A stretch of DNA of 64,000 bases from Aphrocallistes beatrix (Eukaryota > Porifera > Hexactinellida > Sceptrulophora > Aphrocallistidae): the NCBI GenBank assembly GCA_963281255.1, contig OY725496.1:4441723-4505722 (forward strand), written 5' to 3'. The notes beneath the pieces are model-generated. The model was not told the DNA's origin, ran no database searches, and saw only the letters and a program-made list of their open reading frames with translations. Made by a program: the position numbers and the translations under genes. Shown here piece after piece: positions 1 through 64,000 of this stretch; position 1 is the first letter of the stretch, and every line of letters begins with the position of its first letter.

Positions 1-1
1 C

Positions 2-358
2 GAGCCCGCCAGTCTCTGCATGACGACTTCTCTCTTCGACGTGCAGATCGTGATCCTGGACTACCGCAGCATCATCTCCGCTGGCTACAACGCTGTGATG
101 CATGTGCACACGTGTGTGGAGGAAGTCCAGGTCATGGAGCTATTCGCGATGGTGGACAAGAAGACCGGCGACAGGAGTAAGAGGAAACCGAGATTCGTGC
201 GGACAGACGATGTTGTGATTTGTCGCCTGCAGTCCAGCGGTCCCATCTGCATCGAGAACTTCAAGGATTTCCCTCAAATGGGCCGATTCACTCTGAGAGA
301 CGAAGGGAAAACCGTCGCGATTGGGAAGATTCTGAGAATACCGCAAGGGGAAAAATGA
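2..358 (+). CDS. GSPT1: eRF3 / GSPT translation termination GTPase, C-terminal part (partial)
   Basis: This is the last exon part of the class II release factor eRF3, the GTPase that works with eRF1 to end translation at stop codons in the cytosol. The visible 119 residues are the end of the third beta-barrel domain, which contacts eRF1. Diagnostic stretches are VQIVILDYRSII, GYNAVMHVHTC, VDKKTGD and FKDFPQMGRFTLRDEGKT, which match animal eRF3 and fit better than EF1A or HBS1L. The reading frame is open to the window's first bases, where EPASLC corresponds to eRF3 sequence just before this region. The internal ATG at 20 is therefore not the start. The GTPase domain lies outside the window. 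Confidence 0.93.
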   Translation, partial: EPASLCMTTSLFDVQIVILDYRSIISAGYNAVMHVHTCVEEVQVMELFAMVDKKTGDRSKRKPRFVRTDDVVICRLQSSGPICIENFKDFPQMGRFTLRDEGKTVAIGKILRIPQGEK

Positions 359-1261
359 TGCTACGCAACTTGAGGTGACGAAGTTCGCCTTTCCGCTTGC
401 CGTGAACTGGTTTAGCTCAATTTCATAGTTTAATTTATCTGTTGTATCAATGGTACAAGCTGCAGTGGTGTGACTGTACTGGGCTGTCCAGCCAATTTGT
501 GATCATTCTAGCATAACAACGTAGTTCTAGGTATTCTGATGAAAACATTCTACTCTGTGGTATATACTCATTCCTCCTGTCACGTTATAGCATAATTATT
601 TATTGCAATGGGGAACCGTTTGAGCGGTATATGAGGCTCTCTTCGGGACAAGGCCTAATAACTGTCAACTGTAGGATGCCGGTCATTTTAACACAAATAT
701 TTTCAAGGTTTGCTAAGGGGGTGATTGGCGTATGTATTTTAAAGGCTCAATGCACTTCAGATGTAGTCTAGTACCATATGAGTCCGAATAACGGCCCCCG
801 CTTATTAATGTAAAGATTTTCTTACAACCCCCCCCCGTTTGTTAATTTCATGAATCGACTCTGAAAATATTATCTAAGACAGTTTTTTATTAGATGAATG
901 GGATCAATTATCTTCCAACTGAATTCTATTAAATATTCTATTCTAAATCGAGATAATCTTATACGTATTCCTGTGTGATGCATTAATTTATTTCTGTCCA
1001 AACCCCTCCAGTAATATAACCAAGAGCATAATTATGCATGAATCTACAACTCGTCTGTTTGTTATTCATGGTTCGTAACAAAGATAGGTATTATTAAAAT
1101 TGATCTGTATAGTGTATTTGAAAAACAAACACTTTCTATTGATTCCAAAAGTTAAAATTTATGAAGTTCAGTGTCAGTCATTTCGATGCGGACCCTGCGA
1201 ATCGATTTTTTATCCTATCTTTTGGAGATAATTTATTTCGAAATTATTGCATTTACTGAAG
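359..1261. other. intergenic, AT-rich
   Basis: This 0.9 kb lies between eRF3 and the small PPxY gene. It is AT-rich with a short C-run near 830. I see no gene, canonical AATAAA or inverted repeat worth naming. Confidence 0.6.
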
Positions 1262-1690
1262 ATGCATAGCAACATCTACAAACGTGACAAGGATGAAAAG
1301 GTTGTCACTTATTTCCCTAGCTCCGATGAAAAATCAGGCGCCAGTTACATAAGCGAGAAGTCAGCGAGTCCAGCTGACTCCGATAAAGCGAGCAGCAATA
1401 AAGTAGAACCGAAGCGCTTCTACTCTCGCGATAAGCGCGACAAAGGAGTGGACCACATGTACTACCCACCCTGCCACATGCTGACGGACGCTAAGCAGAA
1501 GCAGGAGAGCTACGCTCACTCTCAGCAGCTCTACCAGCGGAAGGACCGAGTTGTAGGGACTGCTGTCCCACACGGGAGGATGTACCCTGTGACGGTGGAG
1601 ACAGAAATAGAAACCGCACTGCCCCCCCAAGAACAGAGCGTCCCCCCTCCTGACTACGACTCACTCCCTCCCCCCTATACCCCGCAGTGA
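1262..1690 (+). CDS. small basic/polar protein with C-terminal PPxY motif, function unknown
   Basis: A 142-residue single-exon ORF that I do not recognise. The first ATG in the frame is at 1262; an in-frame TTG at 1247 is ignored. The N-terminal two thirds are hydrophilic, rich in K, R, S and Y, and contain MYYPPCH. The last 20 residues are proline- and tyrosine-rich and end in LPPPYTPQ, a canonical PPxY ligand for WW domains such as those of NEDD4-type E3 ligases or YAP. No signal peptide or membrane segment is visible. G+C is higher than in flanking DNA, supporting a real coding region. It ends 143 bp before TSR1 on the same strand. It could also be the last exon of a longer gene. The WW-binding role is inference from the motif only. 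Confidence 0.6.
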   Translation: MHSNIYKRDKDEKVVTYFPSSDEKSGASYISEKSASPADSDKASSNKVEPKRFYSRDKRDKGVDHMYYPPCHMLTDAKQKQESYAHSQQLYQRKDRVVGTAVPHGRMYPVTVETEIETALPPQEQSVPPPDYDSLPPPYTPQ

Positions 1691-1833
1691 CAGGCACACT
1701 TGTTGTTTAATATTTTCAAACCGTTTCTTTCAGGACATAAGATGTATAATATATCAACATAATAGTATGCATAGTTACGTTCAGATCTGACACTTTTGAG
1801 GATTCAAATGTTCGGATGATTTAGGCGTTTCTG

Positions 1834-4053
1834 ATGGAGCATCGCCACAGGCCAGGACCTCTCAAGCAGCAGAACAAACCGCACAAGAAGTCCCGCCTCA
1901 CGAAAGGGGACAGCACAAAAACGCCCGGGCTCTCCTCCACCCGGGGGGCTGTCTCCCTGGGACGGAAGGAGCGACGGAACCGAGCCAATCAGATTCGAAA
2001 GAACAAACGCGAGCTGATCGTTTTGGAGAAGCGGGCACACGGTCTGTCCGGCTCCCCGCCCCACCTGCTCCTCCTGGTCCCGATGGCAGGGGACATCCAG
2101 CTGGAGGAGGTGTGCCGCTTGCTACAGGGACAGGAGGCCGCTACTTTCTACTGCGCAGGTGTGAAACAGAGGTTCACCGTGAGCTCCGCCCCCTACGGAC
2201 AGCTCTACCCCCTGCTGGACCTCGCCAAGGCGTGCGACTCCCTCCTCTTCATCTTCTCCGTGTCTGAGCCAATCAGCGAGTGGGCTGGGCAGGTGTTGAG
2301 TGTCCTCATGGCGCAGGGACTGCCCACGCCCTGCCACGTGGTGCGCGGGCTGGACACCGTGCCACCTAAGGACAGGAGTCAGACCCGTAACGCTGTCAGC
2401 GCAGTGGTGCACAACCTCCTGCCCGTCGACTCGAAGCTGTTCCCTCTGGACTCCCGGTCCGATGCGGACTGTCTCCTCCGCGTACTCTCGCAGCAGAAGC
2501 GGCGGTCTCTCGCCTACCGAGACAACCGCAGTCAGCTGTACGGCGAGCTCAGCGGGTATGACGTCACCACGCACTCGCTCTCTGTGCGTGGCTATCTCCG
2601 AGGAAAACCGCTGTCCCCCAACCAGCTCCTCCACCTCCCAGGGGCCGGCGACTTCCAGATCTCTCTCATCGAGACCAGTCCGGACCCCTGTCCCTTCGGG
2701 GGAAACTCTCGCGGAGGAGGGATGGAGTCGGAAGGAGAGAGTGTCCGCTTGGTCCCGGACCCCGAGCTCCAGGCGTCGCTGGACCCAGAGGCGCAGGTGG
2801 ACCCGATGGAGGGGGAGCAGACCTGGCCAACCGGGGAGGAACTGAAGTCGATTCTGAAACCGGAGAAGAGCTACCAATCCTCCTGGATCCCCGAGGCCGG
2901 GGGGTCCGGATCTGAGGGGGAGTCAGAGGGGGCGAGGGGGGGAGGGGAGGACAGCGGGTCGGAGGACCATCTGTCCCTCGGCAGCGAGGCGGAGTCCGAC
3001 TCCGGGATGACGGACACCTGGACCATGGACACGACGGACTACGATCGGACGTGTGACCCTAGCGCGGAGCGGGAGCAGCTGGAGAAGATGCGCGCGCAGA
3101 GAGAGGAGGCGATGTTTCCGGACGAGGTGGACACCCCCGTCGACACCCCGGCCCGCGTCCGGTTCCAAAAGTACCGCGGCCTCCAAAGTTTCCGGAGCTC
3201 CCCTTGGGACCGCTCAGAGAACCTGCCCCCTGAGTACGGCCGCATTTTCAAGTTCCAGAACTTCAGAGCCACTCAGAAGCGCGTGTTGGGCCGCACAGCC
3301 GAGGGCCAGGAGGCAGCAGCTGGTCTCTACGTCACGGTGCACCTCAGAGACTTCCCAGCTGATCTGGTGCCGCTCCTTCCCCCGTCCCTGGTCCTGTTCT
3401 CCCTGCTGCAGTTCGAGCAGAAGATGTCCCTGATGCACTTCGCCGTGAAGAGAGCCTCTTGCGAGGAAGTGGTCCAGTCGAAGGACCGCTTGCTCCTGCA
3501 GGTCGGATGTCGCCGGTACTCCGCCAATCCGATCTACTCGCAGCACTGCCCCGGAGACAAGCACAAGTTCGAGCGGTTCTTCCGAGGGGGCGGGACCTAC
3601 GTCGCATCTGTGTACGCTCCCATCACGTTCCCGTCCTGCCCCGTCCTCTTGTTCACTCCCCCCTCCCAGGCGTCCCCCCCACACCTCGTGGCGACCGGGA
3701 CAGTGCTGGCCGCGGGTCCGGACAGAATCACCTGCAAGCGGATCATCCTGAGCGGACACCCGCTCAGGATCCACCGGCGTTCCGCCGTGGTGCGCTACAT
3801 GTTCTTCGGCCGCGAGGACATCGATTGGTTCCGGCCGGTGCAACTGCGCACTAAACAGGGCCGAGTTGGGAACATTAAAGAAGCTCTCGGGACACACGGA
3901 CACATGAAATGCACATTTGACAAACAGCTGAAGGCGCAGGACACGGTTCTGATGCACCTCTACAAGAGGGTCTATCCCAAGTGGAGCTACTCCCCCCTGC
4001 TACTTGACACCTCCGTTAAAGAGGACCGAATGGAGATGGAGAGAGAGAAATGA
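1834..4053 (+). CDS. TSR1: TSR1 pre-40S ribosome biogenesis factor
   Basis: Intronless 739-residue TSR1 homologue (human about 804). TSR1 is a catalytically dead GTPase-like factor of the BMS1/TSR1 family that sits on late pre-40S particles and blocks premature joining of translation factors. The start reads HRPGPLKQQNKPHKKSR, nearly the family N-terminus, which fixes the ATG at 1834. A basic RRNRANQIRKNKRE helix follows, then a degenerate G-domain (about 75-200), the AARP2CN-like part (about 210-290), an acidic linker rich in E, S and G (about 320-400), and the conserved C-terminal half with RRSAVVRYMFFGREDIDWF and HMKCTFDKQL. The gene is very GC-rich compared with its surroundings, so long antisense ORFs here are shadows. 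Animal TSR1 genes normally have many introns; none is visible. Confidence 0.95.
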   Translation: MEHRHRPGPLKQQNKPHKKSRLTKGDSTKTPGLSSTRGAVSLGRKERRNRANQIRKNKRELIVLEKRAHGLSGSPPHLLLLVPMAGDIQLEEVCRLLQGQEAATFYCAGVKQRFTVSSAPYGQLYPLLDLAKACDSLLFIFSVSEPISEWAGQVLSVLMAQGLPTPCHVVRGLDTVPPKDRSQTRNAVSAVVHNLLPVDSKLFPLDSRSDADCLLRVLSQQKRRSLAYRDNRSQLYGELSGYDVTTHSLSVRGYLRGKPLSPNQLLHLPGAGDFQISLIETSPDPCPFGGNSRGGGMESEGESVRLVPDPELQASLDPEAQVDPMEGEQTWPTGEELKSILKPEKSYQSSWIPEAGGSGSEGESEGARGGGEDSGSEDHLSLGSEAESDSGMTDTWTMDTTDYDRTCDPSAEREQLEKMRAQREEAMFPDEVDTPVDTPARVRFQKYRGLQSFRSSPWDRSENLPPEYGRIFKFQNFRATQKRVLGRTAEGQEAAAGLYVTVHLRDFPADLVPLLPPSLVLFSLLQFEQKMSLMHFAVKRASCEEVVQSKDRLLLQVGCRRYSANPIYSQHCPGDKHKFERFFRGGGTYVASVYAPITFPSCPVLLFTPPSQASPPHLVATGTVLAAGPDRITCKRIILSGHPLRIHRRSAVVRYMFFGREDIDWFRPVQLRTKQGRVGNIKEALGTHGHMKCTFDKQLKAQDTVLMHLYKRVYPKWSYSPLLLDTSVKEDRMEMEREK

Positions 4054-4558
4054 GATACTGGATTCTTCGTAAGTTGTATTTGATAGAAATTGGTAGAAGT
4101 TTTGATACTAGGGTAATTTGAATTCCATTTTAGAGCGATATTGTGAATCTAAAAACTGTTTAATTACCGGCACTAAATAACATAAATTTCAGTCGACTTA
4201 AGAGAGATATGGATATTCTAGGAATACTAAGTAGTCTTCCTTAGTGCAAATACGGATAACACGTAACTCCTTATATGACAGCACTTTTAAAATATCCTGT
4301 ATGCATGAGATAGTTCTCTGCCTCACTAACTGTCAAGTGAAATGTGAAACTATTCCTCGACTTAACTCATCTAACCCAGTTTTGAAATATTTGTAGTGTT
4401 AACTATGAACTGAATCCTCACATTATTCATTATTGCATACTCCCTACATATAATTCATTAGACTTACTACATAGTTAAAAATGTATTTATATAAACAATT
4501 TATAATAGAGCAGGACGTAATTGTCCGTACATTTTACATAATATGAAGTCACCACCAG
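4054..4558. other. intergenic between convergent TSR1 and the ubiquitin-like array
   Basis: AT-rich 0.5 kb holding the 3' ends of TSR1 (plus) and the first di-ubiquitin-like gene (minus). At 4545-4552 there is TGAAGTCA, a one-base variant of the TGACGTCA found just past the stop of the other three array members. Confidence 0.5.
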
Positions 4559-5128
4559 CTATATAAAGCAGCACATGCATTTCCAGAAACTCCCATGATC
4601 ATCTTGGTCCATCTCCAACGGTTCAAGAGTCTGTTCTCCCGTGTGGCGTTTTCCTCCGGGGTAGCCTTTCATTAACAGATATATCGTGTACTCTACCTGC
4701 TTTGCCGGTAAACAGCTCTTTACTTCTTTCTTGTCTATCATCTCCGTTTCCTTCTTTCCAATGACAATTTCCAATCTCTGTGTCTTAAAATCTATAGCCC
4801 TCTTCTCCTCTATCAGCATCTTCAGCTGAAGCACGGTGGTCGCTTTGTCAATTGTGATGTCGAAATAATCTCCGTTTAAGCAAGTTATTCTGACTTCCAT
4901 GCCTGCCCTCACATTAGACAATAGGTATAGTGTGTGTCCATGTTTGATTGCGATATTTTCCAGTTTCTCTTCACTGAGTAACATCCTTTCTTTCACCATT
5001 AATTGCTGACAAGGGACTGGCAGTCCTTCTTCCTTGGCGATTTCATTTTGGAGATCACTGACCGTAGCATCCTGGTGTGTCTCGATTGTCAGACTCCTAC
5101 CTGTTAATGTGGAAACTTCGAAATCCAT
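4559..5128 (-). CDS. di-ubiquitin-like protein with CaaX prenylation box, copy 1
   Basis: 189 residues in one exon. Residues 1-76 form a ubiquitin-like domain: VSTLTGRSLTIETHQDATV aligns with the ubiquitin start, then EEGLPVPCQQL and HTLYLLSNVRAG, with RAG in place of the ubiquitin RGG. Residues 77-155 form a second, more diverged ubiquitin-like domain starting MEVRITCLNGDYFDI. The tail is polar and ends KCMCCFI: the last four residues CCFI fit a CaaX box, with a further cysteine (CMCC) that could be palmitoylated. No terminal Gly-Gly exists, so conjugation to targets is unlikely; I infer a membrane-anchored double-UBL, ISG15/FAT10-like in architecture but UBL3/MUB-like in anchoring. The family is not one I can name. 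It is the first of four tandem copies. Confidence 0.8.
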   Translation of the reverse strand: MDFEVSTLTGRSLTIETHQDATVSDLQNEIAKEEGLPVPCQQLMVKERMLLSEEKLENIAIKHGHTLYLLSNVRAGMEVRITCLNGDYFDITIDKATTVLQLKMLIEEKRAIDFKTQRLEIVIGKKETEMIDKKEVKSCLPAKQVEYTIYLLMKGYPGGKRHTGEQTLEPLEMDQDDHGSFWKCMCCFI

Positions 5129-5192
5129 TTTGTTCGTGAGAATATTCTGTAGTTTAGATAGAGCTGAGATTTTTAAAATCTCGATTTTACGT

Positions 5193-5236
5193 CCTATTTA
5201 TTGTGATGGATCTGTTCCAAGGCAATTCAATGCTCT
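5193..5236 (-). promoter_or_regulatory. conserved core promoter block of the di-UBL array (copy 1)
   Basis: Read on the minus strand, CCTTGGAACAGATCCAT is followed about 4 bp later by an AATAAATAGGA TATA-like stretch about 70 bp before the ATG. The same order and spacing occur upstream of the other copies (about 6379-6420, 7775-7815 and 9399-9440). Conservation outside the coding region at this fixed distance supports a core promoter, though recent duplication alone could also explain it. Confidence 0.5.
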
Positions 5237-5794
5237 ACTATAGTAATTGTGACTTCCTACTTACTAGTCATTACTCACATTATACATTGATATTAAATGT
5301 ATTTTGCTATATGAAGTAATTTAGTAGTACATTGATATATTAAGTAATGGGCTATTAGACTTGATGTGATGATAAACTTTTTGACGTTGTTTCAATATAA
5401 TTTAACTGTTGTATAGAGTTACTGAGGTGTGTAGCACACGCCTGAGGGTAGGATCTAGCCTTTGGAAGAATAATGCGATGGGAGGGAGTAGGCGCGACCC
5501 TACAAAATCTAGAGTCCGATTTCAAGCAAAATTTCGCGTGTAGGATCCGGTCCCTGTAAAGTGTGAGTCTGCACTTGCTATTTTTTCGGTTAATATATGC
5601 TGAATATTCTAGTATTGGCTGATGTGAGTCTAGAGTTAGTTATTTTCACTTATTAAACTCTTGTTCGTATCTCTTACTATCAAGTCACATAATCCTATTA
5701 ATAGTACATTTGTAACAAAAAGGTTTAGAGCACTTGTAATACAAACATCTTATGATAGAGTAGTATGCATATGTCCATATACTTCTACATTGTA

Positions 5795-5802
5795 TGACGT
5801 CA
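5795..5802. promoter_or_regulatory. CRE-like palindrome TGACGTCA past the stop of copy 2
   Basis: A perfect 8-bp CREB/ATF-type palindrome 11 bp beyond the stop codon of copy 2. Matching sites lie at 7107-7114 (11 bp past copy 3) and 8746-8753 (11 bp past copy 4). It may be only part of the duplicated unit. Confidence 0.4.
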
Positions 5803-5812
5803 TCGCCACCTC

Positions 5813-6331
5813 CTATAGGATATTACATTTCCCTTTCGGGGGCCGGTTCATCCTATCACTTCTCATTAGTAGAGATATGGAGTACTCTCCCGGTCTACAA
5901 ACACCGTCAGGGAAGTAACTCATTACTTCTTTCCTGTTTATCATTTCCCACTCTTTTTTTCCAATGTTAATTATCAATCTCAGCGTGTTAGCATCTATAG
6001 CCCTCTTCTCCTCTATCAGCATCTTCAACTGATGCACTGTGTCCGTCTTGCCAACCAGGACGCAGAATTTATCTCCGTTTATTAAAGTTATTTCGACTTC
6101 CGTGCCAGCCCTCACATTAGACAATAGGTATAGTTTGTGTCCATGCTTAATTGCGATATTTTCCAGTTTCTCTTCACTGAGTAACATCCTTTCTTTCACC
6201 ATTAATTGCTGACAAGGGACTGGCAGTCCTTCTTCCTTGGCGATTTCATTTTGGAGATCACTGACCGTAGCATCCTGGTGTGTCTCGATTGTCAGACTCC
6301 TTCCTGTTAATGTGGAAACTGAAAAATCCAT
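5813..6331 (-). CDS. di-ubiquitin-like protein with CaaX box, copy 2
   Basis: 172 residues, the shortest copy. The first ubiquitin-like domain differs from copy 1 at only two of its first 73 residues (E4S and T66K). The second domain, starting TEVEITLINGDKFCV, is much more diverged and has a two-residue longer turn (DGVCRPGEYS). The acidic C-terminal linker of the other copies is missing, so the protein goes almost directly from the second domain into PPKGKCNIL. CNIL is a CaaX box with terminal L, the type that usually directs geranylgeranylation, preceded by basic residues that could help membrane binding. There is a single cysteine at the tail and so no neighbouring palmitoylation site. The ORF is intact. 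Confidence 0.78.
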   Translation of the reverse strand: MDFSVSTLTGRSLTIETHQDATVSDLQNEIAKEEGLPVPCQQLMVKERMLLSEEKLENIAIKHGHKLYLLSNVRAGTEVEITLINGDKFCVLVGKTDTVHQLKMLIEEKRAIDANTLRLIINIGKKEWEMINRKEVMSYFPDGVCRPGEYSISLLMRSDRMNRPPKGKCNIL

Positions 6332-7124
6332 TTTGTTCGTGAGAATATTCTGTAGTTTAGATAGAACTCAAAGTCCTATTTAATGGTATGGATCTGTTCC
6401 AAGGTAATTCAATGCTCTGCTATATAATAGTAGTCATTCTGACTACCTACTCGTCATTAGTAATACATTTATTTTGATATATGAAGTAATTAGTATTACA
6501 TTGACATATGAAGTAAAAGTCCTGGACTATTAGACTCTGAACTTGATGCAATGTGATGAAGACGTTGTTTTCGACAGAATTTAACTGTTGGATCGAGTTA
6601 CCAAGGTGTGTAAGAGTGTATCTTGTGATTGATGAAGTATATTGTAGACATTGAATGAATACGAATTAGTGATGTGTGCTATCCAATATTTCAATTCGGA
6701 TTAGATATCCAAGGGAGATGTTCACTACGGATGTTAGTTGTTGTCTGTGCACGCCTGAGGGTAGTATATAGCCTTAGGAAGAATAATGTGATGGGAGGGA
6801 GTAGGTGCGATCCCACAAAATCGAGAGTCGATTCCAAGCAAAATTTCGAGTTTAGGATCCGATCCCTGTAAAGTGTGAGTCTGCACTTGCTATTTTTTCG
6901 GTTAATTTATGCTGAATATTCTAGTATTGGCTGATGTGAGTCTAGAGATAGTTATTTTCACTTATTAAACTCTTGTTCGTATCTCTTACTATCAAGTCAC
7001 ATAATCCTATTAATAGTACATTTGTAACAAAAAGGTTTAGAACACTTGTAAATACAAACATCTTATGATAGAGTAGTATCATATATCCATATAGCTCTAC
7101 ATTGTATGACGTCATCGCCACCTC
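6332..7124. other. promoter of copy 2 and second copy of the spacer block
   Basis: Contains the conserved core promoter block near 6379-6420 and, from about 6776 to the stop of copy 3, a near duplicate of the 5467-5812 spacer. Small ORFs here and in the neighbouring spacers are not conserved between copies and are not called. Confidence 0.65.
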
Positions 7125-7712
7125 CTATAGGATACTACAACAGCATTTCTTTTCCGCTTTAGAGTTCATCCTATCGCTTTGCTCAATCTCAATCGGTTCA
7201 AGATCAACTTCTCTCGAATTCCGAGTTCCTCTCATTGAGCCTTTCAATAGTAGGGCTATCGAGTACTCTTCGTGGTTACGAATAGTATTATCTGGGAAAT
7301 AGCTCACTACTTCTTTCCTGTCAAACATCTCCGTTTCAACCCTTCTAATGCTAATTACCAATCTCTGCATGTTAGCATCTATAGCCCTCTTCTCCTGTAT
7401 CAGCATCTTCAGCTGGGACACTGTGGTCGTATCGTCAATCAAGATTTTAAACTTATGTCCTTCCATGGAAGTTATTTCTACTTCCATGCCAGCTCTCACA
7501 TTAGACAATAGGTATAGTGTGTGTCCGTGTTTCATTGCGATATTTTCCAGTTTCTCTTCACTGAGTAACATCCTTTCTTTCACCATTAATTGCTGACAAG
7601 GGACTGGCAGTCCTTCCTTGGCGATTTCATTTTGGAGATCACTGACCGTAGCATCCTGGTGTGTCTCGATTGTCAGACTCCTTCCTGTTAATGTGGAAAC
7701 TTCGAAATTCAT
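7125..7712 (-). CDS. di-ubiquitin-like protein with CaaX box, copy 3
   Basis: 195 residues. The first ubiquitin-like domain matches the others apart from D2N, loss of one Glu codon (AKEGLPV instead of AKEEGLPV) and I60M, so an in-frame 3-bp deletion has been tolerated. The second domain starts MEVEITSMEGHKFKI and is diverged, including RRVETEMF where other copies have GKKETEM. A linker with LEPIEIEQSDRMN leads to a basic, cysteine-rich tail KAEKKCCCSIL ending in CaaX box CSIL with two extra adjacent cysteines. The Leu end suggests geranylgeranylation, and the extra cysteines could be acylated, as in some small GTPases. No terminal Gly-Gly. Neighbouring copies lie on both sides with the same orientation. 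Confidence 0.78.
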   Translation of the reverse strand: MNFEVSTLTGRSLTIETHQDATVSDLQNEIAKEGLPVPCQQLMVKERMLLSEEKLENIAMKHGHTLYLLSNVRAGMEVEITSMEGHKFKILIDDTTTVSQLKMLIQEKRAIDANMQRLVISIRRVETEMFDRKEVVSYFPDNTIRNHEEYSIALLLKGSMRGTRNSREVDLEPIEIEQSDRMNSKAEKKCCCSIL

Positions 7713-8763
7713 TTTGCTTGTGATGATTCTGTAGTTTATTCGATATAGCTCAGATACTTAACATCTCAACTCTACCTCCTATTTATTGGGATGGATCTGT
7801 TCCAAGGTAATTCGATGCTCTCTTCCATAATAGTCCTTCTCACTTCTAATCATGAGTCATTACGTTAATATAGAATTTATTTTAATATAGTCTGAGATAA
7901 TACGTAATGGGGTTTGACTCTGAACTTGATACAAATATGAAAATTTTGATGACGTTTTTAATATAATTTAATTGTTGGATTGAGTTGCTGAGGTTGTAGT
8001 GTAAATGTTGACTGATGAAATATACTTTTAGTTATGATTATTAGTATTTTATCTAAGGTGTAAAATCACTTGAATAGATGCAGATATCAAACAATATCTA
8101 ATTACTTCACGTGCTGATACGAGTAGAATGTTACTACGTATATATAATATTTTAATTCGATACTAGATATCCAAGAGGGAGACTACGGATGCTAAGGAGT
8201 GACACCATTTTCGCTCCTTCTTTCGGGACTATTTAAGTGAGGCTACTTTCCAAATGGATTATATCTAAATAATGACTTGACTTAGATATGCGAGAGATAT
8301 TTTTATCTAAGTGGAATCGTTTCTGTTCTAGTTCCTATCGATTTAATTTCGTTATATCTGGCATGCTATGCGGAGTTGCCAGAAATTATTTAGTTTATAG
8401 AATTTTGAGTTTTGAGTTCATCTCTTATGGGGAGATGTCCTTACAGCATGAACTGTGTATCAAACGCCTCCGTTGTGCGATCCTGCGAAATCTATCCACC
8501 TTTTTTTCAGATTCAACGGCTAATATAATATATGCTATTCCACTACATATGCAGAATCCGGTTGCTATGAAGCTAAAACACAAAAATTTCACGATTCATT
8601 AACGGATGAATTCGATTTGAGGTAAATCTACGAATAAGGGCATCTTCCTAGTGCTCTCGAATTCATCAGATATTTGACAAGCATTCATGCGAATGAACAG
8701 ATATTATGTTAGAGTAGTGCGTACATGTCTACATTATACACTCTATGACGTCATCACCGCTTG
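7713..8763. other. promoter of copy 3 and diverged third spacer block
   Basis: The promoter block is near 7775-7815. The remaining sequence is an older, more diverged version of the array spacer, including CGCCTCCGTTGTGCGATC near 8465 and the TGACGTCA at 8746. A 104-codon ORF at 8288-8602 has no counterpart in the sister spacers and is not called. Confidence 0.6.
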
Positions 8764-9354
8764 TTAGAGTATACTACAGTGGCATAAAATACATAGTCTC
8801 GAGTACAGGCTGGAACGGTAAAGTTCGGGCTCAACCTCCATCGGTTCAATATTTGGTCCATCCGAATGGCGTGTTCCTATCAGGCCTTTCATCAGTAGAG
8901 ATATCGTGTACTCTTCAAGACAATTATCTGGGAGATAGCTCATTACTTTTTCCTTTTCTATCATTTCCGTTTCCTTCTTTCCAATAATGCTTATTACCAA
9001 TCTCTGTGTGTCAACATCTATAGCCCTCTTCCCCTGTATCTCCATCTTCAGCTGACGCACTGTGGTCTTATTGTCAATCAGGATGTAGAAATAATCTCCG
9101 TTTATGCAAGTTATTCTGACTTCCGTGCCTGCCCTCACATTAGACAATAGGTACAGTGTGTGTCCATGCTTAATTGCGATATTTTCCAGTTTCTCTCCAC
9201 TGAGTAACATCCTTTCTTTCACCATTAATTGCTGACAAGGGACTGGCAGTCCTCCTTCCTTGGCGATTTCATTTTGGAGATCACTGACCGTAGCATCCTG
9301 GTGTGTCTCGATTGTCAGACTCCTTCCTGTTAATGTGGAAACTTCGAAATTCAT
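8764..9354 (-). CDS. di-ubiquitin-like protein with CaaX box, copy 4
   Basis: 196 residues, the last full copy of the array. The first ubiquitin-like domain differs from copy 1 by D2N, E34G and a SEEK to SGEK change. The second domain begins TEVRITCINGDYFYI and is closest to copy 1 there, suggesting that copies 1 and 4 are sisters or have exchanged sequence. The linker carries IEPMEVEPEL, related to the LEPLEMDQ of copy 1. The tail is hydrophobic and cysteine-rich (RLCILCHCSIL) and ends in CaaX box CSIL. The ORF is intact. As with its sisters, I infer a prenylated, membrane-anchored signalling or adaptor protein that cannot be conjugated through its C-terminus. Confidence 0.78.
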   Translation of the reverse strand: MNFEVSTLTGRSLTIETHQDATVSDLQNEIAKEGGLPVPCQQLMVKERMLLSGEKLENIAIKHGHTLYLLSNVRAGTEVRITCINGDYFYILIDNKTTVRQLKMEIQGKRAIDVDTQRLVISIIGKKETEMIEKEKVMSYLPDNCLEEYTISLLMKGLIGTRHSDGPNIEPMEVEPELYRSSLYSRLCILCHCSIL

Positions 9355-10628
9355 TTGTTCGTGAGAATATTCTGTAGTTTAGATAGAGCTCAAAGTCCTA
9401 TTTAATGGTATGGATCTGTTCCAAGGTAATTCAATGCTCTGCTATTATAGTAGTAATTTTGACTACCTACTCGTCATTAGAAATAAATTTATTTTGATAT
9501 ATGAAGTGATGCTATTATACTCTGAACTTGATGCAATAATGATTTTAATGTATCTGTTGATTGATGGAATATATTGATACTTTTAGAAAGTCTATTTGTT
9601 TATCTCTATCTGATTATTAGTAATGCATCTAACCTGTAAATACTTGAATAGCAGATGTAGACCTCGAACGAAGATGTATGGATAATTCGATATTGATATC
9701 CGAGAGGAGATGTTAGTTTACAACCGTTTAAAGAAGTTTATTGTGCTTTCTATACACTCGTGTCATTCTTTAGAAAAGATAATATGATGGATAGAGCCTT
9801 CCTTAGGGACTGTGGAACGACCCAAATTCTATTATGAAGATTGTCACTATCTAATAATAATAATGAAATGTATTTTAGTCCGGTTGTATGTAGCATTACT
9901 AGCTAATGTAGTCGATTTAACTCAGTTTAATCGCTGTACCTCATTCTAGTTATAGCGGGACATTTGACAAATCAATGTGGTCATACAATTTGTACACGTT
10001 GGAGTTTCGATATTTCTATTTAAGAATAATGGTTTAATGTCTAAAAGTAAATAAATTCATTATGTTATATCCTTGCCTGAAGATAGTTAATACAAATAAC
10101 TTTAACTAAAATTCTTGAAAATCGTATTTCTTTAGCTTTTTGAAAATTTGAATTTTGAGTGCCTCTCTTCTAGAGATGCCCTTATAGCATGGACGGTGTA
10201 CACCTCCGTGTGTGCGATCTTGCAAAATCTAACAATCCGAAATCTATCAAATTTCGCGTGTAGGATCGCTCATCTGTATCTGCTATTTTCCAGATCTCAA
10301 CGCTAATATGAGAATCCAGTGCCTGTAAAGCTAAAATGTGAATATTTCATTAACAAATGATTTGGACAAGTTTCAATTGCATTATCAGTTTGAAATGAAT
10401 TTGAAGTAAATTTAGAATTGACAAGCGTAGTACACCATCCATCCCATAAGGGCATCTTCCTACGAGAGTTCGCCAGTAAGCGCGCTCGTACACCTGTATA
10501 TACTATCATAGCATTATGTGCTATTGTAAATACGTATTTTAAATATTTGTGATAAGCTGTGAAACCCTCGCATTCAAGTGAGATCTCAGTCCAAGGCTAG
10601 ATAGCGTCCGGTACTACCAACCACTGAT
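9355..10628. other. promoter of copy 4, degenerate fifth spacer block, and DBHS upstream region
   Basis: The core promoter block of copy 4 is near 9399-9440. Between about 10190 and 10470 there is a diverged copy of the array spacer (CTCCGTGTGTGCGATC, AATTTCGCGTGTAGGATC, AAGGGCATCTTCCTA) that is not followed by a di-UBL gene. It ends just before the DBHS gene and probably marks the right border of the duplicated region. Confidence 0.55.
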
Positions 10629-13256
10629 ATGTTCAACTACAGAACTAACCCACATGGAGTTCGCCCCATCGGGGGCAGCTATTTCAGGACCCCTCCAGGC
10701 CAAAGATCTCAACGCCAGAGCTATAACAGACCGATCCCTTCTTCGAACAAACCGATGTCCAGCAAACCAATGGGAAGCAGACCAGTCCAGACGAGCCCGC
10801 GTACGGCGATCAAACAGGGAGAAAAGTTCCAAGATAAGTCGTCGAGGCCTGCCGTAGAGCAGGTGTCTTCTACCGTCGATAAAAGGGAAGAGAAAGGGCC
10901 GTCTTCCCCCACCGTAGTCCAGCAGACCTCGAAGCAGTCCACAGTGAATCAAGAAACCACTGAGCCCGCTGGTCCCATCACACCATCCTCTTCTAACCCA
11001 CCTGAGTCCAAGGCTGAGAAGGCTCCCCAGCCCGAAGCTGCTCCGAGCAAAGATAACAAAAGCGCCAATGTTAAAGAGGACGAAATGTCTTGGAGTCCTC
11101 CCCCACCTGAGCCTCCCCAAAAGCCACTCTCCTTTCCTCTGACAGGTGTTGATGACTCTTCACAAAGAAATGATAACTCAAACAAAGTTCCTTTCGGTGC
11201 TGCACTCACTAACAAAGGCCCCTCCTTCTCCGGGAGAAATGAGAATGAGAGTAAGGAAGAAACTGCTCTCACCAACCCGAATGACCCTCCCTTTCAGAGC
11301 CAAGTGATGAAAGGGCAAGGGCACCAGTACAAGAAGTCAACACAGTACAGATATGACAGACAGCAACAACCTCCACAACAACAACAACAAACTCCACCAC
11401 AGCAAACACCTCCTCCAACCAAGAGTGAACCCGTCCACAATGAATCACTCAACACGGAGCGAACACAGCCACAAAACGCTCAACCACAATCTGACAATAC
11501 TCCGTTCGGTAGGAGGAAATCTGGAGGACCCCCTGGGGGTGGCAGATGGGGCAAGACAGATAGGCCCCCTAGGCGCTCAGAGCCGCACCCCTCCCCGATG
11601 GAAACTGAGTATGAAATGGCGCCAAATGTTGATCGATCTATACTCAATGCAGAGCCGAAGGAACATGTAAAAAAGTTTACGAATCGCTCTCGGTTGTTCA
11701 TTGGTGGAATCCTGAATGCGGACGAGAAACTTCTGAAAGATATGTTTATCAAGTTCGGAGAGATTTCAGAGCTCTGGCTCAACAAGGAGAAAGGATTTGG
11801 TTTCGTCAAAATGGGCACAAGAGCGAACTGCCAGAGAGCTATCGACCACTACAACGGACAGGAACGGATGAATACTATGGTGCGCGTCCGTTTCGCCGCG
11901 AAGAACAGCTCTGTGAAAGTTACCAACCTCACCCATGCTGTGACCAACGAACTCCTAGAAGAGGCGTTTAAGATATTTGGAGACGTGGAGCATGCAGTAG
12001 TAGCTTGTGATGAACGCGGGAAGTCTATTGGATGGGGCATAGTAGACTTTGCAATGAAAAAGTCTGCGACTATTGCTATCGCCAGGTGTAAGGAAGGACT
12101 ATTCATGCTCTGCAAGAGTCCCATCCCCGTAATGGTAACTGAGTTGAAGGAAGAAGATTTGGAGGAGGGAGTAGTTGAGAAAACGATGCACAAGAACGTT
12201 CTGTACCAGAGAGAAAGAGAGGATAAGCCGAGATTCGCAATGCCTGGCTCGACGGATTATCAGATTGCAATGAAATGGAAGTTATTTCTTGAGAACGCGC
12301 GGTCCGAACGAGAAATGTTAGAAGAGAGATTGAAAGCGGAAAAAAATCAACTCGAAAATGAAACTGAAAACGAATTGATACGCTTTCTTGAAGAACAAGA
12401 CCATATACGGCATCAAGAGATGTTGAGAAGGCAGGAGGAGCAGCGGCGAGTAGAAGATAGTCGGAAACAGGATTACTTGCGCCAGCAGGAAATGATTAAG
12501 CAAGAGAACAGACGGAGAAACCAGAGCACGCGACTGCAAGAAGAACTCAAGAGGCGAGAAGAATCGTTGCGAAGAGAAGGCGAGATGATGCCCCCTAGGG
12601 AAGACAGAGCATACGACCGTCCATATGGTCAGTCAGAAGTGTCATTTGGTTATAGCCAAGACTACGAACACGGATGCAGCAGTGAGAAGAATAGCGACTG
12701 GCAAGGATCAAGGAAGGATTGGGGCAATGAGTCCGCTCAAGGCTTTGGAGCCGGGTCTGGCTATCCTGCGCAAGGAAGGACTACTCAATCTGGATACGAA
12801 GACTACCCCGGCTACTCCACCCAATCCCAGCACGGAGACGCATTTAACAAGGACAAGGGGATCAGTTCCCAGTCACAGTACGGATCTGGGGATCAGTTTA
12901 GAAACGAATCCCGCCACTCCGGAGGGGGCTACGGGGGCTACTCGAGCGTCACTGGAGCCACGGGTGCAGAATCGTACCGAGACTACGGGAGTGCTGCCCA
13001 CTCATCTGCTGGCTATCAGTCTGACAGTGGGTATGGTGCTGGATACGGACTAACCACCTCTCAAGCACTCCAGAACTCAGCTGATCGCTCCTGGACCTCC
13101 CAGCGACAAGACCAAGGCTATGACGGGATGTTCTCCGGGGGGATGGAGTCTGCTGGAGCTGGGGGTGGATACGACAGGAGGAGGCCACACACTGACGACT
13201 GGCAAGCTGAAAGAATCGACTATTACGCTGGTCTTGACAAGCGTAGAAAGCTATAA
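10629..13256 (+). CDS. DBHS-family RNA-binding protein (NONO/SFPQ/PSPC1/NonA-like)
   Basis: Intronless 875-residue nuclear RNA-binding protein of the Drosophila-behaviour/human-splicing family, which acts as dimers in transcription, splicing, RNA retention and (in vertebrates) paraspeckles. The order is: low-complexity Pro/Ser/Gln N-terminus with a polyQ/P patch near 245; RRM1 from RSRLFIGG (about 352) with GFGFVKM; RRM2 from VKVTNLTHAVTNELLEEAF; a NOPS segment with KNVLYQREREDKPRFAMPGS and YQIAMKWK; a long Glu/Arg-rich coiled coil to about 665; then a Gly/Tyr/Ser/Gln-rich tail resembling a prion-like region, ending in basic DKRRKL. The core order and motifs match NONO closely. The N-terminal extension is SFPQ-like. 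Animals usually have introns here. A poly(A) signal follows at 13368. Confidence 0.95.
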   Translation: MFNYRTNPHGVRPIGGSYFRTPPGQRSQRQSYNRPIPSSNKPMSSKPMGSRPVQTSPRTAIKQGEKFQDKSSRPAVEQVSSTVDKREEKGPSSPTVVQQTSKQSTVNQETTEPAGPITPSSSNPPESKAEKAPQPEAAPSKDNKSANVKEDEMSWSPPPPEPPQKPLSFPLTGVDDSSQRNDNSNKVPFGAALTNKGPSFSGRNENESKEETALTNPNDPPFQSQVMKGQGHQYKKSTQYRYDRQQQPPQQQQQTPPQQTPPPTKSEPVHNESLNTERTQPQNAQPQSDNTPFGRRKSGGPPGGGRWGKTDRPPRRSEPHPSPMETEYEMAPNVDRSILNAEPKEHVKKFTNRSRLFIGGILNADEKLLKDMFIKFGEISELWLNKEKGFGFVKMGTRANCQRAIDHYNGQERMNTMVRVRFAAKNSSVKVTNLTHAVTNELLEEAFKIFGDVEHAVVACDERGKSIGWGIVDFAMKKSATIAIARCKEGLFMLCKSPIPVMVTELKEEDLEEGVVEKTMHKNVLYQREREDKPRFAMPGSTDYQIAMKWKLFLENARSEREMLEERLKAEKNQLENETENELIRFLEEQDHIRHQEMLRRQEEQRRVEDSRKQDYLRQQEMIKQENRRRNQSTRLQEELKRREESLRREGEMMPPREDRAYDRPYGQSEVSFGYSQDYEHGCSSEKNSDWQGSRKDWGNESAQGFGAGSGYPAQGRTTQSGYEDYPGYSTQSQHGDAFNKDKGISSQSQYGSGDQFRNESRHSGGGYGGYSSVTGATGAESYRDYGSAAHSSAGYQSDSGYGAGYGLTTSQALQNSADRSWTSQRQDQGYDGMFSGGMESAGAGGGYDRRRPHTDDWQAERIDYYAGLDKRRKL

Positions 13257-13367
13257 CCAGAAAACTTAATTAAGCTTACTGTTAGAGATTACTTTTGATC
13301 TTTAGTCCCTCTCATTGTTAGTAAGTTAGTGCTCACAGATGTCCTTGGTGCTTAAGCTGAGTTTGAT

Positions 13368-13373
13368 AATAAA
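13368..13373 (+). terminator. poly(A) signal AATAAA of the DBHS gene
   Basis: Canonical hexamer 112 bp past the DBHS stop codon. Confidence 0.6.
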
Positions 13374-16130
13374 GGCTGTCACCTCACTGTACAAAGCCTG
13401 TCGTAAAGTCTTACTAGACCTAATTAATATGAGTAATGTGTTTGTTTCCTAATTTTCATGTTCTACGACTGCTTACATTATTCTATGATCATTCTACTAC
13501 TTTATATTTTATTCTCCTTGTTGCACTCATGTTACACGTGTAATTACATTTGTAATTACAACTGTTAACATGGGATTTTAGAGGTGTAGATTTCAAATAT
13601 CATATTTTCGAATAAATATGATAACAAATTCGTTTACTTTTGTTTACAATAGATACATAGAGTAAACAAATTTCCCAAATAGGTTAGAGCAGGGCTTCCC
13701 AAATGGTGATGCGCGGGACCTTTCCATGTGGCGGGTAGAGACTATTTATTGAAAATTTCAATTACCTATAATCAGTAGCGGCTCCACAGGGGGCATTTCC
13801 CTCACAAATATAGTTATAAAGATTAACTAGATGGTTAGAATAGCTGTAGGTCAATATTTCAGGATCTAAGATTTGTTTTTTATGTGGAAAGCCCCCAGAC
13901 CATCTTATTGGCTCGATTCGCTCGTTCAGGACTCCCCAAATCCAAAATCCTGTAGATTTCGAATTATTTTTATCATGACCCTGATTTTTCTTCTCCAGTC
14001 CTGAATTCATGATTCACAGTAGCTACATATATGACGTTTTTAGTAGAGAATTAGAAAATAATCAACCGTTTCTTTGATTTCCCCCAGACGCTCGCAGGGC
14101 GACTCTGCGAACACGCAGTGTCCGCAAGCAAGCGAAGTGCGCTTGTATATAATAAAACAAATCATATAGGTATGTTGATTGACTTTAACAGGAACAGAAT
14201 AATCATTGCACGTAAATTTCAGTCATTAGGATTCCTCTTTGGAATAAGATCCTAGTCCTGATCCAAATACGCCGAGTCACTGTAGATTTTCAGTTTGTAT
14301 TAACTGTTTTAGTTTTTTAGTTATTAAATTTGAAATTTGTATAAAAGCAGGGATTGGCCTTTTCAACCCACGGATGTAGTGGAGAGCTTCTGTCCTTAAT
14401 TTTGTATATTTCGCTGAATTGTCAAATATAAATGAAAGTTCCTGAGAGAACTACATCCCAGATATATTCGTCCTGCGAGCGGCTGTTAACGACCCTTTAT
14501 AGTCCGGATTAAAACCAAGATGGAATGGCATTAACTTCTTTTACGCTACCCCGTCTAAATTTTTGTTCGTTCTGACGATATCTGGTGGCTTATTAATTCT
14601 TCTTTGTTGAATGAGTTAGTAGACAAATATAATTCTATACTGAGTAGATCATTTTCAATGTATCTGATTTTTCAAGGGGTAGACTGAACTTTCTTATTAA
14701 TTAATAATATACACCAGATTTCAACTAATATGTTTGAGTAACTTTGTAATTCAACTAATTTGTTTGAGTAACTTTTAAGAGAATGATTGAGAACAGAGTA
14801 CGCTAGTGATGGAGACCGTTTTATCTCGAATTCAGCAGATATTTTTTTCGAACAATTTATATTTTGTCACAATTTATCTCTAATTCGGAGGAAGAGGAAT
14901 TTTCTCCTTTTTAGATTTTGCCACCAAATCTTTGATGCCACAAAAACTAAACATAAATTGTAAGATTGGATTTCGGTTTATTTTTATGCATAACCGACTG
15001 TATGTAGTGATACAGTAACTCCATTGTATCTTAATGCAAGTGTGGAGAATTGAACTGCTACTATTTGTGGGTTATTCCATTTGCAAAATACTGACACTTC
15101 TGAGTTCTGAGACAATTTAAACATTCGCCAGTTTTTCAATCAATTCGAGCAACCACCCTTTCACTCCAGATATTTTCCAACGATATTTAAATTTGAATAG
15201 CTATTACTGTAAGAATCTTCATATCTTGCTTTCAGAACAAACTAACGAACGAGTAGTAATATATTATTAATGATAAAATGGTGTCCGCTGTACCAAATCA
15301 ATATTTAAGTTCTACGGAAAAAATGCAATGTGCTAATCTCTATTGTGGACTCCCATTAGATGAGTAAATAGAATTAGAGATAACTCCTGAGTCCAGATAC
15401 TTTCTGTGAATTCGTGGTTAGTGGAGACTAGTCAGAAGATCAGGGTAAGCGAATAACTGCAGTGAATAAGAGAGAATAGATAGTTATAGGCCCACATAAA
15501 ATTGTTCAGAGAATATCTACTCTCCCATCAGACTCTTGAAGAGAGGAGATGATGGTAGCTGATGACAGAGCGTCTGATTAATGGTTCTTCCTCTCTCTCT
15601 GACTTTGAACTCTACAGACCCCTTCATTGTTTTGTAGAATGTGCGAGCTTGTTTCGTCCAAAAGAAACAAAATAAATAAATTGGATTATAGGTTCGATTA
15701 TGGAGGAGGATGAATGGTTGTGACACATTCCTGTGGTTATGAGAAGAAGTAGCATTTTATGAACTTTTAAAGTTAAGTTTGCTATTGTGGTATGTAGCAT
15801 CTAGATATTTCATGAGACATGTTACGAGTGTGAGGGAAAATGTCAAATTAAATTCTCCAAAGATATAACTGCACCTAATTCCTACGTCAGCTGATGCCCA
15901 AGTGGGAGACATCGGTCCTACTTTATAATTCGCTCCTTTCAGTGATATTTATTGCTAGCAAAACAGTTATTTGAGTATTTCAACTTTATAATGGAGTGAT
16001 CGCTCTGAGGAGTTTTCGAGTATTCTATTCCTAATTAGCCTCGCTTACAGACTCACGATGATGTCAACCAATGGAACACTGAATCTCTTTCAAGTAGACA
16101 TTCCATAATGTACAGACGTTGTGATGGTAT

Positions 16131-16177
16131 TATCCTGTTTTCTATGCTCATTGGTGGTGAGCATAGAGAACAGGATA
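16131..16177. repeat. 20-bp stem hairpin with 7-nt loop
   Basis: Arms 16131-16150 (TATCCTGTTTTCTATGCTCA) and 16158-16177 pair along all 20 positions, with one G-U wobble if transcribed from the plus strand. The loop is TTGGTGG. It could be a microRNA-like foldback or the remains of a small inverted-repeat element; the stem is short for a typical animal pre-miRNA and only weak pairing continues outward. Confidence 0.6.
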
Positions 16178-16268
16178 TGTCATGTCTTCAGATTTATGTT
16201 CCTTGCACTGAGTAATCTGATGTGCGAAAAAGCAATCACACAAAAACTACAGCGCAAGAGCAAGAAAT

Positions 16269-16356
16269 CAGACCCTTGAAAATATCGCTACAATTTGTTT
16301 GTTTGTTTTTTTCGTTGAAAAAACAAACAAACACTAATGACATTTTCAAGGGTCTG
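16269..16356. mobile_element. inverted-repeat element or foldback (MITE-like)
   Basis: Outer arms CAGACCCTTGAAAAT (16269-16283) and its perfect complement (16342-16356) enclose a second inner inverted repeat of GTTTGTTTGTTTTTT and AAAAAACAAACAAAC. No target duplication was identified. Confidence 0.45.
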
Positions 16357-17208
16357 GTGCGTGATATTTTGTCAGAAATCGTGTATTTTAAGAGATTGAA
16401 AGCACTACATGCATACTTATAATTGTATGTTATATTCAGATGTGTTGGGCTAACAAATGAAATACAATCTTAAAATCTTGCTTAGAGAAACCATTTCAAT
16501 TAGATAAGTTTTAACAGTGAATATATGGTTGATTGTTATCCATACCCGCAGTTAATCAGAACAATTGATTTCAATTGCATCGGATAGTTTCTTATCAGGT
16601 TTTGTTGTTAAGATAATTGGATGTAATTATGTGAGAGAACCGATACAATATAATGTGCCTGCGTATTGCCTGATTCCTTAACATGCGGTAGAGTTTCACT
16701 GAATGTATTCTTATTGTCTTTTATAATTCTAATTGATTGTGTATCACACATAAATACATAATGTAAGAATTCTTTCAAAAATCTAATAGTTTAGCGGTTT
16801 CAATTCGATCACTTTTACCCTCGTGGTTATGGCTCTACCATGCTAAATTCTGGTCTAGTTATTTCTGCAATTGAAACTACTTTTCCGTTTTCATGTAAGG
16901 GCATAACATTATGTACGAATAGCTATGATAGCTGTGTACTAGGTACTCGTATTCCTCTATAGTGAGGAAGCAACTGGCAAGGACAATTTATGATCAAGAG
17001 AACTATACTCGATCATGGAAGATAGTAGAACTCTTTACTTATAGGTAGTACTGACTTTAGTGAGAGGGGATAATTGGAAGAGGAATATATTTTAGTTATA
17101 AATTAACGTTTGAGGCAATAAACGTCCTAACATCCTAATGAATCCCTGCTGATATTTGAATGTATACTCACGTATTCACTTGAGCCTCCGCTGTTATTCC
17201 CTCTTAGC

Positions 17209-18276
17209 ATGCTAGACAGCCGGTCATCTGCTCGTCCCCCCTCGCGGAAGTCCCGCATCCGATCAGCTGGGTCGCGTCCCCTCACCCCCGCCAACGCCTA
17301 CCACAGCTCTCTGTCCGCAGAGGCTCTCGCCACTGCTCGCAGACTCGACTCGGCCAATGCGTTCCGCGCGCAGCACGAGAACAGCCACCACGTGTTCCCG
17401 AAGCGCCGAGGCGACGAGTTCATGACCAGCTATTCCGCGTTCCACCAGCCCGTCCCGAACCTGACGGACTACCGCATGACCCCCAAACCGTCCTCTCCGA
17501 CTCGCCGGAACAACCCGCACCCCACCCTTCCCTTCCTCCAGTGGAGGCTCCCCGCTCGGTCCCTCGACAACCCGAAGGGCCAAGTCCCCTTACAGACCCC
17601 CGAGGAGGACGACGGTATCGTGACGAACGTGTCTCGCATTCCGTTCCCCGGAAAGAAGCTGGTGCGCAGCCGGACGTTCTCGGGCTACCCCCCGCGCGAG
17701 AAGTTCTACTCCCAGCAGGACATCCCGTACAGCATGAAGACCGCCGTCAAGGAGGAGAACCTCCCCATGGCCAAGGAGTGGCTGCAGGGCGCCAGTCAGA
17801 GGGAGCGGGAGACGCTGATGTCCATCCTGGACAGCTCCCACAGCGAGGACCTGCGGCTCAAGAGCGCCATGAAGGAGGTGCTCAACCCGGATGCGATCGA
17901 CGGCGTGGAGAAGTGGCTCTCGGAGGCGGACAACGACGAGAAAGCCATCGCGCTGAAGGTGTTCGAGGATCTCGCCAGCTCAAACCCAGGCACCCCCAAG
18001 CCTGCGTCCGCTGGAGGGTCGCGTCCCTTGTCCAGAGCCAGTTCCATCTGCACCGCGCGCACCAGCCTCCCCACGCACTACGGCGCCTACGCGAGTCTCC
18101 CCTTCTACTACCCGGGGGAGGACACCCCGCACGCGGATGAGAGGGACCTCATCTGGCATCAGAAGTCGCGAAGAGAACCGGCGCCCAATGTGTTCCACCG
18201 CGCCTCCCTTTTCAACGTGGCACAGAGGAGCAAGGGGCAGCATTGGACCATACACCCCGAGTGGCCTACCGCGTGA
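17209..18276 (+). CDS. uncharacterised protein with two WL-A-E helical repeats
   Basis: 355 residues, very GC-rich, not confidently recognised. The N-terminus is basic and Ser/Pro-rich. Near residues 187-250 are two similar predicted helices, AKEWLQGASQRERETLMSIL and VEKWLSEADNDEKAIALKVF, sharing the pattern WL..A...E...AL. The C-terminus ends WTIHPEWPTA. Short aromatic patches such as FMTSYSAFHQP and TIHPEW recall ciliary microtubule-inner proteins, and the WL..A..KE helix recalls human C4orf17 as I remember it; neither is an assignment. The ATG at 17209 directly follows TTATTCCCTCTTAG, a good splice acceptor, so an upstream exon or a trans-splice site is possible and the true N-terminus may differ. 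No membrane segment or signal peptide is visible. Confidence 0.65.
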   Translation: MLDSRSSARPPSRKSRIRSAGSRPLTPANAYHSSLSAEALATARRLDSANAFRAQHENSHHVFPKRRGDEFMTSYSAFHQPVPNLTDYRMTPKPSSPTRRNNPHPTLPFLQWRLPARSLDNPKGQVPLQTPEEDDGIVTNVSRIPFPGKKLVRSRTFSGYPPREKFYSQQDIPYSMKTAVKEENLPMAKEWLQGASQRERETLMSILDSSHSEDLRLKSAMKEVLNPDAIDGVEKWLSEADNDEKAIALKVFEDLASSNPGTPKPASAGGSRPLSRASSICTARTSLPTHYGAYASLPFYYPGEDTPHADERDLIWHQKSRREPAPNVFHRASLFNVAQRSKGQHWTIHPEWPTA

Positions 18277-18735
18277 AATGATCCCTCCTCGAATATTTAG
18301 CCTAGCTGACTCCTGTCGCTCCTCCCTCTCCTGTGAGAACTATAGAGTATATGCGAATATTTTTAATATTTACAAATGGTCCTATATCACTTCTGTACCG
18401 AATCTACTTTTTATTCTCGTCTCACACTTATTTATTTCTCTAATAGCAAATATTTTATTTCAACGGGCTTGTTTATATTGGACTATTACGGGATAAGTTA
18501 TGTTCTAAACTCGATTGTTCTTCCTGAGTATTTAAAATATTACATTAGAACCTAGCAATGGAAATATTTTGAAGATTTGAGCAGGAAATTACGGAGTTTT
18601 CACCTTTTTCTGGGCTATTCGGGATATTAGAAAATGATCGTAGTGATTGTTCGGGGATATTATATAATTCAGGAGTCATGAACGTTTCGAGGATTCCGTT
18701 TTAAAGTTTATAAGTCAATCTTGAATTTAGTCTCA
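18277..18735. other. intergenic
   Basis: AT-rich, no recognisable element; contains the 3' end of the preceding gene and a possible acceptor (GAATTTAG, ending at 18730) just before the next ATG. Confidence 0.5.
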
Positions 18736-19032
18736 ATGAATAATCTCTCATCTGCCTTGGAGACAGACAGCTCTACAAGCATCCTACTGTCTCCAGACGA
18801 TCACTACGAAGATACGTCACAGTCCGTGTATTACGACTCAGGCGAGTACTACGACACTGTTCCTTCTCATTACAGCGACGAAGGCTACCAGGCGAGTAGC
18901 TACTCTCTGTCAGCTGAGCAGAGATGGGAGTTGATTCAAGAAGAACATTTCAAGCATGACTGTCTCGTGCGAATGTTTACAGCTGTCTCTATCATCGCTC
19001 AAACAGTGAGAAGAGCGGAGTGTGAGCTCTAG
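18736..19032 (+). CDS. small acidic, Ser/Tyr-rich protein, function unknown
   Basis: 98-residue ORF, not recognised. The first ATG in frame is 18736; an in-frame TTG at 18721 is ignored. Residues 1-60 are acidic and rich in S, Y and D (HYEDTSQSVYYDSGEYYD), which could be phosphorylated. Residues 62-98 look helical and amphipathic: AEQRWELIQEEHFKHDCLVR followed by MFTAVSIIAQTVRRAECEL. A canonical AATAAA lies 79 bp past the stop, supporting a real transcript. It may be a complete small protein or the last exon of a longer gene, since a possible acceptor lies just before the ATG. No function is proposed. Confidence 0.5.
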   Translation: MNNLSSALETDSSTSILLSPDDHYEDTSQSVYYDSGEYYDTVPSHYSDEGYQASSYSLSAEQRWELIQEEHFKHDCLVRMFTAVSIIAQTVRRAECEL

Positions 19033-19110
19033 AACCCACTCACTTGTTCGCCGATATACTCGCACCGTACTTTCTGGTTCTTATGCATTCAATGCATTTA
19101 ATTGGACATC

Positions 19111-19116
19111 AATAAA
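19111..19116 (+). terminator. poly(A) signal AATAAA
   Basis: Canonical hexamer 79 bp beyond the stop of the 98-residue ORF. Confidence 0.5.
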
Positions 19117-19423
19117 TGTCTGAAGTGATATGTACTATCAGAAGTTGTTACTAAACTGGGATGGGACATTGACAATGAGGGATGTAGGTTTGTACAAAGT
19201 CCCGCGTTTAGATATTTCTGCAAATTCATGGGACTTCAGTTGGCACTTATCGAGGCATTCCGTCTCATTCCGGACTTTAGTAACTACCTTCTATATAAGA
19301 GCATTGAGTGAACTGAGTTGAGAGTATGCGTATGTCTTTACCTAAGAGTTCAGTGTTAATTAATGCACATATGTTAAATGCACCTTGATTGGTTATCAAA
19401 CTGAACTGATAGTTCCACAGCTA
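19117..19423. other. intergenic before aspartate aminotransferase
   Basis: Nothing recognised. A 63-codon ORF at 19130 starts from a non-ATG and has no supporting feature. Confidence 0.4.
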
Positions 19424-20644
19424 ATGAGTGGTTTCGACTTCTCACTGGTTCCATTGTGTCCCCCAGACACGGTGTTTGGGGTGCTAGACAGTTTCAAACA
19501 AGATTCAGACCCGAATAAAGTGAACCTAAGCGTCGGCGCCTACCGCACGGATGAAGGGGACCCATGGGTGCTGCCGATCGTCAAGGCCACGGAGCTGGCG
19601 TTAGCTCAAGACGTGCTCCAGGATCACGAGTACCTCCCCATCCCTGGTCTGTCCGCCTTTCTGGAGGCGTCTGCCAAGCTAGTCCTGGGGGCCGGGAGCC
19701 CGGTGATCATAGACAGCCGATACGCCGCGGTGCAGTGCATCGGCGGGACAGGGGCGCTGAACATTGGAATCGCTTTCCTGAAGAAGTTCAGTAAGAGCAA
19801 AGTGTTCTACACCCCCGCCCCCACCTGGCCCAACCACGGGAGCATTCTCCGAGAACTGGACATGGAGCCGCGCTCCTACCGCTACTACGACGTTGAAAGC
19901 AACTGCATCGACCAGGAAGGACTGCTGGAAGACCTCAGAGCGGCGCCTGAGGGTGCGACTGTCCTCCTTCACGGAGTGGCTCACAATCCCACCGGAATGG
20001 ACCCCTCTCATGAACAATGGAAGCAGATAGCCGCGGTGCTGCGTGAGCGGTCGCTAACACCTTTAATCGATTTCGCGTATCAAGGATTCGCCTCTGGAGA
20101 TCTAGAAAAGGACGCCTGGGCCTTACGCCACTTGGTAGAGCAAGGCCTCAACTTGTTCATCGCACAGTCCTACTCCAAGAACTTCGGACTGTATAACGAG
20201 AGGGTCGGCTGCTTGATGGTGACGGCCCCCTCCTCACAGATCGCCTCCTGCGTCAAGTCACAGCTGGCGGTCCTCTGCCGCACCACTTGGTCCAACCCCT
20301 CCAACCACGGAGCCAGGGTGGTGGCTACTGTCCTCAACAACCCGGCCATGCTCGCCGAGTGGAAGGAGAACTTGAAAGTGATGTCTGAAAGGCTGACGCA
20401 GATGCGACAGGGACTTTATGACCGCCTGAGGGTGCTTGGCACCCCTGGCAACTGGGAGCACCTCCTCCATCAGATTGGAATGTTCTCTTACACGGGACTG
20501 AAGCCCAATCAGGTGGAAATTCTCACCAAGAAATTCCACATCTACCTCATGAAGTCTGGCCGCATCAGCCTCGCCGGTCTCAATTCGAAAAATCTGGACT
20601 ACGTTGCTAAGGGAATCCATGAAGCGGTGACCGCTACAGCGTGA
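19424..20644 (+). CDS. GOT1: cytosolic aspartate aminotransferase
   Basis: 406 residues (human GOT1 is 413), no introns. It transfers the amino group between aspartate/2-oxoglutarate and oxaloacetate/glutamate using pyridoxal phosphate, in the malate-aspartate shuttle. The frame continues upstream to 19385 only through non-ATG codons, so the ATG at 19424 (MSGFDFSLVP) is chosen; there is no mitochondrial targeting peptide. Visible landmarks are VNLSVGAYRTDEG, the cofactor loop GGTGAL, AHNPTGMDP, the Asp/Tyr pair in DFAYQGFASG, the catalytic lysine in SYSKNFGLYNERVG (about residue 252) and the substrate arginine in GRISLAGLN. HGVAHNPTG replaces the more usual HACAHNPTG. Active-site residues look intact, so it is probably functional. 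Confidence 0.95.
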   Translation: MSGFDFSLVPLCPPDTVFGVLDSFKQDSDPNKVNLSVGAYRTDEGDPWVLPIVKATELALAQDVLQDHEYLPIPGLSAFLEASAKLVLGAGSPVIIDSRYAAVQCIGGTGALNIGIAFLKKFSKSKVFYTPAPTWPNHGSILRELDMEPRSYRYYDVESNCIDQEGLLEDLRAAPEGATVLLHGVAHNPTGMDPSHEQWKQIAAVLRERSLTPLIDFAYQGFASGDLEKDAWALRHLVEQGLNLFIAQSYSKNFGLYNERVGCLMVTAPSSQIASCVKSQLAVLCRTTWSNPSNHGARVVATVLNNPAMLAEWKENLKVMSERLTQMRQGLYDRLRVLGTPGNWEHLLHQIGMFSYTGLKPNQVEILTKKFHIYLMKSGRISLAGLNSKNLDYVAKGIHEAVTATA

Positions 20645-22342
20645 CGTCACTACTCACATCCTGTGTATCGGGCTGGGTGGGTAGGTATTATTGTATAGTG
20701 TATTGAACTATCTTATCTTAGGTATTTATTCTTTCCAATTATTGTGTTCGATTTATACGTCATGTTCTGACATGTTCATACTCTTAGGTGTTGAATTGTT
20801 CTGTTAATGAATGAGAAAATCTACAACTGTTGTTCCCCCTCTATTATATAGTTAATTTTAGAAACTCTACTCTACCTAGTTTATATTTTGACGTCCAATT
20901 AGTTTGTATTCAGAGACCATCTCATTTTAGTCGAAATTAATTAAATATTTCTTTAATTCGTTTTGGTTTATCAATAATTTCTATCATATCTAATGACAGA
21001 GTTATGGCAAAAACCCGGGATTTCTTATTTTTAAAAAGGTGCCAATTGTGTCGGGATTCCGTAATGGACACTTTGGTCTCTGACTCAGAATTAAACTGTT
21101 CGAGTCACTCACAAAATACTACAACCAACAAGTCGGGGGTTTTTTACCCCAGTTTTTTTCTGTCGCTAGGTCTGTAAACTTTATTTTATTAGTAGCAGGT
21201 AAACTCCATTACAATTGTCAGGGGTTTTTTGTCGTCTAGACTGTGCCAAAAGTTCAGTTTCTTCAATCAATCCGGTACAAATTAAACACCACAAAAATTT
21301 TAATCATATAGATGATGTGAGTATGTGGTTTGCTCTGGATAAAGAAATAATGATTCTGGACGATATTAGTTGAGCAATTTCATAGATTCAAAATATAAAA
21401 ATCATGATTAACCATGTATAGTGGCCAAACTAATATCTTTATTATTTAATAATGTAAAGCTTGGTATTGCATAAGCTAACTAAACAGACAACATAATGTA
21501 ATGCACTTTGACTTTTTGCGTCAAGTGCGCAGGTTCGCTGAACTTCTGTCTGTTTGGTTATAACAAAATGGTTATGCCAAACTAGCCTGACTAAATATTT
21601 AGTAATTCCTTATACATAATTAAGTAATAAATTTTGATTATTCTAGTCACTCAACCCGCCGTAGGGGAATTTTATACTCACCAATAATAAAATTGTGAAT
21701 ATAAAATTCCTCAGATAGATCACTCAGCAAATATGTGTTAAGTTCATTTCAAAATGCTATCATCTTAAGATACTGAGTTGTAGTCGCTAAATTTAGAAAT
21801 TCCAATGAAATTGATAATTTCTATTGCCAAGTGTCTCCTTGTATGGACTGCACTTTCTAGGAACTTTTTCTGTCACTTTTTCATTGAGATGATTGACGTC
21901 AACATTCACCTAGATGCAGTACATTCATCTGTAATAGCATAGCTTTACCATTAAATTTATAATTGCGAAAAGTGCCCTGCTATTCTGAATTCCATTCTCA
22001 ATTGTATCCAATAATTATGCATACCTCTAATTGCATTCCAAGAATATTAAACCCATTATGGAAATGCACTCCCGTTATCAGAACAATCTTATTAATGAGA
22101 GTTAGTGTTTCCATATCTCTCCCAGGTCAATTCCAGGCCTGAGCAAACAATTTGCAAGGCTTTAGTAAAGCAACAACAATTCCAGTTATGTAATCTCGTG
22201 GCTTATTTGTATATATGTATGCGGCATTGAGCCCATGGTAATTACTTTGCTAGAACTTGTTCGTATTCAGTTTACATGATACGTGGCCAGCATATATAAA
22301 TACTGTTCTTCTACTGAAACAAAGATCTAGCTTAGTATAGAC
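20645..22342. other. intergenic, 1.7 kb
   Basis: AT-rich with T-runs near 21140-21240 (for example GGGGGTTTTTTACCCC). No gene or paired terminal repeat identified except the TATA box at 22293. Confidence 0.5.
22293..22302 (+). promoter_or_regulatory. TATA box of the EH-domain gene
   Basis: TATATAAATA 41 bp before the ATG at 22343, implying a very short 5' UTR. Confidence 0.55.
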
Positions 22343-25261
22343 ATGACCGATGAAGTAATGGAGCCTTTGACTGGAATGGAGTTTGATAAAAAACGATCAA
22401 AGAAACCGAATGATTTCGTGGATAACTCGAATCCAGTCGCTGCCCCTAAAACCCCAGACAAGAAGAAAAAGAAATTCTTCTTCCCAAAGTCGAAAGCAAA
22501 ACAGGACAAACAGGACAAGAAGAGAACTATGAAATCAGAACTCATAACGAACTCAATTCAGAATCCTTCGAACCATCCCATCCCCGAAGAGACACCTGGA
22601 CAGCATTTGGGAGTCCTCCACACAAATCACCTTAGCCACTCGCCTGATTTAGGCGAAGAGACAAACGATTCTCGCTCTCTTCTCAAAAACCCACAACCCG
22701 TTTTTCTCTCGAAACAGATCCCAGTTTCCACCCAGCCCTCGCTTCCTCTCTCCAACCCTAAGAAGAGCTATGCTGAAACTCAGGACGGGACCACTCACGA
22801 TGTTCCCCTTCTGTCCCCCTCCTCACAGGACCTACCCCCTGAACATGTCCTCTCGGAGTCCTCTGTGGAGTCTAATCCGGTCTTGACCGGGAAACCCTCG
22901 CCCTGGGAACCGAACCCCAGCCCTGAGTGTCAGATTGAGCCGAATCTCGGGCTGTCCCAGAGTTGGGAGAAGTGTCGAGATCCTCCTGAACAGCCTCCCT
23001 TTTCTGCCACGACTTCAAACTCATACGACTCACACCTCAACAAGCCCGCTGTACCCCCCACAGGCTCGGACGAGTTTCCTCCCGTCGCTGGTTTGCCACT
23101 CAAGTCCTCTTCACACGATTCCATCCCACACTCGCCTCAGGACGATTCTCAGATTACTTACTTCCCTTCCACAGGCACGAACTCGCAGTCTCTATTCTCT
23201 AAATCTCTCTCCTCCCATTCTCTCTCCAGCACGCTCCCCTCCTCGAATAGCCCCTACCTCATCACCACCTCAGAGTTCCAGTCGTTCTCTTCCTTTTTCT
23301 CTGCACTCAACCCGCAGGACGGACTCCTGTACGGAGAACAAGCGAGGGCCTACTTCTTGCGTTCCGGACTGCCGAATGAGGAGCTTTCGAGGATTTGGAA
23401 ACTGTCCGACCTTGACAATGACAAGAAACTCACATTCTCGGAGTTCTGTATCGCTATGAAACTGGTCAGGAATCGCAAGAAGGATGTTCCCCTCCCGAAC
23501 ACGCTCCCCCCTTCTATCCTAGAGTCACTCAAAACGCTCGCAAACTCCGTAGAGTTCCCTCGCACCATTCAAACCGACTCACTCCCAGATTCTGACTCTC
23601 CTGCTGACCTGTCAGACGACATCCCCCTCCTAGACTTAGGGGCAGCTGAGAAATCGCCTCTTTTAAGTACAGACCAAACAGAGGAACCTAATTCTCAACC
23701 AGCCCCGAATGTGAGCATGACAGAGGGGACTCATAGAGAAACAGAATCTCCTATTTCAGATGCCCCCTCCGATCAGCTGGAGGAGACTGACCTCCTGTCC
23801 TCTGAACTCTCACAGCCGGAATCCCTTGAGGGCAAGGAGCAGGGGGGATTGGACGATACGGTGACGGCAGAAAGCCTGCAGAGCGAACTAGCGGGGGAGA
23901 TTGAAGACCCGATACCTAAGCTCTCCAACTCATCAAACACAACTGACTACAAGGATCAGATTAAGAGTATTTTCACACCTATCCCGAATCCAATCCCACC
24001 CCCTCCTAGCAAGACAGAGATCAGGAAACGCTCCCTCCATCCTGCTCAGGACCCAGTTGTCCCCTCCCCACGCATCGACGTCACACCTGTGCAGATGAGA
24101 GCGCACACGGTGTCCAACACCAAAGCTAACCCGCCCGGACACCTCGATCTCGGCGACAACGAAAGCCCCATGATACTCTCACTCACGCCCAGGGGTAACA
24201 CTGACCCGAAGGACATGGCGAGATCGAAATATAACCGCATGCAGAAGCGGAACGACAGAATATCTGCCGTGGTGCTGTTAGACCGAGAAGAGTCTCAAGT
24301 CTCTCTGATCAACCGAGGGGAGGTGCAAACCTTTGAGCTGTCCCCCCGAGGTGATGACATTTCCGAATGTGTTGAGGAGCGATTCTTTAATGAGTTGAAT
24401 GCACTCGGAAAACCTGCCGCGGAAACTATGAAATTTCGCGAGAGATCACCCAATTTCTCTTCCCCGAACAAGGTAGAACCGATTAGTAATAAGCCCAAGA
24501 AGTTTAAATTCTTCGGCCGTAACAAGAAGAGTGACAGCACAGCTAGCATTGAGAAGGTAGTGAATGGAGATTCTCTATTGAGGAAGAAAAAGGTAAAGAA
24601 ATTGAGTAAGAAAGAATCTAAGCAAAATTCTAAGCACAAAAGAGCGAGCTCTTACGACATGGATTCCTCAGGGAAGCCGAGACTGTACAGCAGTCAGAAT
24701 GACCTCACTTCTCCTAACAAATGCGACCATCGTAAGATCGTAATGGCAATGACTTCTGACCAACTTTCTGCCCGTTTCTCGCCCCAGCGATCCTCCAGCA
24801 CCCAGTCTCTCAGTCCATCTCATAAGGCGAGGTGTGAAATCCAGACACAAAGGGACAATGACAGTTTTGACAGCGGTGGGTCCAGCGAAGAGGTCCCTTC
24901 TGACGGAGAACCCATCGTCAGAATGCGTACACATACGACAGGGAGTATTGAATATCGAAACAACCGCAGTGTTTCCTCTCCCGAGTGCATAATGAGCACA
25001 ACGCCAGTCCCAGAACCTGATTCCGATTATAGATACACAACTGCGTCCGAAGTGGACGAGAAAACCCCCATTCACCAGCCAGAGGTGCTCTCCAACTCGC
25101 AGGAGAGAGACCTCCTCCGTCAGAGGATCGTGGCAATGGCCTCTAGGTGCGAGAGTCTGCGTGGTGTGAACACCGATTTGAGAGACGAACTCAATCAGAT
25201 TCGATTGCAAAAGAATGAGCTGAAAATGCAGCTCAGATTTAGAACACGTAATTACCTTTGA
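22343..25261 (+). CDS. EH-domain protein, REPS-like endocytic adaptor
   Basis: 972 residues in one exon. The only clear domain is an EH domain (about residues 308-390: FQSFSSFFSALNPQDGLLYG, then LPNEELSRIWKLSDLDNDKK with the EF-hand loop and the EH tryptophan, then FSEFCIAMKLV). EH domains bind NPF motifs in clathrin-dependent endocytosis. The wording after the domain (LPNTLPPSILESL) resembles REPS1/2. The rest is Ser/Pro-rich and probably disordered, with two basic clusters (KKKKFFFPKSKAK and KKFKFFGRNKK) that may bind membrane lipid. The last 50 residues form a coiled coil (ERDLLRQRIVAMASRCESLR), as in REPS proteins where it binds RalBP1. A REPS identity is likely but not proven, since only one EH domain and no DPF/DPW run is seen. 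Confidence 0.75.
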   Translation: MTDEVMEPLTGMEFDKKRSKKPNDFVDNSNPVAAPKTPDKKKKKFFFPKSKAKQDKQDKKRTMKSELITNSIQNPSNHPIPEETPGQHLGVLHTNHLSHSPDLGEETNDSRSLLKNPQPVFLSKQIPVSTQPSLPLSNPKKSYAETQDGTTHDVPLLSPSSQDLPPEHVLSESSVESNPVLTGKPSPWEPNPSPECQIEPNLGLSQSWEKCRDPPEQPPFSATTSNSYDSHLNKPAVPPTGSDEFPPVAGLPLKSSSHDSIPHSPQDDSQITYFPSTGTNSQSLFSKSLSSHSLSSTLPSSNSPYLITTSEFQSFSSFFSALNPQDGLLYGEQARAYFLRSGLPNEELSRIWKLSDLDNDKKLTFSEFCIAMKLVRNRKKDVPLPNTLPPSILESLKTLANSVEFPRTIQTDSLPDSDSPADLSDDIPLLDLGAAEKSPLLSTDQTEEPNSQPAPNVSMTEGTHRETESPISDAPSDQLEETDLLSSELSQPESLEGKEQGGLDDTVTAESLQSELAGEIEDPIPKLSNSSNTTDYKDQIKSIFTPIPNPIPPPPSKTEIRKRSLHPAQDPVVPSPRIDVTPVQMRAHTVSNTKANPPGHLDLGDNESPMILSLTPRGNTDPKDMARSKYNRMQKRNDRISAVVLLDREESQVSLINRGEVQTFELSPRGDDISECVEERFFNELNALGKPAAETMKFRERSPNFSSPNKVEPISNKPKKFKFFGRNKKSDSTASIEKVVNGDSLLRKKKVKKLSKKESKQNSKHKRASSYDMDSSGKPRLYSSQNDLTSPNKCDHRKIVMAMTSDQLSARFSPQRSSSTQSLSPSHKARCEIQTQRDNDSFDSGGSSEEVPSDGEPIVRMRTHTTGSIEYRNNRSVSSPECIMSTTPVPEPDSDYRYTTASEVDEKTPIHQPEVLSNSQERDLLRQRIVAMASRCESLRGVNTDLRDELNQIRLQKNELKMQLRFRTRNYL

Positions 25262-27453
25262 TCTCCTGTGCTAACCTTACTCTAATCTAATCATTTAACA
25301 GTTTAAATATTATCAATTAATATCTGCAATAGATAGTGTTGCCACATTGTATGTCCTGTTGTACCCCTACCCCCGAGTACGAGTTGGTGCTCCGTTGCTT
25401 ATATGGGTTAAATTTTGAATTGTTGGTAATTTTTTTACAAATTTCTTTATTAAATGACGCATTTTAATATGAATTAATTATATTGCTTATCTTGTTCAAT
25501 TGAGTGCGTGTCTCTTGAAACTGGGAATGTGACATTGAAAAGTTCTGTTCGTAGATTGTGAACGTAAGCTCGTGTCACAATCAACTCATCTATTTGTGGG
25601 CAGCGGTTATTTATGAAACATTTCTCTTATTTTAGTCTTCAGACACGGAATCGCGTCCCGCTTTTATCATGGCTAATGACTCAATTTGGTGTGCATGGCC
25701 ATAGTACTCCGATAGCTTAGGTGATTCTGTCAAGGACACCTTGGATATATTTGCATACAAAATAATCCATTTGTTATCTGCCATTAATAATCTCTGGTAC
25801 TACACAGTGATTACATGATAATGTAAAGAATCCGCACACAATATCGTAGCATGTATTATCACTAAGAAGAATGAGAATCAGTATACGTACGCTTACTGAC
25901 TGAAAGTATCGATGATTTCAGAGTCACAACATACATACATGCATTCTTGTTTCTAAATTCTGATTTTATGGCAACGATACAACCTAAGAATTCTCACAGT
26001 AAACACGATAGATTAAGTAGGCCAATAAGGCCATGGAAGTAGCCTTGCATTTTACTTAGGGCCACACCAAGGAGTCGTTAAATTTGTATACTTTATGCTA
26101 TTCGATTAAATGTGGAGCCAAACCATGGACAGGTTGCAGGGAGAGAGCCATAGGACACATGTTTTCAGGCCAAGTTTGATCCTAGTAACCGACGCTCCCG
26201 ATTATTAATATTCTGTGAAACCCATCATTCCATTGGATAAGTTAAATTGGCATTGAATTGTGGTGTGCACTTTAAGATATTGCGCAGAATAGTATTTGCA
26301 AATCCCAACCGAAACTAAGCAAATCTTCACACGCATACTTGCCAAATGTCCAGTTTTTGGCGGGACGTCCCGCTTTTTCGGACATATGTTAAAAGTAATG
26401 TCCCGCGAAAACGTTCAAAAAAGTTAAATTGTCCCGCTTTCCAGTGTATAGGACTATTACGAATATACTGTGTCTCGCTAAATAACTCAATGTCCCGCTT
26501 AAATACTACTTATGTCCCGCTTTTTTCCTTGCAGAGGTTGGCAAGTATGCATACAACTCAGTATTCATAAATTGTATGCTACGTAACTTGGAGTATAATG
26601 TTCACTTCAATGTTCACTTTTTCTCCTGAAGGTCTTGAAAGTTGTTATTATGATAATACATTTGTGGTTTCGAATTTCATTTGAGTGAAACATCCGTCAA
26701 TGTAACGTCATCATGTTTCCACTCAACTGTTTGCATTGGAAGTAACATGTTGTTTCCATTGCACTAGCAATTCCAACTTAGATCGAAGACTTTCAAAACC
26801 ACTCAATTCCCAAAAACCTTCTAATATCAAAAGTTCACCTCGAGTTAACACAAAGCCTGAAGTTTATTGTATATTTTAGGATTTCTGAAGTCACAGACAA
26901 TTTTACTAAATATTTGATCAAGGTATGCATCGGCTAATCATATTCTGCTCACTGGTTTACATGGTTACACACCTTGTTACGAGAATGTCATAGTCAGCTA
27001 GGGTTTAATTAATTATAAATTAGTACCAAATCAAGTAGCAGGTGTGGGGGAATATTATTGTAAATACATTTTTGTGGACAGCCAGTGCATTCTTCTAAAC
27101 CCCAATTGCTAATAACCAACAATTATCTTGAAAGTTGTAAATCATATCAGCTGGAGCAGTGCTGATATGCATAATGTTAATGTTAATTCAGTGTATTACT
27201 TGAATTGAATGAAGAAGCCCACATATTGTCCACTGGTTAGGCTGACATATGTGCATTTATATGCAGTGGTAGGAAAGTTCCATTCTTTCATTAGCAGAAC
27301 TGTACCATAGAAGATTTATCTAACCGAAACTGTCCTGAACTAGTATATATGCCAATTCAGTAGAAACTTTTTATCAAATTTGCAAGACTATCAAATATTG
27401 ATTAGCTATCTACTCCTGATAACTCTTAAACTCTTGGAAATATAATTATCGAA
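25262..27453. other. intergenic, 2.2 kb, with one MITE-like element
   Basis: Contains CGCGTCCCGCTTTTATCATG near 25651 (related sequence near 56013) and the element at 26333-26550. No gene seen. Confidence 0.5.
26333..26550. mobile_element. 218-bp MITE-like element with internal TGTCCCGC repeats
   Basis: Perfect 13-bp terminal inverted repeats GCATACTTGCCAA (26333-26345) and TTGGCAAGTATGC (26538-26550). Inside are five spaced copies of (A/T/C)GTCCCGC. Termini of the TACTTGCCAA kind are common on non-autonomous DNA transposons in animals. No coding capacity. Confidence 0.65.
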
Positions 27454-28254
27454 ATGTGCAGGTGCAACTCTTACAACTTATGCGCTTACTTATGGTCCTG
27501 TCTCTCCATCATATCGACCGTTATCTGCATCCTGGGGTTCTACCTGCCCGTGTGGATGGAAGTCTTCAACCCGTACTTAATCGACGGGAAGACGAATCCA
27601 GTCGTGCTCAGCACGTATAGAGCCTGCCACTATCCTCAAGTCACGAACATGACGAAAGAAACACAGCTCTATTCCGAACTCGATTCGAGATACCAACATT
27701 GTGTCCCAGAGGAAGAGAGAGATTCAAACACAACCTTTTTCTACCTCATAGATTCTCAATGTGCTGATGACACGTCTGGGTGTAACTACGGCGTGCCTGC
27801 ACCTCAACCAATCATATACCACCTCTACTGTGGGAGATTGATCGATTTCAATGCCATTCTGGCCGAAGAATGGAAGGCAGCTACCCTCTTGATGGGAGTG
27901 GGCTCCTTCTGTTTAGTCGTGACAGCTTTTATTTCTCTTTTCGGATGCTGCATTCGCAAGTTATTCACGATCTACCTCACTCTCCTCGTGTCGGCAGTGC
28001 AGATGCTAGGCAGTCTCTGCTTCGTAGCAGCGATAATTCTCTTTCTGGTCGGATTGAGGAGCTCAAAGATCACCAGACTGTGCTCATTCGAAACCTGCTC
28101 AGCGGGTCTATTCCAGTTGGGGATATGCAGTCTCGGTTGGGCCTACTACCTCACGGCTTTCGGCACCTTTTTAGCCTTAATAAGCTCGCTACTCTCCATC
28201 ACAACAGCCTGTCATAAAAACAGAAACCACGATGATAAGTCATTTGCGATCTGA
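27454..28254 (+). CDS. LHFPL-family tetraspan membrane protein
   Basis: 266 residues, intronless. The LHFPL family (PMP22/claudin-like clan) are four-pass proteins that act as auxiliary subunits of channels and receptors, for example in hair-cell mechanotransduction or with GABA-A receptors. Four hydrophobic segments lie at about 11-33, 141-168, 174-200 and 223-250. Diagnostic motifs are RACHYP after the first segment, CGR before the second, FISLFGCC, and the family signature FQLGICSLGWAYY before the fourth. The first extracellular loop is about 40 residues longer than usual, with extra cysteines and N-glycosylation sequons NMT and NTT. Which vertebrate paralogue is closest cannot be decided. 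A poly(A) signal follows the stop. Confidence 0.88.
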   Translation: MCRCNSYNLCAYLWSCLSIISTVICILGFYLPVWMEVFNPYLIDGKTNPVVLSTYRACHYPQVTNMTKETQLYSELDSRYQHCVPEEERDSNTTFFYLIDSQCADDTSGCNYGVPAPQPIIYHLYCGRLIDFNAILAEEWKAATLLMGVGSFCLVVTAFISLFGCCIRKLFTIYLTLLVSAVQMLGSLCFVAAIILFLVGLRSSKITRLCSFETCSAGLFQLGICSLGWAYYLTAFGTFLALISSLLSITTACHKNRNHDDKSFAI

Positions 28255-28320
28255 TCCACACTTCTTCCTACCCGCGGCTGTCAACGAGATTATTTATCTG
28301 TTGTTTATATCATATATTAG

Positions 28321-28326
28321 AATAAA
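28321..28326 (+). terminator. poly(A) signal AATAAA of the LHFPL gene
   Basis: Canonical hexamer 67 bp after the stop codon. Confidence 0.6.
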
Positions 28327-28592
28327 TCAGCTAATTTGACTACTCTTGTTGCTTCATTTTCATTAAGATTGATTCATGTTATTTGTTGAATCGAGTTTGT
28401 TAGCTATTTTCAATTGTTGTAATGATTTATCCTGAGCTAAAATATACCAAATATAATGGAAATTACTCAAGTATGAGGATAATAAGGGAGAACTGGGTCT
28501 AAAAAATAATATTCAAACCGCTAATATTCGATGAATTTATGGATTACTAAAGGTTATCAATAGAATCTGAATGCTAGTCAAATTTGACTCTA

Positions 28593-30332
28593 ATGGGTAT
28601 TCGAGGTCTTTTCACCTATATCCATAACAACAACTCCTTCTGGATCAATATTTCGCAAATGATCGATGAAAATAAAAGATCAGATGGAAGGCCATCCAAA
28701 ATAATAATAGACGGTCCGAATTTAGCTAACCAGCTACACAAACTCGGTGACTTCGATTCACTGTATGGAGGGCAGTACCAAGAGTACTACGAGACTGTGA
28801 GGGGGTTTTTAGAGGCAGTAATTAATTCCGGATTCACTCCAATCGTCGTGTTGGAAGAGACAATGGAGGAAAGGAAACGAGAAACCATTTTAATTCGGAG
28901 AGTTGAAAAGCTAAAGGAGTTGGATAGGTGTGTCCATGAGGGAAGTATAATCTCTAAATTGCCTAGGATGGGATATATTACCTTCACGCAGGCTGTGTTG
29001 GATCTGAAAATAGAGAGGGTATCGTGTGACTCTGAAGCTGATCCTGTAATCACTGCTCTCGCGTCGTCCCTCAACGCATACATAATGAGTAGCGACAGTG
29101 ACTTCTTCTTTACATGCATCCCCGGCGTGTTTTCAGTCGACTTCTTGTCATGGCCCGACGGAGTGTTGACTGGGAGCTGTTACCATCTTGAGTACTTCCT
29201 CGAGCATCACAGGCTACAGCTGTGGATGGTCCCGTTCGTTGTAATGATGCTAAGAAATGACTTCATCCCGGAATGGCTATTTCAGGAAATTGAATATGTG
29301 AGAGAAAAGGCTATTGAGCATCTCGGTGGGCGTAATAAAATCTGGCGAGTATTGCAAATGATTGGTTCTTTCAGAAGTGAGAAAAAAGTTCTAGAATATT
29401 TTGAATCTCGTCTATCACAAAAGGCCTGGCGAAAATTCCAGGATTGTTACGACAGCGCAGTTTCTTCCTATCTCTGCCCGAACTCACTCGTCCGAATCGA
29501 CCCATCTCTCCCACACTACGGTCTGGAGTACAGGAATGTCCGTGAGAAGTCTGACCTCTCTCTTGATTCGCTGTTGCGAGTGGCTTGGGCATGGGGTGCG
29601 GTCATTAACAGAGAGACACTCGCGCAGTGTAACAACGAGGATTTCCAGCGAGACCCCGCTACCAACTGCTCCGTCAGCGTTCGCCAGTACTTGTACAGTT
29701 TTATCCTGAGAGGCGGCTATCTCGTAGAGATTGGACGCAATAACTCTTTGGGTCTCCGACACGATCATTTAGAGCTTTTCGAAACTCTCCCTAATGGAAA
29801 TCTCCTTCCTGATCTCGACGAAGTTCTGGCAAAACCAGAGAGTGATCGGTTTGATATATTTCTCCAGGTCGTACAGTGCTCGAATGAGAAGATACTACGA
29901 CTAGAGGACCCTTGGAGAATGCTGGCCTTCTCTCTCAACTACTGGTACTCACACTGTAACCCAAAGCCTCCTGGTTCCCTTCTAGAGATAATAACCGTCT
30001 CATGTCTGATAACTTATAAACATCCATGGAGAAATTACTCAAAATTCTCACAGAACATAAACCACCTAATCTCCAAACACCTACTCTCCTATCACCAGGT
30101 TGCTCAGTGGCATGCTACGCAACACGACATCTACAAACTGGCCTTGCTCCTAGCTATCCCTAATCTCAGCCCTTGCGTCTTCTCTAACGGACGTCTTCTG
30201 TTTCAGATTATTATGGATAGAGAGTTCAGAGAGAACCAACTTCACAAATTTATTAGTGTGCAAAGTCAACTGTGGATACATTACTTCACTGAATTAATAG
30301 TGCCTTCTTCGCAAAATAAAATTTATAAATAG
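28593..30332 (+). CDS. ASTE1: Asteroid-like XPG-N domain protein (ASTE1 family)
   Basis: 579 residues, one exon. The ATG at 28593 gives MGIRGLFTYI, the start typical of XPG/FEN1-related proteins; upstream in-frame codons include only TTG. The N-terminal nuclease-like region has IIIDGPNLANQL (first acidic residue) and, near residues 145-170, DSEADPVITALAS followed by MSSDSDFF, the XPG-I acidic cluster. The remaining 400 residues match the long helical part of Asteroid proteins in layout (FVVMMLRNDFIPEWLF, then a Trp-rich C-terminal part). Human ASTE1 has been described as a structure-specific nuclease in double-strand-break repair and the Drosophila protein was linked to EGFR signalling. Acidic positions are retained, so activity is plausible. 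Confidence 0.82.
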   Translation: MGIRGLFTYIHNNNSFWINISQMIDENKRSDGRPSKIIIDGPNLANQLHKLGDFDSLYGGQYQEYYETVRGFLEAVINSGFTPIVVLEETMEERKRETILIRRVEKLKELDRCVHEGSIISKLPRMGYITFTQAVLDLKIERVSCDSEADPVITALASSLNAYIMSSDSDFFFTCIPGVFSVDFLSWPDGVLTGSCYHLEYFLEHHRLQLWMVPFVVMMLRNDFIPEWLFQEIEYVREKAIEHLGGRNKIWRVLQMIGSFRSEKKVLEYFESRLSQKAWRKFQDCYDSAVSSYLCPNSLVRIDPSLPHYGLEYRNVREKSDLSLDSLLRVAWAWGAVINRETLAQCNNEDFQRDPATNCSVSVRQYLYSFILRGGYLVEIGRNNSLGLRHDHLELFETLPNGNLLPDLDEVLAKPESDRFDIFLQVVQCSNEKILRLEDPWRMLAFSLNYWYSHCNPKPPGSLLEIITVSCLITYKHPWRNYSKFSQNINHLISKHLLSYHQVAQWHATQHDIYKLALLLAIPNLSPCVFSNGRLLFQIIMDREFRENQLHKFISVQSQLWIHYFTELIVPSSQNKIYK

Positions 30333-30480
30333 TCTAACGATTAATTTGTGCATTTCACTGCTCCACTCATACATGTTGTATAATGTATACATTACTGAAT
30401 AGATATGAATCTTAATCTTGATGTGTCAAGGGTGAATAGAGATAACATGGTTCTTGAGTTTATTATTTCCAGTGTATAAA

Positions 30481-33400
30481 ATGTCCAAACAGAAATGTTT
30501 GAGTTTCAAGGCGGTGCGTCCTACCATTCAGCGGCTATCCATCTACCAGACAAATGCACGTATCTACATCGTAGGGTGCGACTTCTCCCTCAGTTACTAC
30601 CGACTGCTAAAAATCGATCGAACGGAACCGAAAGATTTGATAATTGACGATGACAACCGGAAATATAGCGAAGAGGAGATAAACGAAATTCTTAAAATGA
30701 TTGACGTTGGCAACACTAACTCTGTCAACAAGATCAACGGCCTACAGAAAACAGTTTCTTCCTTCGGGATTGTTGGGTTTGTCCGTTTCCTGGAAGGGTA
30801 CTACATCCTTCTAATCACAAGGAGACGCAAGGTGGCTATTATTGGCGGGCATTTTATCTACAAGATTGAAGACGCAGTTCTAACATACATTTCTCCTGCT
30901 GCTAACAAGGTATTTCACATACTTTATGTTAAATTCGTTGCTAGAAGAATTTTATTGGTGATTCGTTCAGTGTTTCAAGAAAAACCACTGATTTGTTATC
31001 AAATAAAAGTTTCTAAATTCATAAATTCTGTCAGGTGAGTCCAGAGGAGTCTCGGTACGTGAAAACATTCCTAAACGTGGATCTGAGTAGCAACTTCTAC
31101 TTCAGCTACACCTACGACCTCACCAACACCTTGCAGACCCTCATGAGGGTGCATCCGAACGAACCCCTCCCAGTTTCCAAGTTCGTCTGGAACACTCACC
31201 TCCTCAAGGACTTCAAGAACGAAGTGAATTCTGATTGGATACTGCCAGTGGTGCACGGATTCATTTCCCAGAATTGTATTAATGTGTTTGGAAGGTAAGA
31301 TTTCTAATTTTAGTTTGGGATATAAATCTATTTATATCTACGTTAATATTTTATATGACCCCACATTTTATCAAGATTTAAGTAATCATTTTCGTCACAG
31401 TATAAGTTCAGCAGTTTTATGTATTAACGGATGTATGTATGGTTTTCTATTAGATTAGCTGTCACAGAAATTCCCAATTATAAGAATTAGTCTGAAATTA
31501 ATCCACTTTGCACAATTGCGAATGTTTGTAATGATTCTGGTATTTGCTACCAGAACTAATTGAATTCTTTTTCCTTTAATTAAAAGGAAACATTCCATCA
31601 CACGAGACTAAGAAATGACACTATCACGAATAACATTATCTATGTTGCATACAAGATGTTAGCTCTAACATATAACCTTGGTATCGTGGACGTAATACCA
31701 TACGCATACTAACGAGGGAAATGAGCAGTAGTTATATGTCTCCAGGTCTCTCTACATCACGCTGATAGCCCGCAGGTCCAGCTACTATGCCGGGACGCGC
31801 TACATGAAGAGAGGAATGGACGATAACGGAAACGTAGCAAACGAGGTGGAGACGGAACAAATAGTGTACGAGTCGTCCACCATTTCTCACAGCAGTGGGA
31901 AGTATACTTCTTTCGTTCAGTTGCGTGGATCTGTGCCAGGGTTCTGGTCCCAGGATATTCAGCGGGTCATGCCCAAGCCTCCCATCCGCATCGACAGGAG
32001 CAGTCCGTTCTACGTGGGAGCCGCCCGGCACTTCAACAGCTGTCTGGAGCGGTACGGGTCTCCGGTCGTGATCTTCAACCTCGTCAAGAAGAAGGAGAAA
32101 CGGCCGCACGAGTCTCTGCTCAGTCGCGAATTGGAAGGATCGGTATGTACCTCTGTCCATTGTACGGAATCAGGTATTGTACAGCCCTCCAGGATACCCT
32201 CCTAGTTTCAAACCCATACCTTTCATACGCTTAAATCTATAAATATCATTATAATGAACGTAAATTGGGTAATGTTCCAAATTTTCACGCTGCTAAACCT
32301 TTCGGGCCTAAGCCATAAGGAGCGTCTTTCGCTCTCAGATAATCCATTGTACGGAATGCAATGCATCATCAATGCATGGTTGTACCTTACTTGCTATGGG
32401 AGATGTGTTAACATCAAGTCTAACTATTGAATTCTATTTATAGATCCGCTATTTGAACCAGTTTCTCCCGCCTGATTTCCGCATGCACTACCTGCACTGC
32501 GATATGGCGCGCATAACCCGGTCGAAGGACCGGAGCATCATCAACCTGCTGGAGACCCTTTCTAGGCGGGCTTTGCGGCAGAACGGTTTCTTCCACAGTG
32601 GCCCGGAGCTCTCCTGCAATCGAGTGCGGCCCCATCCGGACTGGGAGGCATTGGGCGGGCGATTCTACAACTCGGAGTCCCCGGGGCGGGACCAGACCGG
32701 CGTGATACGCGTGAACTGCGTGGACTGTCTGGACAGGACCAACACGGCGCAGTTCATGATTGGGAAGTCCGCCCTGGGACTGCAGCTGTACGCGCTGGGA
32801 GTGCTGGAGAATCCTCAGCTCAACTTCGAGTCCGACATCGTCAAGATGTTCGAGGAGATGTACGAAGCGCATGGGGACACCATCGCTCTACAGTACGGAG
32901 GCTCTAACCTCGGTGGGTTATGAAGAAATTTGTTTACTTTAAGGAGTAAACAAGACACAAACAAACTATTTATCATAAGACTCAATTGCTAGTTCATCGC
33001 ATCCGGACATACCGCAAGATCTCCCCAATCACGTCTCACGGCCGCGACATAATGCAGACGGTAGCTCGTTACTATAACAACGCATTCGCCGACCAGGACA
33101 AGCAGATGGCGATCAATCTCTTCCTCGGCGTCTATGTCCCGGAGGAGAACTCGACTAGTCTCTGGGAGCTCAGCACGGACTACTACCTGCACCACCTCTT
33201 CACCAACTCCCTCGTGTGTCCACGCCCACTCAGCTACACCAAGTGGTGGAGTGATGACGTCATCAAGAGCCTACCAAGACCCGTCATAGAGGTAGGCAAT
33301 CTCGCTCTAATATCTGTACATTCATGGTTGCTTATTATGAATCCGCTTAATAAGAAACATTCGTTTATTATGAACCAACCTTCTGGTCCCAATTTCATCG

Positions 33401-34701
33401 CTTACATAGGATTAGTATTAAGTCAAGTTCGCTTAATATGAAGTATTTCTATTATGAACAATTGGTCCCCTGGTAGTTCATAATAAGCGACCCTGACTGT
33501 AGCATAATTCAAATTTAACTGTATTTATACTCTCAAGGCGAACCCTACGAAAGGCATTCACAAAAAAGAGGATTCGTTGTTTAGTGCAGTTGTGCATACT
33601 TCCAAAGAGGTTAAGCCCCGCACGCGAAAGATGCCAGCTCTGTCGCCGAACTACGAAGAGTTCTACTCTCCCAGCGAACTCACAGTCCTGCACAAAGTGT
33701 TCACGTACACCCTGAACTCCCAGTACAGCACCAACCTCTACATTCCCAGCGACGCAACGGACCTGAGTCCCTTCACCGTCCGTACCCGGAGCAGCGGACA
33801 GAGCAGAGCTCAGACCGGAAAGAAAGTGGCGGCGGAGAGGAAGACGATAGGCGGGACTCCCGCGCAGCCGGGCAGCGATGAGGAGGACGATGATTTGAGT
33901 GACAGCACCGACTCGGACACGGACTCTCTCCTGGGGGGAATGGGGAGTGTGAGAGAGAATTATCTGCCACTGGGAACCTCTGGGAAGCATGGAACTACTC
34001 CTGGACACGTGAGTTCCGTTCTACAATCAAAATTTTAATTTAAATGTTTGAGCAATTATTTTTATGATTCCTACATCCTAACCTTTTAAAAATTGTGGAC
34101 ATACTCTACGTAATTAATAATGATAACAATTCTTCATAATCCAGATCATAAACAATGGTAGAGATTTCAGAGATATTTTGATAGATAAGTGCGATAAACA
34201 TTGTTCTTCGTAGCATACGTAACAACTGAATGCAATCTCTCCTTGAACCGGTGTAGTTGCGGTATTTAATGTTGATTCGCTCTGATTCGTTGAATATTTA
34301 GGCCACCTTGCAGAATCCAAGTGTATTTGTCTTCGTAGGTTAGCTCGGTTACCACTACAAGAGCTCGCTATGGATTCGACATTGAAGAACCTGACCCTAC
34401 TGCTTACTCGATGTATCAGACCACAGAGAAAATGTACCAGCTCTGTTTCACGGAGTCAGAGAATAAGTTGACAGTGGAGAAGGCAGAGAAAGATTTGGAG
34501 AAATGGATCACACCTTCACTCGAGTATTCTCCTCATCCTGTTAGCACATTCCCTATCGTACCAGATGAATCCATGAAGATATACACAGAGAGTGTGAGGG
34601 TTTCAAAGGAGGGTCCCAGGGAGCCAGCAGTTTCCTGCATGGGGATGTACTACATGTACGAACGCCCAATGTCAATTCCGCATTACGACCCTGTATTCTA
34701 G
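30481..34701 (+). CDS. FIG4: FIG4/SAC3 phosphoinositide 5-phosphatase, 7 exons
   Basis: Exons by hand: 30481-30909, 31035-31294, 31746-32142, 32444-32912, 32993-33291, 33538-34008 and 34339-34701; all introns are GT..AG, phases agree, and the product is 895 residues (human 907). FIG4 dephosphorylates PI(3,5)P2 and, with VAC14, stabilises PIKfyve on endolysosomes. Visible landmarks: RVLK-like [70 protein letters not shown], and the catalytic CX5R in [15 protein letters not shown] (cysteine codon near 32716). [10 protein letters not shown] spans the fourth splice junction. The tail has an acidic [15 protein letters not shown] patch and a C-terminus unlike vertebrate FIG4. The ATG follows TATTATTTCCAG by eight bases, so a 5'-UTR intron or trans-splicing is possible. 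Intron 5 holds a MITE. Confidence 0.94.
33317..33501. mobile_element. pogo/Tigger-like MITE in FIG4 intron 5
   Basis: A 185-bp element with imperfect inverted ends based on TACAGTCAGGGTCGCTTATT; the left end is degraded and the right end (AAGCGACCCTGACTGTA) is clean. Its interior shares TCAAGTTCGCTTAATATGAA and TGGTCCCCTGGT with the element at 53904-54056, so these are two copies of one family. TA dinucleotides flank both. Confidence 0.65.
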
Positions 34702-34836
34702 GCAATTGATTGGTTACGAAACGTTGAACACTTAATAATTCTGCGATGTGTAATTTCATTGGTTATTTTGTAGTAGTTGGTTATTGTATAAAGTGATGCA
34801 AATAATTCTAAGATTGAGTCATGTCTAATGAAACCG

Positions 34837-34842
34837 AATAAA
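34837..34842 (+). terminator. poly(A) signal AATAAA of FIG4
   Basis: Canonical hexamer 136 bp past the FIG4 stop. Confidence 0.5.
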
Positions 34843-35082
34843 TCAATTAATTCTCGTGAGCAGAATGCTATATTTTCCACTTTTTAAGTTCTAATTAGTA
34901 ATTTTCAATTACTATTCTGCTAACCTGATTGCTTAATTAATCATCTCCAAGGTACAGTTCCCAGTTTCAAGATGCTAACTTAATTATACAATTTAGGAAA
35001 AATACGATCAGAGCTAAAATGTAATTGAATGCTATACCATTCCAATCTCCACATACCTAGGTTAGACTTTGTTTAAATCGAG

Positions 35083-35090
35083 TATAAATA
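35083..35090 (+). promoter_or_regulatory. TATA box of the cytohesin gene
   Basis: TATAAATA 54 bp before the ATG at 35137, in GAGTATAAATAGAGGATC. Implies transcription starting about 35113 and an unspliced short 5' UTR. Confidence 0.6.
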
Positions 35091-35136
35091 GAGGATCAAG
35101 TGAGTGATTATAATAATAATAAGCAACATTTCAACA

Positions 35137-36450
35137 ATGGCTAGCATGGCGAGTTCATGTGCTACTTCTAGCAACTCACTCTATACCAGCACAGATTCGG
35201 ACATATTTCCTAAAGAGGCTGATCCGGTGTCGGAGTCTATCCGCTATCTGTCCGAAATCGACAAGCAGCAGTTGGCTGCCCTCAGGGACCAACAGGAAAT
35301 CGTCAGGCGAACCCTGGCTTCCAAAAAGAAAGAACTCTTTGGAATTAACTTCGAGCTTGAGAAAATGAGCGAATTCATGGAAGAGGAAGAAAAGGCCGAA
35401 AGAAGAAGAAAACAGATTGTTAAAAACGTAGTGGCTAAATTCAACGAGAAGCCGAAAGATGGCATCGAAATGGCTGTTCAGAACGAAATCGTTGAGTCTG
35501 ACCCCAAAGTTATCGCAAAATTCCTCTACTCCCAAGAACGGCTTAACAAGCAAGCTATCGGAGATTACATAGGGGAACCTTGGGAGTTTAATGTTCAAGT
35601 AATGAACGAGTTTGTGATGCTGCAAGACCTGTCTAACCTCACGCTCGTAGACGCTCTCCGCGTCTTCCTTTCCTCTTTCCATCTTCCAGGGGAGGCCGGC
35701 AAAGTTGACCGCCTCATGGAGGCCTTCTCGAAACGTTACTGTGTCCAGAACGAGACAGACTTCAAACACACAGACACTTGCTACATCCTCTCTTTCGCTA
35801 TCATAATGTTAAACACGTCTCTGCACAACCCATCCGTACGCGAGAGGGACAAACTGAACAAGGACCTGTTCGTGAAGATGAACCGGGGTATAAATAAGGG
35901 GGAGGACTTACCGCTTGAAATGTTGACCGGATTGTTTAATGAAATTGATCAGAAACCGTTTGAAGTACCCGGACAGCATGGCAATAAGATAGAGACATTC
36001 TTCCAACCAGACAAGACCGGCTATCTGATCAAAGAGGGGGGTAAACATAAATCTAAGCACAAGCGCTGGTTTATCCTGAATGACTCTAACCTCTACTACT
36101 TTAAGAACCAGACTGACAATGAACTGATCGGGTCCATTCCACTTGAGAATCTCCAAGTTAAAGAGACAACCACTTCCCGGAAGAATGTCTACGCCTTCGA
36201 GATAGTGAGTGAGAATGGGATTATTAAGGCTTGGAAAAAGGACAGCGAAGGAAGACCAGTCCCAGGCAACCATTTTTCGTACAAAATGATTGCTCCCAGT
36301 TTGCATGAAAAGGAAGAGTGGATTCGAGCCATCCAGACCTCCATTAGTAGAGACCCTTTTTACGAGGTGTTGAGTGCTCGGAAGAACCAGGCTTGTGGGA
36401 TTGAGAAGAAAGATGGGCATGGTGGCATACCTAAAATCCAGATTAGTTAA
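35137..36450 (+). CDS. CYTH1: cytohesin-type Arf guanine nucleotide exchange factor
   Basis: 437 residues without introns (vertebrate cytohesins about 400). It activates Arf GTPases at the plasma membrane and endosomes. Domain order: about 50 extra N-terminal residues, coiled coil (about 40-105), Sec7 domain (about 118-275) with the catalytic glutamate in FHLPGEAGKVDRLMEAFSKR (near residue 186), and PH domain (about 293-401) beginning KTGYLIKEGGKHKSKHKRWF and containing IPLENLQVKE, then a polybasic tail. The Sec7-PH linker and PH domain match cytohesins rather than BRAG or EFA6. The ATG at 35137 (AACAATGGC) is preferred to an in-frame GTG at 35104. Which of the vertebrate cytohesins it corresponds to cannot be said; the symbol marks the family. 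Confidence 0.93.
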   Translation: MASMASSCATSSNSLYTSTDSDIFPKEADPVSESIRYLSEIDKQQLAALRDQQEIVRRTLASKKKELFGINFELEKMSEFMEEEEKAERRRKQIVKNVVAKFNEKPKDGIEMAVQNEIVESDPKVIAKFLYSQERLNKQAIGDYIGEPWEFNVQVMNEFVMLQDLSNLTLVDALRVFLSSFHLPGEAGKVDRLMEAFSKRYCVQNETDFKHTDTCYILSFAIIMLNTSLHNPSVRERDKLNKDLFVKMNRGINKGEDLPLEMLTGLFNEIDQKPFEVPGQHGNKIETFFQPDKTGYLIKEGGKHKSKHKRWFILNDSNLYYFKNQTDNELIGSIPLENLQVKETTTSRKNVYAFEIVSENGIIKAWKKDSEGRPVPGNHFSYKMIAPSLHEKEEWIRAIQTSISRDPFYEVLSARKNQACGIEKKDGHGGIPKIQIS

Positions 36451-37673
36451 TCTGTTTTGTGGTAAGCGGTGTATTTCTCTGACTTGAATTTTTGGGGTTG
36501 CATTATAATTATTTTAATATACAGCTGGTCAAATGAATAACTAATTTTATTTTGAGTCCCATTTTCTACTTAATGAATATTTAACATCTTAGATACAAGA
36601 TACTTTTTAAGAATGTAATAGCCTGAGAGATTTTATGAATGGCAAGACTATTGATAAAAATTAAACTTCCCCTTTGGAAAGTTTTCAGTTCCTGAACTGT
36701 ATACGTGTAAGCTAAGCGGTCCTTATTGGTCTCTGGTAAGATTTCCTTTCAAAAGACATTATCCAACTACATGTGATTGTCCTTTGAGAATATAATATTC
36801 ATATTCATAGATTTCTGGAAATTCGATCTCCCCAATCTATTGTGATATAGGAAGTATAGTCAGAGTAGTCAGAACCAAGACCAAAATTATAATTAGCAAT
36901 AATTTAATTACATTAAAAGCGGGGAACCCAAATAATTAGCTTGAATCATGCAATGTACGATACGTTGTGGTAGAATGGACAATAGCATCAATGCAACACA
37001 AACCAATCAATTCTAGGAGTTATGTTTCATGAGATACTCATTAGGTATGCTGATATGTAGTATTTAACACCTGATATTCAATAGTTAATTAGAAAAATAT
37101 TCTTTCTTTGGTATGCGTCGGTGTTCAATAGTTCTGGTGGTTTCGTGGCGATAGCCACCAAAATGGGTTTCCCGGATGATAAGTGACCAAATTTAAATTA
37201 ATATTAATTTAAACGGAGCATTTGAACTAGCATCTGAAACTGATACTAATGTTGCCGGAAGAGAGATGTTCAGTGGAACTTTATTGACACCTCAATATAT
37301 TCCGGATTTCCACTAACATAACAGGGACGGCGCCGGGTTTTATACTCTGGGGTCGCATATGGGTGGCAATCCCCCACGATGGGTCGCGGAACCTCAGCTG
37401 CATATCAAAATTATTTTTTGATATTTGATTGATTACTTTAAGTATTTGGAAAAGTTTGAAATTTTAATCTTGATTCAATTTATTTTAAAATGCTAAGATT
37501 ATTTAGTGCAGTGAATTGTGTTTACTGCCTAGAATGTGTTAGAATATTCCAGGATCGTAAAAATATCAAGTAAAATAATAAAAATCTCGCGACCCCCCTG
37601 TAGTCCACATCCAATGATTAGATAATCTTGCAGGATTGACTGTACTATTTAGTTTGACTTCTTTCTAGCTACA
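36451..37673. other. intergenic, 1.2 kb, with hAT-like remnants
   Basis: Contains TCTGGTGGTTTCGTGGCGAT at 37133 (related copy at 45845) and a possible hAT-like remnant at about 37345-37600 whose ends CTGGGGTCGC and GCGACCCCCCTG resemble each other inverted. The gene start at 37674 follows CTTCTTTCTAG, an acceptor-like signal. Confidence 0.4.
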
Positions 37674-39863
37674 ATGGCTAGTAGCTTATCAAATGACCAC
37701 GAGGAAATTGAGGCTTGTCAAAAGATTTTGGGTGCCATATGGGATTCTAAACCTAAAACTAAAGTATCCAAAAAGTATAAGTTGCCCAGGGGACATTTCA
37801 CAAAAGAATTGCTACTTCAAAAGCATCAGGATTTGTTGGACCATTCTTATAAAACATCATTAGCGCCGGGTCTACAAATCACCCGTCACGATCCAATCTC
37901 TTGTGCGAAAGTAACTGTATTCGGAAAACAGGATCTAAAGAACTATGAAAACTCCTACACCGCGATCAAAATCCGAGATCTCATCCCTGGTGTCGTGAAC
38001 AGAGAACGCATTGTTTACGCCAAGACAATAGTGGATGTTGTAATGGAGTCTTCCATTCACACAGTGATCAAGGACGAGAGTAGACACGGGGGATACTGTA
38101 AGATGTGCATCTACAATCTACCTGAAGAACACTGGTATCAGTTCGCTAGAGGAACTAAGCTGGCCATTTTGAATCCTTACTACAAGAAGGGGGGTTCTTC
38201 AAATTTTTTGCGAGTTGATAACCCAACGGAAATCATTACAATTCAGGCCCCAGGAACGCCGGGGGGCTCTGCCCCCTCTCTTCTTCCCATCGAGCACAAG
38301 CAGCTAGGGAACAAGCTGTTCAAGGAGAAGAGGTTCACGGAAGCATTGGACGCGTATACTCATGCGATCATGGGGGATAGGCAGGATCCAGTTTTCTATA
38401 GCAATAGATCTCTCTGCCATTCTCAAATCGGGCAATTTGAAGCCGCTCTTTCGGATGCTACGACCGCTGTCGGACTTAACCCCGACGAGCCTAAGTTCAA
38501 ATATAGAGTTTCCGCTGCTTGGTCAGGCCTGGGCAACCACGAGAAAGCTAGCGACATCCTGAAACAGCTGATTCACTCTGCCCAAGACAATCACGCCACA
38601 ATAGAGTACCAAGATAAATTGAGGATAGAGAAAGCCTACCTCCGCCAAGAAACAGGAGAGATCGACTTGAAAGATGTAGAACAGATCGTGTTTGCAGGAG
38701 TCAGTGTGAAAATGGCGGATTACATCGGGCCGATAGAGTTGAAGCAGTCCAGCATGAAAGGTTGTGCTGAGAGAGGGCTGTTCGCTACTCGGGATCTACA
38801 GCAAGGCGAAGTTATATGTGTCTCAAAGGCAGCGGTCTATCTTGGAGACTTCATTAGTAAACCTTCTGACAGTTATGAAATTAGTTCTGATTCAATGAGT
38901 CCGCCTTTTCTTGTCCTCGTGACAAAGCTCATCCAGAAGATGAACGTATCTAAATTGTTCACGCACAGAATTCTGAACATTGTTGAACACGAAAAGTTTT
39001 CTAAAAAGTCTCCTTTCTACACGAATATTGAGCTATACAGGGGTAACGGCTATGACATGATCAAAGACCTCCCATCTCCTCAGTTCTCAGTTGAGAACAT
39101 CCGGTTTGCGGCACACATAAAAGGCTTAGGTTCCATTATCAAAGGAAGTAATAACATGCACGATTTCAGTGATAGTGAAGAGATTTACAATACGCCAGGA
39201 GCCATGAAATATGGGATATGGTTCATCTCTTCTCTGTTGAATCACTCGTGTGCCGGTAACGTTGTGAGGGTTGCGAAGGGAGAAGTTTGCGTTTTGAAGG
39301 TTTTTAAAGATGTGAAGAAAGGAGAGGAGTTATTAATGTCATCTTTTGAGGGAGCTTTCTATAAGGATTTCAAAGCGAGGAAAAAGTTTTTAGAAAAAAC
39401 TTACGGCTACACCTGCAATTGCCTGCTGTGTAAGCGTGAAAATGAAGTCAACATAAAGCCCCTGCTCGCTCAGGTTTCCATCCTATTCGATCAAGCATTC
39501 GGACTATGGAACAGACATGCCACCACCCGGACACGACCTCCCGATGAAGAGTATCGGGAATACGTCACGCGAGGGATAGAACTGGCAGAGGCGTTAGGAT
39601 TGGGCCCCCAGACCTTTTATGGTCCCCTCTGGTCGACGTTCATCAATTTAGCTACTATTTTCAAGGCAGAAGTGAAAGATCAATTATTTTTGTACGAAAA
39701 AACGCAGAAATACCTTTCAGAATTGGAATTGTATCATCAGTATTCTTACTGGGAGTACTATTGCAAACTTTGTTTGATGCATTTCGGGCCCCTTGATCGA
39801 AGAACTATGCAAGCTTGTTCTAACTTTAACAAGTTTGATCGAATCTTTCTTTGGAAGAACTAA
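37674..39863 (+). CDS. TPR-SET domain protein, SMYD4-like lysine methyltransferase candidate
   Basis: 729 residues, one exon. About residues 50-195 form a conserved N-terminal region (KVTVFGKQDLKNYENSYTAI, YCKMCIYNLPEEHW) that I cannot name. TPR repeats follow at about 205-315 (EHKQLGNKLFKEKRFTEALD, VFYSNRSLCHSQIGQFEAAL). A SET domain at about 345-590 contains ERGLFATRDLQQGEVIC, the NHSC motif as LLNHSCAGNVVRV (Gly where Pro is usual), GEELLMSSFEG and a cysteine cluster CNCLLC as post-SET zinc site. There is no MYND finger in the SET insert, so this is not a typical SMYD1-3 protein; TPR plus SET resembles SMYD4 and plant TPR-SET proteins. Protein methylation is inferred. Confidence 0.85.
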   Translation: MASSLSNDHEEIEACQKILGAIWDSKPKTKVSKKYKLPRGHFTKELLLQKHQDLLDHSYKTSLAPGLQITRHDPISCAKVTVFGKQDLKNYENSYTAIKIRDLIPGVVNRERIVYAKTIVDVVMESSIHTVIKDESRHGGYCKMCIYNLPEEHWYQFARGTKLAILNPYYKKGGSSNFLRVDNPTEIITIQAPGTPGGSAPSLLPIEHKQLGNKLFKEKRFTEALDAYTHAIMGDRQDPVFYSNRSLCHSQIGQFEAALSDATTAVGLNPDEPKFKYRVSAAWSGLGNHEKASDILKQLIHSAQDNHATIEYQDKLRIEKAYLRQETGEIDLKDVEQIVFAGVSVKMADYIGPIELKQSSMKGCAERGLFATRDLQQGEVICVSKAAVYLGDFISKPSDSYEISSDSMSPPFLVLVTKLIQKMNVSKLFTHRILNIVEHEKFSKKSPFYTNIELYRGNGYDMIKDLPSPQFSVENIRFAAHIKGLGSIIKGSNNMHDFSDSEEIYNTPGAMKYGIWFISSLLNHSCAGNVVRVAKGEVCVLKVFKDVKKGEELLMSSFEGAFYKDFKARKKFLEKTYGYTCNCLLCKRENEVNIKPLLAQVSILFDQAFGLWNRHATTRTRPPDEEYREYVTRGIELAEALGLGPQTFYGPLWSTFINLATIFKAEVKDQLFLYEKTQKYLSELELYHQYSYWEYYCKLCLMHFGPLDRRTMQACSNFNKFDRIFLWKN

Positions 39864-40772
39864 TTTGAGAAGTTTCTCTTTTCCCCTCTAAGTTTGTTGT
39901 ATATTTAGGATTTAGCAAGATCCCGAATTGTAGATTTTCTAGTTTTAGTTGATACTTTTTATTTTCGGTATATTGTTCTCAGTGTATATGTTTACGAATA
40001 GTAATAATAATACATATACAGGGTGCGCAACAATAAATTTTACTTAATTGATTTGACCAAGATATTTTAGTTTAACTTTAAATCGGTTTGCATCTATGTG
40101 GAATCTAGCACTCTTCTAGTTTAGAAATGAACACTATTCATTACACAAAATATTTTTTATAAAAATTTTTGAAATCTTATACTATACCCGGGACTCCAAT
40201 AATCTGATTTCAAAAATGTCAAGTTCGAAAATAACTATTTTTTCCTGATTAAAAATATTTTTATCTTCCTAAAGTCAGTTATTAATTCAAAATACTAATA
40301 TACTACATATGATTATTTCTTTTGGTTTATATACCAGTAATCATCAATAAGAAGAACAATTGTTAAAGTATATTAATAGAATGTACCTAGCATTCGAGGG
40401 TTTTTTTCGTTTGATTTTTATCTTTTTTCTAGACACACAAACATTTATGATACACCTTAGCAAATATATTAGGTAAGACAGGCGATTGGATTGCAAAATA
40501 ATTAAAATAATCCATATAATTTTAGAGAAAAACGAAATGTCAGATGTTAGACTCACTTGTGTAAGTATAATACATCAACAAAATTTGTTGCAGAACTTTT
40601 GGCTCGCCCTGTATGTATAGTATTCAAACAAGACGGTGGGAGTATTGTACAGTGCATTAGTATGTTGATTCACCATCTGAAAACGGAGCAATGTTAAAAG
40701 GTGCAGGCAGCTCCATTATAGATGCTTTCTAATCCGATTGGACAGTAACGTCTGTTTAGTTAGCTCTTTCGA
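39864..40772. other. intergenic, mostly a mariner-like element
   Basis: AT-rich; about 600 bp is the candidate element at 40017-40613. The DRC1 start region follows. Confidence 0.5.
40017..40613. mobile_element. candidate non-autonomous mariner-like element
   Basis: Left end TACAGGGTGCGCAACAA and right end, inverted, TACAGGGCGAGCCAAAAG. Ends of the TACAGGGTG...AAAAG kind are typical of mariner-type transposons and imply a TA target. Interior is AT-rich with no transposase ORF. Inverted repeats are imperfect. Confidence 0.45.
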
Positions 40773-43700
40773 ATGGAGACGATTGGCGAGGGCGCAGAGC
40801 AGTCGGAACGGAGCAAGTCCCCCGTCCCCTCGAGCCACACCCTGCGGAGCACGGGGGAGCAGGGCGACAAGGAGAGCCAGGAGTCCCGCCGGAGGGGCAG
40901 TCCAGACCCGAGCGTCTTCTCTGACAACAAGGAGGAGAGAATCCGAGCCCGGCGCCTGAGGATCCGGCGCCGACTAGAAGAGGAGGAGAGGAGAGCGAAC
41001 AAGAAGGACGGAGATGCAGATGTCGAGAGGGAACACAGCCCTCGACAAGAACGTATCAGCGTCAAGCAGGTATGCACTGGCCGCAGACCTAGCTGTAGCG
41101 ATCCATGGTCCATTCTACATGTGCGTAGGTGCTCAAGAGCAAGCAAGAGCTGGTGATGATGGTGCGCGAGAGTGACCAGCTGCTGCGTGACGTCATCATA
41201 GCGGGAGATGCGCGCGAGCAGAACCGCAGACGCGGCGAGGACGACAACTCGAAGACCCGCACTGAGAAGCTGGAAGCGGAGAGCAACACTGGCAAAGAGA
41301 GATTCGACGAAATAGCAAAGAGGTGCGATGACACAATAATTTGTATAGTAGAGTTATATGTGAACCAAGGATATCGGAATACAGTCGACTCCGCTTAATC
41401 GGGTCACTTTTGGCAGGACCGGAATGGTTCCACATAGAAGCCAAAAAGAATATTTCGGTAATAGGGTTCTCCGCTTGATCGGACCAAATGTCCTCTGACC
41501 GATGTGTCCCTATTAAGCGGAGTCGACTGTGTATTCATAGATAGAGTTAAGCAAGCATTTACTATGGCGTAATATTTGTGTGTGCGAAGATGGGAGAGCT
41601 CTGAAGGGAAGAATCTGCCTCAGGAGCTGCATGATCTGCTGGGGCAGCAAATAGCTGACTACGAAGAAATGACGAATGAGAAGAACCGACTGATCAAGGA
41701 GTTCGAGTCTGAGCTGAAGGTAAAGGATGACCAGTACATCCGGGACCTGAAGCAGCAGGCGGAGGACGTGGACCTACTGCTGGAGAGGATGGAGAACCAG
41801 GCCAGGACCCTGGCACAGGCGTACAACAAGGAACTGCGAGAGATTGATAACGCGTTCACGCGGGAGAGAGGACACCTGGTTAGATTTGATTTGTAGACAG
41901 CTGCTAATAAATAGAGATTACCTAGCTGAATGATCAGAATTCGTTGTTAGGAAATGTCAGATTATAAGGAATAACAAATTACGTATTGAGAGGTACATCT
42001 CTACGGTACATGAGTAGATGAGTACGAATGTTTTCAACGTCTCGGAGTGTAGACTGGAGTTGAGACTCCCTCTCTGTATAGGTAGAGGAGCAGGGGTCAG
42101 AAAACGATAGGGTTACAGGGGATCGGGGGAAGTTGGAGGTGCAGTACATGGAGGACTACCAGACTCTGATAGAGGAGAGTGACACCCAGCTGGAAGAGCT
42201 GCTGAGGAACGGAGCAGAGGACTACAGGACGACTAAGATCCAGCTAGAGAAGGACATCCAGTTCTTGGAAGTGCAGCTGGAACAGATGAAGGCTACGTTC
42301 CGACTCAACATCGAAAAGTTGGATTACAATTTCCTGGTTTGTTACCCAAATTCCTTTTTCAACCAATAAATTCCGTTCTTAGTATAAGAAATGTAATTTT
42401 ACATAAAAGTTAACTTTCACATCCAATCAAACTCGATTGGATGAAACTTCTGGCTGATAAAATGTTCAGTATGGATGTCTACTACAATATCATGTTAACA
42501 TTATCGTGATGACGTCATGATGACTCATAACATAACCTTTCACACGTATATTCTCACAATAAGTTGGAAGCACAACCTATCCCGTCTGTGTGGGACTTTT
42601 TATATCACATATTGCTACGTAGCTTATTTGTTAGAATGAAAACTAAGCTCATTACCCACTGTAATAATGCAATGGGATGCATGAGTATGATGTACATTGT
42701 AGAGCATTGGTTAGGTAGTGAAGAAGAGAGACGAGGAGAACAAGAAGACAGAGAACCAGCAGAAGAGGAAGATCTCCAGACTGCAGGACCAGTTCAACAG
42801 TCTGCGATCTCGACGCAGGACGCAGGAAGAGAAGTTCTCCTCGGAGCTGAAACTCCTGGGGGAGGAGTACCAGAAGGCAGCCGACCAGCTGAGAGACCTA
42901 CAGCTCAAGCTCAGTCACTTCCAGGTTACAACATAGCCGCATTGATATGCCATGAACATTCCAATGCAGTCTAGCTCGAACTAGGACTGTGGAGTAACTG
43001 ATCTGTTCCTGCTATTTATAGGAGACGGACGAGAAGAAGTTCAATGATGTATGGGTGATGAGTGAAGAGGAGATCCGCGGATTGGTCAAAGACGTGCTCA
43101 AGACAGACGAGATAATTCACAGTCAGCAGTTAGGAGTCGACTGGACGACTCCGGCCCTCCCTGATAGCACATACCGCAAATTCGTACCGGAACAAATCGT
43201 CTCTGCGTCTCACATCTTGCAGGACGTGTTCTCCTCCGACGGAAGCAGCCAAGTCTCTCTCCTCAGCGACCAGGGGAGAAAGAGGGGCGTCGGACTCCAG
43301 GACGCGACCCCTTTCTTCGACGGACAGCTGGGAGATTTCCCCGCTCAGTTCGTGAGACAAGCTCTTGAGCTGATAAGCAAGGAGGGAGAATTCTTGGTGG
43401 AGGTAGAGCAGTATTAATCTAACCACAAATACACAGCTAAACTAGTCTATAAATAGCTTTCAGGGTCGCAGCCACTTGGGCAGGTCGGAGAGCAGGCTGA
43501 GTTGAATGGACACATACACGGTGTCTCTGACGCAGTACTCCACTTCGCTTGTCTTCTCAGCCAACTGCTGACGAGACACAAACTTGTTGAACCCCCAAAA
43601 CTTGTTCGCTCCGTCCGTCGGTTGCGGGTAGTCCTCAGGGAGGACAGTCCTGCTCATGCTCACGTGGTGCCGGTCTGTCTGTTGGTTGAGTAGTGTCACC

Positions 43701-45683
43701 GTGAACTTGCTGCCAGCTCGAATCGGCCACTCTAGAACTGTGTCGTTTGCCCCCTTCACCACCGCCAGGTGGACCGACACATGTGTCCCTTCTCCTTGTC
43801 TCGCCCCGCCTAGATTCAGCTTAGCGCTGAATTTGTACCCGTCTCTGTAGAACGGGGGACTAGCCATTCGGGCGTTGTCTCGAATCCCCTCTTCGACCCC
43901 TTGCACCCGCCAGACATAGGGTCTGCTGCTGGAGACCTGGGAGGAGAGTTCGGACACTTCTGTCCTCAGGTCTGAGATGGCGTGGCAGGCTAGGTGGAGG
44001 TGTTCCCTCACACCTGAGGACAAGTGCTGCTCATGTTGACTGCGAATCAGCTCTACGTCGCACCCAATTGCACGGAAAGAACAATAAACGACTTTATTCG
44101 GACACTTTTCTAAGTGCTTTTCTGTTTCTCTTCTCGTTACCTGTTCCCCGCATCCTAGCGAACACTTCCAAGGGTACTGCTCACACGTCTCAAGGTGTGA
44201 ATCCCTCGTGTCCGCTTCCATTTCTTCTCCGCAGTATTGACACTCGACTCTCCTTTTGGGACATTTCGTTCTTCTGTGTAACTCCAACTCAACTCGAGGT
44301 AGCGATTGGCCACATTCACACTTGAGCGACACCTTACAACCCTCTAGTAGGTGTTCCTCGAGAGAACTGAGTGCTGACTCCCATTCGCACCCCTTTGGGC
44401 ACGTCACGCGTTTGCTCAATATCTTCTTTTCCTCTCGTTTATCTCTAAAGTTCGAATTTTCTAACTTCTTTCCATCGATTGGACAGTTTGGTTCTGTACT
44501 CGCGACGCTATTTTCAAGACAAATCCTGCAGAAGATATGCTCGCAGCTAGTCTGCGTTGGTTCTCTCGATATACCGTTACAAACCGGACAGATTTGCTCT
44601 TCATCGATTGGTTGATCCAAGAAATAGTCTCTCTTAAAACCGCCGTTCCAGGATTTTCCATATCTCTCCGAACGGCAGTACATAAAACTGTCAAGACTGC
44701 TCTGTTCCGAAGCCATTCGAGCCAAGAAAACACCACACACTTTCAAAAGGAATTATGCCTACTAAACTACCTGTAGTGCTATTCCAATTAAGAATTATCA
44801 TGTTAAACAATGATCCACCTAGTGTGTATTATGGGGAGAGAGATATCAAAGCTATTTCCAAAAGTATTTTGTTACCAGTTATCTCAAATTTACTTTTCGT
44901 GTAGGAGAAACTGAACTCACTCCTCTCTCCCCTCGACAGAGAGGAACAAGTACTCATGAAGCTGGACGCCATCTTCCAGTCTTTACAGGTAGAAACGAAA
45001 CAAGACATCATCCAGCTGTTACAGTACATAATACTACGCATAGAGTCCGAGTACGACGAACTAGAAGGAGAAGATGTGGAGTCGGAACCCACTATCACAT
45101 TCGAACTCATCCGTCCCGAGATGGTGTCTCAAGCACTGAGGTATGTGTTAGTAACAAGAATTCGTATTCGGTACACGTGAAAAAATATACAGTAGAACTT
45201 CGTTAATAGGAAAACGGTAATACCAAGTTGTTAGCCCCTCGGAATAAAATTAATGTAAATCAATCCAGTTAATACGAACAAATTTCTGGTTTTCATATTA
45301 ACTAGGTTCTGCTGTAGTAGTGTTTATATTCACAATTGTCCAGATCTTATATTGAAACGAAGAAAGAGAGAGAAGCTGGGATTCCTGTTAAAACGGCAAC
45401 TCGGGTGGACAAGGAGAGAGAGCGAAGAGAAGTGCTGAACGGAAGCTACTGGCACCAGATGGCCAACATCCTTCCTCCAATGCACGAGTGTCTATGGACT
45501 GGACTCCTTGAGGGTCTCGGTCAGTATAACCACGAGTTGGAGCAGAGAGAGAAACTGATTGAGGAGACGGACGCTCTACAGCTGCAGAATGACGAGCTTA
45601 AGATGCTCTTGCACCAGTATTTGGAGGCCCAAGTCAACCAAGAGTTGTTGCAACCTCCAATGCAGACTATCGCTCTAAGCTAA
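40773..45683 (+). CDS. DRC1: DRC1 (CCDC164), nexin-dynein regulatory complex subunit, 8 exons
   Basis: Exons by hand: 40773-41069, 41129-41322, 41590-41878, 42082-42336, 42715-42924, 43022-43402, 44905-45140 and 45344-45683, all GT..AG with consistent phase, giving 733 residues (human 740). DRC1 is a coiled-coil scaffold of the nexin-dynein regulatory complex of motile cilia. Strong matches run through RIRARRLRIRRRLEEE, KNLPQELHDLLGQQ, LLERMENQARTLAQAY, QLEQMKATFRLNIEKLDYNF, KKRDEENKKTENQQKRKISR, FNDVWVMSEEEI, LMKLDAIFQSL, YWHQMANILPP and the C-terminal QNDELKMLLHQYLEAQVNQE. The organism therefore has motile cilia. Intron 6 (43403-44904, 1.5 kb) contains a complete TRAF-like gene on the other strand; introns 2 and 7 each hold a MITE. 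Confidence 0.94.
41381..41530. mobile_element. 150-bp MITE in DRC1 intron 2
   Basis: Perfect terminal inverted repeats of at least 19 bp, ACAGTCGACTCCGCTTAAT and its complement at 41512-41530. Ends of the CAGTCGACTCCGCTTAA type resemble pogo/Tigger elements. A clean TA duplication is not seen. Confidence 0.75.
43460..44716 (-). CDS. TRAF-like RING / zinc-finger / MATH protein nested in DRC1 intron 6
   Basis: 418 residues in one exon, start at the ATG at 44716 (MASEQSSLDS). TRAF proteins link receptors to NF-kB/JNK signalling and can act as E3 ubiquitin ligases. RING at residues 43-83: CPVC, CEHIFCRIC and CPIDG fit the TRAF-type C3HC3D pattern. About 105-220 are TRAF-type zinc fingers with repeated CPKGCEW, CQYCGEEM, HLETCEQYPWKC, HLEKCPNKVVYCSF. 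A short helix follows, then a MATH/TRAF-C domain (about 268-410) with YKFSAKLNLGG, WPIRAGSKFTVTLLN, FWGFNKFVSR and YCVRDTVYVSIQL. The long trimerising coiled coil of TRAF2/3 is short here; TRAF4/TRAF6-like classes are possible. It lies fully inside intron 6 of DRC1, antisense. Confidence 0.9.
   Translation of the reverse strand: MASEQSSLDSFMYCRSERYGKSWNGGFKRDYFLDQPIDEEQICPVCNGISREPTQTSCEHIFCRICLENSVASTEPNCPIDGKKLENSNFRDKREEKKILSKRVTCPKGCEWESALSSLEEHLLEGCKVSLKCECGQSLPRVELELHRRTKCPKRRVECQYCGEEMEADTRDSHLETCEQYPWKCSLGCGEQVTRRETEKHLEKCPNKVVYCSFRAIGCDVELIRSQHEQHLSSGVREHLHLACHAISDLRTEVSELSSQVSSSRPYVWRVQGVEEGIRDNARMASPPFYRDGYKFSAKLNLGGARQGEGTHVSVHLAVVKGANDTVLEWPIRAGSKFTVTLLNQQTDRHHVSMSRTVLPEDYPQPTDGANKFWGFNKFVSRQQLAEKTSEVEYCVRDTVYVSIQLSLLSDLPKWLRP
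45190..45314. mobile_element. 125-bp pogo/Tigger-like MITE in DRC1 intron 7
   Basis: Left end CAGTAGAACTTCGTTAATA and right end, inverted, CAGCAGAACCTAGTTAATA (16 of 19 match). TA flanks both sides (45188-45189 and 45315-45316), fitting Tc1/mariner-pogo insertion. Confidence 0.8.
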
Positions 45684-46984
45684 TGCTGTGTTAAACCTGG
45701 CAAACCTTTCACTTCCGTAGTATAACCAACCTATCATTATCTCTGTATTCTGAGCTCACATTCTATTATTAATCACTGTTTAGTTCTGTTAAGAAGGTAG
45801 TACAGGCTTGGAGCCAAACGGTTTTAGGTAATATTCTTGACAAATCTGGTGGTTTGGTGGCAATAGTCACAAAAGCATTGCGATAAGCCACTCAAATGGT
45901 AAACATGGTGCTTAGCAAACAAATTTTATCAAACATTCATTTATTTAGAAAGCACATTTTCATGCTGGTAACAAGATGATAACTGAGCCAACTCGACAAA
46001 TTTTAATTTCGTTAGCACGACTAGATAACCTCGCTCGAACTCTGTATCTCCTTCTGAACCCTTGTGAATGCTGACTGTTTATCCGTGCAAATCAAAATCT
46101 TCTCGAGTTGCTTTGAGCATGTGTAATTTCATTTTTGTGTAATTTCATTTTTGCTGAATTGTAATAATTGAGAACCTTACTTATAAAAAATGATGTAATC
46201 TATTTAGATCTGTCTTTGCACTGTGCAAATAGTTGTAATCAAATATTGAGAGGAGTATAATGCATTACGTATGGAGGAGTGAACTCAAATGGTTAGATCA
46301 CATCCACAATGATTCTATAATGAGTAAATTGGTGACTGAGTAATTTCAATGTTAGCTGCTTTGACAAGATCATTTTGAAAAGGCGAGAATAAAGGCGGAA
46401 AGCATACCAAATTCCTGAATACAATGAAGCATTGTCTAATTTTAGGTCAATTCTCCAGGAAGTGGTGCATGTTTCTAGCGAATGTGAATCGAGGGACAAT
46501 TCAACCTGACGCAACTGTCAGGCAAGCCTGATAGCTCGAACAGTATTTTGATCAGAAAAGAAAAGCTCAAAACAAAATTGTGAAAATTAGTACCCTAGAA
46601 ATAAAAAAATTACTTAACCACCTTGTAAATGTCTAATCATTCTTTCAGCGTTTAAACCTACTAGCAATTACGTTTGCAATTGATATTCTTAGAAATATGT
46701 TGCAGCGATAAATTGATTTGATAAGACCCTAATCATATTGTCAAGCTAATAAAAAAACAACCTACCGATATTAATATATCCCTAAACCTAAAAAGTATTT
46801 TAACCCGAATAATTATTAAATTAATAATTGGCTTCCCACAATTATTCATTCCTTACTCATCTTATTTATAAAATAATACTGTTGTATGACTTGTATCCCT
46901 ACTATACGGTAAGGATAATCGCGCGAATGTATGTTTGATAATTGCATGGGGGAAAGAATACGTAATATAAATATTGTTCAAACT

Positions 46985-47440
46985 AAGTAGGCTAAGAAAT
47001 GTAGTGGCATTGGTTGCACTTGATTTGTGTACTAACATCGTGGTTGTGATCAGAGTTGCACGCGGGCCGAAATTTGTAACCGCGGCCCGCACTTTTAAGT
47101 TAATCCGGCCCGCAAGAAGCCCGCATAAATATTTTTGGCCCGCTTTGTAAGTTGCTAACTATATAGAGAGACACTAAGGGAATCCTTTTATGGGAGTGAG
47201 TTTCTGCAAACACAATTAAGTGGAAACTAACAAAGTTCCATTTACGTAAGTATCCCTTAATTGGTACCTCGTGACAATTAAAAACATCGTCTCGGTTGTC
47301 ATCATGGGGAGTTCTACCAAGATTTCCGGCCCATGGGCTCGCAAACTATTATATTCGGCCCGCGTGCAACTCTGAAGTAGGCTAAGAAATGTAGTGGGAC
47401 TGGTTGCACTTGACTTGTGTACTAACATCGTGGTTATGAT
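46985..47440. mobile_element. 324-bp hAT-like MITE flanked by 66-bp direct repeats
   Basis: Element 47051-47374 has perfect terminal inverted repeats starting CAGAGTTGCACGCGGGCCGA and several GGCCCGC motifs inside. It is bounded by direct repeats 46985-47050 and 47375-47440, both starting AAGTAGGCTAAGAAATGTAG, which differ at only about 4 of 66 positions. This is far longer than a normal 8-bp hAT target duplication. Confidence 0.75.
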
Positions 47441-47603
47441 CTAAAACTAATGGTCAAATTAATTTCTGTAACATATTCCTTATTCATCTTATTTTATTTC
47501 CTGGGGGAATGTAAGAAGACAAAGAAATCGAATATAGTAATCAATTGATTTGTTTACTGATGTCTATGAGGTAATTGTCATTTGCAATTCTGGCAGTATA
47601 AAC

Positions 47604-47611
47604 TATAAATA
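47604..47611 (+). promoter_or_regulatory. TATA box of membrane-protein copy A
   Basis: TATAAATA 44 bp before the ATG. Copy B has TATAAATA at 50392-50399. The equivalent place upstream of copy C reads GTGTAAAAG instead. Confidence 0.55.
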
Positions 47612-47654
47612 ATAGTAGAAAATCAAGTCCTCTTATAAGTACAGAACAAAATCA

Positions 47655-48743
47655 ATGGGATTAGATAACATCCTCTATTTAAATTTCATACTGAGTAAAA
47701 TGGAAATTGACAGAGTTATTACTATAAGTTGCGCCCTCAAAATATTTTTCGAAGGACTTACTCTTATTTTATTGTCGATTCGTACAATTAATTGTTGGAG
47801 AATAAAGCAGCGGATATCAGATAAGAATAGTCAGGAGTACAAAAAGGCTTTGTTTAATTATTGCAAATTCGGTCTATGTATCCCCATAATTGTTACCGAG
47901 ACATTGGCCATTATACTTATGGCTATTACGAACTTTGAATATGTTAGTTTTGAATCACAGGCAAATGGATTTTTCTACCAAATAGTTCCTTCTAATTGCA
48001 GCATGTTCAATTCTCCATCAATGGTGTGTGCTGCGTATCTTGGGCCTTTCTGTCTCACTCTGCAGGCATTAACTATCGTCGCCATTTTGTGTAGCATCCA
48101 GTTTCTCAACATCATGAACACGTTTCTAGTGAATGTTATTCGGAAAAGTCAATTCAATCTGAATTTGATTGAGAAACAAGCTTGGTGGCTATTCGGAGAA
48201 AGTATTTTTCTAATTGCATTAAACTCGATTGAATTCACCTTCATAATAGGAGTGATTTTAGGCTATGTCATTATTCTGTACAGCTTGTTCAGACTTTGCA
48301 AGGGATATCGTGAAGTTTACCATGCACTAAGATGGAGAGCCGTTGACCACTTGCTGTTACCTCGGGAGCGAGCACACTTCAGAAGACAAGCCCACACATA
48401 CAAGTACACATCTATAATCCTGTGTTGTATTGGAGCATACTTAATCATCTCTCTATCGCTATTTAATATATTCGTAACAGGCCTCTTCGATTTCCTTTTT
48501 CAGCCCTGCTGGGTGAATAGGATATACTCAATACAGTTCCAGCTACCACCAACTGCATATGTAGTGAAGGGTTTTCTGACAAATCTTTTCAGATTTTTGG
48601 AACGCACCGCCTTATTATTCTGGCTGCTACTCACTACTTTACTCAATCTGGTTGTTCAAGTCACTATTGTTGTGACATATCGCAAAAATTTATCTAAAAG
48701 ATACCACCTCAAAGTGTGGGCCTTAAGATATTACCACAAATAG
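47655..48743 (+). CDS. multi-pass membrane protein of unknown family, copy A
   Basis: 362 residues, one exon, not recognised. About seven hydrophobic stretches can be placed: 20-42, 74-97, 122-149, 177-193, 194-214, 253-278 and 312-340, separated by basic loops such as CWRIKQRISDKNSQEYKK and RAVDHLLLPRERAHFRRQAH. There is no signal peptide and no DRY, NPxxY or other class A GPCR motif. The charge pattern allows a seven-pass receptor-like topology, but a transporter or other multi-pass protein is equally possible. Two relatives lie downstream (B at 50442, C at 52371), so it belongs to a local, recently duplicated family. Flanks are duplicated too. Both a TATA box and an AATAAA (48932) are present, and the ORF is intact, so A is the copy most likely to be expressed. 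Confidence 0.65.
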   Translation: MGLDNILYLNFILSKMEIDRVITISCALKIFFEGLTLILLSIRTINCWRIKQRISDKNSQEYKKALFNYCKFGLCIPIIVTETLAIILMAITNFEYVSFESQANGFFYQIVPSNCSMFNSPSMVCAAYLGPFCLTLQALTIVAILCSIQFLNIMNTFLVNVIRKSQFNLNLIEKQAWWLFGESIFLIALNSIEFTFIIGVILGYVIILYSLFRLCKGYREVYHALRWRAVDHLLLPRERAHFRRQAHTYKYTSIILCCIGAYLIISLSLFNIFVTGLFDFLFQPCWVNRIYSIQFQLPPTAYVVKGFLTNLFRFLERTALLFWLLLTTLLNLVVQVTIVVTYRKNLSKRYHLKVWALRYYHK

Positions 48744-48931
48744 ACTTATCTTAACATTCTATTGAGTGATATTTGTATTAGTCAGTGTGTGCTCATTAGA
48801 TGCTGTATTTGTTTAGAACTATCTGGAATAGGAATCACACTCTCTACTTACTCCTCTGATCCTTTGACGTTTAAAATAAATACTAACATTGCTCGTATCT
48901 GTATTAATTTTAATGTAAATTTTATTTTCAC

Positions 48932-48937
48932 AATAAA
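48932..48937 (+). terminator. poly(A) signal AATAAA of copy A
   Basis: AATAAA about 190 bp after the stop of copy A. An earlier AATAAA-containing stretch (TTAAAATAAATAC) lies about 130 bp after the stop. Confidence 0.4.
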
Positions 48938-49296
48938 AGTATTTTAACTAAAGATTCAGAATCTCTAATTATGGGAATTAAGGGGCGGATTCTAACATTG
49001 CTAATTGAGAACTAATTTGCCTGATATAAATTAGAGAAACTAACAAATAACTATGTAGTATGTATAATTTCCTTGATAATAAATGCATAAAGCAGAAAAC
49101 TAGCATGTGAAGTCTCTAAAGTCACAGTTGCCCCGGGGCCAAATCCTAAACAAAGTTATTAGTTTAAGAATGCAAGTATAATGTTACCTCCGAAATGCTT
49201 CCTTCAGACTAAGTTGCTTGGGTTTACATTTAAATATTTTCGATTTGTGTATGTAATAGTGACTCAAGGATATTATTTATTATTCTATTTGGTAAA

Positions 49297-49617
49297 CGGA
49301 AATTTCGTCCCCGGAAATTTCGTCCCGGAAATCTCGTCCCCGAACTTTTGTCTCATTAGAGCCTAAAATAAACAGGCACTAATATGTAAGGAACGGAAAG
49401 TGAGGCTTTTGGAGTGGAGTATGTTTGAAAAAATGGTGAAAATGAGGCATTTTGATTGAGAAATCAGTAAGTGCGAAAGGGACATTTCAGGGGACGAAAG
49501 TTCCGCCATTCCTGCGAGACTAGTTTGGTTTCACTAAATATCCAGGAATTTAGTGTATCTAACTTATGGAATATTTATGTACAAAAGGGGACGAAATTTC
49601 CAGGGACGAAATTTCCG
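49297..49617. mobile_element. 321-bp MITE with GGAAATTTCGTCCC subrepeats
   Basis: Left end has CGGAAATTTCGTCC repeated about three times in tandem (49297-49343). The right end carries two inverted copies (GGGACGAAATTTCC, up to 49617). The middle has one more, GGGGACGAAAGTTCCG near 49492. Foldback-type non-autonomous element without coding capacity. Confidence 0.65.
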
Positions 49618-50144
49618 GGATTCGTTATATTTAGCACATTTAATTGACTATTTGAGTCTAGCATTATCAAGTTATGTACTTTTCACAAGTTAATCTTGAC
49701 TAATCAATTTCTTTGTTACACTGTAGATGTAGACTTACTAGTAAAATACTTTCAATTACACTAATCAATTTCTGTGCCACAGTTTATACCACTTGCTGCT
49801 AAGGTTTCCGTTAGGTATATACGTACGTAGCAAACACTGTTTATTAACCTTCAAAAGAATTTAGCATAACAGGAATTAACAAGTTTGCGTTACAAAGAGT
49901 TCGTAAAGGTTTTTCCTAGATTTATAACTGATGAATACTTATCATTATATTGTGCTAAGATCAGCATAACATCATAATTAAGAGAAATATAATTGCATAA
50001 TATTTAGTTAACTCAAACTTGAATTATAAAGAAGTAAGGATTTCGTGTAAAGTGTATGTGTGCAATATGTATATACATACGTACATATTGGCAAATACAC
50101 TCCTTAATTAATTGAACATATCAGCATGGAATCTGCGCTTATAA

Positions 50145-50181
50145 ATTTATATTTATTATTATTATTATTATTATTATTAAA
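50145..50181. repeat. (ATT)n microsatellite
   Basis: Roughly ten ATT units in the spacer before copy B. Confidence 0.8.
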
Positions 50182-50441
50182 TATATCCTCTAAAGACCCT
50201 AAACCTTAAATGAGGGGACAAGCGGAAGGTATTATTTCATTCAAATCATCAAAAAAAAATTGACTTCCCTGAATTAATCATTCCTTACTCATCTTATTTT
50301 ATTTCCTGGGAGAATGTAGGACAAAATAATACGAATCAATTGATTTATTTATTAGTGCCTACGATGTAATTTCTATTAGAAATTCTGGCAGTATAAATAA
50401 TCGTAGAATCAAGTCCTTCTTATAAGTGTAGAACAGAATCG

Positions 50442-51523
50442 ATGGAATTAGATAACAACTTCTTTAATAATCTCATATTGAGTAAAATGGAGAGAGCGAT
50501 TACTGTTATCTGCATCCTCAAAATATTTTTTGAAGGACTTACTCTTATTTTATTGTTTATTCGTACAATTCATTGTTGGAGAATAAAGCAGCGGATATCA
50601 GATAAGAATAGTCAGGAGTACAAAAAGGCTTTGTTTAATTATTGCAAATTCGGTCTATGTATCCCCATAATTGTTACCGAGACATTGTCCTTTATACTTA
50701 TGGCTATTACGAACTTTGAATATGTTAGTTTTGAATCACAGGCAAATGGATTTTTCCACCAAATAGTTTCTTCTAATTGCAGCATGTTCAATTCTCCACA
50801 AATGGTGTGTGCTGCGTATCTAGGGCCTTTCTGTCTCACTCTGCAGGCATTAACTATCGTCGCCCTTTTGTGTACCATCCAGTTTCTCAACATCATGAAC
50901 ACGTTTCTAGTGAATGTTATTCGGAAAAGTCAATTCAATCTGAATTTGATTGAGAAACAAGCTTGGTGGCTATTCGGAGAAAGTATTTTTCTAATTGCAT
51001 TAAACTCGATTGAATTCACCTTCATAATAGGAGTGATTTTAGGCTATGTCATTATTCTGTACAGCTTGTTCAGACTTTGCAAGGGATATCGTGAAGTTTA
51101 CCATGCACTAAGATGGAGAGCCGTTGACCACTTGCTGTTACCTCGGGAGCGAGCACACTTCAGAAGACAAGCCCACACATACAAGTACACATCTATAATC
51201 CTGTGTTGTATTGGAGCATACTTAATCATCTCTCTATCGCTATTTAATATATTCGTACAGGCCTCTTCGATTTCCTTTTTCAGCCCTGCTGGGTGAATAG
51301 GATATACTCAATACAGTTCCAGCTACCACCAACTGCATATGTAGTGAAGGGTTTTCTGACAAATCTTTTCAGATTTTTGGAACGCACCGCCTTATTATTC
51401 TGGCTGCTACTCACTACTTTACTCAATCTGGTTGTTCAAGTCACTATTGGTGTGACATATCGCAAAAATTTATCTAAAAGATACCACCTCAAAGTGTGGG
51501 GCTTAAGATATTACCACAAATAG
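50442..51523 (+). pseudogene. multi-pass membrane protein copy B, frameshifted
   Basis: Relative of copy A, readable for 271 codons until about 51255, where TTCGTACAGGC replaces the TTCGTAACAGGC of A: one A is missing. The original frame then ends at 51296, and the rest of the family sequence continues in the shifted frame to the stop at 51523. The last hydrophobic segment (residues 312-340 of A) would be lost. The first half is the most diverged of the three copies (start MELDNNFFNN, with residues missing around ERAITVICI), while the second half is nearly identical to A. A TATA box is present. A sequencing indel cannot be excluded, in which case B would be a third intact gene. Confidence 0.7.
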
Positions 51524-52370
51524 ACTTATCTTAACATTCTATTGAGTGATATTTGTATTAGTCAGTGTGTGCTCATTAGATGCTGTATTTGTTTAGAACT
51601 ATCTGGAATAGGAATCACTCTCTACTTACTCCTCTGATCCTTTGACGTTTAAAATAAATCTAACATTGCATATATCTGTAATAATTTTAATGTAAATTTT
51701 ATTTTTATAAGTAACTTACTTAAGATTCCAGTATTTAGTCTGGAATTCTGTGAATCACTGAACAAAAAAGTTGTTAATAAATGTTTCTACTTTTGTCAAT
51801 TCTTCATACCTTTTCATTGAAGATTTTGAAATATTTAGCCAATCAAGAACCAGGGATTTAACATTGGAGCTTTTGATATTATTGATGAATAGGGACTACG
51901 TACTTGCATAGATCTAGATGCATGTAAACAAGTTATAATCACTCTAAACTTAATTAAATCTGATTGATCGAAAATCTTTACACAACAAGAATAGCCATAC
52001 GCACATCAACACAAATAATATGATCATATTTTCACACCTGAAGTAATGAGATCTCAACGAATATGATGGAGTATTTCGCTTAAAATTTATATATCAAATT
52101 AGTTCTCAATTAACAATGTCAGAACCCGCCCCTTAATTCCCATAATTAGAGATATTCTGAATCTTTAGTTAAAATATGTTTATTGTGAAAATAAAATTTA
52201 CATTAAAATTATTACAGATACGAGCAATGTTAGTATTTATTTTAAACGTCAAAGGATCAGAGGAGTAAGTAGAGAGTGATTCCTATTCCAGATAGTTCTA
52301 AACAAATACAGCATCTAATGAGCACACACTGACTAATACAAATATCACTCAATAGAATGTTAAGATAAGT
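51524..52370. other. spacer between copies B and C (tail to tail)
   Basis: Both ends carry the shared 3' flank of the family in opposite orientation, so copies B and C form a large imperfect inverted repeat with a central unrelated stretch at about 51720-52090. No gene seen. Confidence 0.6.
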
Positions 52371-53459
52371 CTATTTGTGGTAATATCTTAAGGCCCACAC
52401 TTTGAGGTGGTATCTTTTAGATAAATTTTTGCGATATGTCACAACAATAGTGACTTGAACAACCAGATTGAGTAAAGTAGTGAGTAGCAGCCAGAATAAT
52501 AAGGCGGTGCGTTCCAAAAATCTGAAAAGATTTGTCAGAAAACCCTTCACTACATATGCAGTTGGTGGTAGCTGGAACTGTATTGAGTATATCCTATTCA
52601 CCCAGCAGGGCTGAAAAAGGAAATCGAAGAGGCCTGTTACGAATATATTAAATAGCGATAGAGAGATGATTAAGTATGCTCCGATACAACACAGGATTAT
52701 AGATGTGTACTTGTATGTGTTGGCCTGTCTTCTGAAGTGTGCTCGCTCCCGAGGTAACAACAAGTGGTCAACGGCTCTCCATCTTAGTGCATGGTAAACT
52801 TCACGATATCCCTTGCAAAGTCTGAACAAGCTGTACAGAATAATAACATAGCCTAAAATCACTCCTATTATGAAGGTGAATTCAATCGAGTTTAATGCAA
52901 TTAGAAAAATACTTTCTCCGAATAGCCACCAAGCTTGTTTCTCAATCAAATTCAGATTGAATTGACTTTTCCGAATAACATTCACTAGAAATGTGTTCAT
53001 GATGTTGAGAAACTGGATGGTACACAAAAGGGCGACGATAGTTAATGCCTGCAGAGTGAGACAGAAAGGCCCTAGATACGCAGCACACACCATTTGTGGA
53101 GAATCGAACATGCTGCAATTAGAAGAAACTATTTGGTGGAAAAATCCATTTGCCTGTGATTCAAAACTAACATATTCATAGTTCGTAAAAGCCGTAAGGA
53201 TAATGGCCAATGTCTCGGTAACAATTATGGGGATACATAGACCGAATTTGCAATAGTTAAACAAAGCCTTTTTGTACTCCTGACTATTCTTATCTGATAT
53301 CCGCTGCTTTATTCTCCAACAATTAATTGTTCGGATCAACAATAAAATAAGAGTAAGTCCTTCAAAAAATATTTTGAGGCCGCAACTTACGGTAATAACT
53401 CTGTCAATTTCCATTTTACTCAGTATGAAATTAAAAAAGAGGATGTTATCTAATCCCAT
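52371..53459 (-). CDS. multi-pass membrane protein of unknown family, copy C
   Basis: 362 residues, intact, inverted relative to A and B. The ATG at 53459 (MGLDNILFF) matches copy A's start; the frame is open further upstream only through non-ATG codons. Against A I count 14 differences in the first 150 residues but only one (H to N in RRQANTYKY) in the remaining 212. Membrane segments are as in A. The TATA box found before A and B is altered here (GTGTAAAAG), so expression may differ or be weak. An AATAAA on the minus strand lies at 52189-52194. Function unknown. Confidence 0.65.
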   Translation of the reverse strand: MGLDNILFFNFILSKMEIDRVITVSCGLKIFFEGLTLILLLIRTINCWRIKQRISDKNSQEYKKALFNYCKFGLCIPIIVTETLAIILTAFTNYEYVSFESQANGFFHQIVSSNCSMFDSPQMVCAAYLGPFCLTLQALTIVALLCTIQFLNIMNTFLVNVIRKSQFNLNLIEKQAWWLFGESIFLIALNSIEFTFIIGVILGYVIILYSLFRLCKGYREVYHALRWRAVDHLLLPRERAHFRRQANTYKYTSIILCCIGAYLIISLSLFNIFVTGLFDFLFQPCWVNRIYSIQFQLPPTAYVVKGFLTNLFRFLERTALLFWLLLTTLLNLVVQVTIVVTYRKNLSKRYHLKVWALRYYHK

Positions 53460-53903
53460 TGATTTTGTTCTGCTTATAAGTGGACTTGATCTTTTACACT
53501 GCCAAAATTGCAGACACAATTAGATGATAAACATTACTAAATAAATCAATTGATTACTAGTATATTCGATTTCTTTGTCTTACTACCAGGAGATGAATTA
53601 AGATGAGTAAGGAATGAATAATTTTTGGAAGTCAATGATTACTTTACATAAATATTTGGGTAGAAGTACTTTCCACTTGTATCCTCATTTTACGTTCAGA
53701 GGATATATTAAATATCGGTAATTGTTTTTGATTAGCTTGAAAATATGATTATGGTCTTATCAAATCTTGGATTTATCCCTGCAACATATTTCTAAGAATA
53801 TCAGTTGCCAAGGTGATTAGTAGGTTTAAACGCTGAAAGATTATTATACATTTTACAAGGTGCTTAAGTTGTTTGGTTTTTTTATAAAATAGTTTAGGGT
53901 AGT

Positions 53904-54056
53904 TACAGTCAGGGTCGCTTGTTATGAACTAGCCTCCTGGTCTCAATTTCATTTTTAGATAGGATTTGTATTGAATCAAGTTCGCTTAATATGAAGTATC
54001 TCTATTATGAACAGATTTTTGGTCCCCTGGTGGTTCACTAAGTGACCCTGACTGTA
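53904..54056. mobile_element. 153-bp pogo/Tigger-like MITE, second family copy
   Basis: Ends TACAGTCAGGGTCGCTT and, inverted, TACAGTCAGGGTCACTT. Interior matches the element in FIG4 intron 5. TA on both sides. Confidence 0.75.
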
Positions 54057-54302
54057 TTTTCACAAAATTGTTACGAGCCTTTCTTATTTACATTTTCTGG
54101 AGTCTGGCGAAAACTGACAGAATGATGTAATCTGGTGGTTTCCACCAGATCAGTCAGAACTTAAAATAAGTAATAATACAAACGCAGATATTAAATTCGT
54201 TGCTACATTATTATTCTCGGCCGGAATCTCGTTTAACTCTGATATGAATTCCAACCAGTGCGGTAAACTATTTTATGCATGCAATAGGAAATGTCTCAAA
54301 TA

Positions 54303-54428
54303 CAGGGTCGTAGGAATTAGCTATTTATAGGTGTGGCGAAGTGGCGGTCTTGTGCTACACTTCGCCGTAACTACCGAAAGTGGATTCCCAATAATGCAGC
54401 CGCCGCCGCACCTGTTTCTACGGCCCTG
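54303..54428. mobile_element. 126-bp hAT-like MITE
   Basis: Ends CAGGGTCGTAGGAA and, inverted, CAGGGCCGTAGAAA; inside are inverted GGCGAAGTG/CACTTCGCC arms. Eight-base flanks are not identical, so the target duplication is unproven. Confidence 0.5.
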
Positions 54429-54881
54429 AAATAACTACGGAATTGTTACATATGTCTCTGGGTTAGCATGGAAACTTCTTTCAATATCTTCAGGAATATT
54501 AGCAATCTTGGATTCTGCTATTAGATACCGTCATAATTAACAACACCTTAAATGGTTACGCAATCGTTCTTAAAAGAGAAACATTGTGAAGGAGAATCCT
54601 GCGAGTGTTGAAGTATGGATGAATTTGGCTGGAAAGTAAAGTTAGAATCTCACAAAACGAGGTAGAATATTTATTAACTTTTTAGTCTAGTGATTCACAG
54701 AATTCCATACTAAACACTGAAATCTTAATTAAGTAGGTTACTTGTACGAGCGATTAAGAACTGAGATTAGACTTTAATTAAAGGTTTGTACAATTAGGAA
54801 TAATTCATTTCCACGCATAACTGTAATGAATCAAAATTATTAGGTGATCGGTTTGCACTGAAAATACTGAACTAAGTTAGT

Positions 54882-56378
54882 TCACACTGTGTCCATTCCG
54901 CTGGCACCTTTATCAAGAATAGTATCAGGGGGGATCATGGGTTCGGGTTGCGATACTGTTAGGTCTTTCTGTGCATAGAACTTCCCCAATTCTCCCTCTG
55001 AGAAGAGAATGACAGTGCAGTAGCTGTCTGTTGACGAGATCACCAAGAGACGTCCGTCATTGGACCAGGCCATATCAGTCAAGTTAGCATAATGCACCTG
55101 GCCAATCACAGCTAACGCTTCTAGCCGCTGAGTGTCGTACAAGTACACTTGAGTGAGGGTAGCCACTGCGTAGATCATCCTGTAGGGGAGTTTGAACAGG
55201 GCAGACCGGTTTGGCTCTAGTTCATAGAGTCGGGGGTTGAATCGGACAAGAATGGAGGGCTTGTCGAGGGTCGGTAGGTATAGCACCGGCTTGGTTAGAC
55301 AAGTGCGAGAGAACACGTAGGTACAGTTCACGATCTTGTCTGCGTCTGAATGGTACTGTCCAGATGGAACTACCAGGATGCGTCCGTCTGGAGAGTAGGA
55401 AAGGCGGCGGAAGAAGCTGGACAGTGTTTCATCTTTGAAGGCCTTGAAGAGAGTTCGGTCTGGTGCTGTCAGCTTAGAGACCGTCGACACACAGGTCATG
55501 CCGGTCGACAGGCTCAGGAATTTGAGGGACCGGTCGCTGCTGAGACTTGCGACCAGCTGTTTCATCGGATCGTAAGCTACTCCCTGTACATAATGCTTAT
55601 GCTCCCTCACGCGTAGGAGAGCCTGACCTTTCTCCACATCCCAGAGAATGGAGGTGTTGTCAACTGACCCACTGACTAAACGCGTCCCGTCCTTGGACCA
55701 ACTCAGATCTGAGACGTCTTCAAGGTGTCCTTTGAGAACTTTGTGCACACTCCACTTGTCGGATTTATCTTCTCCCTCCCTTGTCACCTGTTCTTCCATC
55801 GTCACATTCCACACTATTATCCAGCCGTCATCCCCTATATCGAACAAATTCTATGATATTATTAGTATACACGCCAACCGTCTCGATTTTTCACTTTTCT
55901 ATTGAGCTAATTTTCACGAGTCTCCCGTTTTGAAAGGTCTCCACTATCAATATCTGTTTTGTTTAAATTCCATACTTAAAACTTTCCTACTGCATCCCAC
56001 GAAATGCAACGCCGCGTCCCGCTTTATCAAGGCTCAAATTAGCACGTATAAATTGGCTAAATAGAAGTTGTGTTCTTATTCGGTCAATTTGATTTGCTAA
56101 AGTAATGGTAATGACTTTCTATCAGATGAACTACCTCCCGATGCGAGGAAGCGTCCGTCAGGACTAAACCTGACAGTGTTAACAGACTTGTCGTGTCTTG
56201 TGAGGCTAAACAAGTATTTGAGTTGAATCTTGTCCTCCACAAGAGAGATGTCCCATATCTTGATGTCCTTGTCAGCTCCTGCCGACACCAACCGATAGCT
56301 GGAGGGGAGGACACTGAAGTCGACACTGTAGACTGGCTCCTTGCTGTGCCATACGATCTCAGGCGTGATCAGTTTCAT
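54882..56378 (-). CDS. CHAF1B: chromatin assembly factor 1 subunit B (CAF-1 p60), 2 exons
   Basis: Exon 1 is 56378-56135 and exon 2 is 55834-54882, joined by a GT..AG intron of 300 bp; the junction restores LASGGDDGWIIVWNV. The product is 398 residues of WD40 propeller. CAF-1 deposits H3-H4 behind the replication fork. Matches to human p60 include MKLITPEIVWHSKEPVYSVD, KSVNTVRFSPDGRFLASGG, TLRGH-like VLKGHLEDVSDLSWSKDG, SVDNTSILWDVEKGQ, HKHYVQGVAYDP, SFFRRLSYSPDGR, and the final blades ISSTDSYCTVILF. Human p60 is 559 residues; here the protein stops soon after the propeller, so the disordered tail with the ASF1-binding B-domain is absent unless a further exon was missed. Confidence 0.92.
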
Positions 56379-56536
56379 AGACCGATTGGGTTAGATTGAT
56401 GAAGCAGAACGAGTAATTATACTGAAAAAAGATTAACCAATACTCTCTCAGATTTTCATTTGAGTAAAATGGAAGTCATAAATATGAAATACGTAAATAA
56501 AAATTTTAATATTTTCTGTTTTGATTATATTATTAA

Positions 56537-58015
56537 TTAACATTGTAAAAATAAAGTAAAGATAGAATTTAGAGTATCGCCTCTAAAGATAAGGAACATT
56601 GGAATAACTTTCTCTTTTCTTTCGACATCAGTGATTCCCTCATCAACGAACCCATCCAGCCATCTCTCCGATAGAACCAAAACGGTATTCAGTGTAAACG
56701 TATCTCGGAGTGCTGTGATCTCATTTAACATGACGCTTTTCACCGTTGACCCTGATCGCTGTACATCGTACACAACAATTTCCAATCTTCTCCGATAATT
56801 CAATAAAACTATGTACTTTTTGCCCACACTAAGGAAGACATATTCATTGAATACTGGTATATTCAAAACAACTTTCCTGATTCGCAACCAGTTAGAAGTG
56901 CTGTAAATGTGCAAGTATTGCACTTGGTTATTGTCAGAACACAGAAGTGCTAACAAGCCTCTATCTTTTGACAGTTTGAATGTAATATTAGTAATATTTG
57001 ATACGTCGAAATGGGTCTGGAGTGAATCTATTATCCGAAAGGATTTGTCATGGAGTATATTCAACATTTGAAAACCAATGGTTGAGCATATAAACAGGGC
57101 TGGTTTAGGGAGTAGTGAAAAATTAAAAAGATTTGGGAAGACACATTCCCCAACCGAGATGCGCCTTTCGAGTTCTCCGTTGTTAGGATTCAATAGAAAG
57201 ATTGAGTAGTCTGAAGATAGAATTGCTAAAACATGAAGATGACCTTCTTCATTCGTCAAGAAATCCAAATGCATCAACCCAGACATGGAGGGAAGTGGAA
57301 TTCTTGTTTTCGAGCCCAAATAATTTATCTTGAAAATATCTAAGTAGTAGTGTGCGATCAAGATGAACTTATCGCGGAAATAAGTCGATACTTGACTACC
57401 TGCCAATGTCCGAGAATTGCTGCCAACATCTTTCCCCAAAATATCCCCCGTACATACAAATACATTTCCTTCCAGTTTCCAGACAAGAACCACTTCATTC
57501 GACCACTCTTCATTGTACCCATGAATCACGAACCAATTGTCACTAGAGAGTACTCGGAAAACTCGGATCTTTCCCGATTCTTGAGACTTCTTAACCAGTG
57601 GCTTATTTCTGTATGCGAATGGATGGACCAAATTGTTTTGGAAGGTTTTGATGGAACGACATAACTGCTTCCATTGAGTGTTGTTAGTTAGAAGAGCAGT
57701 GGTGCTATACTCACGACTTAATTGTAATGAATGCATTCTCCATAGGGTGCTACTGCCTCTACAGTTAATAATATCGCACCAAGTTTTATTCACTAACATA
57801 CAAGACAGGATATCTCCGAGCGAGAGAAATTTCAGGATTTTTACAACAATATCGAGTGGGAGCTGTGAGAAGTCTCGATAGAATAGCTTCGTGAGAGTGG
57901 ACTGCACTGAAAGTAACTCTTCATGGGAACAATCGGAGAGGAGAGAAATAAGGTAAGCTAGTCTGTCTCCAGTGGAGAGTGCAGTGAATTGTGGAATCGT
58001 AGGCAAACTAGACAT
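56537..58015 (-). CDS. F-box protein with FBXW7/Cdc4-like N-terminus
   Basis: 492 residues, one exon. Residues about 15-50 (AYLISLLSDCSHEELLSVQS) resemble the D-domain before the F-box in Cdc4/FBXW-type proteins; the F-box follows at about 50-95 (FSQLPLDIVVKILKFLSLGD, VNKTWCDI, STLWRMH). F-box proteins recruit substrates to SCF (SKP1-CUL1) ubiquitin ligases. The C-terminal 380 residues have repeating beta-strand patterns (NEVVLVWKLEGNVFVCTG, HLHVLAILSSDYSIFLLN) that suggest a propeller, but canonical GH/WD repeats are absent. It may be a strongly diverged FBXW protein. AT-rich codon use. The substrate cannot be predicted. Confidence 0.75.
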   Translation of the reverse strand: MSSLPTIPQFTALSTGDRLAYLISLLSDCSHEELLSVQSTLTKLFYRDFSQLPLDIVVKILKFLSLGDILSCMLVNKTWCDIINCRGSSTLWRMHSLQLSREYSTTALLTNNTQWKQLCRSIKTFQNNLVHPFAYRNKPLVKKSQESGKIRVFRVLSSDNWFVIHGYNEEWSNEVVLVWKLEGNVFVCTGDILGKDVGSNSRTLAGSQVSTYFRDKFILIAHYYLDIFKINYLGSKTRIPLPSMSGLMHLDFLTNEEGHLHVLAILSSDYSIFLLNPNNGELERRISVGECVFPNLFNFSLLPKPALFICSTIGFQMLNILHDKSFRIIDSLQTHFDVSNITNITFKLSKDRGLLALLCSDNNQVQYLHIYSTSNWLRIRKVVLNIPVFNEYVFLSVGKKYIVLLNYRRRLEIVVYDVQRSGSTVKSVMLNEITALRDTFTLNTVLVLSERWLDGFVDEGITDVERKEKVIPMFLIFRGDTLNSIFTLFLQC

Positions 58016-58242
58016 CTACGATTGCAAGTTAAAAATCAGTGTTTTGTCCTGGTAGCAATTGCCTACGTTATGATATTGAACAAAAATTAGCACTATCATA
58101 AAAATCTGTCCATTTAATTAGTAGAAAGACGTAGTTTCAGTATATCGTCTGCCACGTTGCCACATGGCGCAGTGCTAATCTTTGCTTTCATCATGCGTTG
58201 AACATGAATCATGCATAAGCATGGTGCGTGGTAGAATGGGGC

Positions 58243-58250
58243 TATAAATA
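58243..58250 (+). promoter_or_regulatory. distal TATA box upstream of glutamine synthetase
   Basis: TATAAATA in GGGGCTATAAATAGAAGC, 220 bp upstream of the proximal box. With the acceptor-like GTGTATCTAG right before the ATG, it could start a transcript with a spliced 5' UTR; this is speculative. Confidence 0.4.
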
Positions 58251-58462
58251 GAAGCAGCTACTCGTAATTAATTAACAATAATTTTCAAAGTATATATCAC
58301 CAAGCAATAATTCAATTTGAAATTTCAGTTTTGGAAAATGTACCTGATTTTTTAAATCAGTCAAATATTTGAAACATGTTTGTCAATTGTCATTAGGTCT
58401 AGATAATCTCATTAAAGTGCTAATGGGAAGTGTAGTTAATTAGGCATTAGACTCCGAATGCG

Positions 58463-58470
58463 TATAAAAG
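58463..58470 (+). promoter_or_regulatory. proximal TATA box of glutamine synthetase
   Basis: TATAAAAG 66 bp before the ATG at 58529. Confidence 0.6.
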
Positions 58471-58528
58471 TAACGAATTCCTTCACTCAGAAATCCAATA
58501 TTCATTTCAAACTGTTTGTGTATCTAGG

Positions 58529-59641
58529 ATGTCTGGAAGTGACATACAGAATGTGCTTGAGAAGTACATGAAGCTTGACCAGAGGGGCTACGTACAGGTC
58601 ACATACGTCTGGATAGATGGGACCATGAGCGGTCTCCGCTGCAAGACGAGAACACTGGACCATGAGCCAGAGGGTCCGGACGAACTTCCTATTTGGAACT
58701 TCGACGGTTCCAGCACGAAACAAGCGGACGGAACTAACTCAGACATTTACCTCTACCCCAAGGTGATGTTCCGGGATCCGTTCCGCGGCCATCCGAATAA
58801 GCTAGTCCTATGCGAGACTTACACACACGATGAAAAGCCGCACACGACGAACTCGCGGCACAGCTGTAACAGCTACATGAAGGACTCCAAGGTTGCAGCT
58901 GCCAAGCCTTGGTTCGGGATTGAGCAGGAGTACGTAGTCTGCGACAAGACGGGGCACCCTTACGGTTGGCCGACGGAGGGTTTTCCTGCAGCACAGGGTC
59001 CCTACTACTGCGCCGTAGGAGCGAAACGAGTGAAGGGAAGATTCATTCTCGAAGCGCACTACAGAGCCTGTCTGTACGCCGGGGTGAAGATAGCGGGGTC
59101 CAACGCGGAAGTCATGCTGTCGCAGTGGGAATATCAAATCGGGCCTTGCGAGGGAATTGAGATCGGAGACCATCTGTGGATGTCCCGCTTCCTGCTGGAA
59201 AGGGTGGCTGAGGACTTTGACGTTGTGATCTCCTTCGACCCGAAACCGGTCCCAGGGGACTGGAATGGCTCTGGGGCACACACCAACTTCTCGACGCTAC
59301 AGATGCGAGAGGCCGGCGGTATTGCGGAGATAGAGGACGCCATCACCCATCTATCCGCTAACCACAGCTGGCACATCGCCAACTACGACCCGAATGGCGG
59401 CCAGGACAATGAACGGCGTCTGACAGGTTTGCACGAAACCTCCTCCATACATTCCTTCACTTCCGGAGTAGCTAACCGCGGGGCAAGCGTGCGGATTCCA
59501 CGCCAATGCCACCACGACGGGAAGGGGTACCTAGAGGACCGGCGCCCCTCATCTAACATGGACCCTTACCGCGTCTCTGAAGTAATCGTGCGCACGACAA
59601 TCCTGCACGAGGATCAATCTACTAGAAAATCCTCCATGTAG
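58529..59641 (+). CDS. GLUL: glutamine synthetase (type II)
   Basis: 370 residues (human 373), no introns. It makes glutamine from glutamate, ammonia and ATP. Matches include [31 protein letters not shown], the metal/substrate motif [31 protein letters not shown], the ATP-site region [29 protein letters not shown] and SVRIPRQ with EDRRPSSN. Active-site residues appear complete. Many animal type II enzymes are cytosolic; I see no mitochondrial targeting peptide. The start at 58529 is the first ATG after the TATA box. It forms a head-to-head pair with the F-box gene and is convergent with class III ADH. Confidence 0.95.
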
Positions 59642-60290
59642 ATGTGTCCAACTCAGCTCTCAAGTTTCCGTTTATTCTCTCATTCAAGTTACTAGTTCTA
59701 TTTATTCATTGCTCACTTTCCTGCCTGAATTGTAGTAATTTATTCAGCTGAAAGTACTCAAGTAGATCTTTGCTGTCCAAATATTATTTTCAATCAGAAA
59801 TCTGACAACTGATTCCAATAACTAAGTTTATAAGTCAATGTTATGTCCGCACGGTGATACACATCTGATAAAAATCCAACAAAACATCAACTGAACTTGA
59901 ATCTAATTATCCTTAATAACCCTCTTTGGGACTTTATTTCACCCAAAATGCTCGCTTGGTTCAATAACTTGGAAGTGGATTTTTTCAAATTTAAATCTTT
60001 CTAATCATCATAACTCAGCGACACATTTTCTTATTTTTATAGCACCAATCGATGTAGAATTGTCTCCTCTTCCAAATGACTGGAAGAATCGCGATAAAAA
60101 AAAGGTTTATTTTACTAGCTTTATTAAATAATATTATTTCACTAACATGTAGTATTCAGCTATCAAATAAACCAGCGAACCCGAAAACTTCAGGCCATTG
60201 CTGGGGGAAATCGACTGTATTTACTAATTCTAAATACTAAATAAATATACATTATCGATACTCAGTTCTATCCAATTCGTGAGCCTAGGA
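59642..60290. other. intergenic between convergent GS and ADH genes
   Basis: AT-rich 0.65 kb with 3' flanks of both genes; TTTATT at about 60106 could serve as the AATAAA of the minus-strand ADH. Nothing else seen. Confidence 0.5.
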
Positions 60291-61427
60291 CTAAAATGAA
60301 AGTACTGTGCGTATACTTTCTCCATTTTCCAGGAGGTAGAAGGATTTCTGAACTTCCTCGAAGGGGAGGGTGTGGGTGACAAACTCGTCGACCATTAGTT
60401 CCCCCTTCATGTAATCCTGGACCAGGAGCGGCACGCTATCTCGACTCTTCCAACCGCCAAACGCCGTTCCTTTCCAGATTCGCCCCGTCACCAGCTGGAA
60501 GGAGCGAGTGGAAATTTCTTGCCCCGCCGGTGCCACTCCGATTATGGTAGACACGCCCCATCCCTTATGCGCGGTTTCTAGCGCCTGTCGCATCAGATCA
60601 ACATTCCCGACTGCTTCGAACGTGAAATCGAACCCCCCGCCAGAAAGTTCAATGAACGTCTCATTCGCTGGTTTAGTGAATTCTTTCGGATTCACAAACT
60701 CGGTAGCTCCGAACTGTAGTGCATACTTCTTCTTGGCCGGGTTGATATCAACCGCGATGATTTTCTTAGCTCCGGACTTCTTGCAGCCCATGATGGTAGC
60801 CAGGCCAACGGCCCCGCAGCCCCAGACGCCGCATACGCTGTCCTTCTCAACCTTGGCCGTGTTCAGAGCGGCGCCGTACCCGGTGGAGATCCCACAGCCC
60901 AGAAGACAGACCTTTTCGAGAGGAGCCTTCACGTCGATCTTGGCTACGGATATCTCACAGCAGACCGTGTACTCGGAGAAAGTGCTGCAGCCCATGTAGT
61001 GGAAGAGGGACTTTCCCTTGCATGTGAACCTGGTGGTTTTGTCCGGCATATATCCTGCGTACTGGGTCGCGACTATCTTCTGGCAAAGGTTCGTCTTTCC
61101 GCTGAGACAATACTCGCACTCTCTACACTGCGGGATGTAGAGTGGGATGACGTGGTCGCCGACTGCTACCGATGTCACTCCTTCCCCTACGCTCTCCACT
61201 ATCCCGCCTCCCTCGTGTCCGATCACCACGGGATACACCCCCTGGGAGTCCAGCCCCCTGAGGGTGCCAAAATCCGTATGGCACACCCCAGTGTGCAGAA
61301 TGTGTACCCTCACTTCGCCGAGTTTAGGAGGCGCTACCTCGATTTGCTCTATTTCCAATTTGTTCGGTTCCCAGAGTACGGCCGCTTTGCAAGTAATCAC
61401 TTTCCCTTTTGTGTCCTCTTGAGCCAT
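60291..61427 (-). CDS. ADH5: class III alcohol dehydrogenase / S-(hydroxymethyl)glutathione dehydrogenase
   Basis: 378 residues, one exon. The enzyme oxidises the formaldehyde-glutathione adduct and reduces S-nitrosoglutathione in the cytosol. Features seen: catalytic zinc ligands in [14 protein letters not shown] and [11 protein letters not shown]; structural zinc loop [18 protein letters not shown] site GVWGCGAVG with the acidic residue in AVDINPAKK; class III wording [21 protein letters not shown] and [18 protein letters not shown]. By comparison with the human enzyme from memory, the arginine that binds the glutathione carboxylate (R114, in QKIRVTQ) is a valine here (QKIVATQ), and nearby E57 is Gln, while D55 and the K283-equivalent are kept. 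Substrate preference may therefore be altered. Confidence 0.93.
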
Positions 61428-62805
61428 TCGATTGCTGGGCGACTTAGCGGTTAATAAGGATACTACTGTTGCTTGATAGGAACAAACGATTATAGAACTT
61501 TTGTATGGCAGATTTACTACATAGCGATTATATACTAGTTCTGTTTCGTGATAATTATACTACCATGAGTGATTATCTGAAAAAAATCGCAATATATTGT
61601 ACGAAATCGTTTTCTTAAGCGAGTAAATATCACAGCAGTAGATAACTGGAATGTTTTGAGTTGTCGAGGAATCTTTGCAAAGACTTACCAGCCCTGTTTA
61701 ATATCACCAATCAATGAGTTGTTATCAAACAATGAATTTAAAATACAATACGTAGTTTCAATTAATCACATCTCCGTGCACTAACAACAGCGTTAGAACG
61801 CAGGACGGCATATCATCAACAGATTGAGAAGATTGAGAATTGTTTAAGTACACTCACTAATTAGTTAGAGATATTTACAATCAGCTACTGGAACTGGGCG
61901 TCTCTTGATCATTGTAGCTTTTGCTTGACAACTTGTTTCATCAGAGTTTTGGTACCTTTTGAGAGAACTGCTTTATAGTAGGGGTGAATAGCCTAGAGAG
62001 AGTTTAGCCCGTCACTTCATAGTTTGATCGATAGTTTCGACAAATCTTATGTAAGCAAATGTCATAGTAAAAAGTTATGTTTAATAATTAGAGTATAGGA
62101 ATCTATTTAATTTTAGATCATATGATGTTTTCTTAATAAGTTTAAAAGAAATTGTTGTATCAGGTCAAATGGTTGCTGATGATAACAAGCATATATATGT
62201 ATGTAGCTTCTTCAATTTAACATCCATTTTTGATGAATAATAATAATAAGTTTGGCTTCATAGATAATAGAAAGTATATTGTCATTGGAATGTTTATTAA
62301 AATAAAACTCATCTAATAATGAGGAGAAAGAAGATGTAATATTGTAAGAATTCCTTTTATTAAATTGGAAGTCATATACGTAATCTATAAATGGAGTTCT
62401 TACTTGCATAGATTAGCCATTGGTTGAAAAATGTAATGACAATCCATGTAAAATTTAATGGTGCACATTCTGTGTACAATCTTTATTGGTTAAGTATTGG
62501 AGATGGTAGATTTTACGGGAATATTACAAGTTAATTAGCTATAGTTATGCCTATATGGGCACTTGAACAAATACAAAGTCTTTTTATCCCTCTCAACAAA
62601 TTGTGCCCCAATAACAGATACAGATAAAGATTTACCTCCATGATCTCTCTAATAATATCCCAACTTAGTCCCCCACACACAGAATGTTGAAGAATTAATG
62701 AAATGATAGTGCTAACCCCTACCATAACAGAATCTAGTATTTTAACATACAACCCCCACACACACACGAAAAACTGCAAAATGGATCAATCCCTGTTGGT
62801 TATTA
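61428..62805. other. intergenic, 1.4 kb
   Basis: AT-rich, with the ADH promoter side at the left and the atlastin 3' side at the right. ORFs at 62212-62409 and 62531-62779 have no recognisable content. No repeat identified. Confidence 0.5.
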
Positions 62806-63976
62806 CTAGAATCTCACCTCTTGGAAAATGAAGGAGGTGAGACTGTCTATCATGGAAGCTATGTCTCTGTACTGCCCGGTGTATCTGGAGACAGACCAGA
62901 CGACCAGCAGGAGCAGGGCCACGCACAGGAGAATCAGGACGAGGTTGGCTAGAAAACTGCTGATCAGACCTAACACGCCTGAAGAGAGGTAACAGACAAC
63001 CACGATTGAGAAGAGAACGGCAGGGGTGCGAGCTGCCATGAAGATGTTCTTGCTGTCGTTCATCTTTCCGTACGTCACAAACATTTTCCCAAGTTCGTCC
63101 TCCAATAGAGTTTCATACTTCTCACTCATTATGGCGCCTCCCATCTTCTTAATGGACCGGAACACCCTCATCGCATCTTCCTTCGCCTGGGAGTGAGTGA
63201 CATCTAGCTCTTCCGGGTTCAGGAACGGCGTGCTAGGACCGCAATGCTACAGTAGAAATTCAAAATATTGCATCTAATTTCATAAATAATTAGGAATTCT
63301 TCCCAAAGTCCACTTCTCCCTCAATTACATTCATCCTACCTCATCCATGGTCAGTTTGTATGAATCTATGCTGTCATCTTTAGCAGCGAGATGATTAGCT
63401 TCTGCTGTAGCCTGATTGAATTCAAAGTTTATTTTTAGATCTCAATTGGAATATCTCATAAATCTAAAACCGTTACCTCTAGCATACTCTTCGGCTCTGG
63501 GAGTTCTCCTCCTTGGAAAATCTTCACATATCCCTACAAGCACGCATACATATAAACATCACTTCTACCACCAATCAAATCTGTTGTTTCCGCGATCCAT
63601 TACTTAGCAGCAAGATCATTGGTCAGTTTACCTCTACATAGTGAATCAGTTTCTTTCCTGTGATCGTATTTCCGCTTATCTTTTTGATGACCAGCTGGTC
63701 TGCATCCAGGAGAGAAGGCATGAGCTGTTGCAGATGAGTCACGAATTCGGATTCAATGTCTAAATTTAGATTATAATTCTATATGATTAACACGATTATT
63801 CGAATTAGTTAATGTTATGTGAGGAAACACAAACCTTTGAGTTGGCCTGAGAATCCTTTCCCTCCTCTTGCCACCCTCATTCCGGGGTGTGGCATGAGGT
63901 AGCAGCGGATGTCGTCAAAACAGAAATAAATGTGCTGTCGTGTGATGGACAACTCTTCTTGCTGGCCGTAATGTAT
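62806..63976 (-). CDS. ATL1: atlastin, C-terminal half (partial, at least 5 exons)
   Basis: Atlastins are membrane GTPases that fuse ER tubules. Exons on the minus strand: 63976-63835, 63759-63632, 63533-63477, 63411-63340 and 63246-62806; introns are short (65-98 bp) and GT..AG with consistent phase. The visible part covers the end of the GTPase domain (RCYLMPHPGMRVA), the middle helical bundle (SEFVTHLQQLMPSLLDADQL, YVKIFQGGELPEPKSMLEAT with AEANHLAAKD across exons), PFLNPEEL, KKMGG, then NDSKNIFMAARTPAVLF, two close membrane segments (about the next 50 residues) and the RYTGQYRDIASMID amphipathic tail. The G1-G4 motifs lie beyond the window. The symbol denotes the family, not a specific vertebrate paralogue. 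Confidence 0.93.
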
Positions 63977-64000
63977 CTGTATACAGATAGCGTAATTTGA

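What the first reader, a model, noticed from the sequence alone, without database searches (positions are those of the whole stretch)
4559..9354. Tandem array of four prenylated di-ubiquitin-like proteins
Four same-strand genes in under 5 kb each encode two ubiquitin-like domains followed by a CaaX box (CCFI, CNIL, CSIL, CSIL). Double UBLs such as ISG15 and FAT10 end in Gly-Gly for conjugation, and prenylated UBLs (UBL3/MUB) have one domain. I know of no described family joining a double UBL to a CaaX anchor. Local amplification and variable second domains are what one expects of a lineage-specific, possibly defence- or stress-related family, but that role is inference.
Basis: partly seen in the sequence, partly recalled or inferred. 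Interest (0 to 1): 0.85.

Follow-up and report, generated by a model that had tools for sequence, protein, structure and literature searches.

The report
Membrane-tagged double-ubiquitin-like gene array
A probable glass sponge carries four neighbouring genes for small proteins built like two fused ubiquitins with a lipid-anchoring tail signal, a combination not described in the papers searched; the first half is almost the same in all four and the second half differs.

Summary
Four intact single-exon minus-strand ORFs (189, 172, 195, 196 aa) lie where stated and end in CCFI, CNIL, CSIL, CSIL. Copy 4 is modelled as two ubiquitin folds plus a disordered tail; the best PDB match is linear di-ubiquitin, with ISG15 and OASL lower down. 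Genome searches found these four copies only. Counterparts of all four, CaaX boxes identical, are in the protein database, perhaps alleles. The genome encodes GGTase-I beta and an ICMT-type protein. Domain 1 keeps none of ubiquitin's seven lysines and has R72N and G75A, so conjugation or cleavage is unlikely. Domain 1 is homogenised (dS 0.06-0.11); domain 2 is diverged (dS 0.23-0.54, omega about 1, not significantly above). The mitochondrial code and no Wnt match suggest a glass sponge. Best reading: membrane-tethered, non-conjugating linear-di-ubiquitin mimics with a constant first and a variable second module. Prenylation, expression, partners and any defence role are untested.

The parts
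4559..5128 (-). copy g1, 189 aa, double UBL, ends ...FWKCMCCFI
   Evidence: ORF; Pfam PF00240 E 7.9e-18, 2 stretches; counterpart P0002
5813..6331 (-). copy g2, 172 aa, double UBL, short tail, ends ...PPKGKCNIL
   Evidence: E 2.7e-18; counterpart P0004 differs at 1 residue
7125..7712 (-). copy g3, 195 aa, double UBL, ends ...KKCCCSIL
   Evidence: E 2.2e-17; counterpart P0003 differs at 1 residue
8764..9354 (-). copy g4, 196 aa, double UBL, ends ...CILCHCSIL
   Evidence: E 8.3e-16; counterpart P0001 95% identical; modelled fold
9127..9354 (-). domain 1 (constant) of g4; matching stretches 4901-5128 (g1), 6104-6331 (g2), 7488-7712 (g3)
   Evidence: the 4 genome matches found (96-100% DNA identity) are these; dS 0.06-0.11
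8881..9126 (-). domain 2 (variable) of g4, approximate bounds; ubiquitin-like fold
   Evidence: strands and helix 77-155; dS 0.23-0.54 between copies
4562..4573 (-). CaaX box of g1 (CCFI)
   Evidence: same in P0002
5816..5827 (-). CaaX box of g2 (CNIL)
   Evidence: same in P0004
7128..7139 (-). CaaX box of g3 (CSIL)
   Evidence: same in P0003
8767..8778 (-). CaaX box of g4 (CSIL)
   Evidence: same in P0001
9355..9445 (-). conserved upstream block (possibly proximal promoter and 5' UTR); counterparts 5150-5241, 6332-6423, 7735-7826
   Evidence: family D3 (64-99% ungapped); columns 240-359, 80-97% identity with gaps; promoter role is inference
10128..10349 (-). possible remnant of the 3' flank of a further unit, without a coding part
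   Evidence: 67% identity over 231 columns to 8386-8591, E 1.6e-17; reading as a lost unit is inference

Best explanation
Each gene makes a stable mimic of linear (Met1-type) di-ubiquitin that is geranylgeranylated at its cysteine fourth from the end and held on the cytosolic face of a membrane by a flexible tail (about 35-40 residues; very short in g2). It cannot be conjugated or cut like ubiquitin, because domain 1 ends in NVRAG, not RLRGG, and the protein ends in CaaX, not Gly-Gly. It works by non-covalent binding: domain 1, kept nearly the same in all copies, docks one common partner of the ubiquitin system through its I44-type patch (L8, M44, L70), and domain 2 gives each copy its own second contact. 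The set would recruit, or compete for, ubiquitin-handling proteins at membranes, as the one-domain UBL3/MUB does for E2 enzymes. Shown here: ORFs, homology, a predicted fold for one copy, loss of conjugation residues, CaaX boxes and genes for part of the CaaX pathway, constant and variable halves. Inferred: prenylation, membrane site, partners, and that selection rather than chance keeps the second domains different.
For: Two ubiquitin folds in the model of g4; Foldseek best match linear di-ubiquitin 3b08 E 2.2e-14; match of residues 3-122 to linear polyubiquitin, across the domain joint, without gaps in the alignments shown. Domain 1: none of 7 ubiquitin lysines, R72N, G75A, patch L8/M44/L70. 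CaaX in 4 of 4 copies and 4 of 4 counterparts, 0 of the other 46 window ORFs. GGTase-I beta (L032, best match 1n4p E 6.9e-98), FTase beta, RabGGTase beta, ICMT-type ORF. Human GGTase-I in yeast modifies a wide range of CaaL/I/M boxes (PMC11152559, passages). Three of 4 tails have a cysteine one or two places before the box, similar to the extra cysteine before the box of UBL3 orthologues (PMC10511055, passages). Domain 1 homogenised, domain 2 diverged. MUB precedent: prenylated, tethers E2s to the plasma membrane and inhibits their charging (PMC4996978, abstract and passages).
Against: No expression, localisation or binding data. The good model rests on an alignment of 15 rows of which 7 are poly-UBL or ubiquitin-like proteins from outside the family; with only the 8 family rows the prediction (of g1) failed (pLDDT 39). 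Domain orientation is not determined (pTM 0.47; TM-score 0.38 by query length to the best match). Omega in domain 2 is not different from 1, as relaxed constraint would give. CSIL does not occur in PMC11152559 (0 occurrences; CNIL and CCFI not looked up), and there Ser at the first 'a' place lowered modification of CxIM boxes (CSIM about 50%). The UBAN-type domain CC2-LZ was not found in the genome (no positive control).
Confidence: 0.5

Rival explanations
1. UBL3-like sorting factor: the cysteines at and before the CaaX box attach the protein to membranes and, by thiol chemistry, to cargo that is sorted into vesicles; the family stands in for UBL3 in this animal.
For: 3 of 4 tails carry C-CaaX (g3) or C-x-CaaX (g1, g4) cysteines; UBL3 of human and several animals has C-CaaX and both cysteines are needed for substrate modification (PMC10511055, passages). 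No UBL3 match in the genome with PF13881 (2 candidates scored, 0 matches) or with recalled human UBL3 (0 candidates).
Against: PF13881 is not among the families listed for the four copies at E up to 10 (filters drop most matches above 0.1). The absence of UBL3 has no positive control and introns could hide it. g2 has no extra cysteine.
Confidence: 0.2
2. Duplicates under relaxed constraint: domain 2 and the tail drift, domain 1 stays alike only because the 5' half is converted between copies; little or no function in the extra copies.
For: Omega about 1 in domain 2 (lnL -840.51 free, -840.55 at 1); tails strongly diverged; homogenisation extends into non-coding DNA upstream and, for g2/g3, downstream.
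Against: Four intact ORFs and four intact counterparts; CaaX kept while tails diverge; in the first 46 residues of domain 2 core positions vary less (2 of 9 against 23 of 37, p 0.06; core list recalled); domain 1 omega about 0.3 (omega 1 disfavoured, 2 delta lnL 5.8).
Confidence: 0.15
3. The CaaX box is not used; the proteins are soluble linear-di-ubiquitin mimics or decoys.
For: No prenylation evidence; the first 'a' place affects human GGTase-I and Ser there was worse in CxIM boxes (PMC11152559, passages).
Against: Box kept in 8 of 8 sequences with diverging neighbours; GGTase-I beta and an ICMT-type gene present.
Confidence: 0.11
4. ISG15/FAT10-type conjugating modifier released from a precursor.
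For: Same two-domain plan; ISG15 chains are among the fold matches.
Against: No Gly-Gly end: g1 has GG three residues into the tail (YPGGKRH) but the other copies do not, and all four end in CaaX; domain 1 ends RAG with N72.
Confidence: 0.04

Closest known systems
Linear (Met1-linked) di-ubiquitin / polyubiquitin gene products
   Same: head-to-tail ubiquitin folds without an inserted linker; domain 1 has ubiquitin's length (75-76 aa; 22-23 of 76 identical)
   Different: no Gly-Gly at the joint, lysines lost in domain 1, disordered tail with CaaX; the same genome also has an ordinary 4-unit polyubiquitin ORF and a 2-unit ORF
UBL3 / MUB (PF13881)
   Same: ubiquitin fold plus CaaX, no Gly-Gly end
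   Different: one domain there, two here; PF13881 is not among the listed matches
ISG15 and FAT10
   Same: two UBL domains in one small protein; ISG15 found by fold search
   Different: those end in Gly-Gly and are conjugated (recalled); these end in CaaX
OASL tandem UBL (PDB 7sbi, chicken)
   Same: tandem UBLs in one chain; fold match at ranks 39-40
   Different: in OASL they follow an OAS-like domain (recalled); here they stand alone with a CaaX tail
Divergent poly-UBL array on contig C15 of the same genome
   Same: clustered, largely single-exon ORFs of divergent tandem UBLs
   Different: several domains per ORF; 0 of 12 ORFs examined ends in CaaX (some are partial ORFs)

Membership tests
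Ubiquitin superfamily (PF00240, beta-grasp) | match above the Pfam gathering score | tested here: met
   4 of 4 copies, 58.0-65.9 bits against a cut-off of 25.4
Ubiquitin superfamily (PF00240, beta-grasp) | beta-grasp fold in both domains | tested here: met
   predicted for one copy (g4): of the 16 ten-residue blocks up to residue 160, 12 have mean pLDDT 83-93 and 4 have 68-76; the alignment held ubiquitin-like rows; no experimental structure
ISG15/FAT10 conjugating modifiers | C-terminal Gly-Gly (or a maturable one) | tested here: not met
   all four end in CaaX
UBL3/MUB | PF13881 profile match | tested here: not met
   absent from the lists of all four at E up to 10
UBL3/MUB | C-terminal CaaX | tested here: met
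   4 of 4
UBL3/MUB | one ubiquitin domain | tested here: not met
   two domains
UBL3/MUB | prenylation and membrane location | not testable with these tools
   needs a bench test
Polyubiquitin precursor | cleavable RLRGG joint | tested here: not met
   joint reads NVRAG in 4 of 4

The most novel reading that the evidence does not exclude
A lineage-specific set of membrane-tethered, uncleavable linear-ubiquitin mimics with a constant module 1 and a diversified module 2. Module 2 varies at positions equivalent to ubiquitin's F4 patch (4, 12, 14, 16) and the 19-24 region (for example position 14 = D/C/K/Y and 24 = L/H/S/R), the face that, as recalled, linear-chain readers touch on the second ubiquitin; so each copy would capture a different ubiquitin reader, or a microbial or viral effector, at the membrane: an innate-immune or self-recognition family built from ubiquitin.
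Probability: 0.15. Interest if true: 0.85.

Novelty: new variant of a known kind. Interest (0 to 1): 0.57.

Why it matters
As far as I know, UBLs are conjugated through Gly-Gly, or are part of larger proteins, or (UBL3/MUB) are single-domain and prenylated. A small tandem UBL that trades Gly-Gly for a CaaX anchor would show that evolution can turn linear di-ubiquitin, a signalling chain, into a standing membrane-bound receptor or decoy. It would also give a simple test protein for ubiquitin readers at membranes in an early-branching animal.

Tried and rejected
Structure from the eight family rows alone (g1 predicted): failed, pLDDT 39, no conclusion drawn. Shared-run test for pairwise gene conversion in the coding region: no pair exceeded shuffles (312 to 1783 of 2000 shuffles reached the observed run in the six pairs); the homogenisation of domain 1 rests on low dS and the polymorphism contrast, not on that test. 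Positive selection in the first half of domain 2: the grid peaks near omega 2 but omega 1 is not rejected (2 delta lnL 3.2); the second half peaks near 0.5. These fits use four sequences, fixed kappa values and one tree, which conversion violates. Core-versus-surface contrast p 0.06, first 46 residues of domain 2 only (core list recalled). Wider relatives: the profile search at E up to 10 gave only the same four proteins among 5347 candidates; the eukaryote coverage of that database is unknown to me, so the distribution beyond this species or close kin is open. CC2-LZ search empty without control. 18S rRNA search for the organism did not complete. Organism: glass sponge is inferred from cox1 that reads TGA as Trp and AGR as Ser, with AUA best read as Ile (read by eye against recalled cox1; AGR and AUA in glass sponges from PMC2267718 passages), from no Wnt match (no positive control; absence of Wnt genes in Oopsacas in PMC10280926 passages) and from single-exon genes (many in Aphrocallistes, PMC10282587 passages). 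Viral origin: BFVD matches look like generic ubiquitin folds, so not pursued.
Full report
Observation. Four ATG-to-stop ORFs on the minus strand lie at 4559-5128, 5813-6331, 7125-7712 and 8764-9354 (189, 172, 195, 196 aa), ending CCFI, CNIL, CSIL and CSIL. They sit between a TSR1-type gene (1834-4053; RIBIOP_C E 1.7e-106) and a NONO/SFPQ-type gene (10629-13256; RRM_1 and NOPS; name recalled). Pfam finds ubiquitin in all four with two stretches each. The other three are 71-74% identical to g1.

Copies and counterparts. In the window's genome (100.5 Mb, 28 contigs) the protein search gives 27 matches: four full members, all here, and 23 weaker ones: 3 on C12 and 1 on C16 (ubiquitin tandems), 1 on C3 (ubiquitin-ribosomal fusion) and 18 on C15 (a divergent poly-UBL array) (counts are lower bounds; ORFs). 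Domain-1 DNA has four matches, all here. The protein database holds four counterparts and no others at E up to 10 with a profile. They pair one to one with the four copies (residue differences: g1 8, not counting three extra N-terminal residues of P0002; g2 1; g3 1; g4 9). Each is listed with a longest contig of 234,924 bases, so probably one contig. A C15 protein of this genome is present in that database at 100% identity (P0005), so the second set may be alleles or another individual of the same species; I cannot tell.

Folds. With 15 rows the model of g4 shows strands and helices in ubiquitin order twice (residues 2-71 and 77-155); residues 158-196 are below pLDDT 50. Foldseek: linear di-ubiquitin first (3b08, E 2.2e-14), ISG15 from rank 26, chicken OASL at ranks 39-40. 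Domain 1 aligns to ubiquitin without gaps except one residue missing in g3; 22-23 of 76 identical; none of the seven lysines kept (g3 has its gap at one of them); R42Q, R72N, G75A; patch residues L8, M44, L70.

Anchor. Of 50 window ORFs of at least 100 aa only these four match a loose CaaX pattern. At the DNA level the boxes of g2, g3 and g4 align; g1 is one codon shorter there and still has a cysteine fourth from the end, with Phe and not Ile at the last-but-one place (read by eye). The genome encodes beta subunits of RabGGTase (L031), GGTase-I (L032) and FTase (L033; its C-terminal 251-aa ORF tested) by best PDB match, and an ICMT-type protein (L042; called ICMT by its score and by eye). The alpha subunit and Rce1 were not searched. 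X = L or I fits GGTase-I: human GGTase-I in yeast modified a wide range of CaaL/I/M boxes, CIIL, CTIL and CVIL fully, but CSIM only about half (PMC11152559, passages). Prenylation itself is untested.

Constant and variable halves. Domain 1: dS 0.06-0.11, dN 0.01-0.035 over six pairs; domain 2: dS 0.23-0.54, dN 0.19-0.31, ratio 0.57-1.15. Polymorphic gap-free columns: 14 of 225 in domain 1, 98 of 237 in domain 2 (Fisher p 5e-20). In the unit alignment all six pairs are 80-100% alike in every 60-column window from column 240 to 599 (upstream block and domain 1) and 65-88% from 600 to 839 (domain 2). From 960 to 1259 (end of the coding part and 3' flank) g2 and g3 are 93-100% alike, the other pairs 29-70%. 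So g2 and g3, which differ most at synonymous sites of domain 2 (dS 0.54), carry it between two near-identical blocks. The six domain-1 differences between copies and their counterparts (g1 four, g2 one, g4 one) all switch between residues seen in other copies, as conversion would give. Maximum-likelihood omega on a grid: domain 1 about 0.3, domain 2 about 1. The pairwise shared-run test was negative. This pattern allows diversification of domain 2 beside a homogenised domain 1, or simply a relaxed domain 2.

Mechanism. I hold that these are non-conjugated, membrane-tethered tandem UBLs acting by binding. The nearest working precedent is MUB, whose prenylated form tethers E2 enzymes to the plasma membrane and inhibits their charging (PMC4996978, abstract and passages). 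OTULIN-type peptidase (PF16218) matches exist in the genome, 9 of 13 with stops inside, which may be introns or broken copies; CC2-LZ was not found (no control).

Novelty. [quoted passage not shown] Full-text searches for a double UBL with CaaX found none by title and abstract start (listings only; the library lacks most subscription journals). I file it as a new variant: known domains and a known anchor signal in a combination not described in what I could search.

Noticed in passing
G000 contigs C1 (9.29-9.32 and 11.69-11.77 Mb), C7 (0.44-0.47 Mb), C15 (3.53-3.56 Mb), C9 (3.05-3.06 Mb): ICMT Pfam family PF04140 gives 40 matches, 35 of them in these clusters, mostly open frames of about 200-225 aa; one elsewhere (C2:718019) looks like true ICMT. 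A large expansion of ICMT-like membrane proteins.
   Followed up: partly
G000:C15:555000-585000 (L021-L024): Cluster of divergent poly-UBL ORFs (115 to 677 aa, several ubiquitin-like units each); 0 of 12 examined ends in CaaX.
   Followed up: partly
window 5795-5802, 7107-7114, 8746-8753: Perfect TGACGTCA just downstream of the stop codons of g2, g3 and g4; g1 has TGAAGTCA there (read by eye).
   Followed up: no
window 47655-48743, 50442-51296, 52371-53459: Three closely similar multi-pass membrane protein ORFs by eye, two on + and one on - (the middle one shorter).
   Followed up: no
window 43460-44716: ORF that by eye looks like a RING and TRAF-type protein.
   Followed up: no
G000:C14, C7 and C16: 13 OTULIN-like (PF16218) matches, 9 with in-frame stops: introns or decayed copies.
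   Followed up: no
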